Source: a virus. From it: 59,109 nt of DNA. How positions within the stretch are numbered: position 1 is the first letter of the stretch; each line of letters starts with the position of its first letter. The DNA is taken from IMG/VR virus record IMGVR_UViG_3300032246_000466, positions 1-59,109 of that record, one strand, 5' to 3'. The position numbers were made by a program, and so were the translations under genes. Below are positions 1 to 59,109 of the stretch, in pieces. Below the pieces are notes generated by a model. That model saw nothing but the letters and a program-made list of their open reading frames with translations. It was not told the origin of the DNA and did no database searches.

Positions 1-522
1 CAACCAACTAATATAGATGAAGAATCTGCATTCCCACCAAATACAGTAGCACAGCAACCAACTAATATAGATGAAGAATCTGCATTCCCACCAAATACAG
101 TAGCACAGCAACCAACTAATATAGATGAAGAATCTGCGTATCCACCAAATACAGTAGCACAGCAACCAACTAATATAGATGAAGAATCTGCGTATCCACC
201 AAATACAGTAGCACAGCAACCAACTAATATAGATGAAGAATCGGCTTACCCACCAAATACAGTAGCGCAACAATCGGCTGAAGTAGATGAACTATCTGCA
301 TATCCGCCAGGTGATCAAGGTGGGTTTCCACCGGAAGAAATAGAAAATCCCTTTCCGGAAGAAATTTTAGATGAAGAATCTGCGTATCCACCAAATACAG
401 TAGCACAGCAATCAGCCGAAGTAGATGAATTATCTGCTTACCCGCCGGGTGATCAAGGTGGGTTTCCGCCAGAAGAAATAGAAAATCCATTCCCAGAAGA
501 GATTCCAGATGAGAATGATCCT
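1..522 (+). repeat. In-frame 54-bp tandem repeats followed by 138-bp repeats
   Basis: Five tandem 54-bp copies (1-54, 55-108, 109-162, 163-216, 217-270) encode the 18-residue unit QPTNIDEESA(F/Y)PPNTVAQ. Copies 1 and 2 are identical, copies 3 and 4 are identical, and copy 5 differs by a few mostly silent changes. Then comes a 138-bp unit (271-408, 46 residues, QSAEVDELSAYPPGDQGG onward), which ends in the same ESAYPPNTVAQ tail. A second copy starts at 409 and diverges after about 522. Near-identity at DNA level points to recent expansion by slippage or recombination. The array continues off the left edge. Confidence 0.95.
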
Positions 523-1431
523 CCCCCAGTTGATGAAGTAGAATCAGACAACCCGCAAGACGGTGCAGACGAATCTGGATTTAACGGAGCAACCGGGGAC
601 GAACGAAACACCCAATCACAAGCTACTCAACAAGATGCTGCAAATTTTGCAGCTAAACCAGATTGGCGTGTAAAATTACAATTATCAACGGGCGCAACAT
701 ATTTGTATAACGCTGACCCGCCGGGTATATTGGCTCCATTACAAGCAACAGATGGAGTAATATTTCCGTATACCCCGGCAATTTCAGTTCAATATGCTGC
801 AAGTTATGATCCTACCGAGTTAACTCATAGTAATTATAAGTTTTTTACTTATAGAAGTAGTGCAGTTGATTCAATAAGTATTGGATGTGATTTTACTGCA
901 CAAGACACGGCAGAAGCAGCATACTTATTAGCAGTTATTCATTTTTTTAGATCATTAACTAAGATGTTTTACGGGCAAGATCAGAATCCTAAAAACGGAA
1001 CTCCCCCTCCGTTATGTTATTTAACCGGGTTAGGTGCATTTCAATTTGATGAGCATCCACTAGCAATTACAGGCTTCACATATACTTTACCCACTGATGT
1101 TGATTATATAAAAGCTGGAAGCACTGCTACACCGGCGGGTGTTAATAGAGGAAATAATCCAGCACAACCTAAGTCTGGCGGATCGGAACAAGCAGGTGCA
1201 GCTAGGTTATCTAGTAGTGGAATTAATCCAGGCGCAGTTTCAGCACCTCCGGATTGGCAAAGAGATACTGGAACCAAAGAACCTACTTATGTTCCTACTA
1301 AAATTAGTTTAAGTATAACAGCAATCCCAATAGTAACTAGAAATGATATAAGCAATAAGTTTAGTTTGAAAGAATATGCAACAGGTGCATTATTAAGAGG
1401 ATCTAAACGAGCAGGCGGAGGAATTTGGTAA
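1..1431 (+). CDS. Baseplate/tail-tube junction protein, gp48/gp54-like (5' partial)
   Basis: The frame is open from the first base to TAA at 1429-1431, so 476 codons are visible and the start lies upstream. A TTG at 703 is internal and not a start. The first ~170 residues are acidic, Pro-rich repeats. From about residue 221 (DWRVKLQL) a folded domain begins that resembles T4 gp48/gp54, the proteins that cap the baseplate and initiate the tail tube. The supporting segments are SISIGCDFTAQDTAEAAYLL followed by FFRSLTKMFYG, and near the C-terminus PTKISLSITAIPIVTRND; both match the pattern of gp48. The family assignment is from recalled sequence character and from position directly before gp53. 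The stop overlaps the next start (TAATG). The repetitive N-terminal arm is unusual for this family and may be a flexible linker or a surface-exposed tether. Confidence 0.7.
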   Translation, partial: QPTNIDEESAFPPNTVAQQPTNIDEESAFPPNTVAQQPTNIDEESAYPPNTVAQQPTNIDEESAYPPNTVAQQPTNIDEESAYPPNTVAQQSAEVDELSAYPPGDQGGFPPEEIENPFPEEILDEESAYPPNTVAQQSAEVDELSAYPPGDQGGFPPEEIENPFPEEIPDENDPPPVDEVESDNPQDGADESGFNGATGDERNTQSQATQQDAANFAAKPDWRVKLQLSTGATYLYNADPPGILAPLQATDGVIFPYTPAISVQYAASYDPTELTHSNYKFFTYRSSAVDSISIGCDFTAQDTAEAAYLLAVIHFFRSLTKMFYGQDQNPKNGTPPPLCYLTGLGAFQFDEHPLAITGFTYTLPTDVDYIKAGSTATPAGVNRGNNPAQPKSGGSEQAGAARLSSSGINPGAVSAPPDWQRDTGTKEPTYVPTKISLSITAIPIVTRNDISNKFSLKEYATGALLRGSKRAGGGIW

Positions 1432-1742
1432 TGGCAGCTAATAGTGTATACCCGGCGTCAAGCCCATATTATTATACTGAAACAGTTAATAATAATTTTT
1501 TAGATATTATGGTCAATAGACCTATACCAATGCAACCGTCAGATTTGTATTGGCAAATAACTGCTGTATATGAATATAGGCCTGATTTGTTAGCATACGA
1601 TTTGTATAGTGATAGTAGATTATGGTGGGTGTTTGCACAACGTAATCCAAATAGATTGAAAGATCCATACTTTGATTTTGTTACCGGAGTAGGAATATAT
1701 TTACCTAAATTAGATATGATAAAACAAGTTCTAGGAATATAA
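1431..1742 (+). CDS. 53: Baseplate wedge protein gp53
   Basis: This 103-residue protein matches the gp53 family of T4-type baseplate wedges in length and in its core: YEYRPDLLAYDLYSDSRLWW then VFAQRNPNRLKDPYFDF. gp53 joins neighbouring wedges around the hub during baseplate assembly. An upstream TTG at 1425 is in frame, but the ATG at 1431 overlaps the previous stop as TAATG and gives the N-terminus MAANSVYP, so I prefer it. Flanking hub and tube genes agree with the assignment. Confidence 0.92.
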   Translation: MAANSVYPASSPYYYTETVNNNFLDIMVNRPIPMQPSDLYWQITAVYEYRPDLLAYDLYSDSRLWWVFAQRNPNRLKDPYFDFVTGVGIYLPKLDMIKQVLGI

Positions 1743-1743
1743 A

Positions 1744-4700
1744 ATGGCTGATAATTTGAACAGCGCAACACAAAATAGAATAATTGAGTTGTCAACGCAG
1801 ATACAAGCCTTAGCAACAACCTATGTTAATAAAGCAACTACGTTAGAGAACAATGTAGATCAAGTTAGTATCTATGAACCATCCGCACAGGCACAAGTTG
1901 ACGTTATTGTAGCTGAGAACACTGCTGCATATCAGGCTTATCTTAGTGCTTATCCTAGTTTAGTAAGTGAGATGAATGCACTTTATGCATCTTTGACTCC
2001 CGAAGAGCAAGCTCCGGTAACTAGTTATATTACTGCTTCACAAACGGCCCGTGACGCCGCTGTAACTGCTAAAGGTAGTTTTGACGCAATGAACTTTACT
2101 GTTACTTCTGAAATTAGACAAGAAGTAAAACGTAAAAATGCTGAAGTAGAGGAAAGTGCTGCTAAAACTGAAGAACAAACTGACCAACAAAACAAAGAAT
2201 TTATAAACTCCGGCGGTGCTGACGGTGACAAGGAAATAGAAGCTGCTCCGGGAGAAGATCAAAATTTATTAAATGAAAATCCTCCTGCAGGCGGAGGTGC
2301 CCCGGTTATAGCAAATCCTACTACACAAGCAGGTAAAGCAGGTAGAAATAAAGTAAAAAAACCAGATAAGCGCTGGCAAAATCCATTGGGTAACTTTTCA
2401 AGCTATACATATCAAATATCTCTTTATATGATTACACCTGATGCGTATGACGCATTTATTCAATCGGGTAGGCTTGATATCAACGCTATTAACAATGCAG
2501 CACCTGGAGTATCATCTCCCGAATCAGTTGCAGCAGAAGATGCAAATACTAGAGATGCTGCGGTAAATTCAGGGTTTGTTCAAGCAGTTGGTGAACGGGG
2601 AAGAACAACTTCTCCACCGTCATCATCAAGTGCAAATGCTTCTACTACACAATTTAAAAATGGTGCTTACTTAATTGCACAAAGCGGTGGTATTAATAAC
2701 AATACTTCTAAACGTGCCCCTGGCTTTGACCTAGATTTTTTTATTGATGATTTAAAAATAACACAGGCTATTAGCGGACAAGACACCCTTAGTGCAACAA
2801 ACGTCACCGATATAACTTTTACAATAACAGAACCATATGGATTTTCTTTTATTACAAAATTACGCAATGCTGCAACGGAATTAGGTAAAGTATCTAAATC
2901 TAAAAATTTTCAAGATTTAAAAAATCCATCAAGACAGTTTTTTATGTTAGGTATTAGATTTTTGGGATATGATGCTAATGGTGAAGTAATTGATCCTTCT
3001 AAAATACCATCTGCTGATGGTAATCCAAATGGCAATGCATTCGGTCTTTATGAAAGATTTTATGATATTTTCATCACTGAACTAAAATTTAAAATAGATG
3101 GTAAAGCAGTAGTATATAATATCAAAGCAAGTAATATTGCGTCCGGGACAGCATTTGGAACAAAACGCGGATTTGTAGATAAAGGTGCCGCTGTTTTAGG
3201 GTCAACTGTATATGATGCACTGATGGGTGGTATGGACGGGCAAGTAGCTGCCGGAGTTAAACCCGGTGAACAAGCGGCTTCTAAACCTCCGCAAGCCGGT
3301 ACACTTGGATTACTTGCAAAATTAAACCGAGATCAAAAGAAGCTGTTAGATACCAAGGCAATTGAAATCGCAAGTGAATGGGACGTAGTATTTTTAGGAG
3401 AGTCTGAAACTGAAATCAAATATGCAAGTATTGTTAATAAAGATGTTTTAGATAAAAGAGTTTGGGCCATGAGTAACGTTAGTAATAGTTCTCAGTCAAA
3501 TGTAGCAGCCGAACAGGAAAGCGCACCTGATAACACTGTGCGTCAAATTACTTTTACCAAAGGTGGCTCTATCTTACAATGTGTTAATCAAATTATTTTA
3601 CAAAGCGAATATTTGGTTAATGCGTTAAAAACGGTATATGTCTCAACTGCTGAAACAAATGAAGATGGTAAACCAGTAGAAGATGTTCAGCCTGAGGAAG
3701 TAAGAATCAAATGGTATACTATGACAGCAGAAGTGCAAAACTTGGGATGGGATAAAAGCCAATCAGATTTTGCATATAGAACAACCTTTGTAATTCAACC
3801 ATATGAAACACCAGTAATAGCTGCTCCATACGCTAAGCCTGGCAAAAAATATTATGGCCCTCATAAAAGATATGAATACTGGTTCACTGGTAAAAATTCT
3901 GAAGTCTTGCACTATGAACAAGAGATGAATAATGCATACTATAACACAGCAGTATCAGGGGGCGGTGCCACTTCAGGATCATCCGGTGGTAACGCAAACA
4001 TTCCGCTGAAAGTTGGGGCAGAACAGGGACAACCAGATCAGGGTGCATTAGATTTAGGTTTACAAGCACAAAATGCATATATGACTAGTTTATATGATCC
4101 TGGAGCATATACTACTGCAAAGATAAAAGTTTTAGGAGATCCTGATTTCTTAATGCAACCGGCACCAAGTAGTATAAATTCATTCTATGATCAATATTAT
4201 GGTACAGACGGCTACACTATTAATCCAAACGGCGGACAAGTTTTTATTGAGATTAATTTTAAAGAACCAATGGATTATAATAATAGAGATGGCTTGATGG
4301 ATATCAATGATAAAATAGTATTTTGGCAATATCCAAAATCAGTTCAACAGGATATAGATAGCAGGGGCGGTGGTGTTAGCTACATGGTTAGAACAGTTAT
4401 TAGCACATTTAGCAAAGGTAAATTTGAGCAAGAATTGACTTGTAATATAAATACGTTTCCTGATACACCCTCAGATGCTGAAGTTGCTGCTGCTGCCGGT
4501 AGAGAAGCAAAAGAAAATCAAACAGATGCAGAAACTGAGAGACTTAATAGATCAGGGTCAGGCTCAGCCCCAACTGCTAATGGTTCTGCAACTACCTCAT
4601 CAGTTAATTCAATTAATAATATACAAGATCCTGCACAACAAGCGCAAGCACTAGAAGCAAGTTTACCTGCTACATCAGTAAATTCTTTAAATAACGTAGT

Positions 4701-4788
4701 AGATCCTATGCAAAGACTGAAACAAAATCAAACCATAACAGTTCCTACAAGCACCGGACAAGTGCAAGATGATGATGTAGGACCTTAA
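1744..4788 (+). CDS. Large baseplate hub-like structural protein
   Basis: A 1014-residue protein starts one base after the gp53 stop. Residues 1-160 are helical and probably coiled coil. A Glu/Gly/Pro-rich linker follows, then a folded core beginning near residue 210 with RWQNPLGNFSSYTYQISLYM. A further segment, DTLSATNVTDITFTITEPYG then FSFITKL, has the look of hub or tube-like beta domains. The last ~120 residues are low complexity (Ser/Asn/Gln/Asp-rich, with two VNS(I/L)NN copies). Proteins of this type sit between gp53 and gp5 in myoviruses of aquatic bacteria and are generally annotated only as structural. A gp27-like hub role is an inference from position; I see no enzymatic motif. Confidence 0.55.
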   Translation: MADNLNSATQNRIIELSTQIQALATTYVNKATTLENNVDQVSIYEPSAQAQVDVIVAENTAAYQAYLSAYPSLVSEMNALYASLTPEEQAPVTSYITASQTARDAAVTAKGSFDAMNFTVTSEIRQEVKRKNAEVEESAAKTEEQTDQQNKEFINSGGADGDKEIEAAPGEDQNLLNENPPAGGGAPVIANPTTQAGKAGRNKVKKPDKRWQNPLGNFSSYTYQISLYMITPDAYDAFIQSGRLDINAINNAAPGVSSPESVAAEDANTRDAAVNSGFVQAVGERGRTTSPPSSSSANASTTQFKNGAYLIAQSGGINNNTSKRAPGFDLDFFIDDLKITQAISGQDTLSATNVTDITFTITEPYGFSFITKLRNAATELGKVSKSKNFQDLKNPSRQFFMLGIRFLGYDANGEVIDPSKIPSADGNPNGNAFGLYERFYDIFITELKFKIDGKAVVYNIKASNIASGTAFGTKRGFVDKGAAVLGSTVYDALMGGMDGQVAAGVKPGEQAASKPPQAGTLGLLAKLNRDQKKLLDTKAIEIASEWDVVFLGESETEIKYASIVNKDVLDKRVWAMSNVSNSSQSNVAAEQESAPDNTVRQITFTKGGSILQCVNQIILQSEYLVNALKTVYVSTAETNEDGKPVEDVQPEEVRIKWYTMTAEVQNLGWDKSQSDFAYRTTFVIQPYETPVIAAPYAKPGKKYYGPHKRYEYWFTGKNSEVLHYEQEMNNAYYNTAVSGGGATSGSSGGNANIPLKVGAEQGQPDQGALDLGLQAQNAYMTSLYDPGAYTTAKIKVLGDPDFLMQPAPSSINSFYDQYYGTDGYTINPNGGQVFIEINFKEPMDYNNRDGLMDINDKIVFWQYPKSVQQDIDSRGGGVSYMVRTVISTFSKGKFEQELTCNINTFPDTPSDAEVAAAAGREAKENQTDAETERLNRSGSGSAPTANGSATTSSVNSINNIQDPAQQAQALEASLPATSVNSLNNVVDPMQRLKQNQTITVPTSTGQVQDDDVGP

Positions 4789-4825
4789 CAGTTTTTAGAA
4801 TAGAATAAAATTTAAGTAAATAATT

Positions 4826-6280
4826 ATGGCACAAGACATTTTTAAACCAAAAGGACAACTTGCAGCAAGCAAGCCAGACGCCGGCGGTGGTGTAATACGT
4901 AATACACCTACACTAGCAATAGTTAAAAATAACATTGACTCTACCCGAGGTGGCAGGATACAGGTGTATCTAGCTGACTTTGGGTCTCCAGACTCGGATG
5001 ATAGTTCAAGCTGGGTAACTGTTAGTTATATGAGTCCTTTCTTTGGTGCTACACAGCCAAGTGGTTCAAATAAGTCTGATGACTACGGTACATATACACA
5101 AAACCCAAGTTCATATGGTATGTGGTATAGTCCACCGGATATAGGCAGCACAGTAGTTTGTATTTTTATTAACGGAGATCCAAGTTACGGTTATTATATA
5201 GGTAGCGTATTACAACCTGAATTGTTACAGATGATTCCTGCAATAGGATCGTCTGAAAATATTGTGGCAAATGCAGGAGAAGCAGCTGGTTTGGGCGGAG
5301 CAACTAAACTTCCAGTGACTAACATAAACACAAATAATCCTAGTATATCAGATGATACTTCGTATCTCGATGCAGCAAAACCTATACACAGTTATTCTTC
5401 GTCAATATACACACAACAAGGATTAATTCGAGATCCAATTAGGGGTCCAATATCAACAAGTGCATTACGTGAATCTCCTTCAAGAGTTGGTTGGGGAGTT
5501 AGTTCTCCGGGTAGACCAATTTATCAGGGGGGATTTACTGATGAAAACGTTTTAACTGACGGTGTTAGTAAAAAAGACGGCGAATCACTTTCTGTAGTTT
5601 CTAGACGGGGAGGGCATAGCATTGTAATGGATGACGGAGATGTTACAGGTAAAGATCAATTAATTAGATTGCGTACTGCATTGGGTCATCAAATATTAAT
5701 GAGTGATGACGGACAAACATTATTCATTATTCATAGCAATGGTCAAAGTTTTATTGAGTTGGGTAAAGAAGGCACAATTGATATGTACGCTACCAATAGC
5801 GTAAACATTAGAACACAGGGTGATTTAAATTTACATGCAGACAACAACATCAATATCAATGCCAAAAAAGATTTAAATATAGCTGCAACTAATATTAAAG
5901 TAGATGCAGAAAAAGATATTTCATATAGATCGGGTGGAAACTTTAGTGGATATACTGTAGGAAAATACACAGTAAAAGTTAATGGTGCAATGAGCATGGG
6001 TGCAGGCGGTGAGGGTTCATATGCAAGTGGTGGTACGATGTTTGTAAATGGCAGCAAAATTAATTTAAATACTGGTTCTACTTCTGTAACTCCAGCCGAA
6101 GTACCGAAGATTCCTCTAGTAGCACACACTGATACATTGTTTGACAAAGTTAAAGGTTGGTTAGCGTCCCCTGGTTATTTGTTGTCGATTGTTTCTCGTG
6201 CCCCGGCACATACCCCATGGGCGAGTGCAAATCAAGGGGTCGATGTTAAAGTAAATAATAATAGTAGTGGGGCGTTTTAA
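4826..6280 (+). CDS. 5: gp5-like baseplate spike protein (OB-fold plus beta-needle, no lysozyme)
   Basis: Residues ~25-135 have the gp5/VgrG OB-fold pattern: RGGRIQVYLADFGSPDSDDS, then a WVTVSYMSPFFG stretch, then PPDIGSTVVCIFINGDPSYG and YYIGSVL. A C-terminal region (~310-410) shows short repeated polar strands such as NININAKKDLNIAATNIKV, typical of the triple-stranded needle. In T4 the trimer forms the membrane-puncturing spike under the hub. The lysozyme domain T4 carries between OB-fold and needle is absent, as is common in cyanophage-type relatives. The linker includes REGSP-like polar sequence and a strongly conserved-looking RRGGHSIVMDDGD. A separate PAAR tip was not recognised. Confidence 0.85.
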   Translation: MAQDIFKPKGQLAASKPDAGGGVIRNTPTLAIVKNNIDSTRGGRIQVYLADFGSPDSDDSSSWVTVSYMSPFFGATQPSGSNKSDDYGTYTQNPSSYGMWYSPPDIGSTVVCIFINGDPSYGYYIGSVLQPELLQMIPAIGSSENIVANAGEAAGLGGATKLPVTNINTNNPSISDDTSYLDAAKPIHSYSSSIYTQQGLIRDPIRGPISTSALRESPSRVGWGVSSPGRPIYQGGFTDENVLTDGVSKKDGESLSVVSRRGGHSIVMDDGDVTGKDQLIRLRTALGHQILMSDDGQTLFIIHSNGQSFIELGKEGTIDMYATNSVNIRTQGDLNLHADNNININAKKDLNIAATNIKVDAEKDISYRSGGNFSGYTVGKYTVKVNGAMSMGAGGEGSYASGGTMFVNGSKINLNTGSTSVTPAEVPKIPLVAHTDTLFDKVKGWLASPGYLLSIVSRAPAHTPWASANQGVDVKVNNNSSGAF

Positions 6281-6282
6281 TT

Positions 6283-6966
6283 ATGGCTAGAAGTAAATTA
6301 TTAGATAGTCAAACATATGACGATTCAGCAAGATTGCCACCTAACAATCCGGTAACTCCTGCAACTCTTTCTACCGTTCCTGCACTGGGTTCAGCTAGTA
6401 TATCATTAAATCCAGGGGTAACTGCTAGTTTAATTGGTAGCGCAGCTTCACAAGCCGCCGCAGCATACCCCAGTGTAGCATCAACTGGACTTGGAGTAAT
6501 CACAGATGCCTCAGGAAATATCAATGCGGGTATAGGTATATTAGGAAAAACTCCGCAACAATTAGAAGCAGCGGGTATATTAAAGCCCGGCGCTGCATCA
6601 TTGGTTACTGGGTTAGTACAACAAGGAATGAATGTACAATCTGCTATGACTAATAATTTGTTTACCGGTGCACCCGGAGCAGAGAATTTGCAGGCATACA
6701 TTAATAATGTGCCTGCACAAGCAGCATGTCAAATTGTTAATTTACAACAAGCACAAACTGCTATGACTATGGTTGGCGCTATTCGTGGAAATGAAGCATC
6801 TACTGCTATATCAGGAATAATAAATTCTGCATCTCAAGTTGGAATAAAAGCTACAGTAGAATTTTTACAAAGCAACACTCCTACTAACTTGCCTAATCTT
6901 GGCACTCCTCCCGGAGTTAGCGGAGCCTTTGGTTCAATAGCTACCTCAATGAGACCAGCACTATAA
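6283..6966 (+). CDS. Ala/Gly/Pro-rich structural-region protein of unknown function
   Basis: This 227-residue protein begins two bases after the gp5-like stop and ends in a TAATG overlap with the next gene, so the two are probably translationally coupled. It is rich in Ala, Gly, Ser, Thr and Pro. A central segment, LGKTPQQLEAAGILKPGAAS, looks like a small helical motif. I do not recognise a family. Its place between the spike and gp25 makes a baseplate or tail-tip role, or a chaperone for one, the most likely setting. Confidence 0.6.
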   Translation: MARSKLLDSQTYDDSARLPPNNPVTPATLSTVPALGSASISLNPGVTASLIGSAASQAAAAYPSVASTGLGVITDASGNINAGIGILGKTPQQLEAAGILKPGAASLVTGLVQQGMNVQSAMTNNLFTGAPGAENLQAYINNVPAQAACQIVNLQQAQTAMTMVGAIRGNEASTAISGIINSASQVGIKATVEFLQSNTPTNLPNLGTPPGVSGAFGSIATSMRPAL

Positions 6967-8486
6967 TGGCAACCATACCTTCACTCCCAAATGTAGCAAG
7001 CACTATAAGTGCTGGAAATTTTGCATCCACCTTATCGGTAAACACAGGCGGACTTAGTTCAATTAAAACCTCATTAGACGGAATCAAAACTCCTGCAATA
7101 CCAGCAATCCCTGATCCTTCAAGTTTAGCAGGTGATTTAACTAAAAAAACATTGGATGGCATCAATCCAAATAACCTTTTAGATAAAGCAAAAACAGTAA
7201 CTCTTGCCCCGCCAGAAGGATTAGCCGGAGTAGCCGATGCTGCAAAAGGATTATCTGGTTCTGCATTTTCTGCAATATCAGGATCAATGAAACCTTTGGC
7301 TGCAGGAGTTCCTCAAAATTTAACTTCTATTGCTAAAAAAAATGCAGAAGTGCAAGCAGCAGCAGATGCATCTGGTGGATTAGCAAGTGCAGCAAGTAGT
7401 GCAGCAGGTGGACTAGCAGGTGCAGCAGGTGGACTAGCAGGTGCAGCAGGTGGACTAACAGGTGGATTATCAACAGCCACAGGTGGATTAGCAAGTGCAG
7501 CAAGTAGTGTAGCGGGTGGATTAACAGGTGGATTAGCAAGTGCAGCAAGTAGTGCAGCGGGTGGATTAACAGGATCAGCTTCATCACTTGCTAGTGGTAT
7601 ATCTAATTTACCAGGAGGACAATCTACTATTGCTTCGGTTGTGAATAAAGGAACCGGAAGTCTAAGTGGAGTGACAGATACATTATCAAGTGTTAACTCA
7701 ATTACCAAAACTGCATCAAGTTCAGCATTGAATAAAATAAGTTCGGCAACTGCAGGATCAAGTGCCGCCGCTAGTTTACTTACAGGCGGCGCACTGACAG
7801 GCGCAGGCGCTTCTCTTGCAGGAGCACTAAACAATCCTGCAGCATCATTAAATATACCTAAAATACCCGGTATGCCTAGCATACCCGGTATGCCTAGCAT
7901 ACCCGGTTTACCCGGTATTCCTAGTTTACCTAGTTTACCTAGTATACCCGGTTTACCCGGGTTACCCTCAGTTGATTCATTGACTAAGGGTTTACAAGCT
8001 GGAAAAACACCATTATCAGCATTAGCTTCAACTGGTTTGTCAGCAGGCGCAGCAGCAGCATTGAGTGCTAGTTTGAATTCTTTAAGTACCGCTAGCCCCT
8101 TTCCAATAAAAATTCCAACAGTAGCTGAAAGCACAGTTGATAGAGGTGAATTAAATGCGTCAGTTGGTACTTTATTAGGTGATAAAAAAATACCAGTACC
8201 AAACTTTGGGGGAGGTGTATCTGCTGCTGCAACGGGTGCGCTACAGGCAGCTAATGATCGCCGATCATCATTAGAAAAATTTGAAGATGAACGTAAAGAG
8301 ATATATGCTAAACAAAAAGCAATTACTGAAACAGCCAGAGCAGCATACCTAAAGGCTGATACTACCTTACCAGAAGGAGATCCTGAAATTGATAGATTGG
8401 GTTTAATTTTTATTGCCGAAGCAAAAAAGACAATAGCGATACTTGATGAAACAAGTGCAGGACGAAAAGCAATTCTTGGTAGTTAA
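6966..8486 (+). CDS. Low-complexity tail/baseplate-region protein with Pro-triplet repeat
   Basis: A 506-residue protein of unknown function in three parts. Residues ~1-135 are mixed. Residues ~135-205 are Ala/Gly-rich repeats. Residues 297-335 are thirteen consecutive (I/L/M)-P-(G/S/K) triplets, after a further Ser/Ala-rich stretch. The last ~90 residues turn charged and helical (NDRRSSLEKFEDERKEIYAK onward). Start ATG overlaps the previous stop (TAATG). A regular Pro every third residue suggests an extended polyproline-II rod rather than collagen, which would need Gly every third residue. It may be a structural spacer within the tail. No catalytic motif was seen. Confidence 0.6.
   Translation: MATIPSLPNVASTISAGNFASTLSVNTGGLSSIKTSLDGIKTPAIPAIPDPSSLAGDLTKKTLDGINPNNLLDKAKTVTLAPPEGLAGVADAAKGLSGSAFSAISGSMKPLAAGVPQNLTSIAKKNAEVQAAADASGGLASAASSAAGGLAGAAGGLAGAAGGLTGGLSTATGGLASAASSVAGGLTGGLASAASSAAGGLTGSASSLASGISNLPGGQSTIASVVNKGTGSLSGVTDTLSSVNSITKTASSSALNKISSATAGSSAAASLLTGGALTGAGASLAGALNNPAASLNIPKIPGMPSIPGMPSIPGLPGIPSLPSLPSIPGLPGLPSVDSLTKGLQAGKTPLSALASTGLSAGAAAALSASLNSLSTASPFPIKIPTVAESTVDRGELNASVGTLLGDKKIPVPNFGGGVSAAATGALQAANDRRSSLEKFEDERKEIYAKQKAITETARAAYLKADTTLPEGDPEIDRLGLIFIAEAKKTIAILDETSAGRKAILGS
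7369..7578 (+). repeat. Ala/Gly-rich in-frame repeats (GGLA-type)
   Basis: Tandem units encode GGLAGAA and GGLASAASSAA variants. Around 7404-7466 a 21-bp unit (GCAGGTGGACTAGCAGGTGCA) recurs almost exactly. Later units replace A with T or S in the same register. The pattern indicates slippage-driven growth within a coding sequence. Confidence 0.85.
7854..7970 (+). repeat. Thirteen tandem hydrophobic-Pro-Gly/Ser codon triplets
   Basis: The frame reads IPK then twelve units drawn from IPG, MPS, LPG, IPS and LPS with no interruption. At DNA level the units use near-identical 9-base words (such as ataccCGGt and atgccTAGc), so there are short direct repeats as well. Confidence 0.9.
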
Positions 8487-8488
8487 AT

Positions 8489-8496
8489 AATAAATA
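8489..8496 (+). promoter_or_regulatory. Possible late promoter box AATAAATA
   Basis: AATAAATA lies in the 26-base gap before the gp25 gene, just after the previous stop. It fits the NATAAATA form known for T4-type late promoters of cyanomyoviruses (T4 itself uses TATAAATA). In so AT-rich a genome one site alone is weak; recurrence in other gaps is what raises its weight. Confidence 0.4.
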
Positions 8497-8512
8497 AGTT
8501 ATAGGATAAAAT

Positions 8513-8962
8513 ATGCCCTCATACGTTGGATTTAGTACTGTAAATTCTGGAAAACCTCGGTCAACTAACTTGTCTACAGGCCCGGCCGGTGGAACTGGTT
8601 CTATAGTTACACCCTATGTCATAGGAAATAAATTTGGGTTAGTTGATTCGCCACTGGTTGTGCAAGACTTTGTTAATGCACTAAATATTCGACAAGGCAC
8701 AAAAGTAGGAAACCCTAGCTACGGGACCACCCTCTGGAGTTTTGTTTTTGAACCCAACACAGCAGATGTACAATTTCAATTAGAAACTGAAATACGCAGG
8801 ATAGCCAACCAAGATCCAAGACTGATTGTAAATACTGTTCGTGCTTTCCCACAAGAAAACGGTATATTATTAGAAGTTGAAATGGCAGTTTCTCCCTTCA
8901 ATCAAGCAAATTTGTTAAGTGTGTTCTTTAACAGCTCCACAAATCAAGCGGTCTTGCAATAA
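8513..8962 (+). CDS. 25: Baseplate wedge protein gp25
   Basis: The 149-residue product matches the gp25 (GPW/gp25) family, a wedge component that engages the sheath initiator in contractile tails. The diagnostic parts are NALNIRQGTKVGNPSYGTTL then WSFVFEP, and IRRIANQDPRLIVNTVRAFP. The 30-residue N-terminal extension beginning MPSYVGFSTVNSG is often seen in aquatic myoviruses. A TAGGAT ribosome-binding-like sequence sits 5 bases before the ATG, and an AATAAATA box lies further upstream. It is followed by gp6, the usual neighbour. Confidence 0.92.
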   Translation: MPSYVGFSTVNSGKPRSTNLSTGPAGGTGSIVTPYVIGNKFGLVDSPLVVQDFVNALNIRQGTKVGNPSYGTTLWSFVFEPNTADVQFQLETEIRRIANQDPRLIVNTVRAFPQENGILLEVEMAVSPFNQANLLSVFFNSSTNQAVLQ

Positions 8963-8989
8963 CCCTTAAAAACCCAAGTTTTAAAGTAT

Positions 8990-8997
8990 GATAAATA
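8990..8997 (+). promoter_or_regulatory. Possible late promoter box GATAAATA
   Basis: GATAAATA lies 17 bases before the gp6 start in a 52-base gap, a position that would give a short leader. An AAAAGAGAA stretch between box and ATG could serve as the ribosome site. The same octamer recurs before two other late genes. Confidence 0.5.
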
Positions 8998-9014
8998 CTT
9001 AAAAGAGAATACTT

Positions 9015-12000
9015 ATGGCTACAAGTTCAAGACAATCAGCATTATTCGGGGTAAACGATTGGAAAGCAATTTACCAAACTTTTAATCAAGCCGATTTTAG
9101 AAGTTATGATTATGAAACCTTACGTAAAAGTTTCATAGATTACTTACGTGCATACTACCCTGAAACATTCAATGACTACATTGAAAGTTCTGAATTTATT
9201 GCACTGCTTGATGTTATGGCGTTTATGGGTCAGGGTCTTGCTTTCCGCAATGACTTAAATGCCCGTGAAAACTTTATTGATACTGCTGAACGTAGAGATA
9301 GTGTTATAAAATTAGCTAATCTTGTTAGCTATACACCTAAACGTAATTTAGCAGGACAGGGTTACTTGAAAGTAACAAGTGTTCGCACTACTCAAAATAT
9401 TTCAGATTTAAACGGGTTTAATTTGGGTAATGTCCCTATTTTATGGAATGATCCTGCAAACCCAAACTGGCTAGAACAATATAATACCGTTATTAACGCC
9501 ACATTGGTAAACACTCAACGAGTTGGTTTGCCTGCAAATACAGCACAGATTCTTGGTGTAAAAACAGACGAATATACTTTACAAATTCCAGCAGGCACCT
9601 TACCAGTAGTACCATTATCTTCTATAGTTAATGGGTTGAATATGAATTTTGAGTTATGTAGCGTAAGCACAGTAGGTGAAGATTATGTTTATGAATTACC
9701 ACCTGCCCCAACAAACAAATTCAATATGCTATACCGTAATGACAAATTAGGTTATGGTAGCCCAAATACAGGTTTCTTCTTTTACTTTAAGCAGGGTACA
9801 CTGACTAATTTTGATTTTGTTTTACAGAATCAAATATCTAATCAAGTAATTGATATTGATATTCAGGGTATTAATAATACCGATACATGGTTATATCAAA
9901 TTAGCCAAGCTAATGGTGCATACGGATTATGGAAAAAAGTTGACAACATTTATGCCGACGCTTATTTGCAAACTGAAAATTCTGTTAAACAAATTTATTC
10001 TGTAAACAGTAGATTCAATGACCAAGTAAGTTATATATTTGGTGATGGCGTTTTTAGTGAAATACCAGTTGGTAATTTTAGATCATATGTACGTGCAGGT
10101 AATGCACTGACCTATACAATTCAACCAACTGAAATGCAGGGCATATCAGTTGCAATTAATTATGTAAGTAGAGTTGGTAGGATTGAAACATTAACCGTTG
10201 GATTATCATTACAAGTTCCTGTATCAAATGCACAAGTTCGTGAAAGTCTTGCCTCAATTAAACAACGTGCTCCTAGTCGCTACTATACTCAAAATCGTAT
10301 GGTTAATGGTGAAGATTATACTAACTTCCCGTATACATTGTATAGTTCAATTATCAAAAGTAAAGCTATTAATCGCAGTAGTGTAGGGGTGAGTAAGAAT
10401 TTAGATTTGTTAGACCCTACTGGAAAATATAGTAGTACAAATAGCTATGCAAATGACGGTGGTGTTTGGTTAGATAATACTAACGGATATTCGACACTAA
10501 CTATCAATAGTACAGGCGATATCATTACTTTTTTAACAGGAACATTAGCTGCTATACTAGCCGACAATAGATCACTACAATACTATACACAAAATTACAC
10601 AAGATATAGTATTAATACTGCATCCGGAGATGGTACTTTATTTTGGCAAACCAGTTCAGTAGATGCAAATAGTTTATCAGGATACTTTTACAATATTACT
10701 AATGGTGCAGATACTCCTATTCCAACTGGAACATATTCTACCTACAATGCAAAATATATAACCAAAGGTGCATTGCTTAAATTTGTTGCACCAAATGGAT
10801 ATTACTTTGACACTAATAATAGATTAGTAAGTGGCATAGCAGGCCCGTCAGATATAACATATATTTGGACTACCGTATTATCTGTAGTTGGTGATGGATA
10901 CAATAATGGATTAGGTCAGTTTGCAAATGGCACAGGTCCTATAACATTAAACGGTTATGTTCCTTCTGAGGCTATTTTGACTACCGTTCTACCCTCATTC
11001 AGTAACACATTACCTAATAGTGTTATACAAGAATGTATTGTTAGATTAGATTTACAACAAAACTTCTCACTAGTTTTTAATAATTCATTAACTATTGCAC
11101 AATCACGCTGGAGTGTTGATATCTATAACGCAAGTAATTATTTTGTTAATTTTGAAAGTGTTGGATACAATAGGTACACCGTAACCTATCGCTCATTGGC
11201 ATATTATTTTGGTAGTGTTGCGGATACCAGATTTACATATGAATCAGGTAAATTAGTTTATGATCCGTTCTCTGGATTAATTCTACAAGATTTTGTAAAA
11301 GTATTAGTTACAAATACACAGCCTAGTTCAAACTATGCGTTAAGCGAACCAGTTACTGCTAGTATAATTGGACAAACAGTTGAAAGTGATGGTTATATTA
11401 ATGACTTTGAAGTTGAAGTTGCTAGTATTGATGTAAATGATAGGACAATCATTAAAAATCCTGACTTCTTTAATGAAATTACTGGTTATGTTACTGGTAG
11501 CACTAACATTGGAATATATGCGTTTTTTGAAACAATACAAGATGCTATTAATTTAACTAGACAAGAATTAATAGCTTCATCTAGTTTATCTTATCAATAC
11601 CCTACAAAAACACAAATTGAAGTTGTCAAGTATGAATATGCGGTTGGACAATTGTTCTATGCATATTCAGAAAATAAATTTTATATTACGGTGCAAGACC
11701 CTACAATAATAACTCCTTATTTTACATTAGTTGAGCAATTACAATATAGTATGAAACCAGGACGCCAAGGATTGCAATTTCAATATCGTCATAATAGTAA
11801 CAATACAACACGTATTGATCCTGCAACTACAAATATTATTGATTTATATGTAGTGACACAAGCATATTATACCCAGTATCAAAATTGGATACAAGATACA
11901 ACCGACACAGTACCTATGCCAGCAAGACCAACTATCAACGAATTGAGTAATCAATATGGTCAAATACAAGATTACAAAATGTTAACTGATAGTGCTATAT

Positions 12001-12386
12001 TAAACAGTGTAGTGTTTAAACCATTATTTGGACCTAAAGCTGCATCTGCGCTAAGAGGAACCATTAAAGTTATTAAAAATAGTAATACCAATGCAAGTGA
12101 TAGCGAAATTCGTAGTGCAGTACTGACACAGATGAATAATTACTTCAATATTAACAATTGGAGCTTTGGTGATACGTTTTATTTTAGTGAATTGAGTGCA
12201 TATATTCACAACCAAATAGGTGAACTTGTCAGTTCTTGCGTGTTAGTTCCTAACGACCCCTCACTACATTTTGGAGATTTATATGAAATTAAATGTTTGC
12301 CCTACGAAATATTTGTTAACGCAGCAACATCAAATGACGTACTTGTAATAGCGGCCCTTACTCCCGCCGAATTACAGATAGCATAA
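9015..12386 (+). CDS. 6: Baseplate wedge protein gp6 (enlarged)
   Basis: The first ~130 residues are a textbook gp6 N-terminus: YPETFNDYIESSEFIALLDV, MAFMGQGLAFRNDLNAREN, then FIDTAERRDSVIKLANLVSY. The C-terminus also fits (NNYFNINNWSFGDTFYFSEL, AYIHNQIGELVSS). gp6 forms the dimeric inner ring of the baseplate wedge and is the T4 counterpart of P2 gpJ. At 1123 residues it is much longer than T4 gp6 (about 660), and the extra length is in the middle (roughly 480-830), a Tyr/Asn/Thr-rich region resembling fibre or decoration sequence. Start ATG follows an AAAAGAGAAT purine tract. Confidence 0.93.
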   Translation: MATSSRQSALFGVNDWKAIYQTFNQADFRSYDYETLRKSFIDYLRAYYPETFNDYIESSEFIALLDVMAFMGQGLAFRNDLNARENFIDTAERRDSVIKLANLVSYTPKRNLAGQGYLKVTSVRTTQNISDLNGFNLGNVPILWNDPANPNWLEQYNTVINATLVNTQRVGLPANTAQILGVKTDEYTLQIPAGTLPVVPLSSIVNGLNMNFELCSVSTVGEDYVYELPPAPTNKFNMLYRNDKLGYGSPNTGFFFYFKQGTLTNFDFVLQNQISNQVIDIDIQGINNTDTWLYQISQANGAYGLWKKVDNIYADAYLQTENSVKQIYSVNSRFNDQVSYIFGDGVFSEIPVGNFRSYVRAGNALTYTIQPTEMQGISVAINYVSRVGRIETLTVGLSLQVPVSNAQVRESLASIKQRAPSRYYTQNRMVNGEDYTNFPYTLYSSIIKSKAINRSSVGVSKNLDLLDPTGKYSSTNSYANDGGVWLDNTNGYSTLTINSTGDIITFLTGTLAAILADNRSLQYYTQNYTRYSINTASGDGTLFWQTSSVDANSLSGYFYNITNGADTPIPTGTYSTYNAKYITKGALLKFVAPNGYYFDTNNRLVSGIAGPSDITYIWTTVLSVVGDGYNNGLGQFANGTGPITLNGYVPSEAILTTVLPSFSNTLPNSVIQECIVRLDLQQNFSLVFNNSLTIAQSRWSVDIYNASNYFVNFESVGYNRYTVTYRSLAYYFGSVADTRFTYESGKLVYDPFSGLILQDFVKVLVTNTQPSSNYALSEPVTASIIGQTVESDGYINDFEVEVASIDVNDRTIIKNPDFFNEITGYVTGSTNIGIYAFFETIQDAINLTRQELIASSSLSYQYPTKTQIEVVKYEYAVGQLFYAYSENKFYITVQDPTIITPYFTLVEQLQYSMKPGRQGLQFQYRHNSNNTTRIDPATTNIIDLYVVTQAYYTQYQNWIQDTTDTVPMPARPTINELSNQYGQIQDYKMLTDSAILNSVVFKPLFGPKAASALRGTIKVIKNSNTNASDSEIRSAVLTQMNNYFNINNWSFGDTFYFSELSAYIHNQIGELVSSCVLVPNDPSLHFGDLYEIKCLPYEIFVNAATSNDVLVIAALTPAELQIA

Positions 12387-12413
12387 GTAGTATATAGCAT
12401 AGAGATTTTATAA

Positions 12414-15400
12414 ATGGCAACAAGAATTAGAACACTAAATTTTCTACCAGAAATATTTCAAACCAATACCAACAGCCAATTTTTAGCGGCTACGTTGGAT
12501 CAATTAGTAGCACAACCAAATAATAGAAAGATTCAAGGATATATTGGTAGTAAATTTGGATATGGAGTTAATGCCAAAGACTACTACGTTACTGAACCAA
12601 CAAAGACAAGAACGGATTATCAACTAGATCCGGGAGTTATTTTCTTAAAAGAAAATGAGACTACTGCTAAAGATTTTATAAGTTATCCTGGCATAATTGA
12701 TTCGTTAACACTTGCAGGTGGTTTAACTACTGACAATAATAGATTATTTAATAGCGAGTTTTACTCATGGGACTCATTTACTAATTTAGATCCAATAATT
12801 AACTTTAATCAATATTATTGGATACCAGAAGGACCTGAACGTGTAGTTATTTCTTCTGATATTGTTTATAGTGCAGATAATTTTATTGTACAACCTGATG
12901 CTAGTACATATTTGATTTCGTCTGAGACATTAGCTACTCCTAGCGCCAATCCAACACTAACGCTGTTGAGAGGTGGTGTTTACACTTTTAACATAAATCA
13001 AGAAACTCAATTTTGGATTCAAGGTGAGCCGGGAGTAACTGGCTTGAGTCCAACACAGCGCAACGTTAATACTCGTGACGTTTATGGGGTTACAAACAAT
13101 GGTACAACTAACGGAGTAGTTACATTTAGTGTGCCGCAAAAGAATGCGTTAGATGATTTTTATCATCCGGGTAATAACTTAGTTGATGTTATTTGTACAA
13201 CCCCATTCAGTGAAATAAACGGGGCTTTGGTAAATGATATTGGTGGCATTGATGGTGTAACTGCACTTGACGGGTTGGTTATTATGTTTTATAACACCGG
13301 TGTACCCAATGAAATTGGATATGTAAATAAATTTTATGATCAAACATATTATGATGAAAACGGCGGGGTAATTTACGATGATGCTACAGATTATCCAGGT
13401 ACATCAGTATTCAACAATAACTATGAGGGTGGTTATTACACAGAAGTAGCTGCAAATTATTATACTGTTAGTTTTTTGGGCGCAATTGACAATCCACAAA
13501 TTCAGTTGACTCCGTCAGGGCAAATACCAATCAATCAAAAAATAACTGCTACTTACGGAACTGAATGGGTAAACAGAAGTTTTTACAGAAGCACATTAGG
13601 TACAATAACTCTTGAACCGTATAATAGTGCTATCTTAGATAGATTATATTATCAAGATGGAACTATTCCAGGTAGAGTGGGTGTAATTAATTTGATTGAA
13701 AATAATATTTCAAACCAAATTAATATTATTACTAGTATTTTAGGAAAGCCAAATTACACTGCACCAAACGGAGTAGTATTTACTAATGGTTTAAAAGTTT
13801 TATTTCAAGGTGATATATATCCAGCAAGTTTTAATAATGTAGAATATTATGTTGAAGGGGTAGGTACTGCAATTGAATTAATACCAGTAACTACTTTAGT
13901 TTCACCCGGTGCATTCTCTGAAGGAGAATATATTCCTTATGATACAGCAGCATATGATGTTGGTAACTATGATTCAAGTTTGTATGTTCCAGTAGTACCT
14001 GATTATATTACAATTGCTAGAAATTCAATTAACAGAAATCCGTGGTCAAGAAGTAATCGTTGGTTTCACCTTGATGTCATCAAGGCGACTGCGGCATACA
14101 ACAATACTCCGTCATTGATTACAAAATATACACAATTAGAAAGTAAAGCAAAACGTCCTATTATTGAATTTTACCCTAACTTAAGAATGTTTAATTCTGG
14201 CGCAGTTGGTAAAAATCCTATTGACTTTATCGATACTAAAACAACCGATGCATTTTCTAATGTAGCTGGAAAAATTAATTTTTATCCTGACACTGCTGGA
14301 TGGACTAGCTATACCGCCACAATTGCTCCAGTAACTGGCGCAAACACATCTATTGTTGCTACTCAAACTATTGGGTTAACTAATTTAGTTTTACTAAGTA
14401 GCACCACTGGTTTGTACATAAATGATACGATATCGTTTGGCACCTCATTTGGTGGAATAACCTCAGGTACTACTTACTTTATCACTGGAATTTCAGGAAA
14501 TTATATTAATATTTCTGAAACAAAACAGGGCAGTAATCTTGTATTGACAACGTCCGGTATTACTTCTGTCACTACTAGCATATACTCTTATAGCACTACT
14601 ATTACAATACCTACTAGTGATGCATTTGGATTATTTGAAATAGGACAATACATCACTGATTCAACTAATCTTTTACCTGCTATTACTTTTGTAACCAATG
14701 TTAACGTATCTGGCACTAATACTATAATTACAATATCATGGTACAACCAATCAACTATTGCTGCTACATCAGTTGCATCAGTTGTTACAGCGGATACCCC
14801 GTTAGATAACTATTCACTTTTTGATGGTTCTAGAATAGTGTTTTCTGCTGACAATGACGTTAATGTTAAAAACAAAATATACATTTCACGTTTTTCTACA
14901 ATAACTTCGGGTAGTACTCCGGTAATTACATTAACTGAAGCAGATGATGGTTTAGTATTACCATATGAACAAACAGCGGTTTATAGAGGTTACAACTATA
15001 AAGGTAAAGACTTTTATTTCAATGGTGAAAGTTGGTTTCAGGGTCAGCAAAAAACCCAATTGCAACAGGCACCTAAATTTGATATATTTGATAGTAATGG
15101 AATAAGTTTTGGCGACCGTGTTGTTTATGTAGGTACATCATTTGCCGGTAGTACATTATTCTCATATGGAATAGGTGTTGGAGCAAATGACACTGTGTTG
15201 GGTTTTCCAATACGTTATAGTGCAGTAGACAATGTAGGTGACATAAGTTTTGATGTTTCTTTAAATTCAGATACGTTTACCTATGTTAACGGAACCACCG
15301 CAGTAACTCAAAAAGTAAACACCGGATATGTATATAATTATACATTGGCTTCTGACAACAATCCAATTGCAATAAGACAATTAGGATGGCAAACTGCGGT

Positions 15401-18400
15401 ATCACCTAGCGTTCAATATCAAGTTTTTGAATTTGATTGGAGTTTAATTAACAATTTAAATAATACGTTTGAATGTGATATTGCTCCTATTGTTACTTCC
15501 CCGACAAAATGGCCGTTGATTCAAGTTTATATTAATAATAAATATTTGCCTAATGCAGATTGGATCGTTACTGCTGCATCAACCAATACTACGACCGTTA
15601 TTAATATACCAACCATTGATGCAGTAGAAACTGTTGTACAGATTTTAATATTAAGCGATCAGGTTAGTAAGACTGCTTACTTTCAAACACCAATCAATTT
15701 GAATAACAATCCGTTAAACGAAACTCTTACTACAGCTAATATTGGTGATATACGTGGTCAATATCAAAGTATTTTCTATAATAATCCGTATACCACAGGT
15801 CAAGTATTTGGACCTAACAATTACCGTGATTTAGGTAATTTAGTTCCATGGGGTAATAGAATAATTCAGAATAGTGCTTCATTAGTTTTACCGGGGACTT
15901 TCTTAAGAAATCAAAGCCATAACTTGTTTAATTCTTTACTATACAACAGTAAACAATATATTACTTTTAAAACCTTGTTGGTTGACACCGTTAATAATTC
16001 AGATTATTCTAGAATATACACTCCTTCACAGATGCTAGATAATGCACTAGACCAAATAAATGCAGCACACATAGATAGTCAACCATTCTTTTGGAGTGAT
16101 ATGTTGCCGTCAAAAGCACCATACATTACCAATACATATAGCTTTGCAAATACGCTAGATATAAGTGTTTACCCACTAAGTCGTATTTACAATTTTGAAA
16201 CTGCAAACTACAACGGTGTGTTAGTTTACTTAATTCGTGATGGAGTACAAACTCAATTGGTTAAGGGGGTAGATTATACTGTGGCTACTGATAGCCCTTC
16301 ATTAACTGTTACTACTGACTTACAGGCTAACGACCAAATTATAATTAATGAATATAATCAAACATACGGAAGTTATGTACCAAACACTCCTACTAAATTA
16401 GGATTATATCCTGCGACTATTCCTAGTGTAGTATTGGATACTGCCTATAACCCAGAAACATATTTTATTGTAGGGCACGATGGTTCATTTAATAAATTAT
16501 ACGGTGCATATAATTCTTCTACTAATACCTTAACTGACTTTAGAGATCAAGTATTACTTGAGTATGAGACTCGTGTTTATAACAACTTAAAATTAAGTAC
16601 TACAGTCCCTGCAGGATCATATCAAGGATTAATTATCCCCGGCTTCTTTAGACAAACTGATTATACATATGATGAATTTTTACAAATCTACAGTGAATCA
16701 TTTTTAAACTGGGTTGGACAAAACAGAATTGATTATAAAACTCAATTTTACAATTCTACAAATCAATTTACATATAACTACAGAGATAGTGCCAATAAAA
16801 TAGATAAGCAACCTATTGAACAAGGATATTTTAGAGGATTGTATTTGTATTTCTATGACACCTCTACCCCAAATGAAACACCTTGGGAAATGTTAGGATT
16901 GGCTAATCAACCAACTTGGTGGGCGACACGATATGGTGCTGCACCATATACAAGTGATAACTTAGTTTTGTGGAATGATTTAGCAGCAGGTTTAGTTTGG
17001 AACAACGGCAATTCATTCATCAAACCTAGCTATGCTCGCCCTGGATTATTAAATATAATTCCTGTAAATAGCAATGGCGATCTTTTACCCCCATTAGAAT
17101 CAGTAGTAGGTAATTACGATAAATTCTTATTTCAACGTGATTGGCAAGTAGGTGATGTAGGTCCTGCAGAATTTAGCTATCGTAGAAGCAGTACATGGCC
17201 ATTTGATTTGATGCGTATATTAGCAGTAACTAAACCGACAGACTTCTTTAATTTAGGAGTTGACGTTGACAATTACAAATATAATGCAGAATTTAATCAG
17301 TATCTAGTAAATGATAGAAGTCATTTAGTTATAAGTAATGTACCAATATATGGTTTAGGTACTCCTGCAACTAGTTATATTAACTGGATTGTTGATTATG
17401 AAAAGCAAATTGGTGTAGATGCAACAACTAATATAACCACTTTACTGAATAACTTAGATGTTCGTTTAGTATATCGTGTTGCTGGTTTTAGTGATAAAAA
17501 CTTATTAAAATTTTATGTAGAAAAGAGTTCGGCAAATAGCAACAACAGTTCATTATTAATACCTGACGAAAGTTACGGATTAATATTGTATGAAAATCAA
17601 CCGTTTGACAGAATTGTATATAGCGGAGTAGTAATTCAAATAACCGATAACGGTTTTAAAATTTACGGAAATAATCAAACCAATGCATACTTTAAAGCAT
17701 TGACACCTAAATTTACCGGAAACGCACAACAGATTAAAGTTGAAGGGTTGACGGTAGAAGTTACTAATAGCTTTTATGATACTGTGCAGACAATACCGTA
17801 CGGCACTGAATTATATAATGTACAACAGGTATCACAATTTTTGATTAGTTATGGAGAATACTTAAGAACTCAGGGCATGGTATATGATGAGATAGAAAAC
17901 GGCATTCCAATCAATTGGACTCAAATGGTTGCTGAATTCTTATATTGGTCACAAATTGGCTGGGAAGTGGGAAGTATCACTACAATAAATCCTGCAGCTA
18001 ATTTATTATTAATAGACAAAGAAAGTCGTATTGTACAACCATTGACAATGCAACAAACTAACTTTATATTGAATCAAGATTTATATCCAATTCCAATAAA
18101 TGATTTAAGGGTAGTTCGTGAAGGAACTGCTTTTTCTGCTAAGCCAATGAATGTGGGTGATGCAATTAGCTATGGACAATTTGACATTAGTAACATTGAA
18201 AATGGTATTGTTTTTGATAATGTAACCTTGTTTAATGATGTGATTTATAATTTAGTTACAGGTTTAAGACAATATCGTATTAGTGTTAATGGAACAAAAA
18301 CTGCCGATTGGACAGGTAATATTGATGCAGCTGGATTTATTTTAAATCAAAATAACATTGTAGAGTGGAATAAAGAAATAAAATATACTGCTGGCTCTAT

Positions 18401-21400
18401 TGTAAAATATAAAAACAAATACTGGTCTGCACTTAAAATAATACAAGCATCTTCTGTATTCAACGAACGTGATTGGAAAGAAACTCCATACGATCAAATT
18501 CAAAAAGGATTATTACCTAATAGTCAAACACGTTCATATGAAAGCACATTATACTATGACGTAAATAAAGCTAATTTAGAAAATGATGCAGATTTATTAT
18601 CATTCTCATTGATTGGATATCGTCCAAGAGATTATCTTGCATTAGTTGACTTAACTGATATTACTCAAGTTAATGTTTATCAAAATTTAATCAAAGACAA
18701 AGGTACATTAAATGCAGCTAGTGCATTTAAGGGTGCTAAGTTGCCGCAAGGTGGAATTGATTATGATGTTTATGAAAACTGGGCTATTAAATCGGGTGAG
18801 TTTGGTGGAACACTTAACAACAATTTTATTGAATTTAGATTGAGTCAGCCGAATCTTACAGGTAATCCATCTATTGTTGGTTTAACCAACGGCGTATATA
18901 CTGATGGTGTACAACAGGAAGTTCCGTTGTATAGCGTATTCAACTATGGGATACCAATAACATCTCCTAATATATTACCAACCATATCAACTGCACAACC
19001 ATCGGCATTGTACCCTACAGCAGGTTATGTAAATTATAATGATGTTAAAATGGCTAGCTATTATTATTCTGGATTATATCTTGCTAAGAATGCTGCCGGA
19101 ACAACTATTCCTATTAATGAATTTTATGTCCGTGACTATGTTTGGGTTGCTAATTATCTTTCAACTTGGCAAGTTTATACACCTAGTAGTTTGGGTTCAA
19201 TAATAAATGCTAAAAATAATTTAAACAATACAGTTACTATAACATTTAGTCAACCTCACAACTTAACTAGATATCAACCATTTGCAATTGTTAATTTTGA
19301 TGCTTCAATTAATAATTATTATATTGTATCAGCAGTGGTTGATGAATTCAACGTTATTATTAATTTAGCGTTAAATCCGCAAATTAAAAATGTTACTGGT
19401 CAAGGCATTGGTTTTAGTTTACAAAGTCAACGTGTTGCTACTGCGCCTGAAATAATTAATTTACCTTTATTGGAAAACGAATTTAATAAATTAAAAGTTT
19501 GGGTAGACACAAACAACAACGGTGATTGGGCTGTTTACCGCAAGAGTTTAAATTATCAATATAATAAAGAAATAACGCACCCATTAAGTCAATCATTTGG
19601 TAGTGCAGTTGCGTATACTAATAAATTGGCATACTTAATTGGTGATAGTAATGCCGGTAAAGTATATCGTTACAGATATAATGAACTTGATGATTCATAT
19701 ATTATATCTCAAACTCTAACTAATAATGCATCGTTTGGCTCTAACATTTCTTATTCTGATGATTTGTTTGTCATTTCGGAACCAACAGGTAACGTTTATG
19801 TATATCAATTGATAACTACAACGTTAACGAATAAATTAAACTTGTATCAAACTATTCCCGCGCCGAGCGGAGTTACTACTTGGGGAACATCAACTGCAAT
19901 TTCGGGAGACAAGAATTGGCTTTACATTTCTGCTATAGATAACAACACTGTTTATGTATATCGCAAAATGAATGTGTCAATGATTGCCACTGCATTTACT
20001 GTGGGAAATACTTATGTAATTGAATCCTTGGGTACAACTGATTGGAATACTGTAGCAGGAACGTCAGGTGAAACATATGCAGTGGGTAACACTATCATTG
20101 CTGCTAGTGTAGGTACTGGAACTGGAACTGCACTAAATGTAACTTATATTAAGGTAGATACTCTTACTACAAGTTTATCAGCAGGTGATAATTTTGGATA
20201 TGCTATTGCAACTGACTATTACGGAGATTCAGTAATAATAGGTACACCTCAACAAGATTACAATGTTACCACTCAGAATTATGGTTACACATATGTGTTT
20301 GCTAGAACTGTTCAAAATTTTAAAGCACAATCAACTAACCAAGCATATATTCCATTGACGTTTGCATTAGCATGGACACCTACTACAGGAACAGCAGCTT
20401 CTGCATCAACTAGTGGTACTACAATTACTTTAGGCGGTGCAGGCATAACTAATTTAGCAAACTATGTAAACTATCCTGTAATCTTTTCTGGTACATTAAT
20501 ATCAGGTGGCGCACTAAATCAAAATACAGTTTATTACATAAAGACTGTAACAAACAATACTCAATTTAGTATTAGTGCTACACGCGGCGGTACTGCTATT
20601 GCTTTAGCTACGGATACCGGAACAGGCATGGTTGTTACAGTACAAGAAACTCCATTATTTGTTACAATAAATGGAGCTCCGTTGACCGATGATTATTATG
20701 CAGTAATAAGTTCAACATTCTATGTATATAGTAAGGCAACATCAACTGTTAACGCCGGTGATATTATAAATGTAAGTGGTATTAATTTTGTATTGACTCA
20801 AACATTAACAAATGAAGAAACACCTAGAGTTGGTGTACAGTTTGGATTAAGTGTAGACACTAACACATTTGCAAACGAAATACTAATTGGCGCACCGTTT
20901 GAATTATCTCAACAAAACTATGAAGGTGCTGTTCATAGATATACTAACGGTGGTGAAAGATATGGTACTATTATTGGTACAGTAAATTGTAATATTACTA
21001 CACCAAGAACAATTTTATTAAATGGTTACAAAGCTATATTACCAGTGGGAAATGCAACCACAGTAGCAGCAAGTATTAATTTACTATCTCTTACTAATAT
21101 TCAAGCAAGTGCAGTAGACGGTAAGTTAATTATTGCATTAGTAAATGTTGATTTAGGTATTGCTGGTAACAAGCTATCATTAACTGTACTAGATACTGCT
21201 ACGTTGGGTGAAATGGGTGTAACTTTATTCAAGCAAACACAGAAAATAAATTGCCCACACTTAACGGGAAGAACACAATTTGGTACTGTAGTTAAGTTTG
21301 ACAATTCTGGATCATTCGTTGCAAGCGCACCAGTAGGAACTCGTTTTTCATCTACTACATTTGATTTTACTGATGATGAATTAGATAATGATACTGTATT

Positions 21401-24400
21401 TGATAACAACGCCACTAAGTGGGTAGATACTTTTACTAATGCTGGTGCAGTGTATATGTTTGATTATCTATCTACATACAATGAAAGTTTAGACAATCCA
21501 GGTAAATTTGTATACGCACAAAGCACCAATGCTATTGATTTAGATTACGGACCACAACCATACTATGGTACTGCACTGGATTTCAATGATAACCGCGTCA
21601 CAATAGGTACACCTAATTTTAACCCAGTAAGTGATACTACTGATACTCTCGGCCAAGTAGTAACATATGTAAGTCAAAATTCTGAACCAGATTGGGCTGT
21701 ATATAGAAGTTCTTCTGAGGTAGTTGATATCAACGGAGTGTTCAACATTCAATTGTTCAGCGCAATTACAAATGAAACTTTAGTAAATTTAGATTATATT
21801 GATCCTCTTCAGGGTAAATTATTAGGTGCAGTAACAGAAAATATTGATGTTGTTTCTAATAATGATCCGGCATCATATAACTCACCCGGATTCACTCAAA
21901 GTGGTTTAGTGTGGGGCGCAGACAAAATAGGTCAAATTTGGTTTGATACTTCAAACGCACGTTTTATGAATTATCATCAAAATGATGTTAATTATAACAG
22001 TCAATACTGGGGTAGAGTTTTCCCTGGTAGTGATATTGCAGTCTATTCTTGGATAGCAAGTGCAGTCCCGCCGGCACAATATACTGGTCCGGGTTTGCCT
22101 TATAGTATTAATAACTATACGATTCGCGGAATAATAAATGCTGAAGGATTAATTACGCCTGTATATTATTTCTGGGCTAGAAACACTAATATAGTATTTG
22201 ATAGATTGGGCAAAACATTAGCTGATTCTACTTTACAATCATATATTGCACAACCTCAACTTTCAGGTATAAGTTATTTTACTCCGTTATTACCAAATGT
22301 ATTTGGATTGTATAATTGTTTTGAATATATAAATGCAACTGATACTGTACTACATATAGGATATTCTGTCACTGCCAATGATGATGTAGCACACAATCAA
22401 TATAGTTTGATTCGTGCAAATTATGCAGACGATTTCTTAAGCGGCATACCCGGGTCAGGTGCCTTGTATCAAAATCATGCATCTGCTGGAATAATTGAAC
22501 CAATTGGTCTTTATAATAGAATGCTAGATAGTATGTGCGGAGTTGATAACGCAGGTGGAGTTGTACCTGATCCGTTATTACCTAAGGCTGTGCAGACTGG
22601 TGTATTAGCAAGACCGAGACAAGGTTTCTTCTATAATAGATTTGGTGCATTAAAAAATTACTTGCAATATGCTAATGTGATATTAGCCCAGTTTCCTATC
22701 ATTGAAACAAGAAATCCTCAATTCTTGTATAGATCAGGTGAATTCTTTGATACTCGTAATTATTGGAATACAATTAATTGGTGGGCACCCGGCTATAATG
22801 ATAATACAAAATCTTCATTACAAGTACCTATCTATGCAGATTTGTCTACTTTAGCTGTTCCTGTTGGAACTATCGTAACTGTTGCAGCCAATAGTTCAGG
22901 TAATTCAGAAACTTATATCTACGAAGGTGGAACTGTTTGGGTACGAATTGGATTGGCAAACGGTACTATAGAATTTAGTAGTACTCTTTGGGATTACGCT
23001 GAAGCTAAGTTAGGATTTGGGGACAACTTCTTTGACACTAATCTATATGATGAGTATCCATCAGTGGAAACACGTTATATAATTCGTGCATTGAATGAAG
23101 AAATTTACACAAATGAATTACTAATTTTCAGAAACAAAAGTTTAATTTTATTATTTGAATACATTCAAAGTGAAACTATTGAAAGTCAAAATTACTTAAC
23201 TTGGTTAAACAAGACCTCATTCTTAGATGTATCGCATACTATTCGTGAATTACTTCCACTGGAAGTATTTCGTTCTGACAATCAATTGTTCTTAGAAGGT
23301 TACTTAAATGAGGTTAAGCCCTTTCATGTAGTAATTAAAGAATTTATTTTTAAGTACACTAAAACTGAAATATTTGAAGGTGACATAACTGATTTTGATC
23401 TACCGGCACAATATAATGCTGAGATAGCACAGTTTGTAACACCACAACTTGTTTATGCTAACGCAAGTGGAGACAATCAATACTTATCAACTGATCCAAT
23501 ATGGCAAACAGCTCCGTATAGTCAATGGTATGAAAATTATGGATTAAGTGTTTCAGGTCAAGACGGATATCAAATATCAGTTTTAACTTCTTATATGTCG
23601 TTGAATTCTACTTCATGCTTTGTTGATAATATAAACGGTTTCCCTGTAACAGGTACTATCAAAATAGGTGAAGAATATTTAAGTTATTCTAACAGAAATT
23701 TAGCAACTAGTGAGTTGACCGGATTATCCCGTGGTATACACGGAACTTTGGTATCAATACACATTCCTGGCGAAGATATCTTTATAGATTTGCCGGCGGT
23801 GTTGATTCTTAACTCAGGCCGAGGATACGAAAATCCACCTAGAGTTACTGCGTATATTGATACTTTTATATATCCTGCACCAAGAGTACCTGCTAAATTA
23901 GAACCTATAATGAGTTTAGGAATCGTTGTGGGTGTTAATGTTCTTGACCCGGGCGAAGGTTATGCAGTCTTACCTCAAATTATAATTGATCCTGCATTTA
24001 CAGTATCAGTTAATAGTGATCAAGTAAATATTTTAACAAACACAATTGGAATAAGTAGTCCTACATTGCAAACTGGTGACTTAGTAGTTTATACTTTAGC
24101 AGTGGATGGAACAGAAATTATAGGATTGGTGCCGGGACAACGTTATTATGTGAACCTTTTAGAGATAAGTCCTTCTCCAATAATTGCGCTTTACGCTTCT
24201 TATTTAAATGCATTGCGTGATCATAATCGTATTGTTTTAGGGTCACAGGGAAGCGGTTCTCAATACTTTAGTGTAGGTGCAATTGGTAGCTGTGTTACTA
24301 GTTCACTACCAGTAAGAGAAAATAATATTGCGTTACGATTTGATAGAACAACATACAATTCTCAAGTAATGCCATGGACGCCTGGTAATTTTTATGGGTC

Positions 24401-27400
24401 ATTCTATGCCGGTACTATCAACAATAGTGCAGAGATTTCATCATCTTCTATAACATTAGAAAATACTTCACCTCCAATAAGTCAAATTTTGGCTAGCGCA
24501 CACGGAGTTAGTTTTGAAATTTTAAATGCTGAAAATCAACAGACTTTGACTTGGTCTTCAAGAACCAGATCAACAGTTCAGACTTATGGACCGGCAACAT
24601 TGTATCCAAACACAATAAGAATTAACCCTAGTTCAGGTGGAGCATCAGTAGACAGCTATATAGGTTCTACGATTGGTTTTTATATTGGCATGCCTGTTAA
24701 ATTTGTAGGATCAACTATTGGCACGACACTAACTGATGGAGTGACATATTATGTAAAATCTTTAGTTAAGTTACCAAATCCTGATACTAGTATATTAGAG
24801 GATACTGGCTTTACTATTTCTACTACAGTCGATGATAACGGAAACCCAGGAGCTGTATTGGCACAAAATACTGCTACCGTCGTTACTGCTGGACTTACTT
24901 TATATGTTGGTCAATTGACAAATCTTGCGGTGTTAACAATTAATTATGCTGGTATACGAACAGTAACTGCTACAACAAGCGGAACAAATCGTGTTACAGT
25001 TCAATTGACACTTACAGGTCAAGACGGTACTACCGGATTATATTTAGGTACTCCTATATTCTTTACCGGAAATGTGTTTGGTGGAGTTGTTGAAAATGAA
25101 ATTTATTACGTAATAACAATCATTGACAACCAAACTTTTACAATGTCTTTGAATAATGATCCAATAACGTTTGAAGTTACTGCTACTGCATCTAGTAATA
25201 ATTCTATTTCATGTGATAGCACCTCTGGATTAGCAGTAAATGATCCTGTCATATTTACTGGAACTACATTTGGTAATATAGTTGCTGGAGCAACTTATTA
25301 TGTAAGAGAGATATTCTCGGGAAACACATCATTCTCTATTGCTACCACAGTAAATGGCGCCGCGGTTATACTAACTACTGCCACTGGGTCTTGCACTCTA
25401 ACAAGTCAAGAAAATGCATTAGGATTAACTACTGCTACCGGTACAATGACAATGAACATAGGTTTACCAGTAAGCCCTGGACAAATCAATGGTCAAGAAT
25501 TTACTCTATACGAAACATCTAATCAATATTCTAATGTTTCTGGTAATGTCTCTAATTTATTAACTAGAGAAATACAAGCCACACTAGCAACTGTTGGAAG
25601 AATCTGCTTGTCAAGCACAGGCATTGGTTTAACTAATATTTACAATAACTTAAAATTTAATATTGAAAGTAGTGTAGGTGGACTTACAGTTGCAGGTGGA
25701 CCATATACAGTCACTGGTACTGGTACTACTGAGATTGTAGTTACAAGCACAACAAGCACCGGCAATTGGTTAATATTACCAATTAGTGAAAATCCAGATA
25801 CAACTAATGTATTGTATGTAGGCATGCCGTTGCGTTTTAGTGGAACATCATTGGGAGGAGTTTCATTGGGTGAGGTATATTATGTATATGCTATTGACAC
25901 CCCTGGAGTTTCTTCAGGAAGATTTAAAATATCATCAGATGTTAATTTGGGAAGTTTATTCACTGTAACTAATAGTAACGGATCAATGACTGGTTCAGGT
26001 GATCCTTATATTGAAATATCTGACTCACTTAAAAATTCAGTACAATCAGCATCAATTACCACTGCTAGTCCAGCAGTTGTTACAGTAGCAAACGGTGATG
26101 CTTACGTTAATGGAACTGCTATACGATTTGATACTACTGGCTCATTACCTGTACCATTATCATCAGAAGTAACTTACTATGTTAAGAATTCATCCGGTGG
26201 AGTTAACGGTACATTTAATATTGCATATAGCCCAACTGGAGTAAACATCAATACTACAATAGCAGGTTCGGGATCATATATAGTACGCCAAGCACCGGTA
26301 ACCCTTACACAACAAACTGGGACTACTTCAGTATTTGATGTTAGTTATATACTGGGCGGATATAGATCAACTATCATTACAAATGGAACCGGCTATGCAG
26401 TAGATAATATTATAACTATTTCAGGTGTAGATTTGGGCGGGACAACTCCTGTAAATGATTTGCAATTGACAGTATTAACTATCAATTCAACCGGCGGAGT
26501 AACATCAGCAATTGCTAATGGAACTCCGAGTGGAGTTGTATCTAATTATTACTTAAAGGTGTTGAGTGAAACTCAAGTTGGTGTATACAGTAACCCTAAC
26601 TTAACAGTTCCTGTAAGTGGAGAAAATTTCCCGTATATAGGCACTACTTCAACTGCTGCAACTGCTACTAATTCTATAAATGATAGAGTTACTGTGACAA
26701 GTTCTGCTGCGTTTGATGTTAATGATCCAGTGGTATTTACCGGAACAGTGTTTGGTGATATTGTATTGGGTAATACTTATTATATTAAGAGTAAGCCAAC
26801 ATCAACCACAGTAACTATTTCTGAAACAATGGGAGGAAGCACATTCCAATTAGCTACTAGTTCAGGTTCTGGAATGACAATGGCTAAATCAGGTGATTAC
26901 GTATTCTTACCTGAACCATTTTTCTTTAACCCTAGTATTGTAAAGTACAACAATCGTTTATATCAATGTATTATCAGTAACAACGATCCTGACTTTATCT
27001 TTGGTAAATGGGAATTGCTAACATCGGGCGACAAGAAATTAAATGCACTAGATAGAATTATTGGTTACTATCAACCAACTATTAATATGCCGGGTGTAGA
27101 TTTAACTCAATTGGTTAGTGGGATAACATATCCAAATAGTACTTATATGGGTAATGCTTTTGCTCCGGCTGATGAGTATACAGTAGACACTGTATTGAAA
27201 GACCAGCCGTTCTATCCAACCGGGGTAGATTTAAAGGCTATTGTTTGGAATGGACTAGTATACATTGCTGGTTCAGATGCTAGTACATATTCTGCATTTA
27301 ATGTAAGTGCTGATGCAACAACTTGGTCTATTAACAAGTTAGCAAATCAATCATTGCTTATTACTGATTTGTTATATGCTGGTGGAAGCTATGTTATAAC

Positions 27401-30400
27401 TACAAATAATAGTGCAACTCCTATTCTAGTGAGTGACAATGGATATACTTGGATTAGTAACGGAACATTTACCCCGTTCGATGGCATACCATACGACATG
27501 GGTAACTTTGACGTATCATCAGTATTGGTTCCTTCATTATCATTGAATAGTGTAACATATCATAATGGTGTATATGTTGCTGCGGGACAGAATATTGTTA
27601 CTTCTACTGATTTATATTCTTGGACTGAACGCTATGCCTTTACAAATGGATTAACAAATGTATTCAATGGAGTTACTTATGTTAGCACCCCTGGATATAC
27701 TGGGTTTTTAGCAATAGGATTTGGCCAACAATTAATAACTGGAATTGCAATTAATTTTGCTATTATATATACAAGTCCAGACGCTTATACTTGGACTCAA
27801 ATCACATTTAATGGAACTAGCTTGGGCTTTAATAGCATTGCATCTAACAATCAAACGATTGTGGCAGTAGGTGATGATGGTATAGTTTACACTAGTTTCA
27901 ATACCATAAACTGGTTCCCTCAATCATCTACTGTGGCAAATACATTAACCAATGTTATTTGGGATAGTTACAATAACATATTTGTCGCAGTTGGACACAA
28001 TGGTGTAATATTGACAGGTACTAGTGATGGTATAACATGGACTCAGAGAACATCAGGTGTAACATCTATATTAGAAAGCACTGTTTGGAATAATGATGCA
28101 GAACAATATGTAGTAGTTGGACGCAATAATGCGATTTTAACAAGTCCAGATGCAATAACATGGGCTATATCTGCAACGTTCGAAACCACTCCATCTATAT
28201 ACACAGTTGAAGGAGATGCATTTACTTCAGGTTACGGCCCAGAAGAATTAGTACCCGGAGTAGTATCTGATAATATTACAATGACTGTGGCAACTCGTCC
28301 TGGAACTGACTGGGATGAAACAGTGTATCAACACGTAGGTTATAATGTAGTTTCATTGGAAATTACCCCAACTAATGCAAGTCAAGTTCTTTATGATTTT
28401 TATAATGTAGTAACCACACCGGCACAATTATCAGTGTTTGTAATAGATTATACAACTGGATTAAGTTCTTCAATTTATGAAGGTCTTGATTACTCAATAG
28501 ATTGGGTCAATAAAGTTGTAGAATTAAATACTCCCATAACATATGTTGCACCGGGCACAGCAGACACCTTAAGAATTGATGTGTATGAAGTTGGCAATGG
28601 TGATCAATTAGTAAAAGCCAATACTGAAACTGATCCAATTAGAACTAATGAAATAACTGGCTTTAATGAAGTATATGTAAATGCAAATTATAGTGCAAGC
28701 ATATATCAAGGATCAGGCATTATTAGACCGGATACGTCTCCGATTTATGTTCTTGCAGTTAAAACTGATGGCATTACAAATGCAATAACATGCGATGCTG
28801 CAAATTCCTTCACATTAAATAGTCCTATAACTTTCAGTGGTTCAGTATTTGGTGGAATAGTTGAAGACCAAGTGTACTATGTAAAAACAATTGGTGCAGC
28901 TTCAAATAGAATTACTATATCTGAAACATATAACCTATCAACCGGTACCGCAGGTGAAACATTCTTGTTGACAAGTGCTACTGGCTCTATGGAAGTAATT
29001 ATTCAAGTTGGTACTGGGTTGCCGTGGACTTCACCGGCAGTCTATCACAACGGTAATTTGCTTGTTTTAGGTGCTACTGCTTTAGTTATTAAAACAAAAT
29101 CTAGTAACAACGCAATTACTACTGTAAGTACCGGTGGATTAATTGTTAATTCACCCATCGTATTCAGTGATACAATGTTTGGTGATGTGATTGTTCCACA
29201 ACAAGTTTACTATATAAAACAAATTATTGACGGTAATGAATTTACTATCTCTGAAACTCAAGGTGGAACGGTATTGACATTGACGGATGCAACCGGTGGC
29301 GCAGCATTTGTAACTAATGATTATGCAATTGGATTAGCAGACAATAGTATTACCGCAGCACTTATATTTGCAAGCCAATACAACACTACAGATGATTACT
29401 TGACATATACTTTATTAGGTCAAACAGTACCAATTCAATATGGCTATACAATACCTCAAGTTGAATTGTTTACTGGAGATGCTGTGGGAACTGCTTCATT
29501 TGCATTAAGTAATTATGTAGGTGGAGATAACCCAACAAATGCCATTGTAGAAATAAACGGTGTAAGACAAACTGAATCTGCGTATACTATAAGTTCATTA
29601 ACCAATAATATTTTATTCTACGTACCGCCGGCAAACGGTGATGTAGTAGCAGTAACAACGTATAATCAAACTGCACGACAGTATTTACATACTCAATATG
29701 GAATAACGGGTTCAAGTGGATCACAGTTGACCACTATTACAGTAGGTTCAACTACGCATGATGTAAGTACTTTTGACCAAAATACCCCTACAGTTAATAC
29801 ATTTGACCAAGATACACCGTCAACAATTGCTTATGACCAAGAATTAAATTACTTAACACTAGCTTCAGGAACTACTAGTAGCTTGACTGTAAATAGTCCA
29901 ATAATATTCTCTAGTCCGGCAATTGGTGGAATTGTAGCTGGACAAATATATTACATAACTGGTATATTAAATTCAACTGATTTCACCGTTTCTACTACTG
30001 TTGGTGGATTACCTACAGTAGTTACTACTAGCAGTGGTTCAATGGCAGGCGTAGTTAACGGATTGACTGTTGCAAATATTGTTGCTATTAACAATAACAT
30101 TACTCCACCTATATTAACATTACCTATATCAGGTACTCAAAGTACTACGAATTATGTATTGTGCGGTAACACTGCCGGGTTAGTTACAACTCAAAATATT
30201 ATATTTAAATCTCCTGTGTTTGCTGCTAATAGTCTTGTTAATACTAAAATTTATCAAATTCTTACCTTGGGTACTACTAATTGGACTGCTATTGGTGCAA
30301 GTGCAACCCCATATGAAGGAGAAATATTTACAGCTACCGGAGCAGGCACTGGAACTGGCACTGCAATATTAGCTAACGTAGGTGGAATTGATACAACCGG

Positions 30401-32018
30401 CCAAGTATATTTTGTTGGTACTATCGTCAGTACAACAGAGTTTACTATAGTAGATCAATTTAATAATGTAATTACATTAACTACCTCATCTGAAAGTCTC
30501 ATTTCATATTTGGGCGGTACTCCTGCTATTAGAGTAACTACTGGAATAGATAACAACTTAGTAGAAGCTGATATAGTTCGTATTGATGGTTTGGTTGGCG
30601 CTACTCAACTAAACAACAATACATATTATGTTCATATAATAACTAACACTATTTTTGATTTATATACTCAGCCATTCAATCCGGCATTGAATGCTGTAAA
30701 TTATCCTGTAACTAGTATCTCTGCATATGTGTCAGATGGATATGTTTGGATAGATGAATTGTTTACAATTGTTGATACTCTTGCAACTTCTACAACAGCA
30801 GTTGGTAATAGAATTACTGTTAACGATACTAATGTTTTAGTACCAAATACTCCAGTAATCTTTACTAAATTGGGTGTTGCTGCTGGAACTGATCTTATGG
30901 GAGGCATAATAGCAAAAACACAATATTATGTTTATGTAGTAAGACCTGAAATTGCTGCTGGTAATTTTATTGTGGGTAATCAATATGAGATTGTTATATT
31001 AGGGACAACTGATTGGAATACGGCTGCCGGAACATCTGCTATCACATATGCAGTAGGTGACACATTTATTGCAGCCGCCCCTGGATCAGGCACCGGCTTT
31101 GCTACCGGCTTACAAGAGTTTACTATTACTGAAAACAGATATCCAGACCAAGCTGAAGTTGTACTAGTTAATGACACCGGGTCAATTAATGTTACTGAGT
31201 TTGAGCAAGTCAATGTTGACAGATTATGGGTAACAGTTAATGGTTATAGAGTACCTTCATCTAAGTTGAAATTGAATGAATATAATAACTTGAGCATATT
31301 GACAACCGTTCAAACGGGAGATCAAATTATTATAACAAGTATGATGCCAACGGCAACACCAAATGAAGAAGTATATTTGCTAAATGTAAATACGTCAAAC
31401 GAAGCGTCTGTGTATAGAGCAAATATACAGACTAGAACTTGGTTAACACAACCACTTAACTTTACCGATGAAGTTATCTATTTAAATGATGTGCATCGTG
31501 TTACTGATAGCATAGTTCAAAATGTAGCATGTCCGGCACCAATAGACGGAAAATATAATATTGGATTAAGTTCTGATAAAAATACTATCTGTCACTTTAC
31601 TGTTTACAACACAACCACTTCAGTTACAATAAATCAGTCAAACCTTAAGATAATTATTGTAGATACTGCTCCTATTTTGCAGATTTACGGTCAAGTAGCT
31701 GAGGGGGATGAGTTAGTAATAACTTCAATTGTGGGTCGTTTGATATATCTAAACGGAGAGCAAATTGGGTTTGGTGAGTGTAATGTAGAAACCAACACAA
31801 TAAGTCTATTGTCTAGGGGCGCAAATGGAACCGGAGTACAAAATTATATTCCTGTCTATACTGAAGTATTTGGAATAATACCTATCAATAGGATGTCAGA
31901 TGTATTATATTCTAGTGAATGGAATCCTATACCGGGAGTTTATAACACAGTAGAAGGTGATCCATTGCAGATTGCAGATACAGCAGGCGCGGATTTCTTA
32001 AGAACGGATAGAAACTAA
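12414..32018 (+). CDS. Giant modular virion protein (6534 aa), in the gp7 position
   Basis: A single open frame of 6534 codons lies between gp6 and a gp8-position gene. Its N-terminus (RTLNFLPEIFQTNTNSQFLA, then ATLDQLVAQPNN and KIQGYIGSKFG) is of the kind found at the front of very large structural proteins of aquatic T4-type phages. Residues ~1-650 and ~820-2370 are mostly unique. Residues ~2395-3080 hold seven FG-GAP-like motifs, and ~4938-5256 hold seven TSxDxxTW motifs. At least ten copies of a ~65-residue 'fGgiv..YYVk' module and three copies of an LGTT(D/N)W module occur, mostly after residue 4060. The region ~3540-3660 (including YLTWLNKTSFLDVSHTIREL) is unique. The end returns to unique sequence. 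Likely a baseplate-anchored wedge or fibre; no protease or hydrolase motif was seen. There is no stop or frameshift across 19.6 kb. Confidence 0.8.
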   Translation: MATRIRTLNFLPEIFQTNTNSQFLAATLDQLVAQPNNRKIQGYIGSKFGYGVNAKDYYVTEPTKTRTDYQLDPGVIFLKENETTAKDFISYPGIIDSLTLAGGLTTDNNRLFNSEFYSWDSFTNLDPIINFNQYYWIPEGPERVVISSDIVYSADNFIVQPDASTYLISSETLATPSANPTLTLLRGGVYTFNINQETQFWIQGEPGVTGLSPTQRNVNTRDVYGVTNNGTTNGVVTFSVPQKNALDDFYHPGNNLVDVICTTPFSEINGALVNDIGGIDGVTALDGLVIMFYNTGVPNEIGYVNKFYDQTYYDENGGVIYDDATDYPGTSVFNNNYEGGYYTEVAANYYTVSFLGAIDNPQIQLTPSGQIPINQKITATYGTEWVNRSFYRSTLGTITLEPYNSAILDRLYYQDGTIPGRVGVINLIENNISNQINIITSILGKPNYTAPNGVVFTNGLKVLFQGDIYPASFNNVEYYVEGVGTAIELIPVTTLVSPGAFSEGEYIPYDTAAYDVGNYDSSLYVPVVPDYITIARNSINRNPWSRSNRWFHLDVIKATAAYNNTPSLITKYTQLESKAKRPIIEFYPNLRMFNSGAVGKNPIDFIDTKTTDAFSNVAGKINFYPDTAGWTSYTATIAPVTGANTSIVATQTIGLTNLVLLSSTTGLYINDTISFGTSFGGITSGTTYFITGISGNYINISETKQGSNLVLTTSGITSVTTSIYSYSTTITIPTSDAFGLFEIGQYITDSTNLLPAITFVTNVNVSGTNTIITISWYNQSTIAATSVASVVTADTPLDNYSLFDGSRIVFSADNDVNVKNKIYISRFSTITSGSTPVITLTEADDGLVLPYEQTAVYRGYNYKGKDFYFNGESWFQGQQKTQLQQAPKFDIFDSNGISFGDRVVYVGTSFAGSTLFSYGIGVGANDTVLGFPIRYSAVDNVGDISFDVSLNSDTFTYVNGTTAVTQKVNTGYVYNYTLASDNNPIAIRQLGWQTAVSPSVQYQVFEFDWSLINNLNNTFECDIAPIVTSPTKWPLIQVYINNKYLPNADWIVTAASTNTTTVINIPTIDAVETVVQILILSDQVSKTAYFQTPINLNNNPLNETLTTANIGDIRGQYQSIFYNNPYTTGQVFGPNNYRDLGNLVPWGNRIIQNSASLVLPGTFLRNQSHNLFNSLLYNSKQYITFKTLLVDTVNNSDYSRIYTPSQMLDNALDQINAAHIDSQPFFWSDMLPSKAPYITNTYSFANTLDISVYPLSRIYNFETANYNGVLVYLIRDGVQTQLVKGVDYTVATDSPSLTVTTDLQANDQIIINEYNQTYGSYVPNTPTKLGLYPATIPSVVLDTAYNPETYFIVGHDGSFNKLYGAYNSSTNTLTDFRDQVLLEYETRVYNNLKLSTTVPAGSYQGLIIPGFFRQTDYTYDEFLQIYSESFLNWVGQNRIDYKTQFYNSTNQFTYNYRDSANKIDKQPIEQGYFRGLYLYFYDTSTPNETPWEMLGLANQPTWWATRYGAAPYTSDNLVLWNDLAAGLVWNNGNSFIKPSYARPGLLNIIPVNSNGDLLPPLESVVGNYDKFLFQRDWQVGDVGPAEFSYRRSSTWPFDLMRILAVTKPTDFFNLGVDVDNYKYNAEFNQYLVNDRSHLVISNVPIYGLGTPATSYINWIVDYEKQIGVDATTNITTLLNNLDVRLVYRVAGFSDKNLLKFYVEKSSANSNNSSLLIPDESYGLILYENQPFDRIVYSGVVIQITDNGFKIYGNNQTNAYFKALTPKFTGNAQQIKVEGLTVEVTNSFYDTVQTIPYGTELYNVQQVSQFLISYGEYLRTQGMVYDEIENGIPINWTQMVAEFLYWSQIGWEVGSITTINPAANLLLIDKESRIVQPLTMQQTNFILNQDLYPIPINDLRVVREGTAFSAKPMNVGDAISYGQFDISNIENGIVFDNVTLFNDVIYNLVTGLRQYRISVNGTKTADWTGNIDAAGFILNQNNIVEWNKEIKYTAGSIVKYKNKYWSALKIIQASSVFNERDWKETPYDQIQKGLLPNSQTRSYESTLYYDVNKANLENDADLLSFSLIGYRPRDYLALVDLTDITQVNVYQNLIKDKGTLNAASAFKGAKLPQGGIDYDVYENWAIKSGEFGGTLNNNFIEFRLSQPNLTGNPSIVGLTNGVYTDGVQQEVPLYSVFNYGIPITSPNILPTISTAQPSALYPTAGYVNYNDVKMASYYYSGLYLAKNAAGTTIPINEFYVRDYVWVANYLSTWQVYTPSSLGSIINAKNNLNNTVTITFSQPHNLTRYQPFAIVNFDASINNYYIVSAVVDEFNVIINLALNPQIKNVTGQGIGFSLQSQRVATAPEIINLPLLENEFNKLKVWVDTNNNGDWAVYRKSLNYQYNKEITHPLSQSFGSAVAYTNKLAYLIGDSNAGKVYRYRYNELDDSYIISQTLTNNASFGSNISYSDDLFVISEPTGNVYVYQLITTTLTNKLNLYQTIPAPSGVTTWGTSTAISGDKNWLYISAIDNNTVYVYRKMNVSMIATAFTVGNTYVIESLGTTDWNTVAGTSGETYAVGNTIIAASVGTGTGTALNVTYIKVDTLTTSLSAGDNFGYAIATDYYGDSVIIGTPQQDYNVTTQNYGYTYVFARTVQNFKAQSTNQAYIPLTFALAWTPTTGTAASASTSGTTITLGGAGITNLANYVNYPVIFSGTLISGGALNQNTVYYIKTVTNNTQFSISATRGGTAIALATDTGTGMVVTVQETPLFVTINGAPLTDDYYAVISSTFYVYSKATSTVNAGDIINVSGINFVLTQTLTNEETPRVGVQFGLSVDTNTFANEILIGAPFELSQQNYEGAVHRYTNGGERYGTIIGTVNCNITTPRTILLNGYKAILPVGNATTVAASINLLSLTNIQASAVDGKLIIALVNVDLGIAGNKLSLTVLDTATLGEMGVTLFKQTQKINCPHLTGRTQFGTVVKFDNSGSFVASAPVGTRFSSTTFDFTDDELDNDTVFDNNATKWVDTFTNAGAVYMFDYLSTYNESLDNPGKFVYAQSTNAIDLDYGPQPYYGTALDFNDNRVTIGTPNFNPVSDTTDTLGQVVTYVSQNSEPDWAVYRSSSEVVDINGVFNIQLFSAITNETLVNLDYIDPLQGKLLGAVTENIDVVSNNDPASYNSPGFTQSGLVWGADKIGQIWFDTSNARFMNYHQNDVNYNSQYWGRVFPGSDIAVYSWIASAVPPAQYTGPGLPYSINNYTIRGIINAEGLITPVYYFWARNTNIVFDRLGKTLADSTLQSYIAQPQLSGISYFTPLLPNVFGLYNCFEYINATDTVLHIGYSVTANDDVAHNQYSLIRANYADDFLSGIPGSGALYQNHASAGIIEPIGLYNRMLDSMCGVDNAGGVVPDPLLPKAVQTGVLARPRQGFFYNRFGALKNYLQYANVILAQFPIIETRNPQFLYRSGEFFDTRNYWNTINWWAPGYNDNTKSSLQVPIYADLSTLAVPVGTIVTVAANSSGNSETYIYEGGTVWVRIGLANGTIEFSSTLWDYAEAKLGFGDNFFDTNLYDEYPSVETRYIIRALNEEIYTNELLIFRNKSLILLFEYIQSETIESQNYLTWLNKTSFLDVSHTIRELLPLEVFRSDNQLFLEGYLNEVKPFHVVIKEFIFKYTKTEIFEGDITDFDLPAQYNAEIAQFVTPQLVYANASGDNQYLSTDPIWQTAPYSQWYENYGLSVSGQDGYQISVLTSYMSLNSTSCFVDNINGFPVTGTIKIGEEYLSYSNRNLATSELTGLSRGIHGTLVSIHIPGEDIFIDLPAVLILNSGRGYENPPRVTAYIDTFIYPAPRVPAKLEPIMSLGIVVGVNVLDPGEGYAVLPQIIIDPAFTVSVNSDQVNILTNTIGISSPTLQTGDLVVYTLAVDGTEIIGLVPGQRYYVNLLEISPSPIIALYASYLNALRDHNRIVLGSQGSGSQYFSVGAIGSCVTSSLPVRENNIALRFDRTTYNSQVMPWTPGNFYGSFYAGTINNSAEISSSSITLENTSPPISQILASAHGVSFEILNAENQQTLTWSSRTRSTVQTYGPATLYPNTIRINPSSGGASVDSYIGSTIGFYIGMPVKFVGSTIGTTLTDGVTYYVKSLVKLPNPDTSILEDTGFTISTTVDDNGNPGAVLAQNTATVVTAGLTLYVGQLTNLAVLTINYAGIRTVTATTSGTNRVTVQLTLTGQDGTTGLYLGTPIFFTGNVFGGVVENEIYYVITIIDNQTFTMSLNNDPITFEVTATASSNNSISCDSTSGLAVNDPVIFTGTTFGNIVAGATYYVREIFSGNTSFSIATTVNGAAVILTTATGSCTLTSQENALGLTTATGTMTMNIGLPVSPGQINGQEFTLYETSNQYSNVSGNVSNLLTREIQATLATVGRICLSSTGIGLTNIYNNLKFNIESSVGGLTVAGGPYTVTGTGTTEIVVTSTTSTGNWLILPISENPDTTNVLYVGMPLRFSGTSLGGVSLGEVYYVYAIDTPGVSSGRFKISSDVNLGSLFTVTNSNGSMTGSGDPYIEISDSLKNSVQSASITTASPAVVTVANGDAYVNGTAIRFDTTGSLPVPLSSEVTYYVKNSSGGVNGTFNIAYSPTGVNINTTIAGSGSYIVRQAPVTLTQQTGTTSVFDVSYILGGYRSTIITNGTGYAVDNIITISGVDLGGTTPVNDLQLTVLTINSTGGVTSAIANGTPSGVVSNYYLKVLSETQVGVYSNPNLTVPVSGENFPYIGTTSTAATATNSINDRVTVTSSAAFDVNDPVVFTGTVFGDIVLGNTYYIKSKPTSTTVTISETMGGSTFQLATSSGSGMTMAKSGDYVFLPEPFFFNPSIVKYNNRLYQCIISNNDPDFIFGKWELLTSGDKKLNALDRIIGYYQPTINMPGVDLTQLVSGITYPNSTYMGNAFAPADEYTVDTVLKDQPFYPTGVDLKAIVWNGLVYIAGSDASTYSAFNVSADATTWSINKLANQSLLITDLLYAGGSYVITTNNSATPILVSDNGYTWISNGTFTPFDGIPYDMGNFDVSSVLVPSLSLNSVTYHNGVYVAAGQNIVTSTDLYSWTERYAFTNGLTNVFNGVTYVSTPGYTGFLAIGFGQQLITGIAINFAIIYTSPDAYTWTQITFNGTSLGFNSIASNNQTIVAVGDDGIVYTSFNTINWFPQSSTVANTLTNVIWDSYNNIFVAVGHNGVILTGTSDGITWTQRTSGVTSILESTVWNNDAEQYVVVGRNNAILTSPDAITWAISATFETTPSIYTVEGDAFTSGYGPEELVPGVVSDNITMTVATRPGTDWDETVYQHVGYNVVSLEITPTNASQVLYDFYNVVTTPAQLSVFVIDYTTGLSSSIYEGLDYSIDWVNKVVELNTPITYVAPGTADTLRIDVYEVGNGDQLVKANTETDPIRTNEITGFNEVYVNANYSASIYQGSGIIRPDTSPIYVLAVKTDGITNAITCDAANSFTLNSPITFSGSVFGGIVEDQVYYVKTIGAASNRITISETYNLSTGTAGETFLLTSATGSMEVIIQVGTGLPWTSPAVYHNGNLLVLGATALVIKTKSSNNAITTVSTGGLIVNSPIVFSDTMFGDVIVPQQVYYIKQIIDGNEFTISETQGGTVLTLTDATGGAAFVTNDYAIGLADNSITAALIFASQYNTTDDYLTYTLLGQTVPIQYGYTIPQVELFTGDAVGTASFALSNYVGGDNPTNAIVEINGVRQTESAYTISSLTNNILFYVPPANGDVVAVTTYNQTARQYLHTQYGITGSSGSQLTTITVGSTTHDVSTFDQNTPTVNTFDQDTPSTIAYDQELNYLTLASGTTSSLTVNSPIIFSSPAIGGIVAGQIYYITGILNSTDFTVSTTVGGLPTVVTTSSGSMAGVVNGLTVANIVAINNNITPPILTLPISGTQSTTNYVLCGNTAGLVTTQNIIFKSPVFAANSLVNTKIYQILTLGTTNWTAIGASATPYEGEIFTATGAGTGTGTAILANVGGIDTTGQVYFVGTIVSTTEFTIVDQFNNVITLTTSSESLISYLGGTPAIRVTTGIDNNLVEADIVRIDGLVGATQLNNNTYYVHIITNTIFDLYTQPFNPALNAVNYPVTSISAYVSDGYVWIDELFTIVDTLATSTTAVGNRITVNDTNVLVPNTPVIFTKLGVAAGTDLMGGIIAKTQYYVYVVRPEIAAGNFIVGNQYEIVILGTTDWNTAAGTSAITYAVGDTFIAAAPGSGTGFATGLQEFTITENRYPDQAEVVLVNDTGSINVTEFEQVNVDRLWVTVNGYRVPSSKLKLNEYNNLSILTTVQTGDQIIITSMMPTATPNEEVYLLNVNTSNEASVYRANIQTRTWLTQPLNFTDEVIYLNDVHRVTDSIVQNVACPAPIDGKYNIGLSSDKNTICHFTVYNTTTSVTINQSNLKIIIVDTAPILQIYGQVAEGDELVITSIVGRLIYLNGEQIGFGECNVETNTISLLSRGANGTGVQNYIPVYTEVFGIIPINRMSDVLYSSEWNPIPGVYNTVEGDPLQIADTAGADFLRTDRN
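19596..21680 (+). other. FG-GAP-like seven-motif propeller region within the giant protein, interrupted by inserted modules
   Basis: Seven (F/Y/W)G-x-(A/S/V) starts, each followed by a short strand and a (G/S)-x-P or equivalent turn, occur at about residues 2395, 2441, 2490, 2594, 2810, 2956 and 3051. Examples are FGYAIATDYYGDSVIIGTPQ and FGLSVDTNTFANEILIGAPF. The first three are ~47 residues apart, as expected for integrin-type propeller blades. Wider gaps coincide with inserted modules at ~2526-2576 and ~2660-2745. The propeller reading is an inference from motif count and spacing. Confidence 0.6.
24600..31110 (+). repeat. Array of ~65-residue 'YYVk' modules in the giant protein
   Basis: A recurring unit reads: polar strand, (V/L)N(D/S)P(V/I)xF(T/S)G(T/S)xFG(G/D)IV, then (T/V)YYV(K/R), then an (F/V)(T/S)IS(E/T)T stretch, a Leu-rich strand and a TGSM-like end. 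Examples start near 24610, 24970, 25180, 25740, 26050, 26660, 28760, 29095, 29850, 30130 and 30790, with earlier outlying copies near 14365 and 20393. The copies are diverged at DNA level, so this expansion is old, unlike the 54-bp array at the left edge. Confidence 0.8.
27225..28180 (+). other. Seven-motif TSxDxxTW propeller region in the giant protein
   Basis: Seven copies of a (T/V)S-x-D-x-x-(T/S)-W motif fall at about residues 4966, 5006, 5064, 5120, 5160 (variant), 5203 and 5243, spaced 40-58 residues. Most are preceded by a (Y/F)VAVG-like strand (examples VGHNGVILTGTSDGITWTQ and VVGRNNAILTSPDAITWAI). This is the common bacterial BNR/YCF48-like repeat, which folds as a beta-propeller. 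Sialidase catalytic residues cannot be assigned, so a structural or binding role is more likely. Confidence 0.65.
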
Positions 32019-32019
32019 A

Positions 32020-32027
32020 GATAAATA
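32020..32027 (+). promoter_or_regulatory. Possible late promoter box GATAAATA
   Basis: GATAAATA lies just after the giant gene's stop. It ends only 5 bases before the ATG of the 50-codon gene. If transcription began at the usual short distance, the small gene's start would be at or before the RNA 5' end, so the box would mainly serve the 206-aa protein and genes beyond. The octamer is shared with 8990 and 32806. Confidence 0.45.
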
Positions 32028-32032
32028 AATAT

Positions 32033-32185
32033 ATGAACGAAAAAGTGGAACAAAACAATCAAAAACAGCCCGAGAAACCTGGCCCTAAGCCAAATGAACA
32101 CGGGGGTTTTTATTTTTCTTCCGGAATAAAAATAACAGACCCAAACACTAAAGAAGTACTGGTTCACATGCGAGGCGATAATTAA
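32033..32185 (+). CDS. Small 50-residue protein of unknown function
   Basis: An ATG at 32033 opens a 50-codon frame ending TAA at 32183-32185, which overlaps the next start as TAATG. Residues 1-25 are Lys/Gln/Pro/Glu-rich and probably disordered. Residues 26-50 read FYFSSGIKITDPNTKEVL then VHMRGDN. The IKITDPNTKEVLV segment resembles LKIYDPNDGEIFV at the N-terminus of the next protein, so the two may share a small beta motif. The stop/start coupling and that shared motif are my grounds for calling it real; no clear Shine-Dalgarno sequence is visible. Confidence 0.65.
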   Translation: MNEKVEQNNQKQPEKPGPKPNEHGGFYFSSGIKITDPNTKEVLVHMRGDN

Positions 32186-32805
32186 TGTCAGTAATAACAC
32201 TATCATATAAAATAGAAGGGTTTTTGAAAATCTACGATCCCAATGACGGGGAAATATTTGTAGATAAGAAAAATGCTATTAATTACGAAAATATGTCAGA
32301 AGCTATTGCTGACACATTAAGCAGTCGTGGTTTTGGTGAAATCTATGAAATGGCTTTTGGTAACGGCGGGGCCAGCGTATCTGATACCGGAGTTATCACG
32401 TATTTGCCACCAAACGTTACTGGACAGAATGCAGCACTGTATAATCAAACTTACGCTAAAATCGTTGACGATACTAGTGTTTTTAATTTAGATCCTACAC
32501 GTAACAAGATGACTGTTACCCATACAACGGGCAAATATTATACTGATATTTTGGTACAATGTTTGCTAGATTACGGCGAACCAGCAGGTCAAGCAGCATT
32601 TGATAATAGCACACAAACTGATAGTTCTTATATTTTTGACGAATTGGGTTTACTTGCTAATTACGGGTCAGATAGTTCAGGAGCAATTATCACACGACTA
32701 TTAACCCACGTGATTTTTCACCCTGTACAAAAGAGTTTAAATAGGCAAATTCAAATTGATTACACTGTCAGAATTCAAAGTTTGACGAATTTAGTAACAA
32801 TATAA
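32185..32805 (+). CDS. Virion structural protein in the gp8 position (206 aa)
   Basis: The product starts MSVITLSYKIEGFLKIYDPN then GEIFVDKKNAINYENMSEA, and ends LLTHVIFHPVQKSLNRQIQI then DYTVRIQSL. This combination is familiar from aquatic T4-type phages, where it is annotated only as a structural protein next to the giant gene and fibres. It lacks transmembrane segments and catalytic motifs. A wedge or fibre-attachment role is inferred from place. It is not long enough to be a full gp8 (T4 gp8 is 334 residues). Confidence 0.65.
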   Translation: MSVITLSYKIEGFLKIYDPNDGEIFVDKKNAINYENMSEAIADTLSSRGFGEIYEMAFGNGGASVSDTGVITYLPPNVTGQNAALYNQTYAKIVDDTSVFNLDPTRNKMTVTHTTGKYYTDILVQCLLDYGEPAGQAAFDNSTQTDSSYIFDELGLLANYGSDSSGAIITRLLTHVIFHPVQKSLNRQIQIDYTVRIQSLTNLVTI

Positions 32806-32813
32806 GATAAATA
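32806..32813 (+). promoter_or_regulatory. Possible late promoter box GATAAATA
   Basis: GATAAATA lies in a 31-base gap, 23 bases before the fibre gene start. A CGGAG ribosome site follows (32822-32826). Box, spacing and ribosome site together look like a compact late promoter with a short leader. Confidence 0.5.
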
Positions 32814-32836
32814 ACAGATATCGGAGTAATTTTAAA

Positions 32837-34084
32837 ATGGCATATACAATTGTAAAAAGTAATGGTCAAGTACTGACAACCATTGCTGATGGTACTATCA
32901 ACACTAGCAGTACTTCCCTAGCATTACCGGGTAGGAACTATGCTGGGTACGGAGCATACTTAGATACAAACTTTGTACACCAACTAGAAAACTATGCTAA
33001 CGCAAGTCCTCCTGCTAATCCATTAGCAGGTCAGTTGTGGTATAACACTAACTCAAATACAATGTATGTTTGCCCTGCAGATGGAACAAGTTCAGCTAGC
33101 AATTGGTTAGCACTAACTTCAACATCTAGTGGTGGAACAACAACGTTTGGTGCAGTTACAGTTACTGGAAATATTGGTGCAAACAATATGACTATTACTG
33201 GAGCTATTACTGCAAATTCTATCACAGTAACTACTGCAACAGTAACTGCAAATGCTACTATTGCTACTGCAAATATAACAACAGGCAATATTGGAACATT
33301 AAACACTACTACAATAACAACTGGTAGTGCAACAACTGCCGGTACATTTACAGGGACTTGGACATTGAACGGTACAGGGACAGCAAACTCTGTTGCTGGT
33401 ACAGGTCTTTATATTAACTCAGGTAATATCGTAGTCAATAATGCAGGTAATTCGTATGGTATTAAAACTGATAGATATATGTATGCAAATGGTACACCAA
33501 TTAGCTTTGCAGGTACATACAACAATGGTAACGTATATGATTATTTGACTGGTTCAAATGCAGTTTCTCAATTTGCCGGTGTAATTGCTCCTTCTTCTGT
33601 AACAACAGCAAACATCACTACCGGTGGAAACACAGTTGCAGGACAAATTACAGGTAACTGGACATTAACATCTGGTTCTAGATTACTAGCAACATATGCT
33701 GACTTGGCAGAACGCTTTGCAGCAGATGCCTATTATGATGCAGGAACCGTAGTTGAATTGGGCGGAGAACAAGAAATTACTAGTGTAAAATATGAATTAA
33801 GTGAAGATATTTTTGGTGTTATCTCTGACTCTGCTGCTTACTTGATGAATTCAGGTGCAGGTACTGATACTACTCACCCGCCGGTAGCTATGACAGGGCG
33901 TGTTCAAGTAAAAGTCACTGGTATAGTAAAGAAGGGTGACCGTCTAGTTAGTGCAGGCAACGGAATAGCAAGAGCAGCTAAAATAGGTGAAGCAACTGCA
34001 TTTAACGTAATTGGTCGTGCATTAGCTAATAAATTTGATGATAGTATTGGTACTGTGTTAGCAACTGTCACGGTATCAAAATAA
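32837..34084 (+). CDS. Tail-fibre-like protein with conserved C-terminal domain
   Basis: A 415-residue protein in three parts. The N-terminal ~90 residues contain HQLENYANASPPANPLAGQL then WYNTNSNTMYV, a motif recurrent in fibre proteins of aquatic phages. The middle (~100-180) is a Thr/Ala/Asn/Ile-rich beta repeat (NAT..TA..TTGNIG). The C-terminal ~140 residues begin YADLAERFAADAYYDAGTVV and include FGVISDSAAYLMNSG and VAMTGRVQVKVTGIVKKGDR, resembling the trimer-forming or chaperone-like tips of cyanophage fibres. It probably contributes a short fibre to the baseplate or a host-recognition tip. Self-cleavage is possible in related tips but not demonstrable here. Confidence 0.75.
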   Translation: MAYTIVKSNGQVLTTIADGTINTSSTSLALPGRNYAGYGAYLDTNFVHQLENYANASPPANPLAGQLWYNTNSNTMYVCPADGTSSASNWLALTSTSSGGTTTFGAVTVTGNIGANNMTITGAITANSITVTTATVTANATIATANITTGNIGTLNTTTITTGSATTAGTFTGTWTLNGTGTANSVAGTGLYINSGNIVVNNAGNSYGIKTDRYMYANGTPISFAGTYNNGNVYDYLTGSNAVSQFAGVIAPSSVTTANITTGGNTVAGQITGNWTLTSGSRLLATYADLAERFAADAYYDAGTVVELGGEQEITSVKYELSEDIFGVISDSAAYLMNSGAGTDTTHPPVAMTGRVQVKVTGIVKKGDRLVSAGNGIARAAKIGEATAFNVIGRALANKFDDSIGTVLATVTVSK

Positions 34085-34093
34085 GGATTTAAA

Positions 34094-35035
34094 ATGACAT
34101 ACGCACAATATGGACAAATTGCAGCAGCGGATTATAATACTTTAGTAGGTACTAATCCAAACACTACATCAGGTACACTAAACACGGTTTGGTCTACTGG
34201 TGGAACAACTGCTGGATATGGTCAAACTGCAATCGCAACTATAGCTACCGGAGACTCTGTTGCTGCTGCAAACTGGGCAAATCTTGTAAACAAAACTTCA
34301 AATTCAGCTTCTCATCAAGGAACATCAATTACTAGTGTTACTGCTCCGGTAGCAGGTGGAACAGTAACTTACTTGTCTGCAATACCTACTAATTTAACAA
34401 CTATTTACACAAGTAGATTGAATGCAGCTACACAAGGTAGTACTACTGCTAATACTGCAACACGTGGAAGTTCATGGTCAACACAGATTTTGTTTACACA
34501 TACTGTAACATTTGCAAACGGTGATGCTGCTAGGTATTTCTTTAACTCAGGCGGTCAATTAAAAATAACTTGTTCGCAACCTACTGGTACAGCAATTGAT
34601 AACTTATGGAATGCATTGGCAACTGCTGTAGGTACAATTACTATTAGCGCACCATCGTCAGGTACTGCAACTATAGCTAGCACTTCATACACCGGTGTTA
34701 AGAAAGTAGGCGGCAGCGGAACACCTACCGTAAGTACAAATAATGGGTACTATGCACTAACTACTGCAAATGCAAATATATTTTCTCAAACGGCAGCAAC
34801 TGGGCCAAGCGGATACTTAGGTTCATATATTAGCGTTAACGTTAAAAGTAATGGAACCCAAGGTTCTAATGGTGACACAGGTAGTATTATAACAATTTAT
34901 ACACTTTGGGATGAAGTTCCAGATGGTTATTCAGTAGCACTTGGTGCAGCAACAACTGTAACAGCACAAGCACCCGAAACTACTTACTTAGCTAATACTT
35001 GGGGAACAATCTCCGTTACTGGAACTGTAGCATAA
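34094..35035 (+). CDS. Fibre-region structural protein (313 aa)
   Basis: The protein is rich in Thr, Ser, Ala, Asn and Gly, begins MTYAQYGQIAAADYNTLVGT, and has a central FTHTVTFANGDAARYFFNSG segment. This 'ARYFFN(S/A)GG' pattern appears in fibre or decoration proteins of aquatic myoviruses and their relatives. It follows the fibre gene by 9 bases with an AGGA ribosome site over the previous stop. I infer a fibre or host-contact accessory role; no enzymatic motif was seen. Confidence 0.65.
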   Translation: MTYAQYGQIAAADYNTLVGTNPNTTSGTLNTVWSTGGTTAGYGQTAIATIATGDSVAAANWANLVNKTSNSASHQGTSITSVTAPVAGGTVTYLSAIPTNLTTIYTSRLNAATQGSTTANTATRGSSWSTQILFTHTVTFANGDAARYFFNSGGQLKITCSQPTGTAIDNLWNALATAVGTITISAPSSGTATIASTSYTGVKKVGGSGTPTVSTNNGYYALTTANANIFSQTAATGPSGYLGSYISVNVKSNGTQGSNGDTGSIITIYTLWDEVPDGYSVALGAATTVTAQAPETTYLANTWGTISVTGTVA

Positions 35036-35061
35036 TTTTTTTCACATTGTCTTTATATCCA

Positions 35062-35069
35062 TCTAAATA
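35062..35069 (+). promoter_or_regulatory. Degenerate late-promoter-like box TCTAAATA
   Basis: TCTAAATA differs from NATAAATA at one position. It lies in the 49-base gap that separates the structural block from the tailoring island, and a good AGGAG ribosome site follows (35075-35079, 5 bases before the ATG). If real it would drive the whole downstream series. The T-run at 35034-35042 just upstream lacks a hairpin. Confidence 0.3.
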
Positions 35070-35084
35070 CTCATAGGAGTACTC

Positions 35085-35390
35085 ATGGATACAAAGACAC
35101 TAATCACCGAAGCCAAAGCCCGCTTCAATCATAACTCAGCCAAAGCATATCTCAAAGACAAGTACGATAGTAAGTTTATTGTAGCCGATCAGGCTGGACT
35201 TTGGAGAGCCAATTTAGAAACTATTAACTTTTTAAACGCATCTACCGATGAACAGGTAATATTAATTGATACTTTTAATAATCCTGTAAAAATTAATAGA
35301 CCTGATCTGCTTCAGAAACTTAATGATACCTATAAAAATACTATGGAAGAATGGTACAATGAATGGGTTGAACTAGAGAAGAAAAGATGA
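35085..35390 (+). CDS. Conserved small protein of fibre-downstream type (101 aa)
   Basis: A 101-residue protein with ALLKR-like helical ends, including EAKARFNHNSAKAYLKDKYD and a C-terminal MEEWYNEWVELEKKR. I recall similar proteins just downstream of fibre genes in cyanophages, without a known function. A strong AGGAG lies 5 bases before the ATG. The stop overlaps the next start as ATGA, so it opens the translationally linked island. Confidence 0.7.
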   Translation: MDTKTLITEAKARFNHNSAKAYLKDKYDSKFIVADQAGLWRANLETINFLNASTDEQVILIDTFNNPVKINRPDLLQKLNDTYKNTMEEWYNEWVELEKKR

Positions 35391-36193
35391 GCAAAGGGGC
35401 ACTACTTTTTGCATTCAATAGTCCAAAATATAATTACTATGAAATGGCAGTAGCAACTGCTAAACGTATTAATCATTTTTTGAATATACCTGTTACATTA
35501 GTGACAGATAGTGAATCATTACCAGTTAAACAATCATATCAATTTGATAACATTGTTATGGCTCCTGCTGATAAGTCTAACAAAAGAGATTGGGGACTGT
35601 GGTATAACAAGGGTAGATATCGTGCATATCAGTTAAGTCCATATGATGAAACTATATTGTTGGATACAGATTACATGGTTAACTCAAACAAACTACTAAA
35701 GACATTTGAATTGCCTACTGATTTTTGCTGCCATGATACAACTAGTTATTTGATGTACCCAAATGCAGGACAAGAAGCACTAAGCGCAAATGGATTTAAC
35801 ACACTTTGGGCTACTGCTGTAACCTTTAAGAAAACAAAAAGAGTAGAACAAATATTCAATAGTCTAGCAATGATTCAACAGAATTTCCGTCACTATGCAA
35901 ATATACACGGGTTTATCTCGTCTACTTTTCGCAATGATTATGGTTTAACACTAGCAACAAGAATGGTGAATGGACATACTATGCCTAAGGAAGATATTAT
36001 CCCTTGGAATTTGCTGCACATAGGTAATAAAACTACAGTGCATAAAAATTCAAATGATGAATTTAACACAGAATATACTGTAATGTTTGACAACTGGACT
36101 AGGGGTAAGATTCGCAAAGAGTATATCACTATCAAAGATACAGATTTTCATGTTATGATAAAAGAAAACTTTATGGAGCTAATAAGTGAATAA
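35387..36193 (+). CDS. Glycosyltransferase-like protein with DTD motif (GT-A type)
   Basis: This 268-residue protein opens with a beta-strand and sugar-nucleotide-like region (GALLFAFNSPKYNYYEMAVA) and has ETILLDTDYMVNSN near residue 90. The hydrophobic-hydrophobic-D-x-D placing is that of the metal/nucleotide-sugar site in GT-A glycosyltransferases of the GT8 kind. Start overlaps the previous stop (ATGA) and its own end overlaps the next gene by 8 bases. The likely activity is transfer of a sugar to a glycan or protein; donor and acceptor cannot be read. Confidence 0.65.
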   Translation: MSKGALLFAFNSPKYNYYEMAVATAKRINHFLNIPVTLVTDSESLPVKQSYQFDNIVMAPADKSNKRDWGLWYNKGRYRAYQLSPYDETILLDTDYMVNSNKLLKTFELPTDFCCHDTTSYLMYPNAGQEALSANGFNTLWATAVTFKKTKRVEQIFNSLAMIQQNFRHYANIHGFISSTFRNDYGLTLATRMVNGHTMPKEDIIPWNLLHIGNKTTVHKNSNDEFNTEYTVMFDNWTRGKIRKEYITIKDTDFHVMIKENFMELISE

Positions 36194-36926
36194 AGGTTTT
36201 GTAATAATGGCTCAGGATACTGAGACAACAAGTTATACTAACTGTGCTAAAACATTACGTAATAGCATAGTAAAAGTAATGCCCGACGCTAATGTAACTA
36301 TCATCACGACTGATATGCTACCTCACGGTAATCTGAGTGGCTTTGCAAATGATTGGCAAGTATATGAAGCAAGCCCATACGACTATACAATCAAACTAGA
36401 AGCTGACATGTATATTCCACGTAATATAGATCATTGGTGGGATGTACTCAAGGACAGAGATTTAGTTGTATCAAATACTATCAGGAACTTTAAACAAGAG
36501 ATATCTGACATAAGATTCTATCGTAGATTTGTTGATGACAACAAATTACCAGACGTTTACAATGCTATAACTTATTTTAAGAAATCTGATACAGCACAAG
36601 CCTTTTTTAATATAGTTAAAGATATCTTTGAAAATTGGGAAGAATACAAAAAAATATTAAAATGTAATCCACAAGAACCAGCTTCTACTGACTGGGTATA
36701 CTCTATTGCATGTCATATTATGGGTGTGGAAAAGACTATTTTACCCTCATTTACAGAGATGAGTATAGTGCATATGAAACAACATATAAATATGATTCCA
36801 ACGGAAGATTGGACAGACTCGTTGATATACGAATGCTTGCCTGATCAAATTAGAATTCAGACGATACCCCAGCAGTACCCTTTTCACTATCATGTGAAAT
36901 CCTTTTGTGATAAAATTAAAGTATGA
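36186..36926 (+). CDS. Glycosyltransferase-like protein with EAD motif
   Basis: A GTG start inside the previous gene gives MNKGFVIMAQDTETTSYTNC, a strand-turn-helix opening like a GT-A fold. Near residue 74 TIKLEADMYIPRNIDHWWDV replaces the DxD with E-A-D in the same hydrophobic context. Total length is 246. GTG is preferred because the next ATG would remove part of the first strand. It is paralogous in plan, though weakly in sequence, to the preceding gene, and it may use a related donor. Ends with an ATGA overlap. Confidence 0.55.
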   Translation: MNKGFVIMAQDTETTSYTNCAKTLRNSIVKVMPDANVTIITTDMLPHGNLSGFANDWQVYEASPYDYTIKLEADMYIPRNIDHWWDVLKDRDLVVSNTIRNFKQEISDIRFYRRFVDDNKLPDVYNAITYFKKSDTAQAFFNIVKDIFENWEEYKKILKCNPQEPASTDWVYSIACHIMGVEKTILPSFTEMSIVHMKQHINMIPTEDWTDSLIYECLPDQIRIQTIPQQYPFHYHVKSFCDKIKV

Positions 36927-37273
36927 ATAATTCCGAAGAAGATTACATTATTCTATGGGAAGCGCCCAAACTAGAACCACCTGAGTTAAGACTCTATTAC
37001 AACAGTGAAGGTAAGGTCATTTGTTACTGCGGGGACAAATCCGTAGAAGGTGATAATTACATTGTAATTGATTCACATACATTCTCTGAGGGTCGCCCTG
37101 ATGTCAGGGTAATCGATGGAAAAATTTCATCCATGTCTCCTAATGCAATTGTAGAAAAGTTGATGCCAGATAATGTTGAAGGTGTATGTTGTCATCCAGA
37201 TGATATTAGCATCATAGTTTCTGAAACAGAAGAACACACAAAATGGAAAATAAATCTATATGAACTCAAATAA
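36923..37273 (+). CDS. Hypothetical 116-aa protein in the glycosyltransferase series
   Basis: The product begins MNNSEEDYIILWEAPKLEPP and has a beta-rich middle (LRLYYNSEGKVICYCGDKS, then YIVIDSHTFSEGRPDVRVI). I recall similar small proteins among cyanophage late genes but no function. Four Cys residues are scattered (CYC and CC pairs), and a metal site is possible but unproved. It joins both neighbours by overlaps of 4 and 14 bases. Confidence 0.65.
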   Translation: MNNSEEDYIILWEAPKLEPPELRLYYNSEGKVICYCGDKSVEGDNYIVIDSHTFSEGRPDVRVIDGKISSMSPNAIVEKLMPDNVEGVCCHPDDISIIVSETEEHTKWKINLYELK

Positions 37274-38213
37274 CATCATTGATGTAGCAGACTTAGATTG
37301 TATCTATTTAAGTTATGATGAGCCACAGAAAGAAGAATTTTGGCTTAAGATAAAGAACATGATACCTTGGGCTAAACGTGTAGACAGCATTAAAGGTAGT
37401 GATGCTGCTCACAAAGCAGCAGGTCTAGCTAGTGACACAGAACGATTCATTCTAATCGACGGTGACAACATGCCAGAAGAAAGTTTCTTCAACATGCAAT
37501 TAGACTTCAACGGTAAAGAACCCAAATTCAAGATAGCACAGTTTCGTTGGAAAGCGATTAACTCTATTAACGGATTACGTTATGGTAATGGCGGTATGAG
37601 CAGTTGGACAAAGACATATGTTGCTAACATGCAAACCCATGAGAATCAAAAAGACGGCGATGTTGCACGTATTGCTGATTTCTGTATGGATGGCAAAGAT
37701 AATTTATACTGGGCAATGCATGATTGTTATTCTACTACTTATCCTAATTATACTCCGTTTCAAGCGTGGCGTGCTGGATTCCGTGAAGGAGTAAAAATGG
37801 TTCTTGATAAAGGTGCAAGACCTGATATCAATACATTTAAAGAAACCGTTGCTAGTCGCAACTTAAACAACTTAACTATATGGCACAATGTTGGTAGTGA
37901 TGTTGAGAATGGCATTTGGGCTATATATGGCGCACGACTTGGTACATATATGACTATGTTAACTGAGTGGGAACATACCAATGTGCAATGGTTTGATAAC
38001 TATATTACATTGTGGGAAGAACAAGAATATAGAGATCCAGAACGTGAATCTACACTATTGGGTGCAGCATTGAGTGACAAACTTGGGTTACCTATGTGTA
38101 GACTAGGCAAAGAACAAAGCAAATTCTTTAAGCGACATTACAACGCAGACAAACACAATTTAGGTCCACTTGTTACAGAGATGGATGTTATACGTAAAAT
38201 CGAAGGATGGTAA
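37260..38213 (+). CDS. Glycosyltransferase-like protein with DGDN motif
   Basis: In this 317-residue protein, an N-terminal Rossmann-like pattern (DLDCIYLSYDEPQKEEFW, then WAKRVDSIKGSDAAHKAAG) leads to RFILIDGDNMPEESFF near residue 65. That arrangement resembles a nucleotide-sugar-binding D-x-D at the end of a strand. The rest is unique, with conserved-looking Trp residues. The N-terminal plan ('YLSYDEP ... RV..IKG ... F...DGDN') is seen in phage proteins annotated as predicted glycosyltransferases. Start overlaps the previous gene by 14 bases; stop overlaps the next ATG (TAATG). Confidence 0.6.
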   Translation: MNSNNIIDVADLDCIYLSYDEPQKEEFWLKIKNMIPWAKRVDSIKGSDAAHKAAGLASDTERFILIDGDNMPEESFFNMQLDFNGKEPKFKIAQFRWKAINSINGLRYGNGGMSSWTKTYVANMQTHENQKDGDVARIADFCMDGKDNLYWAMHDCYSTTYPNYTPFQAWRAGFREGVKMVLDKGARPDINTFKETVASRNLNNLTIWHNVGSDVENGIWAIYGARLGTYMTMLTEWEHTNVQWFDNYITLWEEQEYRDPERESTLLGAALSDKLGLPMCRLGKEQSKFFKRHYNADKHNLGPLVTEMDVIRKIEGW

Positions 38214-39607
38214 TGAGTAGTGAACACCAAAGAATTCAAGACATTAAGATAAAGGTTGAGGGTGAAGTAGGGCCTACCTTTTGTCTTGCAAAATGGCATC
38301 ACGTAACAATGTACTTACAAACAGGTGAGACACACAGTTGTTATCACCCTAAACCGCACAAGATACCGTTAGCTGAATTGAAGGATAACCCTTCTGCATT
38401 GCATAATACACAAGAGAAAAAAGAAGAACGCAAATTAATGCTTGCTGGAGGTAAGCCAACAGGTTGTCAATATTGTTGGAACATTGAAGCAATGGGTCCA
38501 GACTATATCAGCGACCGTCATATTCGCAATGCTAGTATCTTTACAGAAGAACGTTATGAACAAACAGTTAACGGTCCATGGGATCAAAACATTAACCCAG
38601 AATACTTAGAGATTAACTTTGGCAACGAATGTAACTTCAAGTGTGGTTACTGTCATCCAAAATACAGTACAAGTTTCTATAATGAAATCAAGGTCAATGG
38701 TCCTGTAACTACAGTTAAGAATCATCGTTGTGATGTTGACTGGATGAAATTATATCAACGTGAAGAAGATAATCCTTACGTAGATGCATTTTGGAAATGG
38801 TGGCCTGAATTACGCAAAACATTAAACATCATGCGTGTGACAGGAGGCGAGCCTACTATGCACACAAGCACATGGAAATTATTGAAAGAGATTGACAATG
38901 ACCCTATGCCCTGGCTAGAGTTAAATATTAACAGCAACTTAGGTACTAAGACAGGATTAGTTGAAAAGTTAAGCGACAGTGTTAAACAGTTATGCGATGA
39001 TGGTAAAATTCGTGCGTTTAAATTGTTTACTAGTTTAGATACATGGGGGCCCAAAGCTGAATATATTCGCACTGGGTTAGATTTAGAGTTATGGGAAAAG
39101 AACTTTCACACTTATCTTACTAGAACTAACAGCCCAATCACGTTTATGATTACGTTTAACATCTTTAGTGTAACTACCTTTAAAGAGTATTTGGCTAAAT
39201 TTTTAGAATGGCGTGAACAGTATGGTTGGTATGATGATATTAAAAGTCATCGTGTGCGTTTTGATACTCCATACTTACGTGACCCAATACAGTATGATAT
39301 GAATATTCTTCCTAAAGAAGAATTTATGCCCTACATGCACGAAGCATTAGAGTTTATGTTAGCTAACGTAGATGATAATGCAAGTAATAAATTTACTACA
39401 GTTGAGTATGAGAAGTTCAAGCGTGTAGTAGATTATATGGCCGAAACTGTTTATCCCGATGATAAATTAATAGAAGGCCGAAGAGATTTCTACAATTGGT
39501 TCAATGAATTGGATGAGCGTAGAGATACCGATATGTTAGCTATTTTCCCAGAATATATGGGATTCTATAGATTGTGTCAAGAAATTAATCAATTAAACCC
39601 ACTATGA
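38213..39607 (+). CDS. Radical SAM protein with N-terminal Cys-rich (twitch-like) region, copy 1
   Basis: This 464-residue protein has the radical SAM signature C140-x3-C144-x2-C147 in FGNECNFKCGYCHPKYS, which binds the 4Fe-4S cluster that cleaves S-adenosylmethionine. VTGGEPTMHT supplies the GGEP motif. N-terminal C24, C43 and C85-x2-C88 are placed where the N-twitch radical SAM family carries a second cluster. Compared with the next three paralogues it is longer and more diverged: its FCLAKWHHVTMY and HSCYHP replace FCxxPWVH and PCC. ATG at 38213 (TAATG) is chosen over 38207. The substrate is unknown; peptide, sugar or small-molecule modification are all possible. Confidence 0.8.
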   Translation: MSSEHQRIQDIKIKVEGEVGPTFCLAKWHHVTMYLQTGETHSCYHPKPHKIPLAELKDNPSALHNTQEKKEERKLMLAGGKPTGCQYCWNIEAMGPDYISDRHIRNASIFTEERYEQTVNGPWDQNINPEYLEINFGNECNFKCGYCHPKYSTSFYNEIKVNGPVTTVKNHRCDVDWMKLYQREEDNPYVDAFWKWWPELRKTLNIMRVTGGEPTMHTSTWKLLKEIDNDPMPWLELNINSNLGTKTGLVEKLSDSVKQLCDDGKIRAFKLFTSLDTWGPKAEYIRTGLDLELWEKNFHTYLTRTNSPITFMITFNIFSVTTFKEYLAKFLEWREQYGWYDDIKSHRVRFDTPYLRDPIQYDMNILPKEEFMPYMHEALEFMLANVDDNASNKFTTVEYEKFKRVVDYMAETVYPDDKLIEGRRDFYNWFNELDERRDTDMLAIFPEYMGFYRLCQEINQLNPL

Positions 39608-40833
39608 ATAAAGAATATCATTTAAAAGAAAGTAAAACATTTTGCATGGTCCCATGGGTCCATTTGCATACTACACCAACGGGTGTTGCTGCACCTTGTT
39701 GCATCTCAGAATCTGCTTCTACAGTCAATGGCGTGGGCAATACTAAAACTCAATCATTTCTAGAACTTGTAAATAGTAAAAAAATGAAACAGTTACGAGT
39801 GGATATGCTTAATGAAGTTAGTAATTCTGAATGCACTAAGTGCTATGAACAAGAAAAAGTAAATATTAAAACTTTTCGGCAAGATTCTAATAGAAAATTT
39901 ACACATTATTACGATGAAGCACTAGCTAATACAACCGATGAAGGTGAAGTGACTCAATTCAAAATGAAATACTTTGATATTCGTTTCAGTAACATTTGTA
40001 ATTTTAAATGCAGATCGTGCGGATCAGACTTCAGTACACAATGGGAACAGGAAGATATAAAAAATAAAGTATCTTATGCTAGAATTATTCCTAAAAATGA
40101 TAATCCAAAATTTTTGCAGGAAGTATTAGATCAAATAGAATTTATGGATACCGCATATTTTGCAGGTGGTGAGCCGTTGATTACTGAGGAACATTATATC
40201 TTATTAGAAGAAATGATTAAACAAAACCGCACTGATATTCAATTAAGATATAATACTAACCTTAGTAATTTAAAATTTAAAGATAAAGATTTGCTCAGTT
40301 TATGGAAACATTTTAAACATAGAATTCAAATATCAGCTAGCGTGGATCATTACGGTGAACGTGCAGAATATATTAGACACGGGACTGATTGGACAAAAGT
40401 AGAAGAAAACTTTACTCAAGTAAAGAAAACTCCATATGTAAATTTAACCATGAATACTGTGTTGAGCGTGTTTAATCTATTAACTATATACGAATTTTAC
40501 CAATATTTGATAGATAAACAGTTGTTTACTCCAGCCGACGATATATATTCTTTACATAACATGTCTCACCCATTACATATTTCTTACCATATTTTACCAA
40601 ACGAATATAAATTAAAGGGCAAAGAGAGTTTAGAAAAAACTGTTAAACTATTAACAGATAATAGTTTTAAAACTATTCAAATAAATCAAATCAAACAAGC
40701 ATTGGCTTGTTTGACTTCACAAAATATTTGGGAAGAACAAAAAGATAAATTTAAAAGTGAAATTCACCGATTAGATAAAATACGCGGGGAAGATTTCTGC
40801 AAGACTTTTCCAGAACTAGCAGGATTACTATGA
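39604..40833 (+). CDS. N-twitch-like radical SAM protein, copy 2
   Basis: In this 409-residue protein, FCMVPWVHLHTTPTGVAAPC gives C14, C32 and C33; C77-x2-C80 completes the N-terminal Cys set. The radical SAM motif is C132-x3-C136-x2-C139 in FSNICNFKCRSCGSDFSTQW, with AYFAGGEPLIT for SAM binding. A C-terminal RGEDFCKTFPEL closes the protein, and the next paralogue has the same RGE..KTFPEL ending. It is joined at both ends by ATGA overlaps. Very close to the next gene in layout, so the pair arose by duplication; divergence at DNA level is substantial. Confidence 0.85.
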   Translation: MNKEYHLKESKTFCMVPWVHLHTTPTGVAAPCCISESASTVNGVGNTKTQSFLELVNSKKMKQLRVDMLNEVSNSECTKCYEQEKVNIKTFRQDSNRKFTHYYDEALANTTDEGEVTQFKMKYFDIRFSNICNFKCRSCGSDFSTQWEQEDIKNKVSYARIIPKNDNPKFLQEVLDQIEFMDTAYFAGGEPLITEEHYILLEEMIKQNRTDIQLRYNTNLSNLKFKDKDLLSLWKHFKHRIQISASVDHYGERAEYIRHGTDWTKVEENFTQVKKTPYVNLTMNTVLSVFNLLTIYEFYQYLIDKQLFTPADDIYSLHNMSHPLHISYHILPNEYKLKGKESLEKTVKLLTDNSFKTIQINQIKQALACLTSQNIWEEQKDKFKSEIHRLDKIRGEDFCKTFPELAGLL

Positions 40834-42056
40834 ACAAAGAATATTTATTAAATGAAAGTAAAACTTTCTGCATGTTTCCTTGGGTTCATTTGAACGTGAC
40901 ACCCAAAGGAGATATCTACCCCTGCTGTAGTAATGACTATACAGTGCCTTTTGGTAACACTAAAGAAACAACACTTAAAGAAGCATTTAATAATGAACAA
41001 ATGAAACAATTACGTTTGGACATGTTGAATGATAAGCCAAACAAGATATGTAACTTCTGTTATAAGCACGAAGAAGCAGGACCTCATAGTTTTAGAAACT
41101 ATAGTAAAGAACATTTTGGTAAACACTTTGATACAACAGTGCCTACTACATTAGCTGATGGAACTGTACCTGAATTCAAAATGCATTACTTTGATATCCG
41201 TTTCAGTAACATATGCAACTTCAAGTGCAGAACCTGCGGTAGTGAATTCAGTAGTCAGTGGGGAGCAGAGATGCGAGCCAATCACGATCCTAAACATCCT
41301 ATCGTAATACATGCAGATGAGAAAGGCAATCTATTACGTGAAGTATTAGAACAAGTAGAACACATTGACCTAGCATACTTTGCAGGTGGTGAACCTACAC
41401 TAACAGAAGAACATTATTTGATGTTAGAAGAAATGATTCGTAAAGGTCGCACAGACATTACACTACGATACAACACAAACGCTAGCAACATTAAGTTTAA
41501 GGACTATGACTTACTAGACATGTGGAAGCACTTTAAAAAGATTGAGTTAAGTTGTAGTATTGACCATTATGGAGAACGTGCTGAATGGTTACGTCATGGA
41601 ACTGATTGGGGATTAGTTGAAACTAATCTACTCAAGTTCCGTAAATTAGATTATGTTTCATTTCAAATGAACACTGTATTCAGTATCTTTAACTACTCAA
41701 CCATTGGTGAATTCTATAGTTATCTAAAGAGTAAGGGTATTATTCGTGCTGAAGATTGGTATCATAGTCTGTACCTAGCAGTACATCCTAGCTACTACAG
41801 TGGTAAAAGTTTACCCAAAGAATTAAAAATCGAAGCAGCAGGTAAAGCATTAGCTTGGGCACAAAACAATGAGGGTGATCACACTTCACTATCAAGATTA
41901 GTTACTGACGCTGTAAACTTTGCCAAAGATGATGATACCTGGGCAGATAATAAAGAAACTTTTATGTTACATACTGGTTCAGGCGACAGAATACGAGGTG
42001 AAAGTTTATGGAAAACTTTCCCTGAATTAAATAAATTACAAGACTTAATGGAGTAA
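40830..42056 (+). CDS. N-twitch-like radical SAM protein, copy 3
   Basis: In this 408-residue protein, MNKEYLLNESKTFCMFPWVH mirrors the start of the previous gene. The N-terminal cysteines are C14, C32, C33, C74 and C77. C129-x3-C133-x2-C136 (FSNICNFKCRTCGSEFSSQW) is the SAM cluster and AYFAGGEPTLTEEHY the GGEP motif. Other shared blocks with copy 2 are DIELRYNTN-type, IDHYGERAEWLRHGTDW and RGESLWKTFPEL. All catalytic residues are intact, so both copies are probably active, likely on related or successive substrates. Confidence 0.85.
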   Translation: MNKEYLLNESKTFCMFPWVHLNVTPKGDIYPCCSNDYTVPFGNTKETTLKEAFNNEQMKQLRLDMLNDKPNKICNFCYKHEEAGPHSFRNYSKEHFGKHFDTTVPTTLADGTVPEFKMHYFDIRFSNICNFKCRTCGSEFSSQWGAEMRANHDPKHPIVIHADEKGNLLREVLEQVEHIDLAYFAGGEPTLTEEHYLMLEEMIRKGRTDITLRYNTNASNIKFKDYDLLDMWKHFKKIELSCSIDHYGERAEWLRHGTDWGLVETNLLKFRKLDYVSFQMNTVFSIFNYSTIGEFYSYLKSKGIIRAEDWYHSLYLAVHPSYYSGKSLPKELKIEAAGKALAWAQNNEGDHTSLSRLVTDAVNFAKDDDTWADNKETFMLHTGSGDRIRGESLWKTFPELNKLQDLME

Positions 42057-42058
42057 CA

Positions 42059-43336
42059 ATGCAAGAACCAATCGTAATAGAAAACTTAATTAAACATGGT
42101 AAGCACTTTTGTGTATTGCCCTGGGTTCATTTCCATTCATGGCCCGATGGCAGAGTAATGCCTTGCTGTGTTGCAGATAGCAACATGCCTGTTGCTGATA
42201 TTAAAAACAATGAATCTATTATTCAAATGATGAATAGTGAAGATTTTAAAAAGATACGTGAAAAAATGCTAGTTGATGAACCAGTCGCAGCTTGCAAGCG
42301 TTGCTATGACTTAGAGTTAATGGGCACATGGACTATGCGTCAAAGTCATAATAAGCGTAGAGGACTTGAGTATGTAGACATGATTGCAAAAAATACAGAA
42401 AACGACGGTACGTTAGCTGAGTTTCAAATGAAATATATGGATTTGCGATTTAGTAACATGTGTAATATGAAATGCCGTAGTTGTGGTCCTGGCTGTAGTA
42501 GTCTTTGGTCACAAGAATTTGTAGACGAACGCGGTGTAGACGTATATGAAGAATATTTCAAAACTAGAAAAATTGTAATTAACTCAGCAGAAGAAATGGG
42601 CTTTATGAATAAGCTAAAGCCATATTTGAAAGATGTATTGGAAGTTTATTTTGCAGGTGGCGAAATTATAATCACACCTGAACACTATGAATGTTTAGAT
42701 TATTGGATTGAAAATGGATTAACCGATCAAGTTGAGTTAACATACACTACTAATTTTAGTTCATTAAAATACAAAGACAAAGACTTGATTGGATACTGGA
42801 AGAAGTTCCCTCAACTTAAAGTATGGGCCAGTTTAGATGCATCGGGAGATGTAGCAGAAGCTATACGTAAAGGAACTGATTGGGATCGCATTGTTAAGAA
42901 TATCAAAACATTAAGAGAACAAGTACCTCACGCACAGTTTCAAATCACACCCACTATTAGTATTTGGAATATCTTTGATTTTCATATATTCTTTGATTAT
43001 ATGGTTAGTGAAGGATTAATTGATGACAAAACATCTAGTCCTAGATTTAATTTAGCAACCAATCCATGGTATGCAAATATTATGATATTACCAGTTTTGG
43101 TAAAGAATAGATTAGCTGAAATCTATTTACAATATTCTCATAAATACGAGGGCATCAATCAAGACATAGCAAATGGTTTCAGAATGATTGTGAATAATTT
43201 ACAAGTGGGAAATGAAAACAAAGGTGGAATATTAGAATTTAAAAAGTTCAACGATGAGTTGGATGAATTTAGAAATGAAAAATTAACTGATATTATTCCA
43301 GAATTACAAGAGGTATACGAATGGGCAGAAAGTTAA
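42059..43336 (+). CDS. N-twitch-like radical SAM protein, copy 4 (GGEI variant)
   Basis: A 425-residue paralogue with FCVLPWVHFHSWPDGRVMPC (C18, C36, C37), C79-x2-C82, and the radical SAM cluster C135-x3-C139-x2-C142 in FSNMCNMKCRSCGPGCSSLW. An extra Cys follows four residues after the motif. Its SAM-binding segment reads VYFAGGEIIITPEHY, so the Pro of GGEP is Ile here. That position contacts the SAM amino group region, and the change may alter geometry without abolishing binding. Two bases separate it from copy 3; it overlaps the next gene by 16 bases. Confidence 0.83.
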   Translation: MQEPIVIENLIKHGKHFCVLPWVHFHSWPDGRVMPCCVADSNMPVADIKNNESIIQMMNSEDFKKIREKMLVDEPVAACKRCYDLELMGTWTMRQSHNKRRGLEYVDMIAKNTENDGTLAEFQMKYMDLRFSNMCNMKCRSCGPGCSSLWSQEFVDERGVDVYEEYFKTRKIVINSAEEMGFMNKLKPYLKDVLEVYFAGGEIIITPEHYECLDYWIENGLTDQVELTYTTNFSSLKYKDKDLIGYWKKFPQLKVWASLDASGDVAEAIRKGTDWDRIVKNIKTLREQVPHAQFQITPTISIWNIFDFHIFFDYMVSEGLIDDKTSSPRFNLATNPWYANIMILPVLVKNRLAEIYLQYSHKYEGINQDIANGFRMIVNNLQVGNENKGGILEFKKFNDELDEFRNEKLTDIIPELQEVYEWAES

Positions 43337-44283
43337 TAGCTATTGAGGCTCCTGAGCCATATCTAGCAATTACTTGGCAAGTAAACAATTACTGTAACTT
43401 TAAATGTAGTTATTGTAATCCAGGCAACTGGGGCGGCTCTGATATAAATGACGGAAATACTGACCTGTATATTCGTAACTTAGAAACAATAATCAATCGT
43501 TACAAAGCGGTTGGCTATAAGAATTTTAAATTCTTTTTCAGTGGGGGAGAGCCAACCGCTTGGAGAAACTTTATTCCAATATGTGAGTGGTTATACAATG
43601 AGTTACCGCAAGCTACACTAGCAGTAAACACTAATCTAAGTCGACCATTGAAATGGTGGGAAAAGAATCACTATCTATTTGATGATGTTGTTGCTAGCTT
43701 TCACGTAGAGTTTGCTGACAAACAACGTTATGAAGAAAACAGTATATTCCTGTGCGATAAAGTAAATTACCTAGCTACTAAGATGCTATTGCATGAGGAA
43801 AGATTTTGGGAAGTTGTAGAGTTTGGCAAGCATTTAAAAACAGTAATGCCAAACTACTTTTTAGAATGGACACCACTATTTGATGAGATGAGTGTTAATG
43901 CAGGGCCTTGGACATACAAAGATCCTGCAAAGACCAAGTTTGTTAATGAATGTACCAGTGAACATCATCAATCTAAACCCAAACCAGATAAAAGAACAAA
44001 CTATACAGTTAGCTATAATAAATATGATGATGGTCATACTGAAACATGTAACAGCAATGAAGTAATTGTTGCTGGTAATAACTTCTTTAGTGGTTGGAAA
44101 TGTAACGTAGGTGATGCAATTTTCATTAACCCCACCGGTGAAATGAGTTTAGCAAGTTGTGGCATGGGCGGTGTTGTGGGTCATATATTAAAAGATATCT
44201 CCCGTGCAGGACCTAAACAAATTGTTTGCGCCAAAGAGCATTGCCATTGTGGTACTGACATTATAATTCCTAAATTCTTTTGA
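43321..44283 (+). CDS. Radical SAM protein with C-terminal Cys cluster
   Basis: A 320-residue protein of the more usual layout: C25-x3-C29-x2-C32 close to the N-terminus (WQVNNYCNFKCSYCNPGNWG), then FFFSGGEPTAWRNF, then several C-terminal cysteines (WKCNVGD, LASCGMGG, IVCAKEHCHCG) resembling a SPASM-like auxiliary cluster site, with a sugar-or-peptide-side pattern FINPTGEMSLASC. It lacks the N-terminal twitch region of the four preceding genes, so it is not simply a fifth copy. SPASM-type enzymes act on peptides, alcohols or sugars; the substrate here is unknown. Starts within the preceding gene. Confidence 0.8.
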   Translation: MGRKLIAIEAPEPYLAITWQVNNYCNFKCSYCNPGNWGGSDINDGNTDLYIRNLETIINRYKAVGYKNFKFFFSGGEPTAWRNFIPICEWLYNELPQATLAVNTNLSRPLKWWEKNHYLFDDVVASFHVEFADKQRYEENSIFLCDKVNYLATKMLLHEERFWEVVEFGKHLKTVMPNYFLEWTPLFDEMSVNAGPWTYKDPAKTKFVNECTSEHHQSKPKPDKRTNYTVSYNKYDDGHTETCNSNEVIVAGNNFFSGWKCNVGDAIFINPTGEMSLASCGMGGVVGHILKDISRAGPKQIVCAKEHCHCGTDIIIPKFF

Positions 44284-44288
44284 GACAT

Positions 44289-45614
44289 ATGATTGATAAA
44301 AAAATAAAAATAGTTTATAATTGGATAGGTCCCAATGGGCCTATCACGAACGCTGAACTACCAAGTATATTAGCATTTGCCGGGGTTACACCCGGAGCAC
44401 ACACCGACTCTCATAAATTTTGGGGAGAGGGATTGTGGCATTCGTTTTTTAGAAATAATCCTGAATTTGAAATGTCACCGGCTTGGACAATAGACTCGTC
44501 CGACAAATTTATATACCCGATGACGTTGAATTGCAGAACACCTTTTTCTTCATATTTTCAAATCAATGATGGATTATTAGAATGGGCACATGTTTTACCT
44601 TCTATAATACATCATATTCGTCACTGCGGTGGTTATTTTTTAATTGATATAAGTGTAGAGGCATGGGTAGAGGATTCACAATTATTAATGATTCATTCAT
44701 ATTTTAATCATCTTAAGATTCCTCTCAACAAAATAATATATTTGACCGGATGCATGAATCCTGATGAGATATATTCAGCTTTTTGTCAGCGACATTCTAT
44801 TCCAAACTCCCTTGAATGTAGAATTAATTTAGTTCCGTTTCCAATCTCACAAAATTTTATTTCAAGATCAATTCAAATAGAAGAAAAAGACAATATACCG
44901 GCAATTGTTTATAACACTAAATATATTCCTAGTAAAACATTTTTGTCTTGGAATAGGAGACATAGAACACATAGATCAATACTTGCTGTTATGCTGCATA
45001 AGGAAGGGCTTTTGCCTAAAAGTTATTTGAGTATGCTTACAGTTGATCCTGACATGGGAATTGATAATTTTATAACTTCATTTCCACGTAATATAGGAAC
45101 AATATTTGAAATCAATGAGTATGATATTCAACAATTTAATTCACTGCTTCCTTTAGTAATAGACGGAGAAACTGAAATAAACAAAATGTGCGGTGATGTA
45201 GAAAACAAAACACGTAATTTCTATGCTGATAGTCTACTGAGTATTATTACTGAAACAAACTTTGAGAGCCGAGTATTAACTCTTACTGAAAAGTCATTCA
45301 AGCAGTTCAAACAAAAACACCCATTTATTCTAGTAGCACCGGCACATTCTTTGGTTGCATTACGTAATTTAGGGTTTAAGACATTTGGTGAATTTTGGAG
45401 CGAAGAATATGATAATATGGTAGACTCTAACCGACGTTTAGAGGAAATCATACGACTTTGCAAAGAAATTGCTCAATGGGATAATGCAAAAATTATTGAC
45501 TTTAGACAAAAGGCTAAATATATTGTGGAACATAACTACAATCAAGTAAAAATAAGTTCGGCAATATCCGCAACTAATAACATTATTAATCTAATAAGAA
45601 AGAATACACTATGA
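44289..45614 (+). CDS. EK(T/S)-motif glycosyltransferase-like protein, copy 1
   Basis: A 441-residue protein; ATG at 44289 is preferred over a TTG at 44280. The C-terminal half has SWNRRHRTHR, then a signature stretch SLLSIITETNFES, LTEKSFKQFKQKHPFILV and LGFKTFGEFWSEEYD. Two genes downstream (46580 and 48500) share this E(T/S)-x(n)-EK(T/S)(F/L/Y)K plus (R/H)PFI pattern. It resembles the donor-binding half of GT-B enzymes, where a similar E-K pair is found (GT10/GT47-like), so a glycosyltransferase role is likely but not proved. The N-terminal half is unique. Ends with an ATGA overlap into the epimerase. Confidence 0.55.
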   Translation: MIDKKIKIVYNWIGPNGPITNAELPSILAFAGVTPGAHTDSHKFWGEGLWHSFFRNNPEFEMSPAWTIDSSDKFIYPMTLNCRTPFSSYFQINDGLLEWAHVLPSIIHHIRHCGGYFLIDISVEAWVEDSQLLMIHSYFNHLKIPLNKIIYLTGCMNPDEIYSAFCQRHSIPNSLECRINLVPFPISQNFISRSIQIEEKDNIPAIVYNTKYIPSKTFLSWNRRHRTHRSILAVMLHKEGLLPKSYLSMLTVDPDMGIDNFITSFPRNIGTIFEINEYDIQQFNSLLPLVIDGETEINKMCGDVENKTRNFYADSLLSIITETNFESRVLTLTEKSFKQFKQKHPFILVAPAHSLVALRNLGFKTFGEFWSEEYDNMVDSNRRLEEIIRLCKEIAQWDNAKIIDFRQKAKYIVEHNYNQVKISSAISATNNIINLIRKNTL

Positions 45615-46564
45615 AAAAAATATTAGTATGTGGTGCAGGTGGATTTATTGGAACCCACTTAGTAAAAAGTTTAAAGAAACAAGGTCACCGTGTAATTGGT
45701 GCGGATTTGCATTATCCGTTATACAGCGAAACAGTGGCAGATGAATTTTACATTATGGATTTGCGTGAACAACATAATGTTGAACAATTAGTAACAAGTG
45801 ATATTGACGAAATATATCAACTTGCCGCTGATATGGGAGGAGCTGGTTATATATTTACCGGAGAGCATGATGCTGATATAATGCACAACTCTGCAATGAT
45901 TAATTTGAACATATTAGATATGATGCATAAGAAGGGTGTAAAGAATGTATTCTACAGTTCTAGTGCATGTATCTACCCGTCGTTCAACCAAGAAGATCCT
46001 GATAACCCATTGTGTATTGAAGACTCGGCATACCCAGCTAATCCGGATAGTGAATACGGATGGGAAAAATTATTTAGTGAGAGATTATACAGGTCTTACG
46101 CACGTAATCATGGCATCCGTGCTAGGATTGCTAGATTTCATAATATCTTTGGTCCCGAAGGTTCATGGAATAACGGAAAAGAAAAAGCACCTGCGGCACT
46201 GTGTCGCAAAGTTGTCATGTGTGAGGATAATGGTATTGTAGACATATGGGGTCCCGGTAATCAAACTCGCAGCTTTCTTTTTATTGATGAATGTATTGAA
46301 GGAATACACAAGATCATGGCTAGTGAATGTGACTTACCTGTTAATCTAGGAAGCGAACGCATGATTAGCATTAACAATTTGGCACTTTTAATTGCCAAAC
46401 TTACAAATAAAAATATAACAATAAAAAATATAGACGGTCCAATAGGAGTTATGGGACGTAATAGTGACAATACACTATTAAAAGGAATTGTCGGTTGGTC
46501 CCCTGACGAAAACTTAGAATATGGATTATTAAAAACTTTGACTTGGATTAAGTCACAATTATAA
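45611..46564 (+). CDS. GDP-mannose 3,5-epimerase-like NAD-dependent epimerase
   Basis: A 317-residue short-chain dehydrogenase/reductase-type epimerase. GAGGFIG (residues 8-14) binds NAD. AADMGGAGYI (72-81), SSACIYP with C120, Y149-G-W-E-K153, and K192 in GKEKAPAA are the signature of GDP-mannose 3,5-epimerase. The spacings C120, Y149, K153 and K192 equal those recalled for the plant enzyme (C145, Y174, K178, K217). That enzyme turns GDP-mannose into GDP-L-galactose, with a keto intermediate and double epimerisation. GNQTRSFLFIDECIEG and GRNSDNTL complete the family pattern. Related epimerases (GDP-fucose or UDP-sugar) are less likely. It supplies an unusual sugar nucleotide for the neighbouring glycosyltransferases. 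Confidence 0.88.
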   Translation: MKKILVCGAGGFIGTHLVKSLKKQGHRVIGADLHYPLYSETVADEFYIMDLREQHNVEQLVTSDIDEIYQLAADMGGAGYIFTGEHDADIMHNSAMINLNILDMMHKKGVKNVFYSSSACIYPSFNQEDPDNPLCIEDSAYPANPDSEYGWEKLFSERLYRSYARNHGIRARIARFHNIFGPEGSWNNGKEKAPAALCRKVVMCEDNGIVDIWGPGNQTRSFLFIDECIEGIHKIMASECDLPVNLGSERMISINNLALLIAKLTNKNITIKNIDGPIGVMGRNSDNTLLKGIVGWSPDENLEYGLLKTLTWIKSQL

Positions 46565-46579
46565 ATTAATAGTGAGAGT

Positions 46580-47632
46580 ATGACAAGTATATACCTAGTT
46601 GAAGAAAAAGGTTTACATAATGATTATTCACCAATCGTGAATGAAATTATTAGCATCAACCCTGATAAAATAATTTGTTTATGTATGAATGAAGTTGATG
46701 CTCAACTAATATTCAGAACTTTTTTTGATAAAATAAAACCTTGGTTAAAAAATAATAATAAAATTATTAATCTTGTAGTACCTCACCTTAATAATATATT
46801 TATTGAAGAAGGTATCAAAGCAGAGAGAACATATGGTTATATATTACGACATTTTTTAAATAATTATTCTTTTGAAGAACTGTTGCCGTCGGTACTTCCA
46901 CCGCAGTATATGCATTTACATAATACAACTAATTTATTATATACTTGCTACAATCGTAGGAATGAGGTAGCACGAGCAATGTTAGTAGATGCACTAGTAA
47001 GAGAAAATATATTGCATTATGGAATTGTTACTTACCATGAACCAATTGATGCTACATGGAAATACCACAATGGAGCAAGGTTAATGGATGAACCCGATTA
47101 TGAATATCATCAGTTTGACCCACGGTATACTCCAAGCAAGAGCCCGGCCAGTATGATGCGTGGGTTTTTTGATATAGTTACTGAATCTAGATTTAGCCCC
47201 GGTGAATATTTTATTACTGAAAAGACATTAAAAAGTATTATGTTTTTGCGACCATTCATTGCATTTAGCAGCACTGGGTACAACACTGAATATCTTGCAA
47301 AGTATATTGGATTAGAATTATATGATGAAATGTTTAATTATGATTTTGATAGTTGTGACTCACTGGAAGAGCGTGTTGATGGAATTATAAACAATGTAAT
47401 AACACTAAAAAATAAAATACCAGATACTGCTACTAAACATAGTATGTACAAGAAACTTATACCAAAGTTAATTAGAAATAGAAATAAGATAGTGGATATC
47501 TTTTTTGACAAGACAAGAATAGTACCTGATTGTTTACAGATACTAATGTCTGGTGAAAACTACACCCTACACGGGTGTACTAATCACTTCTTACTAGACC
47601 ATATGCGAAAAATGGAATGGATAACAGAATGA
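46580..47632 (+). CDS. EK(T/S)-motif glycosyltransferase-like protein, copy 2
   Basis: A 350-residue protein with LLYTCYNRRNEVARAMLVDA, then a glutamate-lysine block in DIVTESRFSPGEYFITEKTL followed by KSIMFLRPFIAFSSTGY. That is the same arrangement as at 44289 and 48500. The C-terminal part has an IPKLIRNRNKIVDIFF helix. I infer a glycosyltransferase-type donor site. It follows the epimerase after 15 bases and overlaps the SGNH gene (ATGA). Confidence 0.55.
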   Translation: MTSIYLVEEKGLHNDYSPIVNEIISINPDKIICLCMNEVDAQLIFRTFFDKIKPWLKNNNKIINLVVPHLNNIFIEEGIKAERTYGYILRHFLNNYSFEELLPSVLPPQYMHLHNTTNLLYTCYNRRNEVARAMLVDALVRENILHYGIVTYHEPIDATWKYHNGARLMDEPDYEYHQFDPRYTPSKSPASMMRGFFDIVTESRFSPGEYFITEKTLKSIMFLRPFIAFSSTGYNTEYLAKYIGLELYDEMFNYDFDSCDSLEERVDGIINNVITLKNKIPDTATKHSMYKKLIPKLIRNRNKIVDIFFDKTRIVPDCLQILMSGENYTLHGCTNHFLLDHMRKMEWITE

Positions 47633-48498
47633 AAAAATATTTAATTGGATTAGGCTGTAGTTGGACACAGGGTGAGGGTGGTTACCCAGATCAGGTGTGG
47701 AAAGATCACGGCGGGAGAGTACAAGTAAGAGGACGTGATGATTACTATTTACGTGCTATTGAACATGAAAATAGTTGGGTGAATGTATTGACCCGAGATT
47801 ATTTTCCAGAATATGAATCTGTTAATTTAGGAGTACGTGGCATAGGGAACCGAGCAGCAGTTCATCAATTACATTTTTGTGATAAAGTAGATTTTGAAAA
47901 TAGCACAGGTATTATAGTATTAATGTTAAGTGGGTTTGAACGTTTTGATTTCTTTCAAGAAAATCCAAAACGTTTTACAAACCAAGATGACGGTTATAGT
48001 AACGGTGAATACGCACATTACAAATGGAGAACGATGTGGCCCTTTACTGGTAATACTGGAACTGATGCCCCATTATGGGATGCTTATGCTAAGTTATTAT
48101 GGAGTGAACAGTTTATCGCATCAGAACAAATGATGGCATTGATAGACCTACAGACATTTGCAAAAGCATACGGATATAAAGTAGTAGTTGCTAATGCATT
48201 CAATCAACGATTTGAAGGGATAAAACAATATTTTGAAAATAATGTAGGTAGTTTAGTAAACAAGTTTGATTGGTCAACTTATGTACATAATAAAACCCCG
48301 TATGTCGCATTCGTGCAAAAGTTAGTTGAATTAGACGGATTATTAGATCCAAAAGATTGGGGAGCCTTTCACTCACTCTATCATAAAAGAGATTATCCTG
48401 CAACATACTTAACCAATTGTGAGGGAGCCCACCCAACACTTGCTGGCTATAAAGTCATTGCTGATGAGTTGGCTAAATTTATTAATACTCAATTGTGA
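47629..48498 (+). CDS. SGNH-hydrolase-like protein, copy 1
   Basis: The start at 47629 gives an ATGA overlap; an in-frame ATG at 47617 would add MDNR. The first strand ends LGCSWTQGEG with Ser11 in the block I position. NLGVRGIGN supplies a block II-III Gly/Asn, LSGFERFD a conserved turn, and NCEGAHPTLAGYKVIAD a block V-like E265-x2-H268, where the family usually has D-x2-H. 289 residues, no signal peptide. SGNH enzymes are esterases or acyltransferases, often acting on sugar acetyl groups. Activity on a glycan made by neighbouring enzymes is an inference. Confidence 0.75.
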   Translation: MKKYLIGLGCSWTQGEGGYPDQVWKDHGGRVQVRGRDDYYLRAIEHENSWVNVLTRDYFPEYESVNLGVRGIGNRAAVHQLHFCDKVDFENSTGIIVLMLSGFERFDFFQENPKRFTNQDDGYSNGEYAHYKWRTMWPFTGNTGTDAPLWDAYAKLLWSEQFIASEQMMALIDLQTFAKAYGYKVVVANAFNQRFEGIKQYFENNVGSLVNKFDWSTYVHNKTPYVAFVQKLVELDGLLDPKDWGAFHSLYHKRDYPATYLTNCEGAHPTLAGYKVIADELAKFINTQL

Positions 48499-48499
48499 A

Positions 48500-49519
48500 A
48501 TGGCAACTTCTTCTTTTATTGAACATGGTATTGTTGATAATCTAGCAGGATATGAGGTACAGCGTGAAATCTTCAACTTACTTGAAAAACAAATTGACAA
48601 ACATTTTCCTAATCAACAAAATTTTTTAGTTAATACTATCTGGATAGCATTTAATGAAGTTAATCTTTTAGCAGCATATAAGAATTTTGGACATATTGAT
48701 AATATATTTTTTTGTGCGGCACTGGATGAGTGTGGTAATATTCCTCCTCTTCCATCAAATCCTAATTTGAGAGTTTTTCAACTTGGAAATATTGACGAAC
48801 TGGGACAAAATAATTATGAGTTCAGTGCAACAGCTATTACTCTGCATAAGATATTTAAAAAATATAATGATAGCGAACTGTTACTAGACAGTAATAATAC
48901 AGTAGCATATTTGTGCTATCAGAACAAACCGCATGTTCATCGACAGATACTAACTAAAACATTATTAGACAATAAGTTATTAGATAAAGGAATTGTCACA
49001 CTAGGTAAATATAATGATCAAGAATATATGTTTTCAGAATTGGTTAAATTAGAAATTGATGAACCCATTGATGAATATTATTATGGATCTAGGGGACTTA
49101 CTAAAGAAAATCCATACTCTTTGGGTGATATCAATGTTTGGAGAAACTGCTTCCTCAATGTAATATCAGAGTCCTCTTATACCTCACGCCGATTTATTAG
49201 TGAAAAGACATACAAGCCTATCATAGGTATGAGGCCATTTATTCTGAATGGTAACCCCAATATTCTACAATACCTTCAAGAACACGACTTCTACACATTT
49301 GAAGAATATTGGCCAAATGTAAACTTCAGAGAATGTATATCTATGGAAGATACTGCGTCATGTATTGCTACAGTATTACGTGAAGTTTGTAGTAAGTCTC
49401 CAATGGAGATTAGTCTCATGTATAATGAGATGTTACCCAAACTTAGACACAACAGAGAACGATTTTTCCAACATGCAATAGAGCAAGAACATAAACTTAA
49501 TCATTTATTTAACGCATAA
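48500..49519 (+). CDS. EK(T/S)-motif glycosyltransferase-like protein, copy 3
   Basis: The start ATG at 48500 follows the previous stop by one base and gives a 339-residue protein. A start at 48419 would overlap the SGNH gene by 80 bases and is rejected. The key block is VISESSYTSRRFISEKTYKP followed by IIGMRPFILNGNPNILQYL and FYTFEEYWPN, the clearest version of the family motif in this window. N-terminal half: unrecognised. The stop codon lies within a CATAAATA box. Confidence 0.55.
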   Translation: MATSSFIEHGIVDNLAGYEVQREIFNLLEKQIDKHFPNQQNFLVNTIWIAFNEVNLLAAYKNFGHIDNIFFCAALDECGNIPPLPSNPNLRVFQLGNIDELGQNNYEFSATAITLHKIFKKYNDSELLLDSNNTVAYLCYQNKPHVHRQILTKTLLDNKLLDKGIVTLGKYNDQEYMFSELVKLEIDEPIDEYYYGSRGLTKENPYSLGDINVWRNCFLNVISESSYTSRRFISEKTYKPIIGMRPFILNGNPNILQYLQEHDFYTFEEYWPNVNFRECISMEDTASCIATVLREVCSKSPMEISLMYNEMLPKLRHNRERFFQHAIEQEHKLNHLFNA

Positions 49520-49522
49520 ATA
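49515..49522 (+). promoter_or_regulatory. Promoter-like box CATAAATA
   Basis: CATAAATA overlaps the TAA stop of the preceding gene and ends 5 bases before the next ATG. It fits NATAAATA, but a start so close would leave no leader for that gene. It could instead serve genes further down, or be a chance match in AT-rich DNA. Confidence 0.25.
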
Positions 49523-49527
49523 AATGT

Positions 49528-50391
49528 ATGACAGTAAAAAAGATTATTACTTGTGGATGTAGCTTTTCAGATGCCCCATGGGCTTGGAATGTACAGTTAG
49601 AAAATTATTTTACTGGGATAGAGTTTGAAAATCTTGGGATGAGTAGTCAAGGTAATGAGCTAATACAGAAAAAAACAAGCCTTGCAGTAATTGAGTCTTT
49701 AGAAAAATACAAGCCAGAAGAAATTATTGTACTGGTAATGTGGAGCGGCACCGAAAGAAAAACATTTTACATCAATAATCCAGATATTATTAATGATGCA
49801 AAAAATAAAGGATTTCAAATTTGTGGCAAACAACTTGCAGATTTAAAAAACAATATTACACATAAAGAACAGATCACAGAGGCAAACGGCGTAACAGAAT
49901 TTAATAAATTGGGAGGATGGTTTAATACAAACTTTCTATATCAAGGAATAAATTTAACAAAAGAATATTTTAACAGCACAGTTGATATCATCAATGCAGT
50001 GCATATTACTATAGAAAATATTATCATGCTTCAACATATCTGCAAATTACATAACGTAAAATTCTATCAACAATTTTATAGAAGTTATGTCTATGAAGAT
50101 ATATTAAATAACCAAAATAATCAAATGATTAATTATCTGTACAAACAACTAGATCATTCTACAATAATATCAACAACTGGAATTTTTGAATATTTGCGAG
50201 ATTCAATTGAACGCAAGCCTGCAACTAACAAATGGGAACATATTATGAATTTTGTGTTTAATGATACCTCAAGCAGTTCTGACAAGTATTTTAATAGTCG
50301 TGAAGATGTTCACCCTAACCAATTAGGACATAATAAGTGGTTAACTGAAGTTATTATTCCAAGATTGACCTCGGATAATTTTTTAAAATAA
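49528..50391 (+). CDS. SGNH-hydrolase-like protein, copy 2
   Basis: In this 287-residue protein, IITCGCSFSDAPWAW carries the nucleophile candidate Ser12, FENLGMSSQGNELI the block II-III Gly/Asn, VMWSGTERKTFY the W(S/T)xxxR motif shared with the other copies, and SREDVHPNQLGHNKW the C-terminal His block (E-D-V-H). Only the motif spacing and short blocks are shared with copy 1; overall identity is low. It ends TAATG into the B12-type radical SAM gene. Confidence 0.75.
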   Translation: MTVKKIITCGCSFSDAPWAWNVQLENYFTGIEFENLGMSSQGNELIQKKTSLAVIESLEKYKPEEIIVLVMWSGTERKTFYINNPDIINDAKNKGFQICGKQLADLKNNITHKEQITEANGVTEFNKLGGWFNTNFLYQGINLTKEYFNSTVDIINAVHITIENIIMLQHICKLHNVKFYQQFYRSYVYEDILNNQNNQMINYLYKQLDHSTIISTTGIFEYLRDSIERKPATNKWEHIMNFVFNDTSSSSDKYFNSREDVHPNQLGHNKWLTEVIIPRLTSDNFLK

Positions 50392-52313
50392 TGTATAAAC
50401 TAAGTTTTGTAAATCCAAACTTTCAGCAAGGTCCTAAAGAATTCAACGCATATTATCTTCCGTACAGTGCTGGAATTCTGTGGTCGTATGCCAGTCAGTT
50501 TCCTGAAATATCTGAGAAGTTTGAACTATGTGAATTTATTTGGCGACGAGAAGATTTGGCGGATGCTATCGCCAAAATAGGTGATAGTGACATTATAGGG
50601 TTTAGCACGTACATATGGAACAAAAGTTATAATTACGCATTAGCACGACGGATTAAAGAATTAAATCCTAAGTGTGTGATTATGTTTGGTGGCCCTGAAC
50701 CTCCTATTGAAAAATCTGATATCTTTGAGCGTTATCCTTTTATTGATATCGTAGTCAAGCAAGAAGGTGAAAAAACATTCAAAGATGTTTTGGATCACTT
50801 TGAAACTCGTGATTTTGAAAATGTACCTGGACTATTAGTAAATCATAGCGGTAAAGTATTTACAACGGCTAAACGTGAACGTATTGATGATATAGATGTT
50901 GTGCCTAGTCCGTATTTGACCGGCGTATTTGACAAGCTGATGGCAGAGAATCTCGATGTTGAATGGAACGCTGTACTAGAATCTAATCGCGGATGCCCTT
51001 ATCAATGCACATTTTGTGATTGGGGAAGTTTAACTTACAACAAGGTTAAGAAGTTTTCTCTTTGTAGAGTTACAGATGAATTAGAATGGATGGGTCAACA
51101 TAAGATTGGATTTATAAGTATTGCTGACGCAAACTTTGGAATCTTTCCAGAGCGTGATAATCTAATTGCTGATAAATTGATTGAGATTCAAAAGAATTAT
51201 AACTGTCCTAATGCGTACACAATCAGCTGGGCAAAGAATCAAAAGCAAGAAGTTATTAATATTGTAAAAAAGTTGATTGACAACGGAGCACGACTTGGTT
51301 TAACAGTAAGTGTACAAAGTTTAACTGATAATGTATTAGAGATTATTAAGCGTAAAAATTTAGGGATAAATCAAATTGAAAATATTTTTGAGCAATGTGA
51401 CAAGGAAAACATACCTCTCATCACTGAACTTATATTGGGTTTACCCGGTGAAACATTAACCAGTTGGAAAGAAAACTATTATAGACTTTTTCGTTCTAAC
51501 AACCACACAGGCATAACAACATACAATGCTCAGTTGCTTGAAAATGCTGAGATGAATCTTAGTCAACGTAAAATGTATAAAATTGAAACTGCTATAGTTA
51601 AAGATTACTTATGCGGAGCCAATAACGAACATGAACTTGAAGAAGGTGTTGAAATAGTAAGCGGAACTCGGGATATGCCACATGAAAATTTATTAGAAGC
51701 CATGTTGTTTACTTGGTTTATGAATACGTTTCATATTAATGGGTTGAGTAATATTATAAGTAGATTTGCACACAAATATAGTAATGTTGATTACAAAGAC
51801 TTCTACGATGATTTATACGAATATCTTCTACAAGACCCGTGGTTCTTTAATGAAATGAACGAAACAAAGAACTACTACAAAGAGTGGTTTGCAAATGGTG
51901 TAATTAATCATCCTAAGGTAGGCACCACTGACGTATACGGGATGAATCTTGGACAACGTACTAGTATTAGTATACATACTGACGGTAAATATGATTATGT
52001 ATTTGATTTGTTAGAAACATATTATCGTCAGAAATTTCTCAAACAAGAACAGTACGTCAGTGATTTATTTACCATACAAAAAAATTATTATATACGATAT
52101 GACAAGTTAAAGAGTTATCCTAATTGTGTTACTGTTGATAATAACATATTGGGCTATATACAAACAAATGAACCTCTCTGTGCTACAACTGAATATCTAT
52201 TTGAATGTCAAGAAGATAAGGATATGAGTTTAACAAGATTCTGTGAAAGTTTGTGGTTTGGTAGACGAAGAAATTTTGGTAAAGCAATTGTAACTTATAA
52301 GGTTGTAAGATGA
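50391..52313 (+). CDS. B12-binding-architecture radical SAM protein, copy 1
   Basis: A 640-residue protein. Residues 1-140 look like a cobalamin-binding Rossmann fold (IIGFSTYIWNKSYNYALARR, IMFGGPEPPIEKSDIFERYP, VVKQEGEKTF), but no DxHxxG lower-ligand motif is seen, as in many enzymes of this class. The radical SAM cluster is C202-x3-C206-x2-C209 in SNRGCPYQCTFCDWGSLTY. LGLTVSVQSLTDNVLEIIKR and LILGLPGETLTSW are typical of the TIM-barrel half. The C-terminal ~200 residues are unique. Class members include methyltransferases and ring-forming enzymes; substrate unknown. Confidence 0.82.
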   Translation: MYKLSFVNPNFQQGPKEFNAYYLPYSAGILWSYASQFPEISEKFELCEFIWRREDLADAIAKIGDSDIIGFSTYIWNKSYNYALARRIKELNPKCVIMFGGPEPPIEKSDIFERYPFIDIVVKQEGEKTFKDVLDHFETRDFENVPGLLVNHSGKVFTTAKRERIDDIDVVPSPYLTGVFDKLMAENLDVEWNAVLESNRGCPYQCTFCDWGSLTYNKVKKFSLCRVTDELEWMGQHKIGFISIADANFGIFPERDNLIADKLIEIQKNYNCPNAYTISWAKNQKQEVINIVKKLIDNGARLGLTVSVQSLTDNVLEIIKRKNLGINQIENIFEQCDKENIPLITELILGLPGETLTSWKENYYRLFRSNNHTGITTYNAQLLENAEMNLSQRKMYKIETAIVKDYLCGANNEHELEEGVEIVSGTRDMPHENLLEAMLFTWFMNTFHINGLSNIISRFAHKYSNVDYKDFYDDLYEYLLQDPWFFNEMNETKNYYKEWFANGVINHPKVGTTDVYGMNLGQRTSISIHTDGKYDYVFDLLETYYRQKFLKQEQYVSDLFTIQKNYYIRYDKLKSYPNCVTVDNNILGYIQTNEPLCATTEYLFECQEDKDMSLTRFCESLWFGRRRNFGKAIVTYKVVR

Positions 52314-53164
52314 GTAGGTTGATAGTATCTGGTTGTAGTTTTACTAATTATTTTCATCCAACGTGGGCTTGGTTTTTAAGTAGCGCATATGATGAGACTT
52401 ATAATTACGGTCAAGCAGGCGCCGGTAATGAATACATTTATCATAGTATAGTTGATGCTGATACTGATTTGCACTTAAACAAAGATGACACTGTTGTAAT
52501 TGCTTGGTCTGGGTATTATAGGTTTGATCGTTTTGCTGAATTTGATGAGCGCATAAAATGGGGAACTAAGTGGAAAACTAACGGGGATTGGAGTCATGAT
52601 CCTAAATTTAAGACACTAGAACAATTTGTAAATAATGAAGGATGGATAAGAAAATCAATAAATTACATAGCTTCCACAGCTAGATATTTGAAGTCTAAAA
52701 ATATTAAATATGTATTCACTTCTTTGTATGACTTAAACATAAAATTTGACAATAAGATGCACGCCGATCCTTATATCGTTAAATTATTAGCTGATATAAA
52801 AAATGATAATTTTATATATGCAGAAGGATTATCATCATTCGTTTTTAACTACCGAAAACAAACTAAAAGCGCAGCATATAGTTCTCACCCTAATTTAAGA
52901 GAACACCAATTATTAGCAAGTGGAATTGCAGCTAAGTTAGGAGTAACAATTGACACCCATACTGATTTACAACAATACGATACGTTGATTGACTCATCTA
53001 ATCAAGAAGTTTTTGGTAAAATATTGCCTTTACTTGATACTAAAAATTATGCACGTATTCTAACAACAACCAATCCAGAGTGTTTATCTGCAACTATTGA
53101 AAAATATTACCCTACAACGATGCAAGAATATAAAAAAGTAGCTGGCTCGCTATTGATTAAATAA
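52310..53164 (+). CDS. SGNH-hydrolase-like protein, copy 3
   Basis: In this 284-residue protein, LIVSGCSFTNYFHPTWAWFL holds Ser10, YNYGQAGAGNEYIYHS the Gly/Asn block, IAWSGYYRFDRF the conserved W(S/T)xxxR-like block, and YSSHPNLREHQ the C-terminal His. No acidic residue sits three before that His (Tyr instead), so the catalytic triad may be altered. It overlaps the preceding gene (ATGA) and is followed by the longest gap in the window. Confidence 0.7.
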   Translation: MSRLIVSGCSFTNYFHPTWAWFLSSAYDETYNYGQAGAGNEYIYHSIVDADTDLHLNKDDTVVIAWSGYYRFDRFAEFDERIKWGTKWKTNGDWSHDPKFKTLEQFVNNEGWIRKSINYIASTARYLKSKNIKYVFTSLYDLNIKFDNKMHADPYIVKLLADIKNDNFIYAEGLSSFVFNYRKQTKSAAYSSHPNLREHQLLASGIAAKLGVTIDTHTDLQQYDTLIDSSNQEVFGKILPLLDTKNYARILTTTNPECLSATIEKYYPTTMQEYKKVAGSLLIK

Positions 53165-53226
53165 TCATCATACGCTGTAATTAATTAGGTCATTGTGAAA
53201 CTGTAACAGATAATAAGGAGATAGTT
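53165..53226 (+). promoter_or_regulatory. 62-base gap with strong ribosome-binding site (AAGGAG) before a TTG start
   Basis: The gap is the longest in the window. AAGGAG at 53215-53220 is spaced 6 bases from a TTG at 53227, a near-ideal ribosome site that supports the non-ATG start. A promoter may lie in the AT-rich stretch before it, but no convincing -35/-10 pair or NATAAATA box is seen. No hairpin terminator is visible. Confidence 0.5.
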
Positions 53227-55467
53227 TTGGATTTTAATCTTAAGGGTCTTGCAAGGCAAGATGTTGTTGCCCGAGAAAAGCCCACTGAAGATATATCAGA
53301 TGCTCGCCATCGTAGTATGATGGAAGCAATTGCACCCTATGCGAAAAAAACAGAACAAAAAAATCTTACTCCTGTTTATGTAGATTACAAAACACGTAAA
53401 ACAAAACTTGTATTAGTATTATGCCCTGAATGGAGTCCCTATATGCCTCCATTCAGTCTAGCTAGACTTAGTGGTATAGCAAAGAGTTCAGGATATGAAA
53501 CTCATATCATGGATTTGAATGTAAAAGCATACAACGAATATAGAACTGACTGGCAGCCTAACAATAAATTACCATTTAGATTATGGGATCCTAGCAGTAG
53601 CTGGCATTGGTTAGGGGACACGTACATGAACGACATTCATCCTGTACTGGAACCTATACTTAGTAAAGCAGTAGATGATATTGTTGCATTGAACCCTGAA
53701 GTTGTGGGTTTTAGTATCTATTATATTAGTGAAGAACCCAGTAAATGGATGTGCCGTGAATTGAAGCGTAGGCTTCCTAACATAAAGATTGCAGTGGGAG
53801 GACCCAACGTACACAAGAGTTGGTTTAAAACTGAACCTTACTATGACTATGTTGTAGTCGGTGAAGGTGAAGCAAACTTATTAGTATTGCTTGATGAAGT
53901 TGAAGCTGGTATTACTCATGCTGAACCAAAGATATTAGATCAACCCGAAGATCAACGTATTAACATCAACGGCTTACCTATGCCAGATTATGAATCTATT
54001 GATTTTAGTCAATATGAACTACCAAATGGTGTTAATACTGAAATAAGTCGTGGCTGTACTGCTAAGTGTACGTTCTGCGAAGAAACACATTTTTGGAAAT
54101 ATCGTCAACGACAAGCTGTTGACTTGATTGACGAAATTGAATGGCTATATTACAACAAGGGCACTGATGTAGTTTGGTTCATTGATAGTCTAGTGAACGG
54201 TAACTTAAAAGAACTACGTGCATTCGTTAAGGGTGTTGCTGCTAAAGACTTGAAGATCAAGTGGACAGGTTATGCACGATGCGACGGACGCATGGACTTA
54301 GAATACTATAAAGACCTAGCCGCCGGTGGTTGTATTATGTTTAACTATGGCATTGAGTCTGGTAGTCAAAAAGTATTAGATGATATGGCAAAGGGTGTTA
54401 CTATTGCTGAGATGGAACAGAACTTCATTGACGGTAAGAAAGTAGGTATCTGGGCAGCAACTAACTGGATAGTTGGATTCCCTACAGAAGATTTTCAAGA
54501 CTATGCTGATAGTATGACATTGTTATGGCGTATGCGTAACAACAATATCAACAACGCAGGTCTTGGCGTAGGCTATGGATTAGGTCCAGAAACTATTGTA
54601 GGACAGAATCCGCACAAGTTTAATATCAGTTGGCACAAATATCAAGGGCATTGGATTAGTAATGACTTTAAGATAGGTGGCACACATGTTATGACACGGG
54701 TCAAAACATTTCATATGTTTGCAGACTTCTTACAGGGATGCACTGAAGTACCTGTTGGATATCCCGTACGTGATAGTTTAGCCAAAGATCATTACAAAAT
54801 TGAACTGAATGATCCTACAAATATTAAAGAGATTGAGTACGAAAAGTTTGATTACAATATAATCAAGGCAGATATCAATCCATTTGCTGACACACTAGTG
54901 AATGAAATGTGGCCTTTCTTTAGAATGTTATGGAAAACACGCGGTGGATACAAAGCCGAAGTAAAATTTAATCCCGAGATAGACTTGAAAGAGTTTGGTA
55001 GTCAGTTTGGTCCCGGTATGTATTATGCAACGTATAAGTTTAATATAACAGATGACGGTAAATGGGACGCAGACTTTGATATCATTTTTAATCAAGTTGA
55101 CAACAACTTTGACGATAGAGAACCTCCACCTTTGGGACGTAAGGGTCCATTCTATGCACAGGATTATAGTAGACTACAAAGTAATACTACAAAACGTGCT
55201 AGAAAGTTAGCAAAGCCTACATGGGACGATCAAGAAGGTCGTAGTGGCCAAGACTTTGCTGATTTACTAAATGAAGAGGAACTATTAAACAAAACTATTG
55301 ACTTTTCATTTAAATTACACTGGGTTGAATCAGGTGATTGGGGTAATTATAGTGACTACGAAGTGCAAGTTTCTGATATTACAAATGTTGTTATACCCGA
55401 AAAAGAATCAATGTCAAAGCAAGAAGTTGTTACAATTGACGTAGCCGCTATTACAAAACGCAGGTAA
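53227..55467 (+). CDS. B12-binding-architecture radical SAM protein, copy 2
   Basis: A 746-residue protein with a TTG start chosen for the AAGGAG 6 bases upstream. Residues 60-215: LVLVLCPEWSPYMPPFSLAR, HIMDLNVKAYN, VVGFSIYYISEEPSKW and IAVGGPNVHKSW fit the cobalamin-binding fold. C277-x3-C281-x2-C284 lies in ISRGCTAKCTFCEETHFWKY, followed by FIDSLVNGN and FNYGIESGSQKVLDDMAKGV (radical SAM barrel). It shares architecture rather than close sequence with the gene at 50391. The C-terminal ~200 residues are Asp/Lys-rich and unique. Codon use and overlap pattern are like its neighbours. Confidence 0.83.
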   Translation: MDFNLKGLARQDVVAREKPTEDISDARHRSMMEAIAPYAKKTEQKNLTPVYVDYKTRKTKLVLVLCPEWSPYMPPFSLARLSGIAKSSGYETHIMDLNVKAYNEYRTDWQPNNKLPFRLWDPSSSWHWLGDTYMNDIHPVLEPILSKAVDDIVALNPEVVGFSIYYISEEPSKWMCRELKRRLPNIKIAVGGPNVHKSWFKTEPYYDYVVVGEGEANLLVLLDEVEAGITHAEPKILDQPEDQRININGLPMPDYESIDFSQYELPNGVNTEISRGCTAKCTFCEETHFWKYRQRQAVDLIDEIEWLYYNKGTDVVWFIDSLVNGNLKELRAFVKGVAAKDLKIKWTGYARCDGRMDLEYYKDLAAGGCIMFNYGIESGSQKVLDDMAKGVTIAEMEQNFIDGKKVGIWAATNWIVGFPTEDFQDYADSMTLLWRMRNNNINNAGLGVGYGLGPETIVGQNPHKFNISWHKYQGHWISNDFKIGGTHVMTRVKTFHMFADFLQGCTEVPVGYPVRDSLAKDHYKIELNDPTNIKEIEYEKFDYNIIKADINPFADTLVNEMWPFFRMLWKTRGGYKAEVKFNPEIDLKEFGSQFGPGMYYATYKFNITDDGKWDADFDIIFNQVDNNFDDREPPPLGRKGPFYAQDYSRLQSNTTKRARKLAKPTWDDQEGRSGQDFADLLNEEELLNKTIDFSFKLHWVESGDWGNYSDYEVQVSDITNVVIPEKESMSKQEVVTIDVAAITKRR

Positions 55468-55469
55468 AA

Positions 55470-56231
55470 ATGAAAGAGAAAATAATGTTAATTGCCGGAT
55501 GCAGTCATGCGTCTGGTTCAGAAATTGATGGAAATCAAGACTCAACGTATAATAGACAGAACTCATTTGGTAATATTTTAGCAACTAAGTTAGGATATAA
55601 ACCAATTAATATGGCAGAGCCCGGTTCTACCAATCCAACAATTGCAAGAAGCATTTTACAATGGTTTAGTGAGAAATACCATGCTGAAACTATGAAAGTT
55701 TTTGTATTAGTTAGTTGGACTGATAGTACTAGAATGGAAGTTCCTTGGCATAGAAAAACGTGGTTTGGAGACCACAATCCTTTTAATGATTATCATGCTA
55801 GCACCGGTGTAGATTTTAATCGTATCAATTTGGGATGGCCCGGGGGTGATGCAGAAGAAAAGATGTTTATTGCGGAGTATCATAAATTTATAGCTAAGAA
55901 TGAAAAGTATTTGGAAATAGCAAGTGCTAATTCGGTACTACAATTACAATACTTTTTTAAGTCAAAAAATATAGAATATTTAATGTGCAATGCATCATAT
56001 ATGTTTCAACCTCGAGATACATATACCAATTTTTACTTAGACCAAATTGACAACACTAAATATTATGATATGGAAGATAATGAAAAGTCTTTCTATGTGA
56101 AATACAAAAATGCCGGATATACTAATCCAAAAGCAAAGTATTGGCATCATAATGAAACTCCTCATGCATTATATGCCGACGAGTTATATAATTTTATAGG
56201 AGAAAATAATGTTCTTAGTAAGATGGTTTAA
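55470..56231 (+). CDS. SGNH-hydrolase-like protein, copy 4
   Basis: A 253-residue protein with LIAGCSHASGSEIDGN (candidate Ser12), INMAEPGSTNPTIARS (Gly/Asn block), VLVSWTDSTRMEVPW (W(S/T)xxxR block) and NETPHALYADELYNFI (E-x2-H). It is the shortest copy. Start ATG is 2 bases after the previous stop; the end overlaps the 32-codon gene by 23 bases. Confidence 0.72.
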   Translation: MKEKIMLIAGCSHASGSEIDGNQDSTYNRQNSFGNILATKLGYKPINMAEPGSTNPTIARSILQWFSEKYHAETMKVFVLVSWTDSTRMEVPWHRKTWFGDHNPFNDYHASTGVDFNRINLGWPGGDAEEKMFIAEYHKFIAKNEKYLEIASANSVLQLQYFFKSKNIEYLMCNASYMFQPRDTYTNFYLDQIDNTKYYDMEDNEKSFYVKYKNAGYTNPKAKYWHHNETPHALYADELYNFIGENNVLSKMV

Positions 56232-56307
56232 TTATTTAGTAAGAGAATATAAGTACCGTAAACGTATCAAAGAATTACGTAAAAGAGACCCCTTCATTTA
56301 CAAATGA
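56209..56307 (+). CDS. 32-residue Arg/Lys-rich protein before the carbamoyltransferase
   Basis: An ATG at 56209 with TAGGAG six bases upstream opens a 32-codon frame ending TGA at 56305-56307, in ATGA overlap with the next gene. The product has an aromatic start (MFLVRWFNYLVREYKYRKRI), then KELRKRDPFIYK. An amphipathic basic helix is likely. I recall small proteins ending RKRDPFIYK in cyanophages. The ribosome site and coupled stop/start are strong evidence that it is translated. It may bind membrane, RNA or its partner enzyme; function unknown. Confidence 0.72.
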   Translation: MFLVRWFNYLVREYKYRKRIKELRKRDPFIYK

Positions 56308-57785
56308 ATTACATAGGTATAAGTGCTGGTTTCCATGATGCTGCAATAAGTGTAGTAGATGGCCATGGCAACATATTGTTTGCTGGTCATAGTGAGCGTT
56401 ATAGTAAAAACAAGCACGACAAAGATGTATGCAAAGAATTGTTGTTAGATGCATATAACCATACTAACTCTCCCTACTTACAGTATCATTACTATGAACG
56501 TCCATGGTTAAAATCATTACGCCAACTACGCACTGGTGAGGGCTTTAGTTGGCCGTCTTGGGAAAAGATATTAGGTTCTACCTATCATCAGATGGGTACT
56601 CCAAAGATTCATACACACGGGCATCATCTATGTCATGCAGCAGCCGGGTTCCAAACAAGTCCATTTGAAGATGCTACAGTCGTAGTAATTGATGCTATAG
56701 GTGAGTTTGATACAGTTACTATATGGGATGCATGGTATGATTTCTCGTCAGGTAAAGCAGAATATCAAAAATTATGGAGTATGCGATATCCAGATAGTAT
56801 TGGATTATTCTATTCAGCAATGACTGAACGAGTTGGACTACGCCCACTTGACGAAGAATACATTCTCATGGGCATGGCAGCGTATGGAGAACCAGTTCAC
56901 CTTCAAGAAATGATTACTGAGTTTGTAGATAGTAAAGATATATTTACGTTTAAGCAAAATCTACATACTGGTGTTAGTAAAGATTTCTTAAAAGACGCTA
57001 ATCCAATGGACATTGCTAGCAGCAGTCAACACTTAGTTGAGTATATGATTACTAGAGTAATGAGCAAAGCTAGAACACTGGGTCGTAGTAGAAATTTAGT
57101 ATATGGTGGTGGTGTAGCATTGAATTGTTTAGCAAATAGACTATTGGGAAACTTCTATGAAAATATTTGGATTATGCCTAATCCCGGTGATGCGGGTAAT
57201 AGTCTTGGTGCAGCGTGTCTTGGGTATGGTGCTAAAACTAATTGGACTGATGCTTTTCTTGGCCATAATATTAGTGGCAAGTATCCTGTTAACAACATAC
57301 TTGATGTGTTACTTACTGATCGCATTGTTGGTGTTGCGTCAGGACGAGCAGAGTTTGGCCCGAGAGCGTTGGGAAACCGTAGTCTACTTGCAGATCCAAG
57401 AGGTGATGAAATAAAAGACAAAGTAAATGAAATCAAACGTAGACAAAAGTTTAGACCATTTGCTCCTGTCATATTAGAAGAATATGCTCATCAATATTTT
57501 GATATGCCTAAGCACTGGCATGATAGTAGATATATGCAAGTGATTAGTAAATGTAAGTATCCTGAAAAATTTCCTGCAATTGTACACCATGATTGGACTA
57601 GTCGTGTGCAAACTGTTCCAAAAGATGGTTCTGGAATTAGAGAGTTACTAGAGAAATGGTATGTATTGACTGATTGTCCAATGCTATTAAACACAAGTTT
57701 AAATATTCGCGGTGAACCAATGGTCAATGATAGAGATGATGCAGACAGATTTGAAAAACTATATGGGGTTAAAGTTTTATCATAA
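56304..57785 (+). CDS. NodU-type carbamoyltransferase
   Basis: A 493-residue protein with the carbamoyltransferase (NodU/CmcH) pattern: MNYIGISAGFHDAAISVVDG, H107-H-L-C-H111 metal-site motif, VVVIDAIGEFDTVTIW, then YILMGMAAYGEP, YGGGVALNCLAN, PNPGDAGNSLGAA and VASGRAEFGPRALGNRS. These enzymes use carbamoyl phosphate and ATP to put a carbamoyl group on a sugar or other hydroxyl. The C-terminus (PMLLNTSLNIRGEPMVNDRD) is slightly shorter than in NodU (about 570 residues) but complete at that motif. Its place beside glycosyltransferase-like and epimerase genes suggests a glycan acceptor. Confidence 0.92.
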   Translation: MNYIGISAGFHDAAISVVDGHGNILFAGHSERYSKNKHDKDVCKELLLDAYNHTNSPYLQYHYYERPWLKSLRQLRTGEGFSWPSWEKILGSTYHQMGTPKIHTHGHHLCHAAAGFQTSPFEDATVVVIDAIGEFDTVTIWDAWYDFSSGKAEYQKLWSMRYPDSIGLFYSAMTERVGLRPLDEEYILMGMAAYGEPVHLQEMITEFVDSKDIFTFKQNLHTGVSKDFLKDANPMDIASSSQHLVEYMITRVMSKARTLGRSRNLVYGGGVALNCLANRLLGNFYENIWIMPNPGDAGNSLGAACLGYGAKTNWTDAFLGHNISGKYPVNNILDVLLTDRIVGVASGRAEFGPRALGNRSLLADPRGDEIKDKVNEIKRRQKFRPFAPVILEEYAHQYFDMPKHWHDSRYMQVISKCKYPEKFPAIVHHDWTSRVQTVPKDGSGIRELLEKWYVLTDCPMLLNTSLNIRGEPMVNDRDDADRFEKLYGVKVLS

Positions 57786-57793
57786 GTAATTAA

Positions 57794-59109
57794 ATGCTAA
57801 GAGATGTATTTTATTACGGTAATAAGCCCAACGTTCACCCAAGAGAAAAATTTGCAACTTCATTAGAAGATGCTAGAAGTCAATGTACCACTGAACATTT
57901 TTGGATAATCAACGAATACTGTGATTATCGAAATTTTGATTGGGATTGGGATTTTGAATTTCTACCCGATGAAGATGTTTGGGCTGAAGAACACAACAAT
58001 GTATGGCCTAGCCAACATCAAAAAGATAGCGGCACCTGGTTATGTCCAAAAAACCACAGCGATATAATTATCTATCGTGCTGATGTTGGAACAGTCAATC
58101 GCAAAAACACAAAGAATGAACACTGGATATTATCTGAATTAATTGACGAAACTAAATTTGATTTTAGCTGGCATCCAGACCCAACTGAGCCTGATTATAT
58201 ATATGAATTTGGTACACAATGGCACGACAGAGGTGGACCAAGATATGTACCTGAATCTATCGTCAGATTATCATCCGGTGAACCAATTGGACAGATTAAG
58301 TATGTAACCAATATTGTTTCTACATTAATTCAAAATAAAGCTAAATGGATTATACCTAATAATATTGATACTAGTGATTTTGACTTTAGCTGGGTGCCTC
58401 ATCCAGATGAACAACCTTATATACATCAGTTTGGTACTCAACATCAAAAGACAGGTGGACCTAAATATGTAGTTGAAGGTGCAACTGAATTTAAATATAT
58501 TAATTTACAACGTGCAATAGCATTACCTAATAAAGACAATTGGAAAATAGCCGACGGTATAGTTATTGATAATTTTGATTATAGTTGGCATCACGATGAG
58601 ACTGATGAGCCATACATTTATGTATTTGGTAATAATCAATATCCTGCTGAAGTTATGGCAACACTTACATATCTACCAGCAGATGCGGTTAAATTACCTT
58701 CAGGTAAACCAATTGGTCGTTTAATTAAATATGTTAGCAAACTAATTGCAACTCTTGGTGAAAACAAAACTAATTGGGTTATTCCTGATAATATAGATAC
58801 TACAGGATTTGACTTCAGTTGGATACCTGATCCACATGATGAGGCTTTTATATATCAATTTGGTACACAATGGCAAAAGACAGGTGGACCTAAGTACATC
58901 ACTCCCGACGTTCATAAGAATAGTGCAATAAAATACATTGAAACACTGAAAGTAAAAAGATTACCTAACAAAGACAATTTTGAAATACTAGATGATAATG
59001 TAATAGTTGATTTTGATTACTCATGGCATCCGGATGAGACAGAAGAACCATACATATATCAATTTGGGAATAATCAATATCCAGCAGAGATAATGCCAAC
59101 AATACAGTA
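57794..59109 (+). CDS. Repetitive FD(F/Y)SW-motif protein (3' partial)
   Basis: ATG at 57794, eight bases after the carbamoyltransferase stop, opens a frame that is still open at the window end (438 codons seen). A unique N-terminus reads DVFYYGNKPNVHPREKFATS then EHFWIINEYCDYRNFDWDWD. From there a motif FD(F/Y/W)(S/D)W followed by D-x-x-(E/D)-x-x-(Y/F)I(Y/H)xFG recurs at residues 48, 122, 196, 261, 339 and 407. Some units end in GTQWQKTGGPKY-type sequence and others in GNNQYPAE(V/I)M. Large proteins of this kind occur in cyanophages near glycosyltransferase genes, with no function known to me. It may be a scaffold or repeated enzymatic or binding domain. Confidence 0.75.
   Translation, partial: MLRDVFYYGNKPNVHPREKFATSLEDARSQCTTEHFWIINEYCDYRNFDWDWDFEFLPDEDVWAEEHNNVWPSQHQKDSGTWLCPKNHSDIIIYRADVGTVNRKNTKNEHWILSELIDETKFDFSWHPDPTEPDYIYEFGTQWHDRGGPRYVPESIVRLSSGEPIGQIKYVTNIVSTLIQNKAKWIIPNNIDTSDFDFSWVPHPDEQPYIHQFGTQHQKTGGPKYVVEGATEFKYINLQRAIALPNKDNWKIADGIVIDNFDYSWHHDETDEPYIYVFGNNQYPAEVMATLTYLPADAVKLPSGKPIGRLIKYVSKLIATLGENKTNWVIPDNIDTTGFDFSWIPDPHDEAFIYQFGTQWQKTGGPKYITPDVHKNSAIKYIETLKVKRLPNKDNFEILDDNVIVDFDYSWHPDETEEPYIYQFGNNQYPAEIMPTIQ

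What the first reader, a model, noticed from the sequence alone, without database searches (positions are those of the whole stretch)
46580..56231. Four consecutive pairs of large enzyme plus SGNH-like protein
From 46.6 to 56.2 kb the order is GT-like/SGNH, GT-like/SGNH, B12-radical SAM/SGNH, B12-radical SAM/SGNH. The four SGNH proteins all have a GCS nucleophile block at residues 10-12, a Gly/Asn block, a W(S/T)xxxR-like block and a C-terminal His block, but little else in common. Such regular alternation suggests each SGNH protein serves as a tailoring partner (acyl carrier-like transfer or deprotection) for the enzyme before it. I know of no described system with this layout.
Basis: partly seen in the sequence, partly recalled or inferred. 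Interest (0 to 1): 0.72.

Follow-up and report, generated by a model that had tools for sequence, protein, structure and literature searches.

The report
SGNH genes in phage sugar island
A stretch of an uncultivated aquatic phage genome carries four distantly related esterase-like proteins among sugar-making and sugar-decorating enzymes; the neat enzyme-esterase pairing seen by eye is real in this sequence but mostly does not hold in relatives, so the genes look like a swappable sugar-tailoring kit rather than four fixed pairs.

Summary
The order is real: GT-B enzyme/SGNH, GT-like/SGNH, B12-radical SAM/SGNH, B12-radical SAM/SGNH, all + strand with touching genes. The four SGNHs share one ancestry (any seed recovers all; hhalign, BLAST), and S4 folds as an SGNH hydrolase (pLDDT 94.5; Z 13.7). 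They fall in four deep clades, so they are not recent duplicates. Fixed pairing mostly fails. S1 persists without GT1, including in a 364-kb record. S2 is missing from the closest relatives. The S3 slot is refilled by different SGNH clades, or S3 sits behind a glycosyltransferase. RB2->S4(->carbamoyltransferase) is conserved, and so is S1->RB1, i.e. SGNH before the enzyme. RB1->SGNH recurs in a second, 7-deazaguanine-type phage lineage. The genes sit in an island with a GDP-mannose 3,5-epimerase, glycosyltransferases, five other radical SAMs and a TobZ/NodU-type carbamoyltransferase. Best reading: a modular glycan-tailoring island in which each SGNH is probably an O-acyl esterase or transferase acting on the shared product. 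A 5-hydroxymethylcytosine route is disfavoured: three related records carry ordinary thymidylate synthase. Substrate and activity are unproven.

The parts
45611..46564 (+). EPI: GDP-mannose 3,5-epimerase (makes GDP-L-galactose/L-gulose)
   Evidence: phmmer 8e-89 to Arabidopsis GME 2c59, next family 2.6e-25
46580..47632 (+). GT1: GT-B fold glycosyltransferase-like, 350 aa
   Evidence: AF2 pLDDT 82.8; VIA Z 11.8 to T4 beta-glucosyltransferase, Z 9-10 to fucosyltransferases and other GT-B; no Foldseek match at E<=0.001; invariant EKT motif
47617..48498 (+). S1: SGNH-family protein, 293 aa
   Evidence: GCS13-15, R109, H272; orthologs 58-72% in 14 loci
48500..49519 (+). GT2: GT1-related protein (ATG at 48500 inferred; ORF opens at 48419)
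   Evidence: aligned with GT1, 20% identity, shared EKT/PF/N motifs
49528..50391 (+). S2: SGNH-family protein, 287 aa; absent from closest relatives
   Evidence: DUF6071 1.3e-5, just under the Pfam cut-off
50391..52313 (+). RB1: B12-binding radical SAM protein, KedN5-like, 640 aa
   Evidence: Pfam B12-binding 5e-11, Radical_SAM 2e-10; NF033712 KedN5 8e-85 but 285 bits vs cut-off 700; CxxxCxxC invariant
52310..53164 (+). S3: SGNH-family protein, 284 aa, with about 90 residues after the conserved His
   Evidence: GCS8-10, H193; more than 600 pattern matches of this type in viral contigs
53227..55467 (+). RB2: B12-binding radical SAM protein, 746 aa (TTG start as listed)
   Evidence: Radical_SAM 2e-14, B12-binding 1e-10; nearest NCBIfam TIGR03975 1.9e-28, under cut-off
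55470..56231 (+). S4: SGNH-family protein, 253 aa
   Evidence: AF2 pLDDT 94.5; VIA Z 13.7 to GDSL lipase Alr1529, Z about 13 to TesA, 12.7 to CE2
56304..57785 (+). CARB: NodU/TobZ-type O-carbamoyltransferase, 493 aa
   Evidence: Pfam Carbam_trans_C 1e-47 and N 9e-37; TobZ and GdmN by phmmer; phrog_1601 1.5e-92
44280..45614 (+). GT0: GT-like protein of the same island
   Evidence: no Pfam hit; BLAST cluster with GT1/GT2
38207..44283 (+). RS1-RS5: five non-B12 radical SAM genes (twitch/SPASM type) of the same island
   Evidence: NF033640 1.8e-92 for RS1; Pfam SPASM/Radical_SAM

Best explanation
The region is part of a modular sugar-tailoring island of an uncultivated large myovirus-type phage, placed after its baseplate and structural genes. 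A GDP-mannose 3,5-epimerase supplies an L-hexose nucleotide sugar, GT-B enzymes transfer sugars, B12-radical SAM enzymes C-methylate (or otherwise radically alter) the product, and a NodU/TobZ-type enzyme carbamoylates it. Each of the four soluble SGNH proteins most likely adds or removes an O-acyl group at a particular position of the same glycan, through a Ser-His active site. They are independent tailoring enzymes of the island, gained, lost and swapped as cassettes, not obligate subunits of the enzyme upstream; RB2-S4 is the one pair that behaves like a stable unit. Shown: homology, SGNH fold (S4), conserved Ser and His, cluster content, adjacency patterns. Inferred: enzymatic activity, the acyl group, that the glycan is on the virion or host surface, and the identity of the B12-rSAM reaction.
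For: SGNH fold and conserved GCS Ser, block II Gly/Asn, Arg and His; nearest folds include carbohydrate esterases CE2 (4xvh, 2w9x, 2wao). Lack of a block V acid at -3 in S3 and S4 has precedent in CE2 Ser-His dyads (PMC9487903). Epimerase is GME; carbamoyltransferase is TobZ/NodU-like; GT1 is GT-B. Reshuffled order with retained gene types across the fetched loci; 3-7 SGNH genes in most of the larger records. In a metagenome survey, carbamoyltransferases in contigs without modified DNA were flanked by genes such as glycosyltransferases, as here (PMC8670742). The cultured Pelagibacter phage Mosig has an SGNH of this family (HMM 3.5e-32) beside an ArnB-like aminotransferase, a MoaA-like rSAM and a carbamoyltransferase.
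Against: No enzyme of the family has been assayed, as far as I found; only S4 was modelled among the SGNHs and the coordinates were not inspected. The position of the catalytic acid differs among subfamilies (E/D at -3 or -2, none at -3 in window S3/S4), so some may be inactive or binding proteins. The second lineage carries RB1-SGNH inside a FolE-QueD-QueE-type operon rather than an obvious glycan island, so the substrate could be something else. GT1's top fold match is a DNA glucosyltransferase, and no Foldseek hit reached E 0.001.
Confidence: 0.58

Rival explanations
1. Each SGNH protein is a dedicated partner of its neighbouring enzyme, at least for the B12-radical SAM enzymes: RB1 with S3 and RB2 with S4 act as two-protein modules, for example methylation followed by deprotection of an acylated intermediate.
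For: RB2->S4 in 12 of 14 non-edge cases; RB1->SGNH in two different phage lineages with RB1 at about 51% identity and S3-type SGNH at 26-34%; the RB1->S slot is filled by more than one SGNH clade, at least 3 label changes forced by well supported branches; ATGA overlap RB1/S3.
Against: RB1 often lacks an adjacent SGNH (downstream SGNH in 17 of 60 distinct loci, GT in 20) and RB1->S enrichment is weak (145/2000 shuffles reach it); S1 usually precedes RB1 instead; RB2 and S4 are separated in L025-L027; bacterial RB1 relatives (about 33-36% identity) have no such SGNH nearby. Gene overlap occurs along the whole island.
Confidence: 0.17
2. The island modifies phage DNA: hydroxymethylated bases are glycosylated, carbamoylated and acylated.
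For: GT1's best structural match is T4 beta-glucosyltransferase (Z 11.8); phage carbamoyltransferases can act on 5-hydroxymethylcytosine (PMC8670742); in a second lineage RB1 and SGNH sit among FolE, QueD and QueE genes.
Against: The three related records with a thymidylate synthase homolog have the canonical GLPFNIASY motif (Asn177), not the Asp of cytosine hydroxymethylases; no second homolog in the 364-kb record; presence of a GDP-mannose 3,5-epimerase and many GTs, position next to structural genes, and high cassette turnover fit glycans better.
Confidence: 0.09
3. The radical SAM and SGNH proteins mature a peptide or protein (RiPP-like), perhaps the Trp-rich repeat protein encoded after the carbamoyltransferase (57794-).
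For: RB2 is nearest to RiPP radical SAM methyltransferase models; SGNH CgnD of crocagin biosynthesis, among the fold matches, cleaves the leader peptide (PMC10885120); CARB is followed by the repeat protein in many loci.
Against: Model scores lie far below curated cut-offs; no precursor peptide or leader was found, nor searched for systematically; GTs and GME dominate the island.
Confidence: 0.1

Closest known systems
SGNH/GDSL hydrolases, carbohydrate esterase family CE2 and TesA
   Same: Fold (Z 12-13.7), Ser in block I, His in block V, dyad-type block V in some members
   Different: No detectable sequence relation beyond a sub-threshold match to 2waa (E 0.88); GCS in place of GDS; no binding module; substrate unknown
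Pfam DUF6071 (PF19547)
   Same: 19 of 27 aligned members match, best 4.6e-12
   Different: Window S1, S3 and S4 do not match on their own, S2 falls just below the cut-off; no function assigned to the family
KedN5 family methylcobalamin-dependent radical SAM C-methyltransferases
   Same: RB1 matches over residues 12-398 at 8e-85 with B12-binding and radical SAM domains
   Different: 285 bits against a cut-off of 700; substrate unknown and neighbourhood differs
Phage glycan/LPS-type gene islands (e.g. Pelagibacter phage Mosig region 54-74 kb)
   Same: Carbamoyltransferase, radical SAM, aminotransferase/epimerase genes and one SGNH of this family near tail genes
   Different: One SGNH rather than four; no KedN5-like RB1 or RB2 seen in the 31-kb stretch read

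Membership tests
SGNH hydrolase superfamily | SGNH alpha/beta/alpha fold | tested here: met
   S4 model pLDDT 94.5; Z 13.7 to 1z8h and many GDSL esterases; S1-S3 by homology only
SGNH hydrolase superfamily | Block I Ser nucleophile and block V His | tested here: met
   G-(C/D)-S and His invariant or nearly so in the aligned set
SGNH hydrolase superfamily | Block V acid three residues before His | tested here: inconclusive
   Present in S1 (EGAH) and S2 (EDVH), absent at -3 in S3 and S4; dyads are known in CE2
SGNH hydrolase superfamily | Hydrolase or acyltransferase activity | not testable with these tools
   needs purified protein
DUF6071 (PF19547) | Pfam match above gathering score | tested here: not met
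   S2 25.5 vs 27 bits; S1, S3, S4 no match; other members match up to 4.6e-12, cut-off not shown for them
KedN5 family (NF033712) | Score above curated cut-off | tested here: not met
   RB1 285.3 vs 700 bits
B12-binding radical SAM proteins | B12-binding domain plus Radical_SAM with CxxxCxxC | tested here: met
   RB1 and RB2 above both Pfam cut-offs; Cys invariant in the RB1 alignment A4
GDP-mannose 3,5-epimerase | Closest solved relatives are GME by a wide margin | tested here: met
   8e-89 to GME vs 2.6e-25 next
NodU/TobZ O-carbamoyltransferases | Carbam_trans_N and Carbam_trans_C domains | tested here: met
   TobZ, GdmN by phmmer
5-hydroxymethylcytosine carbamoylation system | dCMP hydroxymethylase-type thymidylate synthase homolog (Asp at position 177) | tested here: not met
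   Only the Asn177-type found, in three of seven related records searched; the window itself is a fragment and was not tested
GT-B glycosyltransferases | GT-B fold | tested here: met
   GT1 Z 11.8 to T4 BGT over 261 residues, many GT-B below it; Foldseek alone not significant

The most novel reading that the evidence does not exclude
An SGNH protein is a functional accessory of KedN5-like phage B12-radical SAM enzymes: the slot next to RB1 is refilled by SGNHs of different clades in different phage lineages, so methylation and acyl chemistry would be coupled in a virus-specific two-step module used on both glycan and 7-deazaguanine-linked pathways.
Probability: 0.13. Interest if true: 0.75.

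Novelty: new variant of a known kind. Interest (0 to 1): 0.47.

Why it matters
It points to a large, nearly unannotated SGNH family of uncultivated phages (more than 600 pattern hits for one subtype; in the GenBank phage set S1, S2 and S4 queries found nothing and S3 found only Mosig) and ties it to GDP-L-hexose, B12-radical SAM and carbamoylation genes. If the island decorates virions or host surfaces with methylated, acylated and carbamoylated sugars, it predicts testable chemistry and a reason for its fast cassette turnover.

Tried and rejected
Obligate GT1/S1 and GT2/S2 pairs: rejected by gene order in relatives. Recent tandem duplication of the SGNHs: rejected, the four lie in four deep clades (quick tree, SH-aLRT only, long branches present). 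T4-type late promoters as timing evidence: TATAAATA occurs twice against 13.4 expected, and not just before the island genes, so no use. SGNH/RB relatives in annotated phages by tblastn: none for S1, S2 or S4, one for S3 (Mosig), only remote radical SAM hits for RB1 and RB2. Bacterial homes of the RB1-SGNH pair: among the 80 genome loci kept only L194, a 7-kb contig that looks like phage, had an SGNH. Papers on DUF6071 or on SGNH with radical SAM in phages: nothing relevant. Structure of pairs as complexes: no tool. Tandem repeats at DNA level in the repeat protein: none. The two dereplication schemes give different denominators; both are reported.

Full report
What is there. The window is a 59-kb IMG/VR virus record with a T4-type baseplate wedge protein (phrog_10646 6e-256; about 32% to large phages such as Atu_ph07 and CBB). 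After the structural genes runs a long + strand island (35-57.8 kb). GCS positions, the Trp of block III in S1 and the place of the His in S3 differ slightly from the description.

One family, four old branches. HMM searches begun from each of the four SGNH proteins end in the same 56-member set (inclusion E 1e-3, so profile drift is possible), and independent profile comparison links them, strongly through S2 (S2-S3 99%, S2-S4 96%, S1-S4 94%, S1-S2 90%), weakly directly for S1-S3 and S3-S4. Invariant or near-invariant columns are Gly-Cys-Ser, an Asn and Gly of block II, an Arg and a His. AlphaFold2 of S4 is confident (pLDDT 94.5) and matches GDSL esterases, TesA and CE2 carbohydrate esterases (Z 12-13.7; Foldseek E 2e-4). 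The acid three residues before the His is missing in S3 and S4; CE2 enzymes with Ser-His dyads are a known precedent (PMC9487903). In a 141-row tree the four window proteins sit in four different deep clades.

The other members. GT1 has no family match but a GT-B fold, best Z 11.8 to T4 beta-glucosyltransferase, followed by fucosyltransferases and other GT-B enzymes; Foldseek alone is not significant. GT2 aligns with it at 20% and shares its motifs. RB1 and RB2 are B12-binding radical SAM proteins; RB1 is nearest to KedN5-type C-methyltransferases, RB2 to RiPP and BchE-like models, both below curated cut-offs. Upstream lies a GDP-mannose 3,5-epimerase and five twitch/SPASM-type radical SAMs; downstream a NodU/TobZ-type carbamoyltransferase.

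Is the pairing conserved? Loci fetched with S1, S2, S3, S4 and RB1 queries were read for gene order. Among distinct S1 genes the upstream neighbour is the epimerase 10 times and a GT 9 times, while the downstream neighbour is RB1 19 times of 22. A 364-kb record keeps S1-RB1-S3 with only a 28%-identity partial GT1 match elsewhere. S2 is absent from L013, L015 and L016. RB1 lies before 21 of 72 distinct S3-type genes; in other relatives a GT sits between them or precedes S3. S4 follows RB2 in 12 of 14 non-edge cases and precedes CARB in 9. Against shuffled order in 73 non-redundant loci, SGNH->RB1 and GT->SGNH are enriched, RB1->SGNH and SGNH-SGNH are not; shared descent inflates these counts. 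So the alternation in this window is real but largely not a rule.

A second lineage. The S3 scan found more than 600 matches. Many of the 80 kept loci show FolE, QueD, a GT2-like gene, an RB1-type protein (about 51% identity), an S3-type SGNH, QueE, a cytidylyltransferase and another SGNH. In some a methyltransferase-like gene or a GT occupies the RB1 place. These role names come from reading representative sequences, not from a family search. RB1 beside an SGNH thus occurs in two separate phage lineages, and the tree forces at least three changes of the RB1->S state.

What it most likely does. The gene content fits synthesis and decoration of a sugar chain: epimerase, transferases, radical SAM methylation and carbamoylation, with the SGNHs as acyl-adding or acyl-removing enzymes. 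In a published metagenome survey, carbamoyltransferases in contigs without DNA modification were flanked by genes such as glycosyltransferases, as here, whereas DNA-acting ones co-occur with thymidylate synthase homologs (PMC8670742). Three related records carry a thymidylate synthase homolog and all have the Asn177 motif of ordinary thymidylate synthase. This argues against the 5-hydroxymethylcytosine route but does not test the window's own genome, which is a fragment. Activity, acyl group and location of the product are inferred.

Verdict. Observation confirmed; interpretation partly supported (RB2-S4, and RB1 near an SGNH), and not for the two GT pairs. New variant of a known kind.

Noticed in passing
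G001-G006, G015 (records of L118, L124, L162, L009, L012, L173, L186): These phage records carry 8-17 radical SAM domain matches each (17 in a 236-kb record), a bacterial-size repertoire.
   Followed up: partly
57794-59107 (open at the window end); L021, L022, L023, L031: A Trp-rich repeat protein (FDFSWxPDP...YIYxFGTQ-like units, up to about 1470 aa in relatives) follows the carbamoyltransferase in many loci; no Pfam hit, no match in annotated phages.
   Followed up: partly
L039-L113, L174-L191: SGNH and KedN5-like radical SAM genes sit inside FolE/QueD/QueE-type operons of another phage lineage.
   Followed up: partly
L034 11884-12624 (Pelagibacter phage Mosig, Mosig_00086): A 'hypothetical protein' of a cultured phage belongs to this SGNH family (HMM E 3.5e-32).
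   Followed up: partly
L059; L095, L103, L114: Tandem SGNH genes: three in a row in L059, two followed by a carbamoyltransferase in the others.
   Followed up: no
12414-32018: A 6534-aa ORF beside the baseplate genes; its first 1529 residues have no Pfam match.
   Followed up: no
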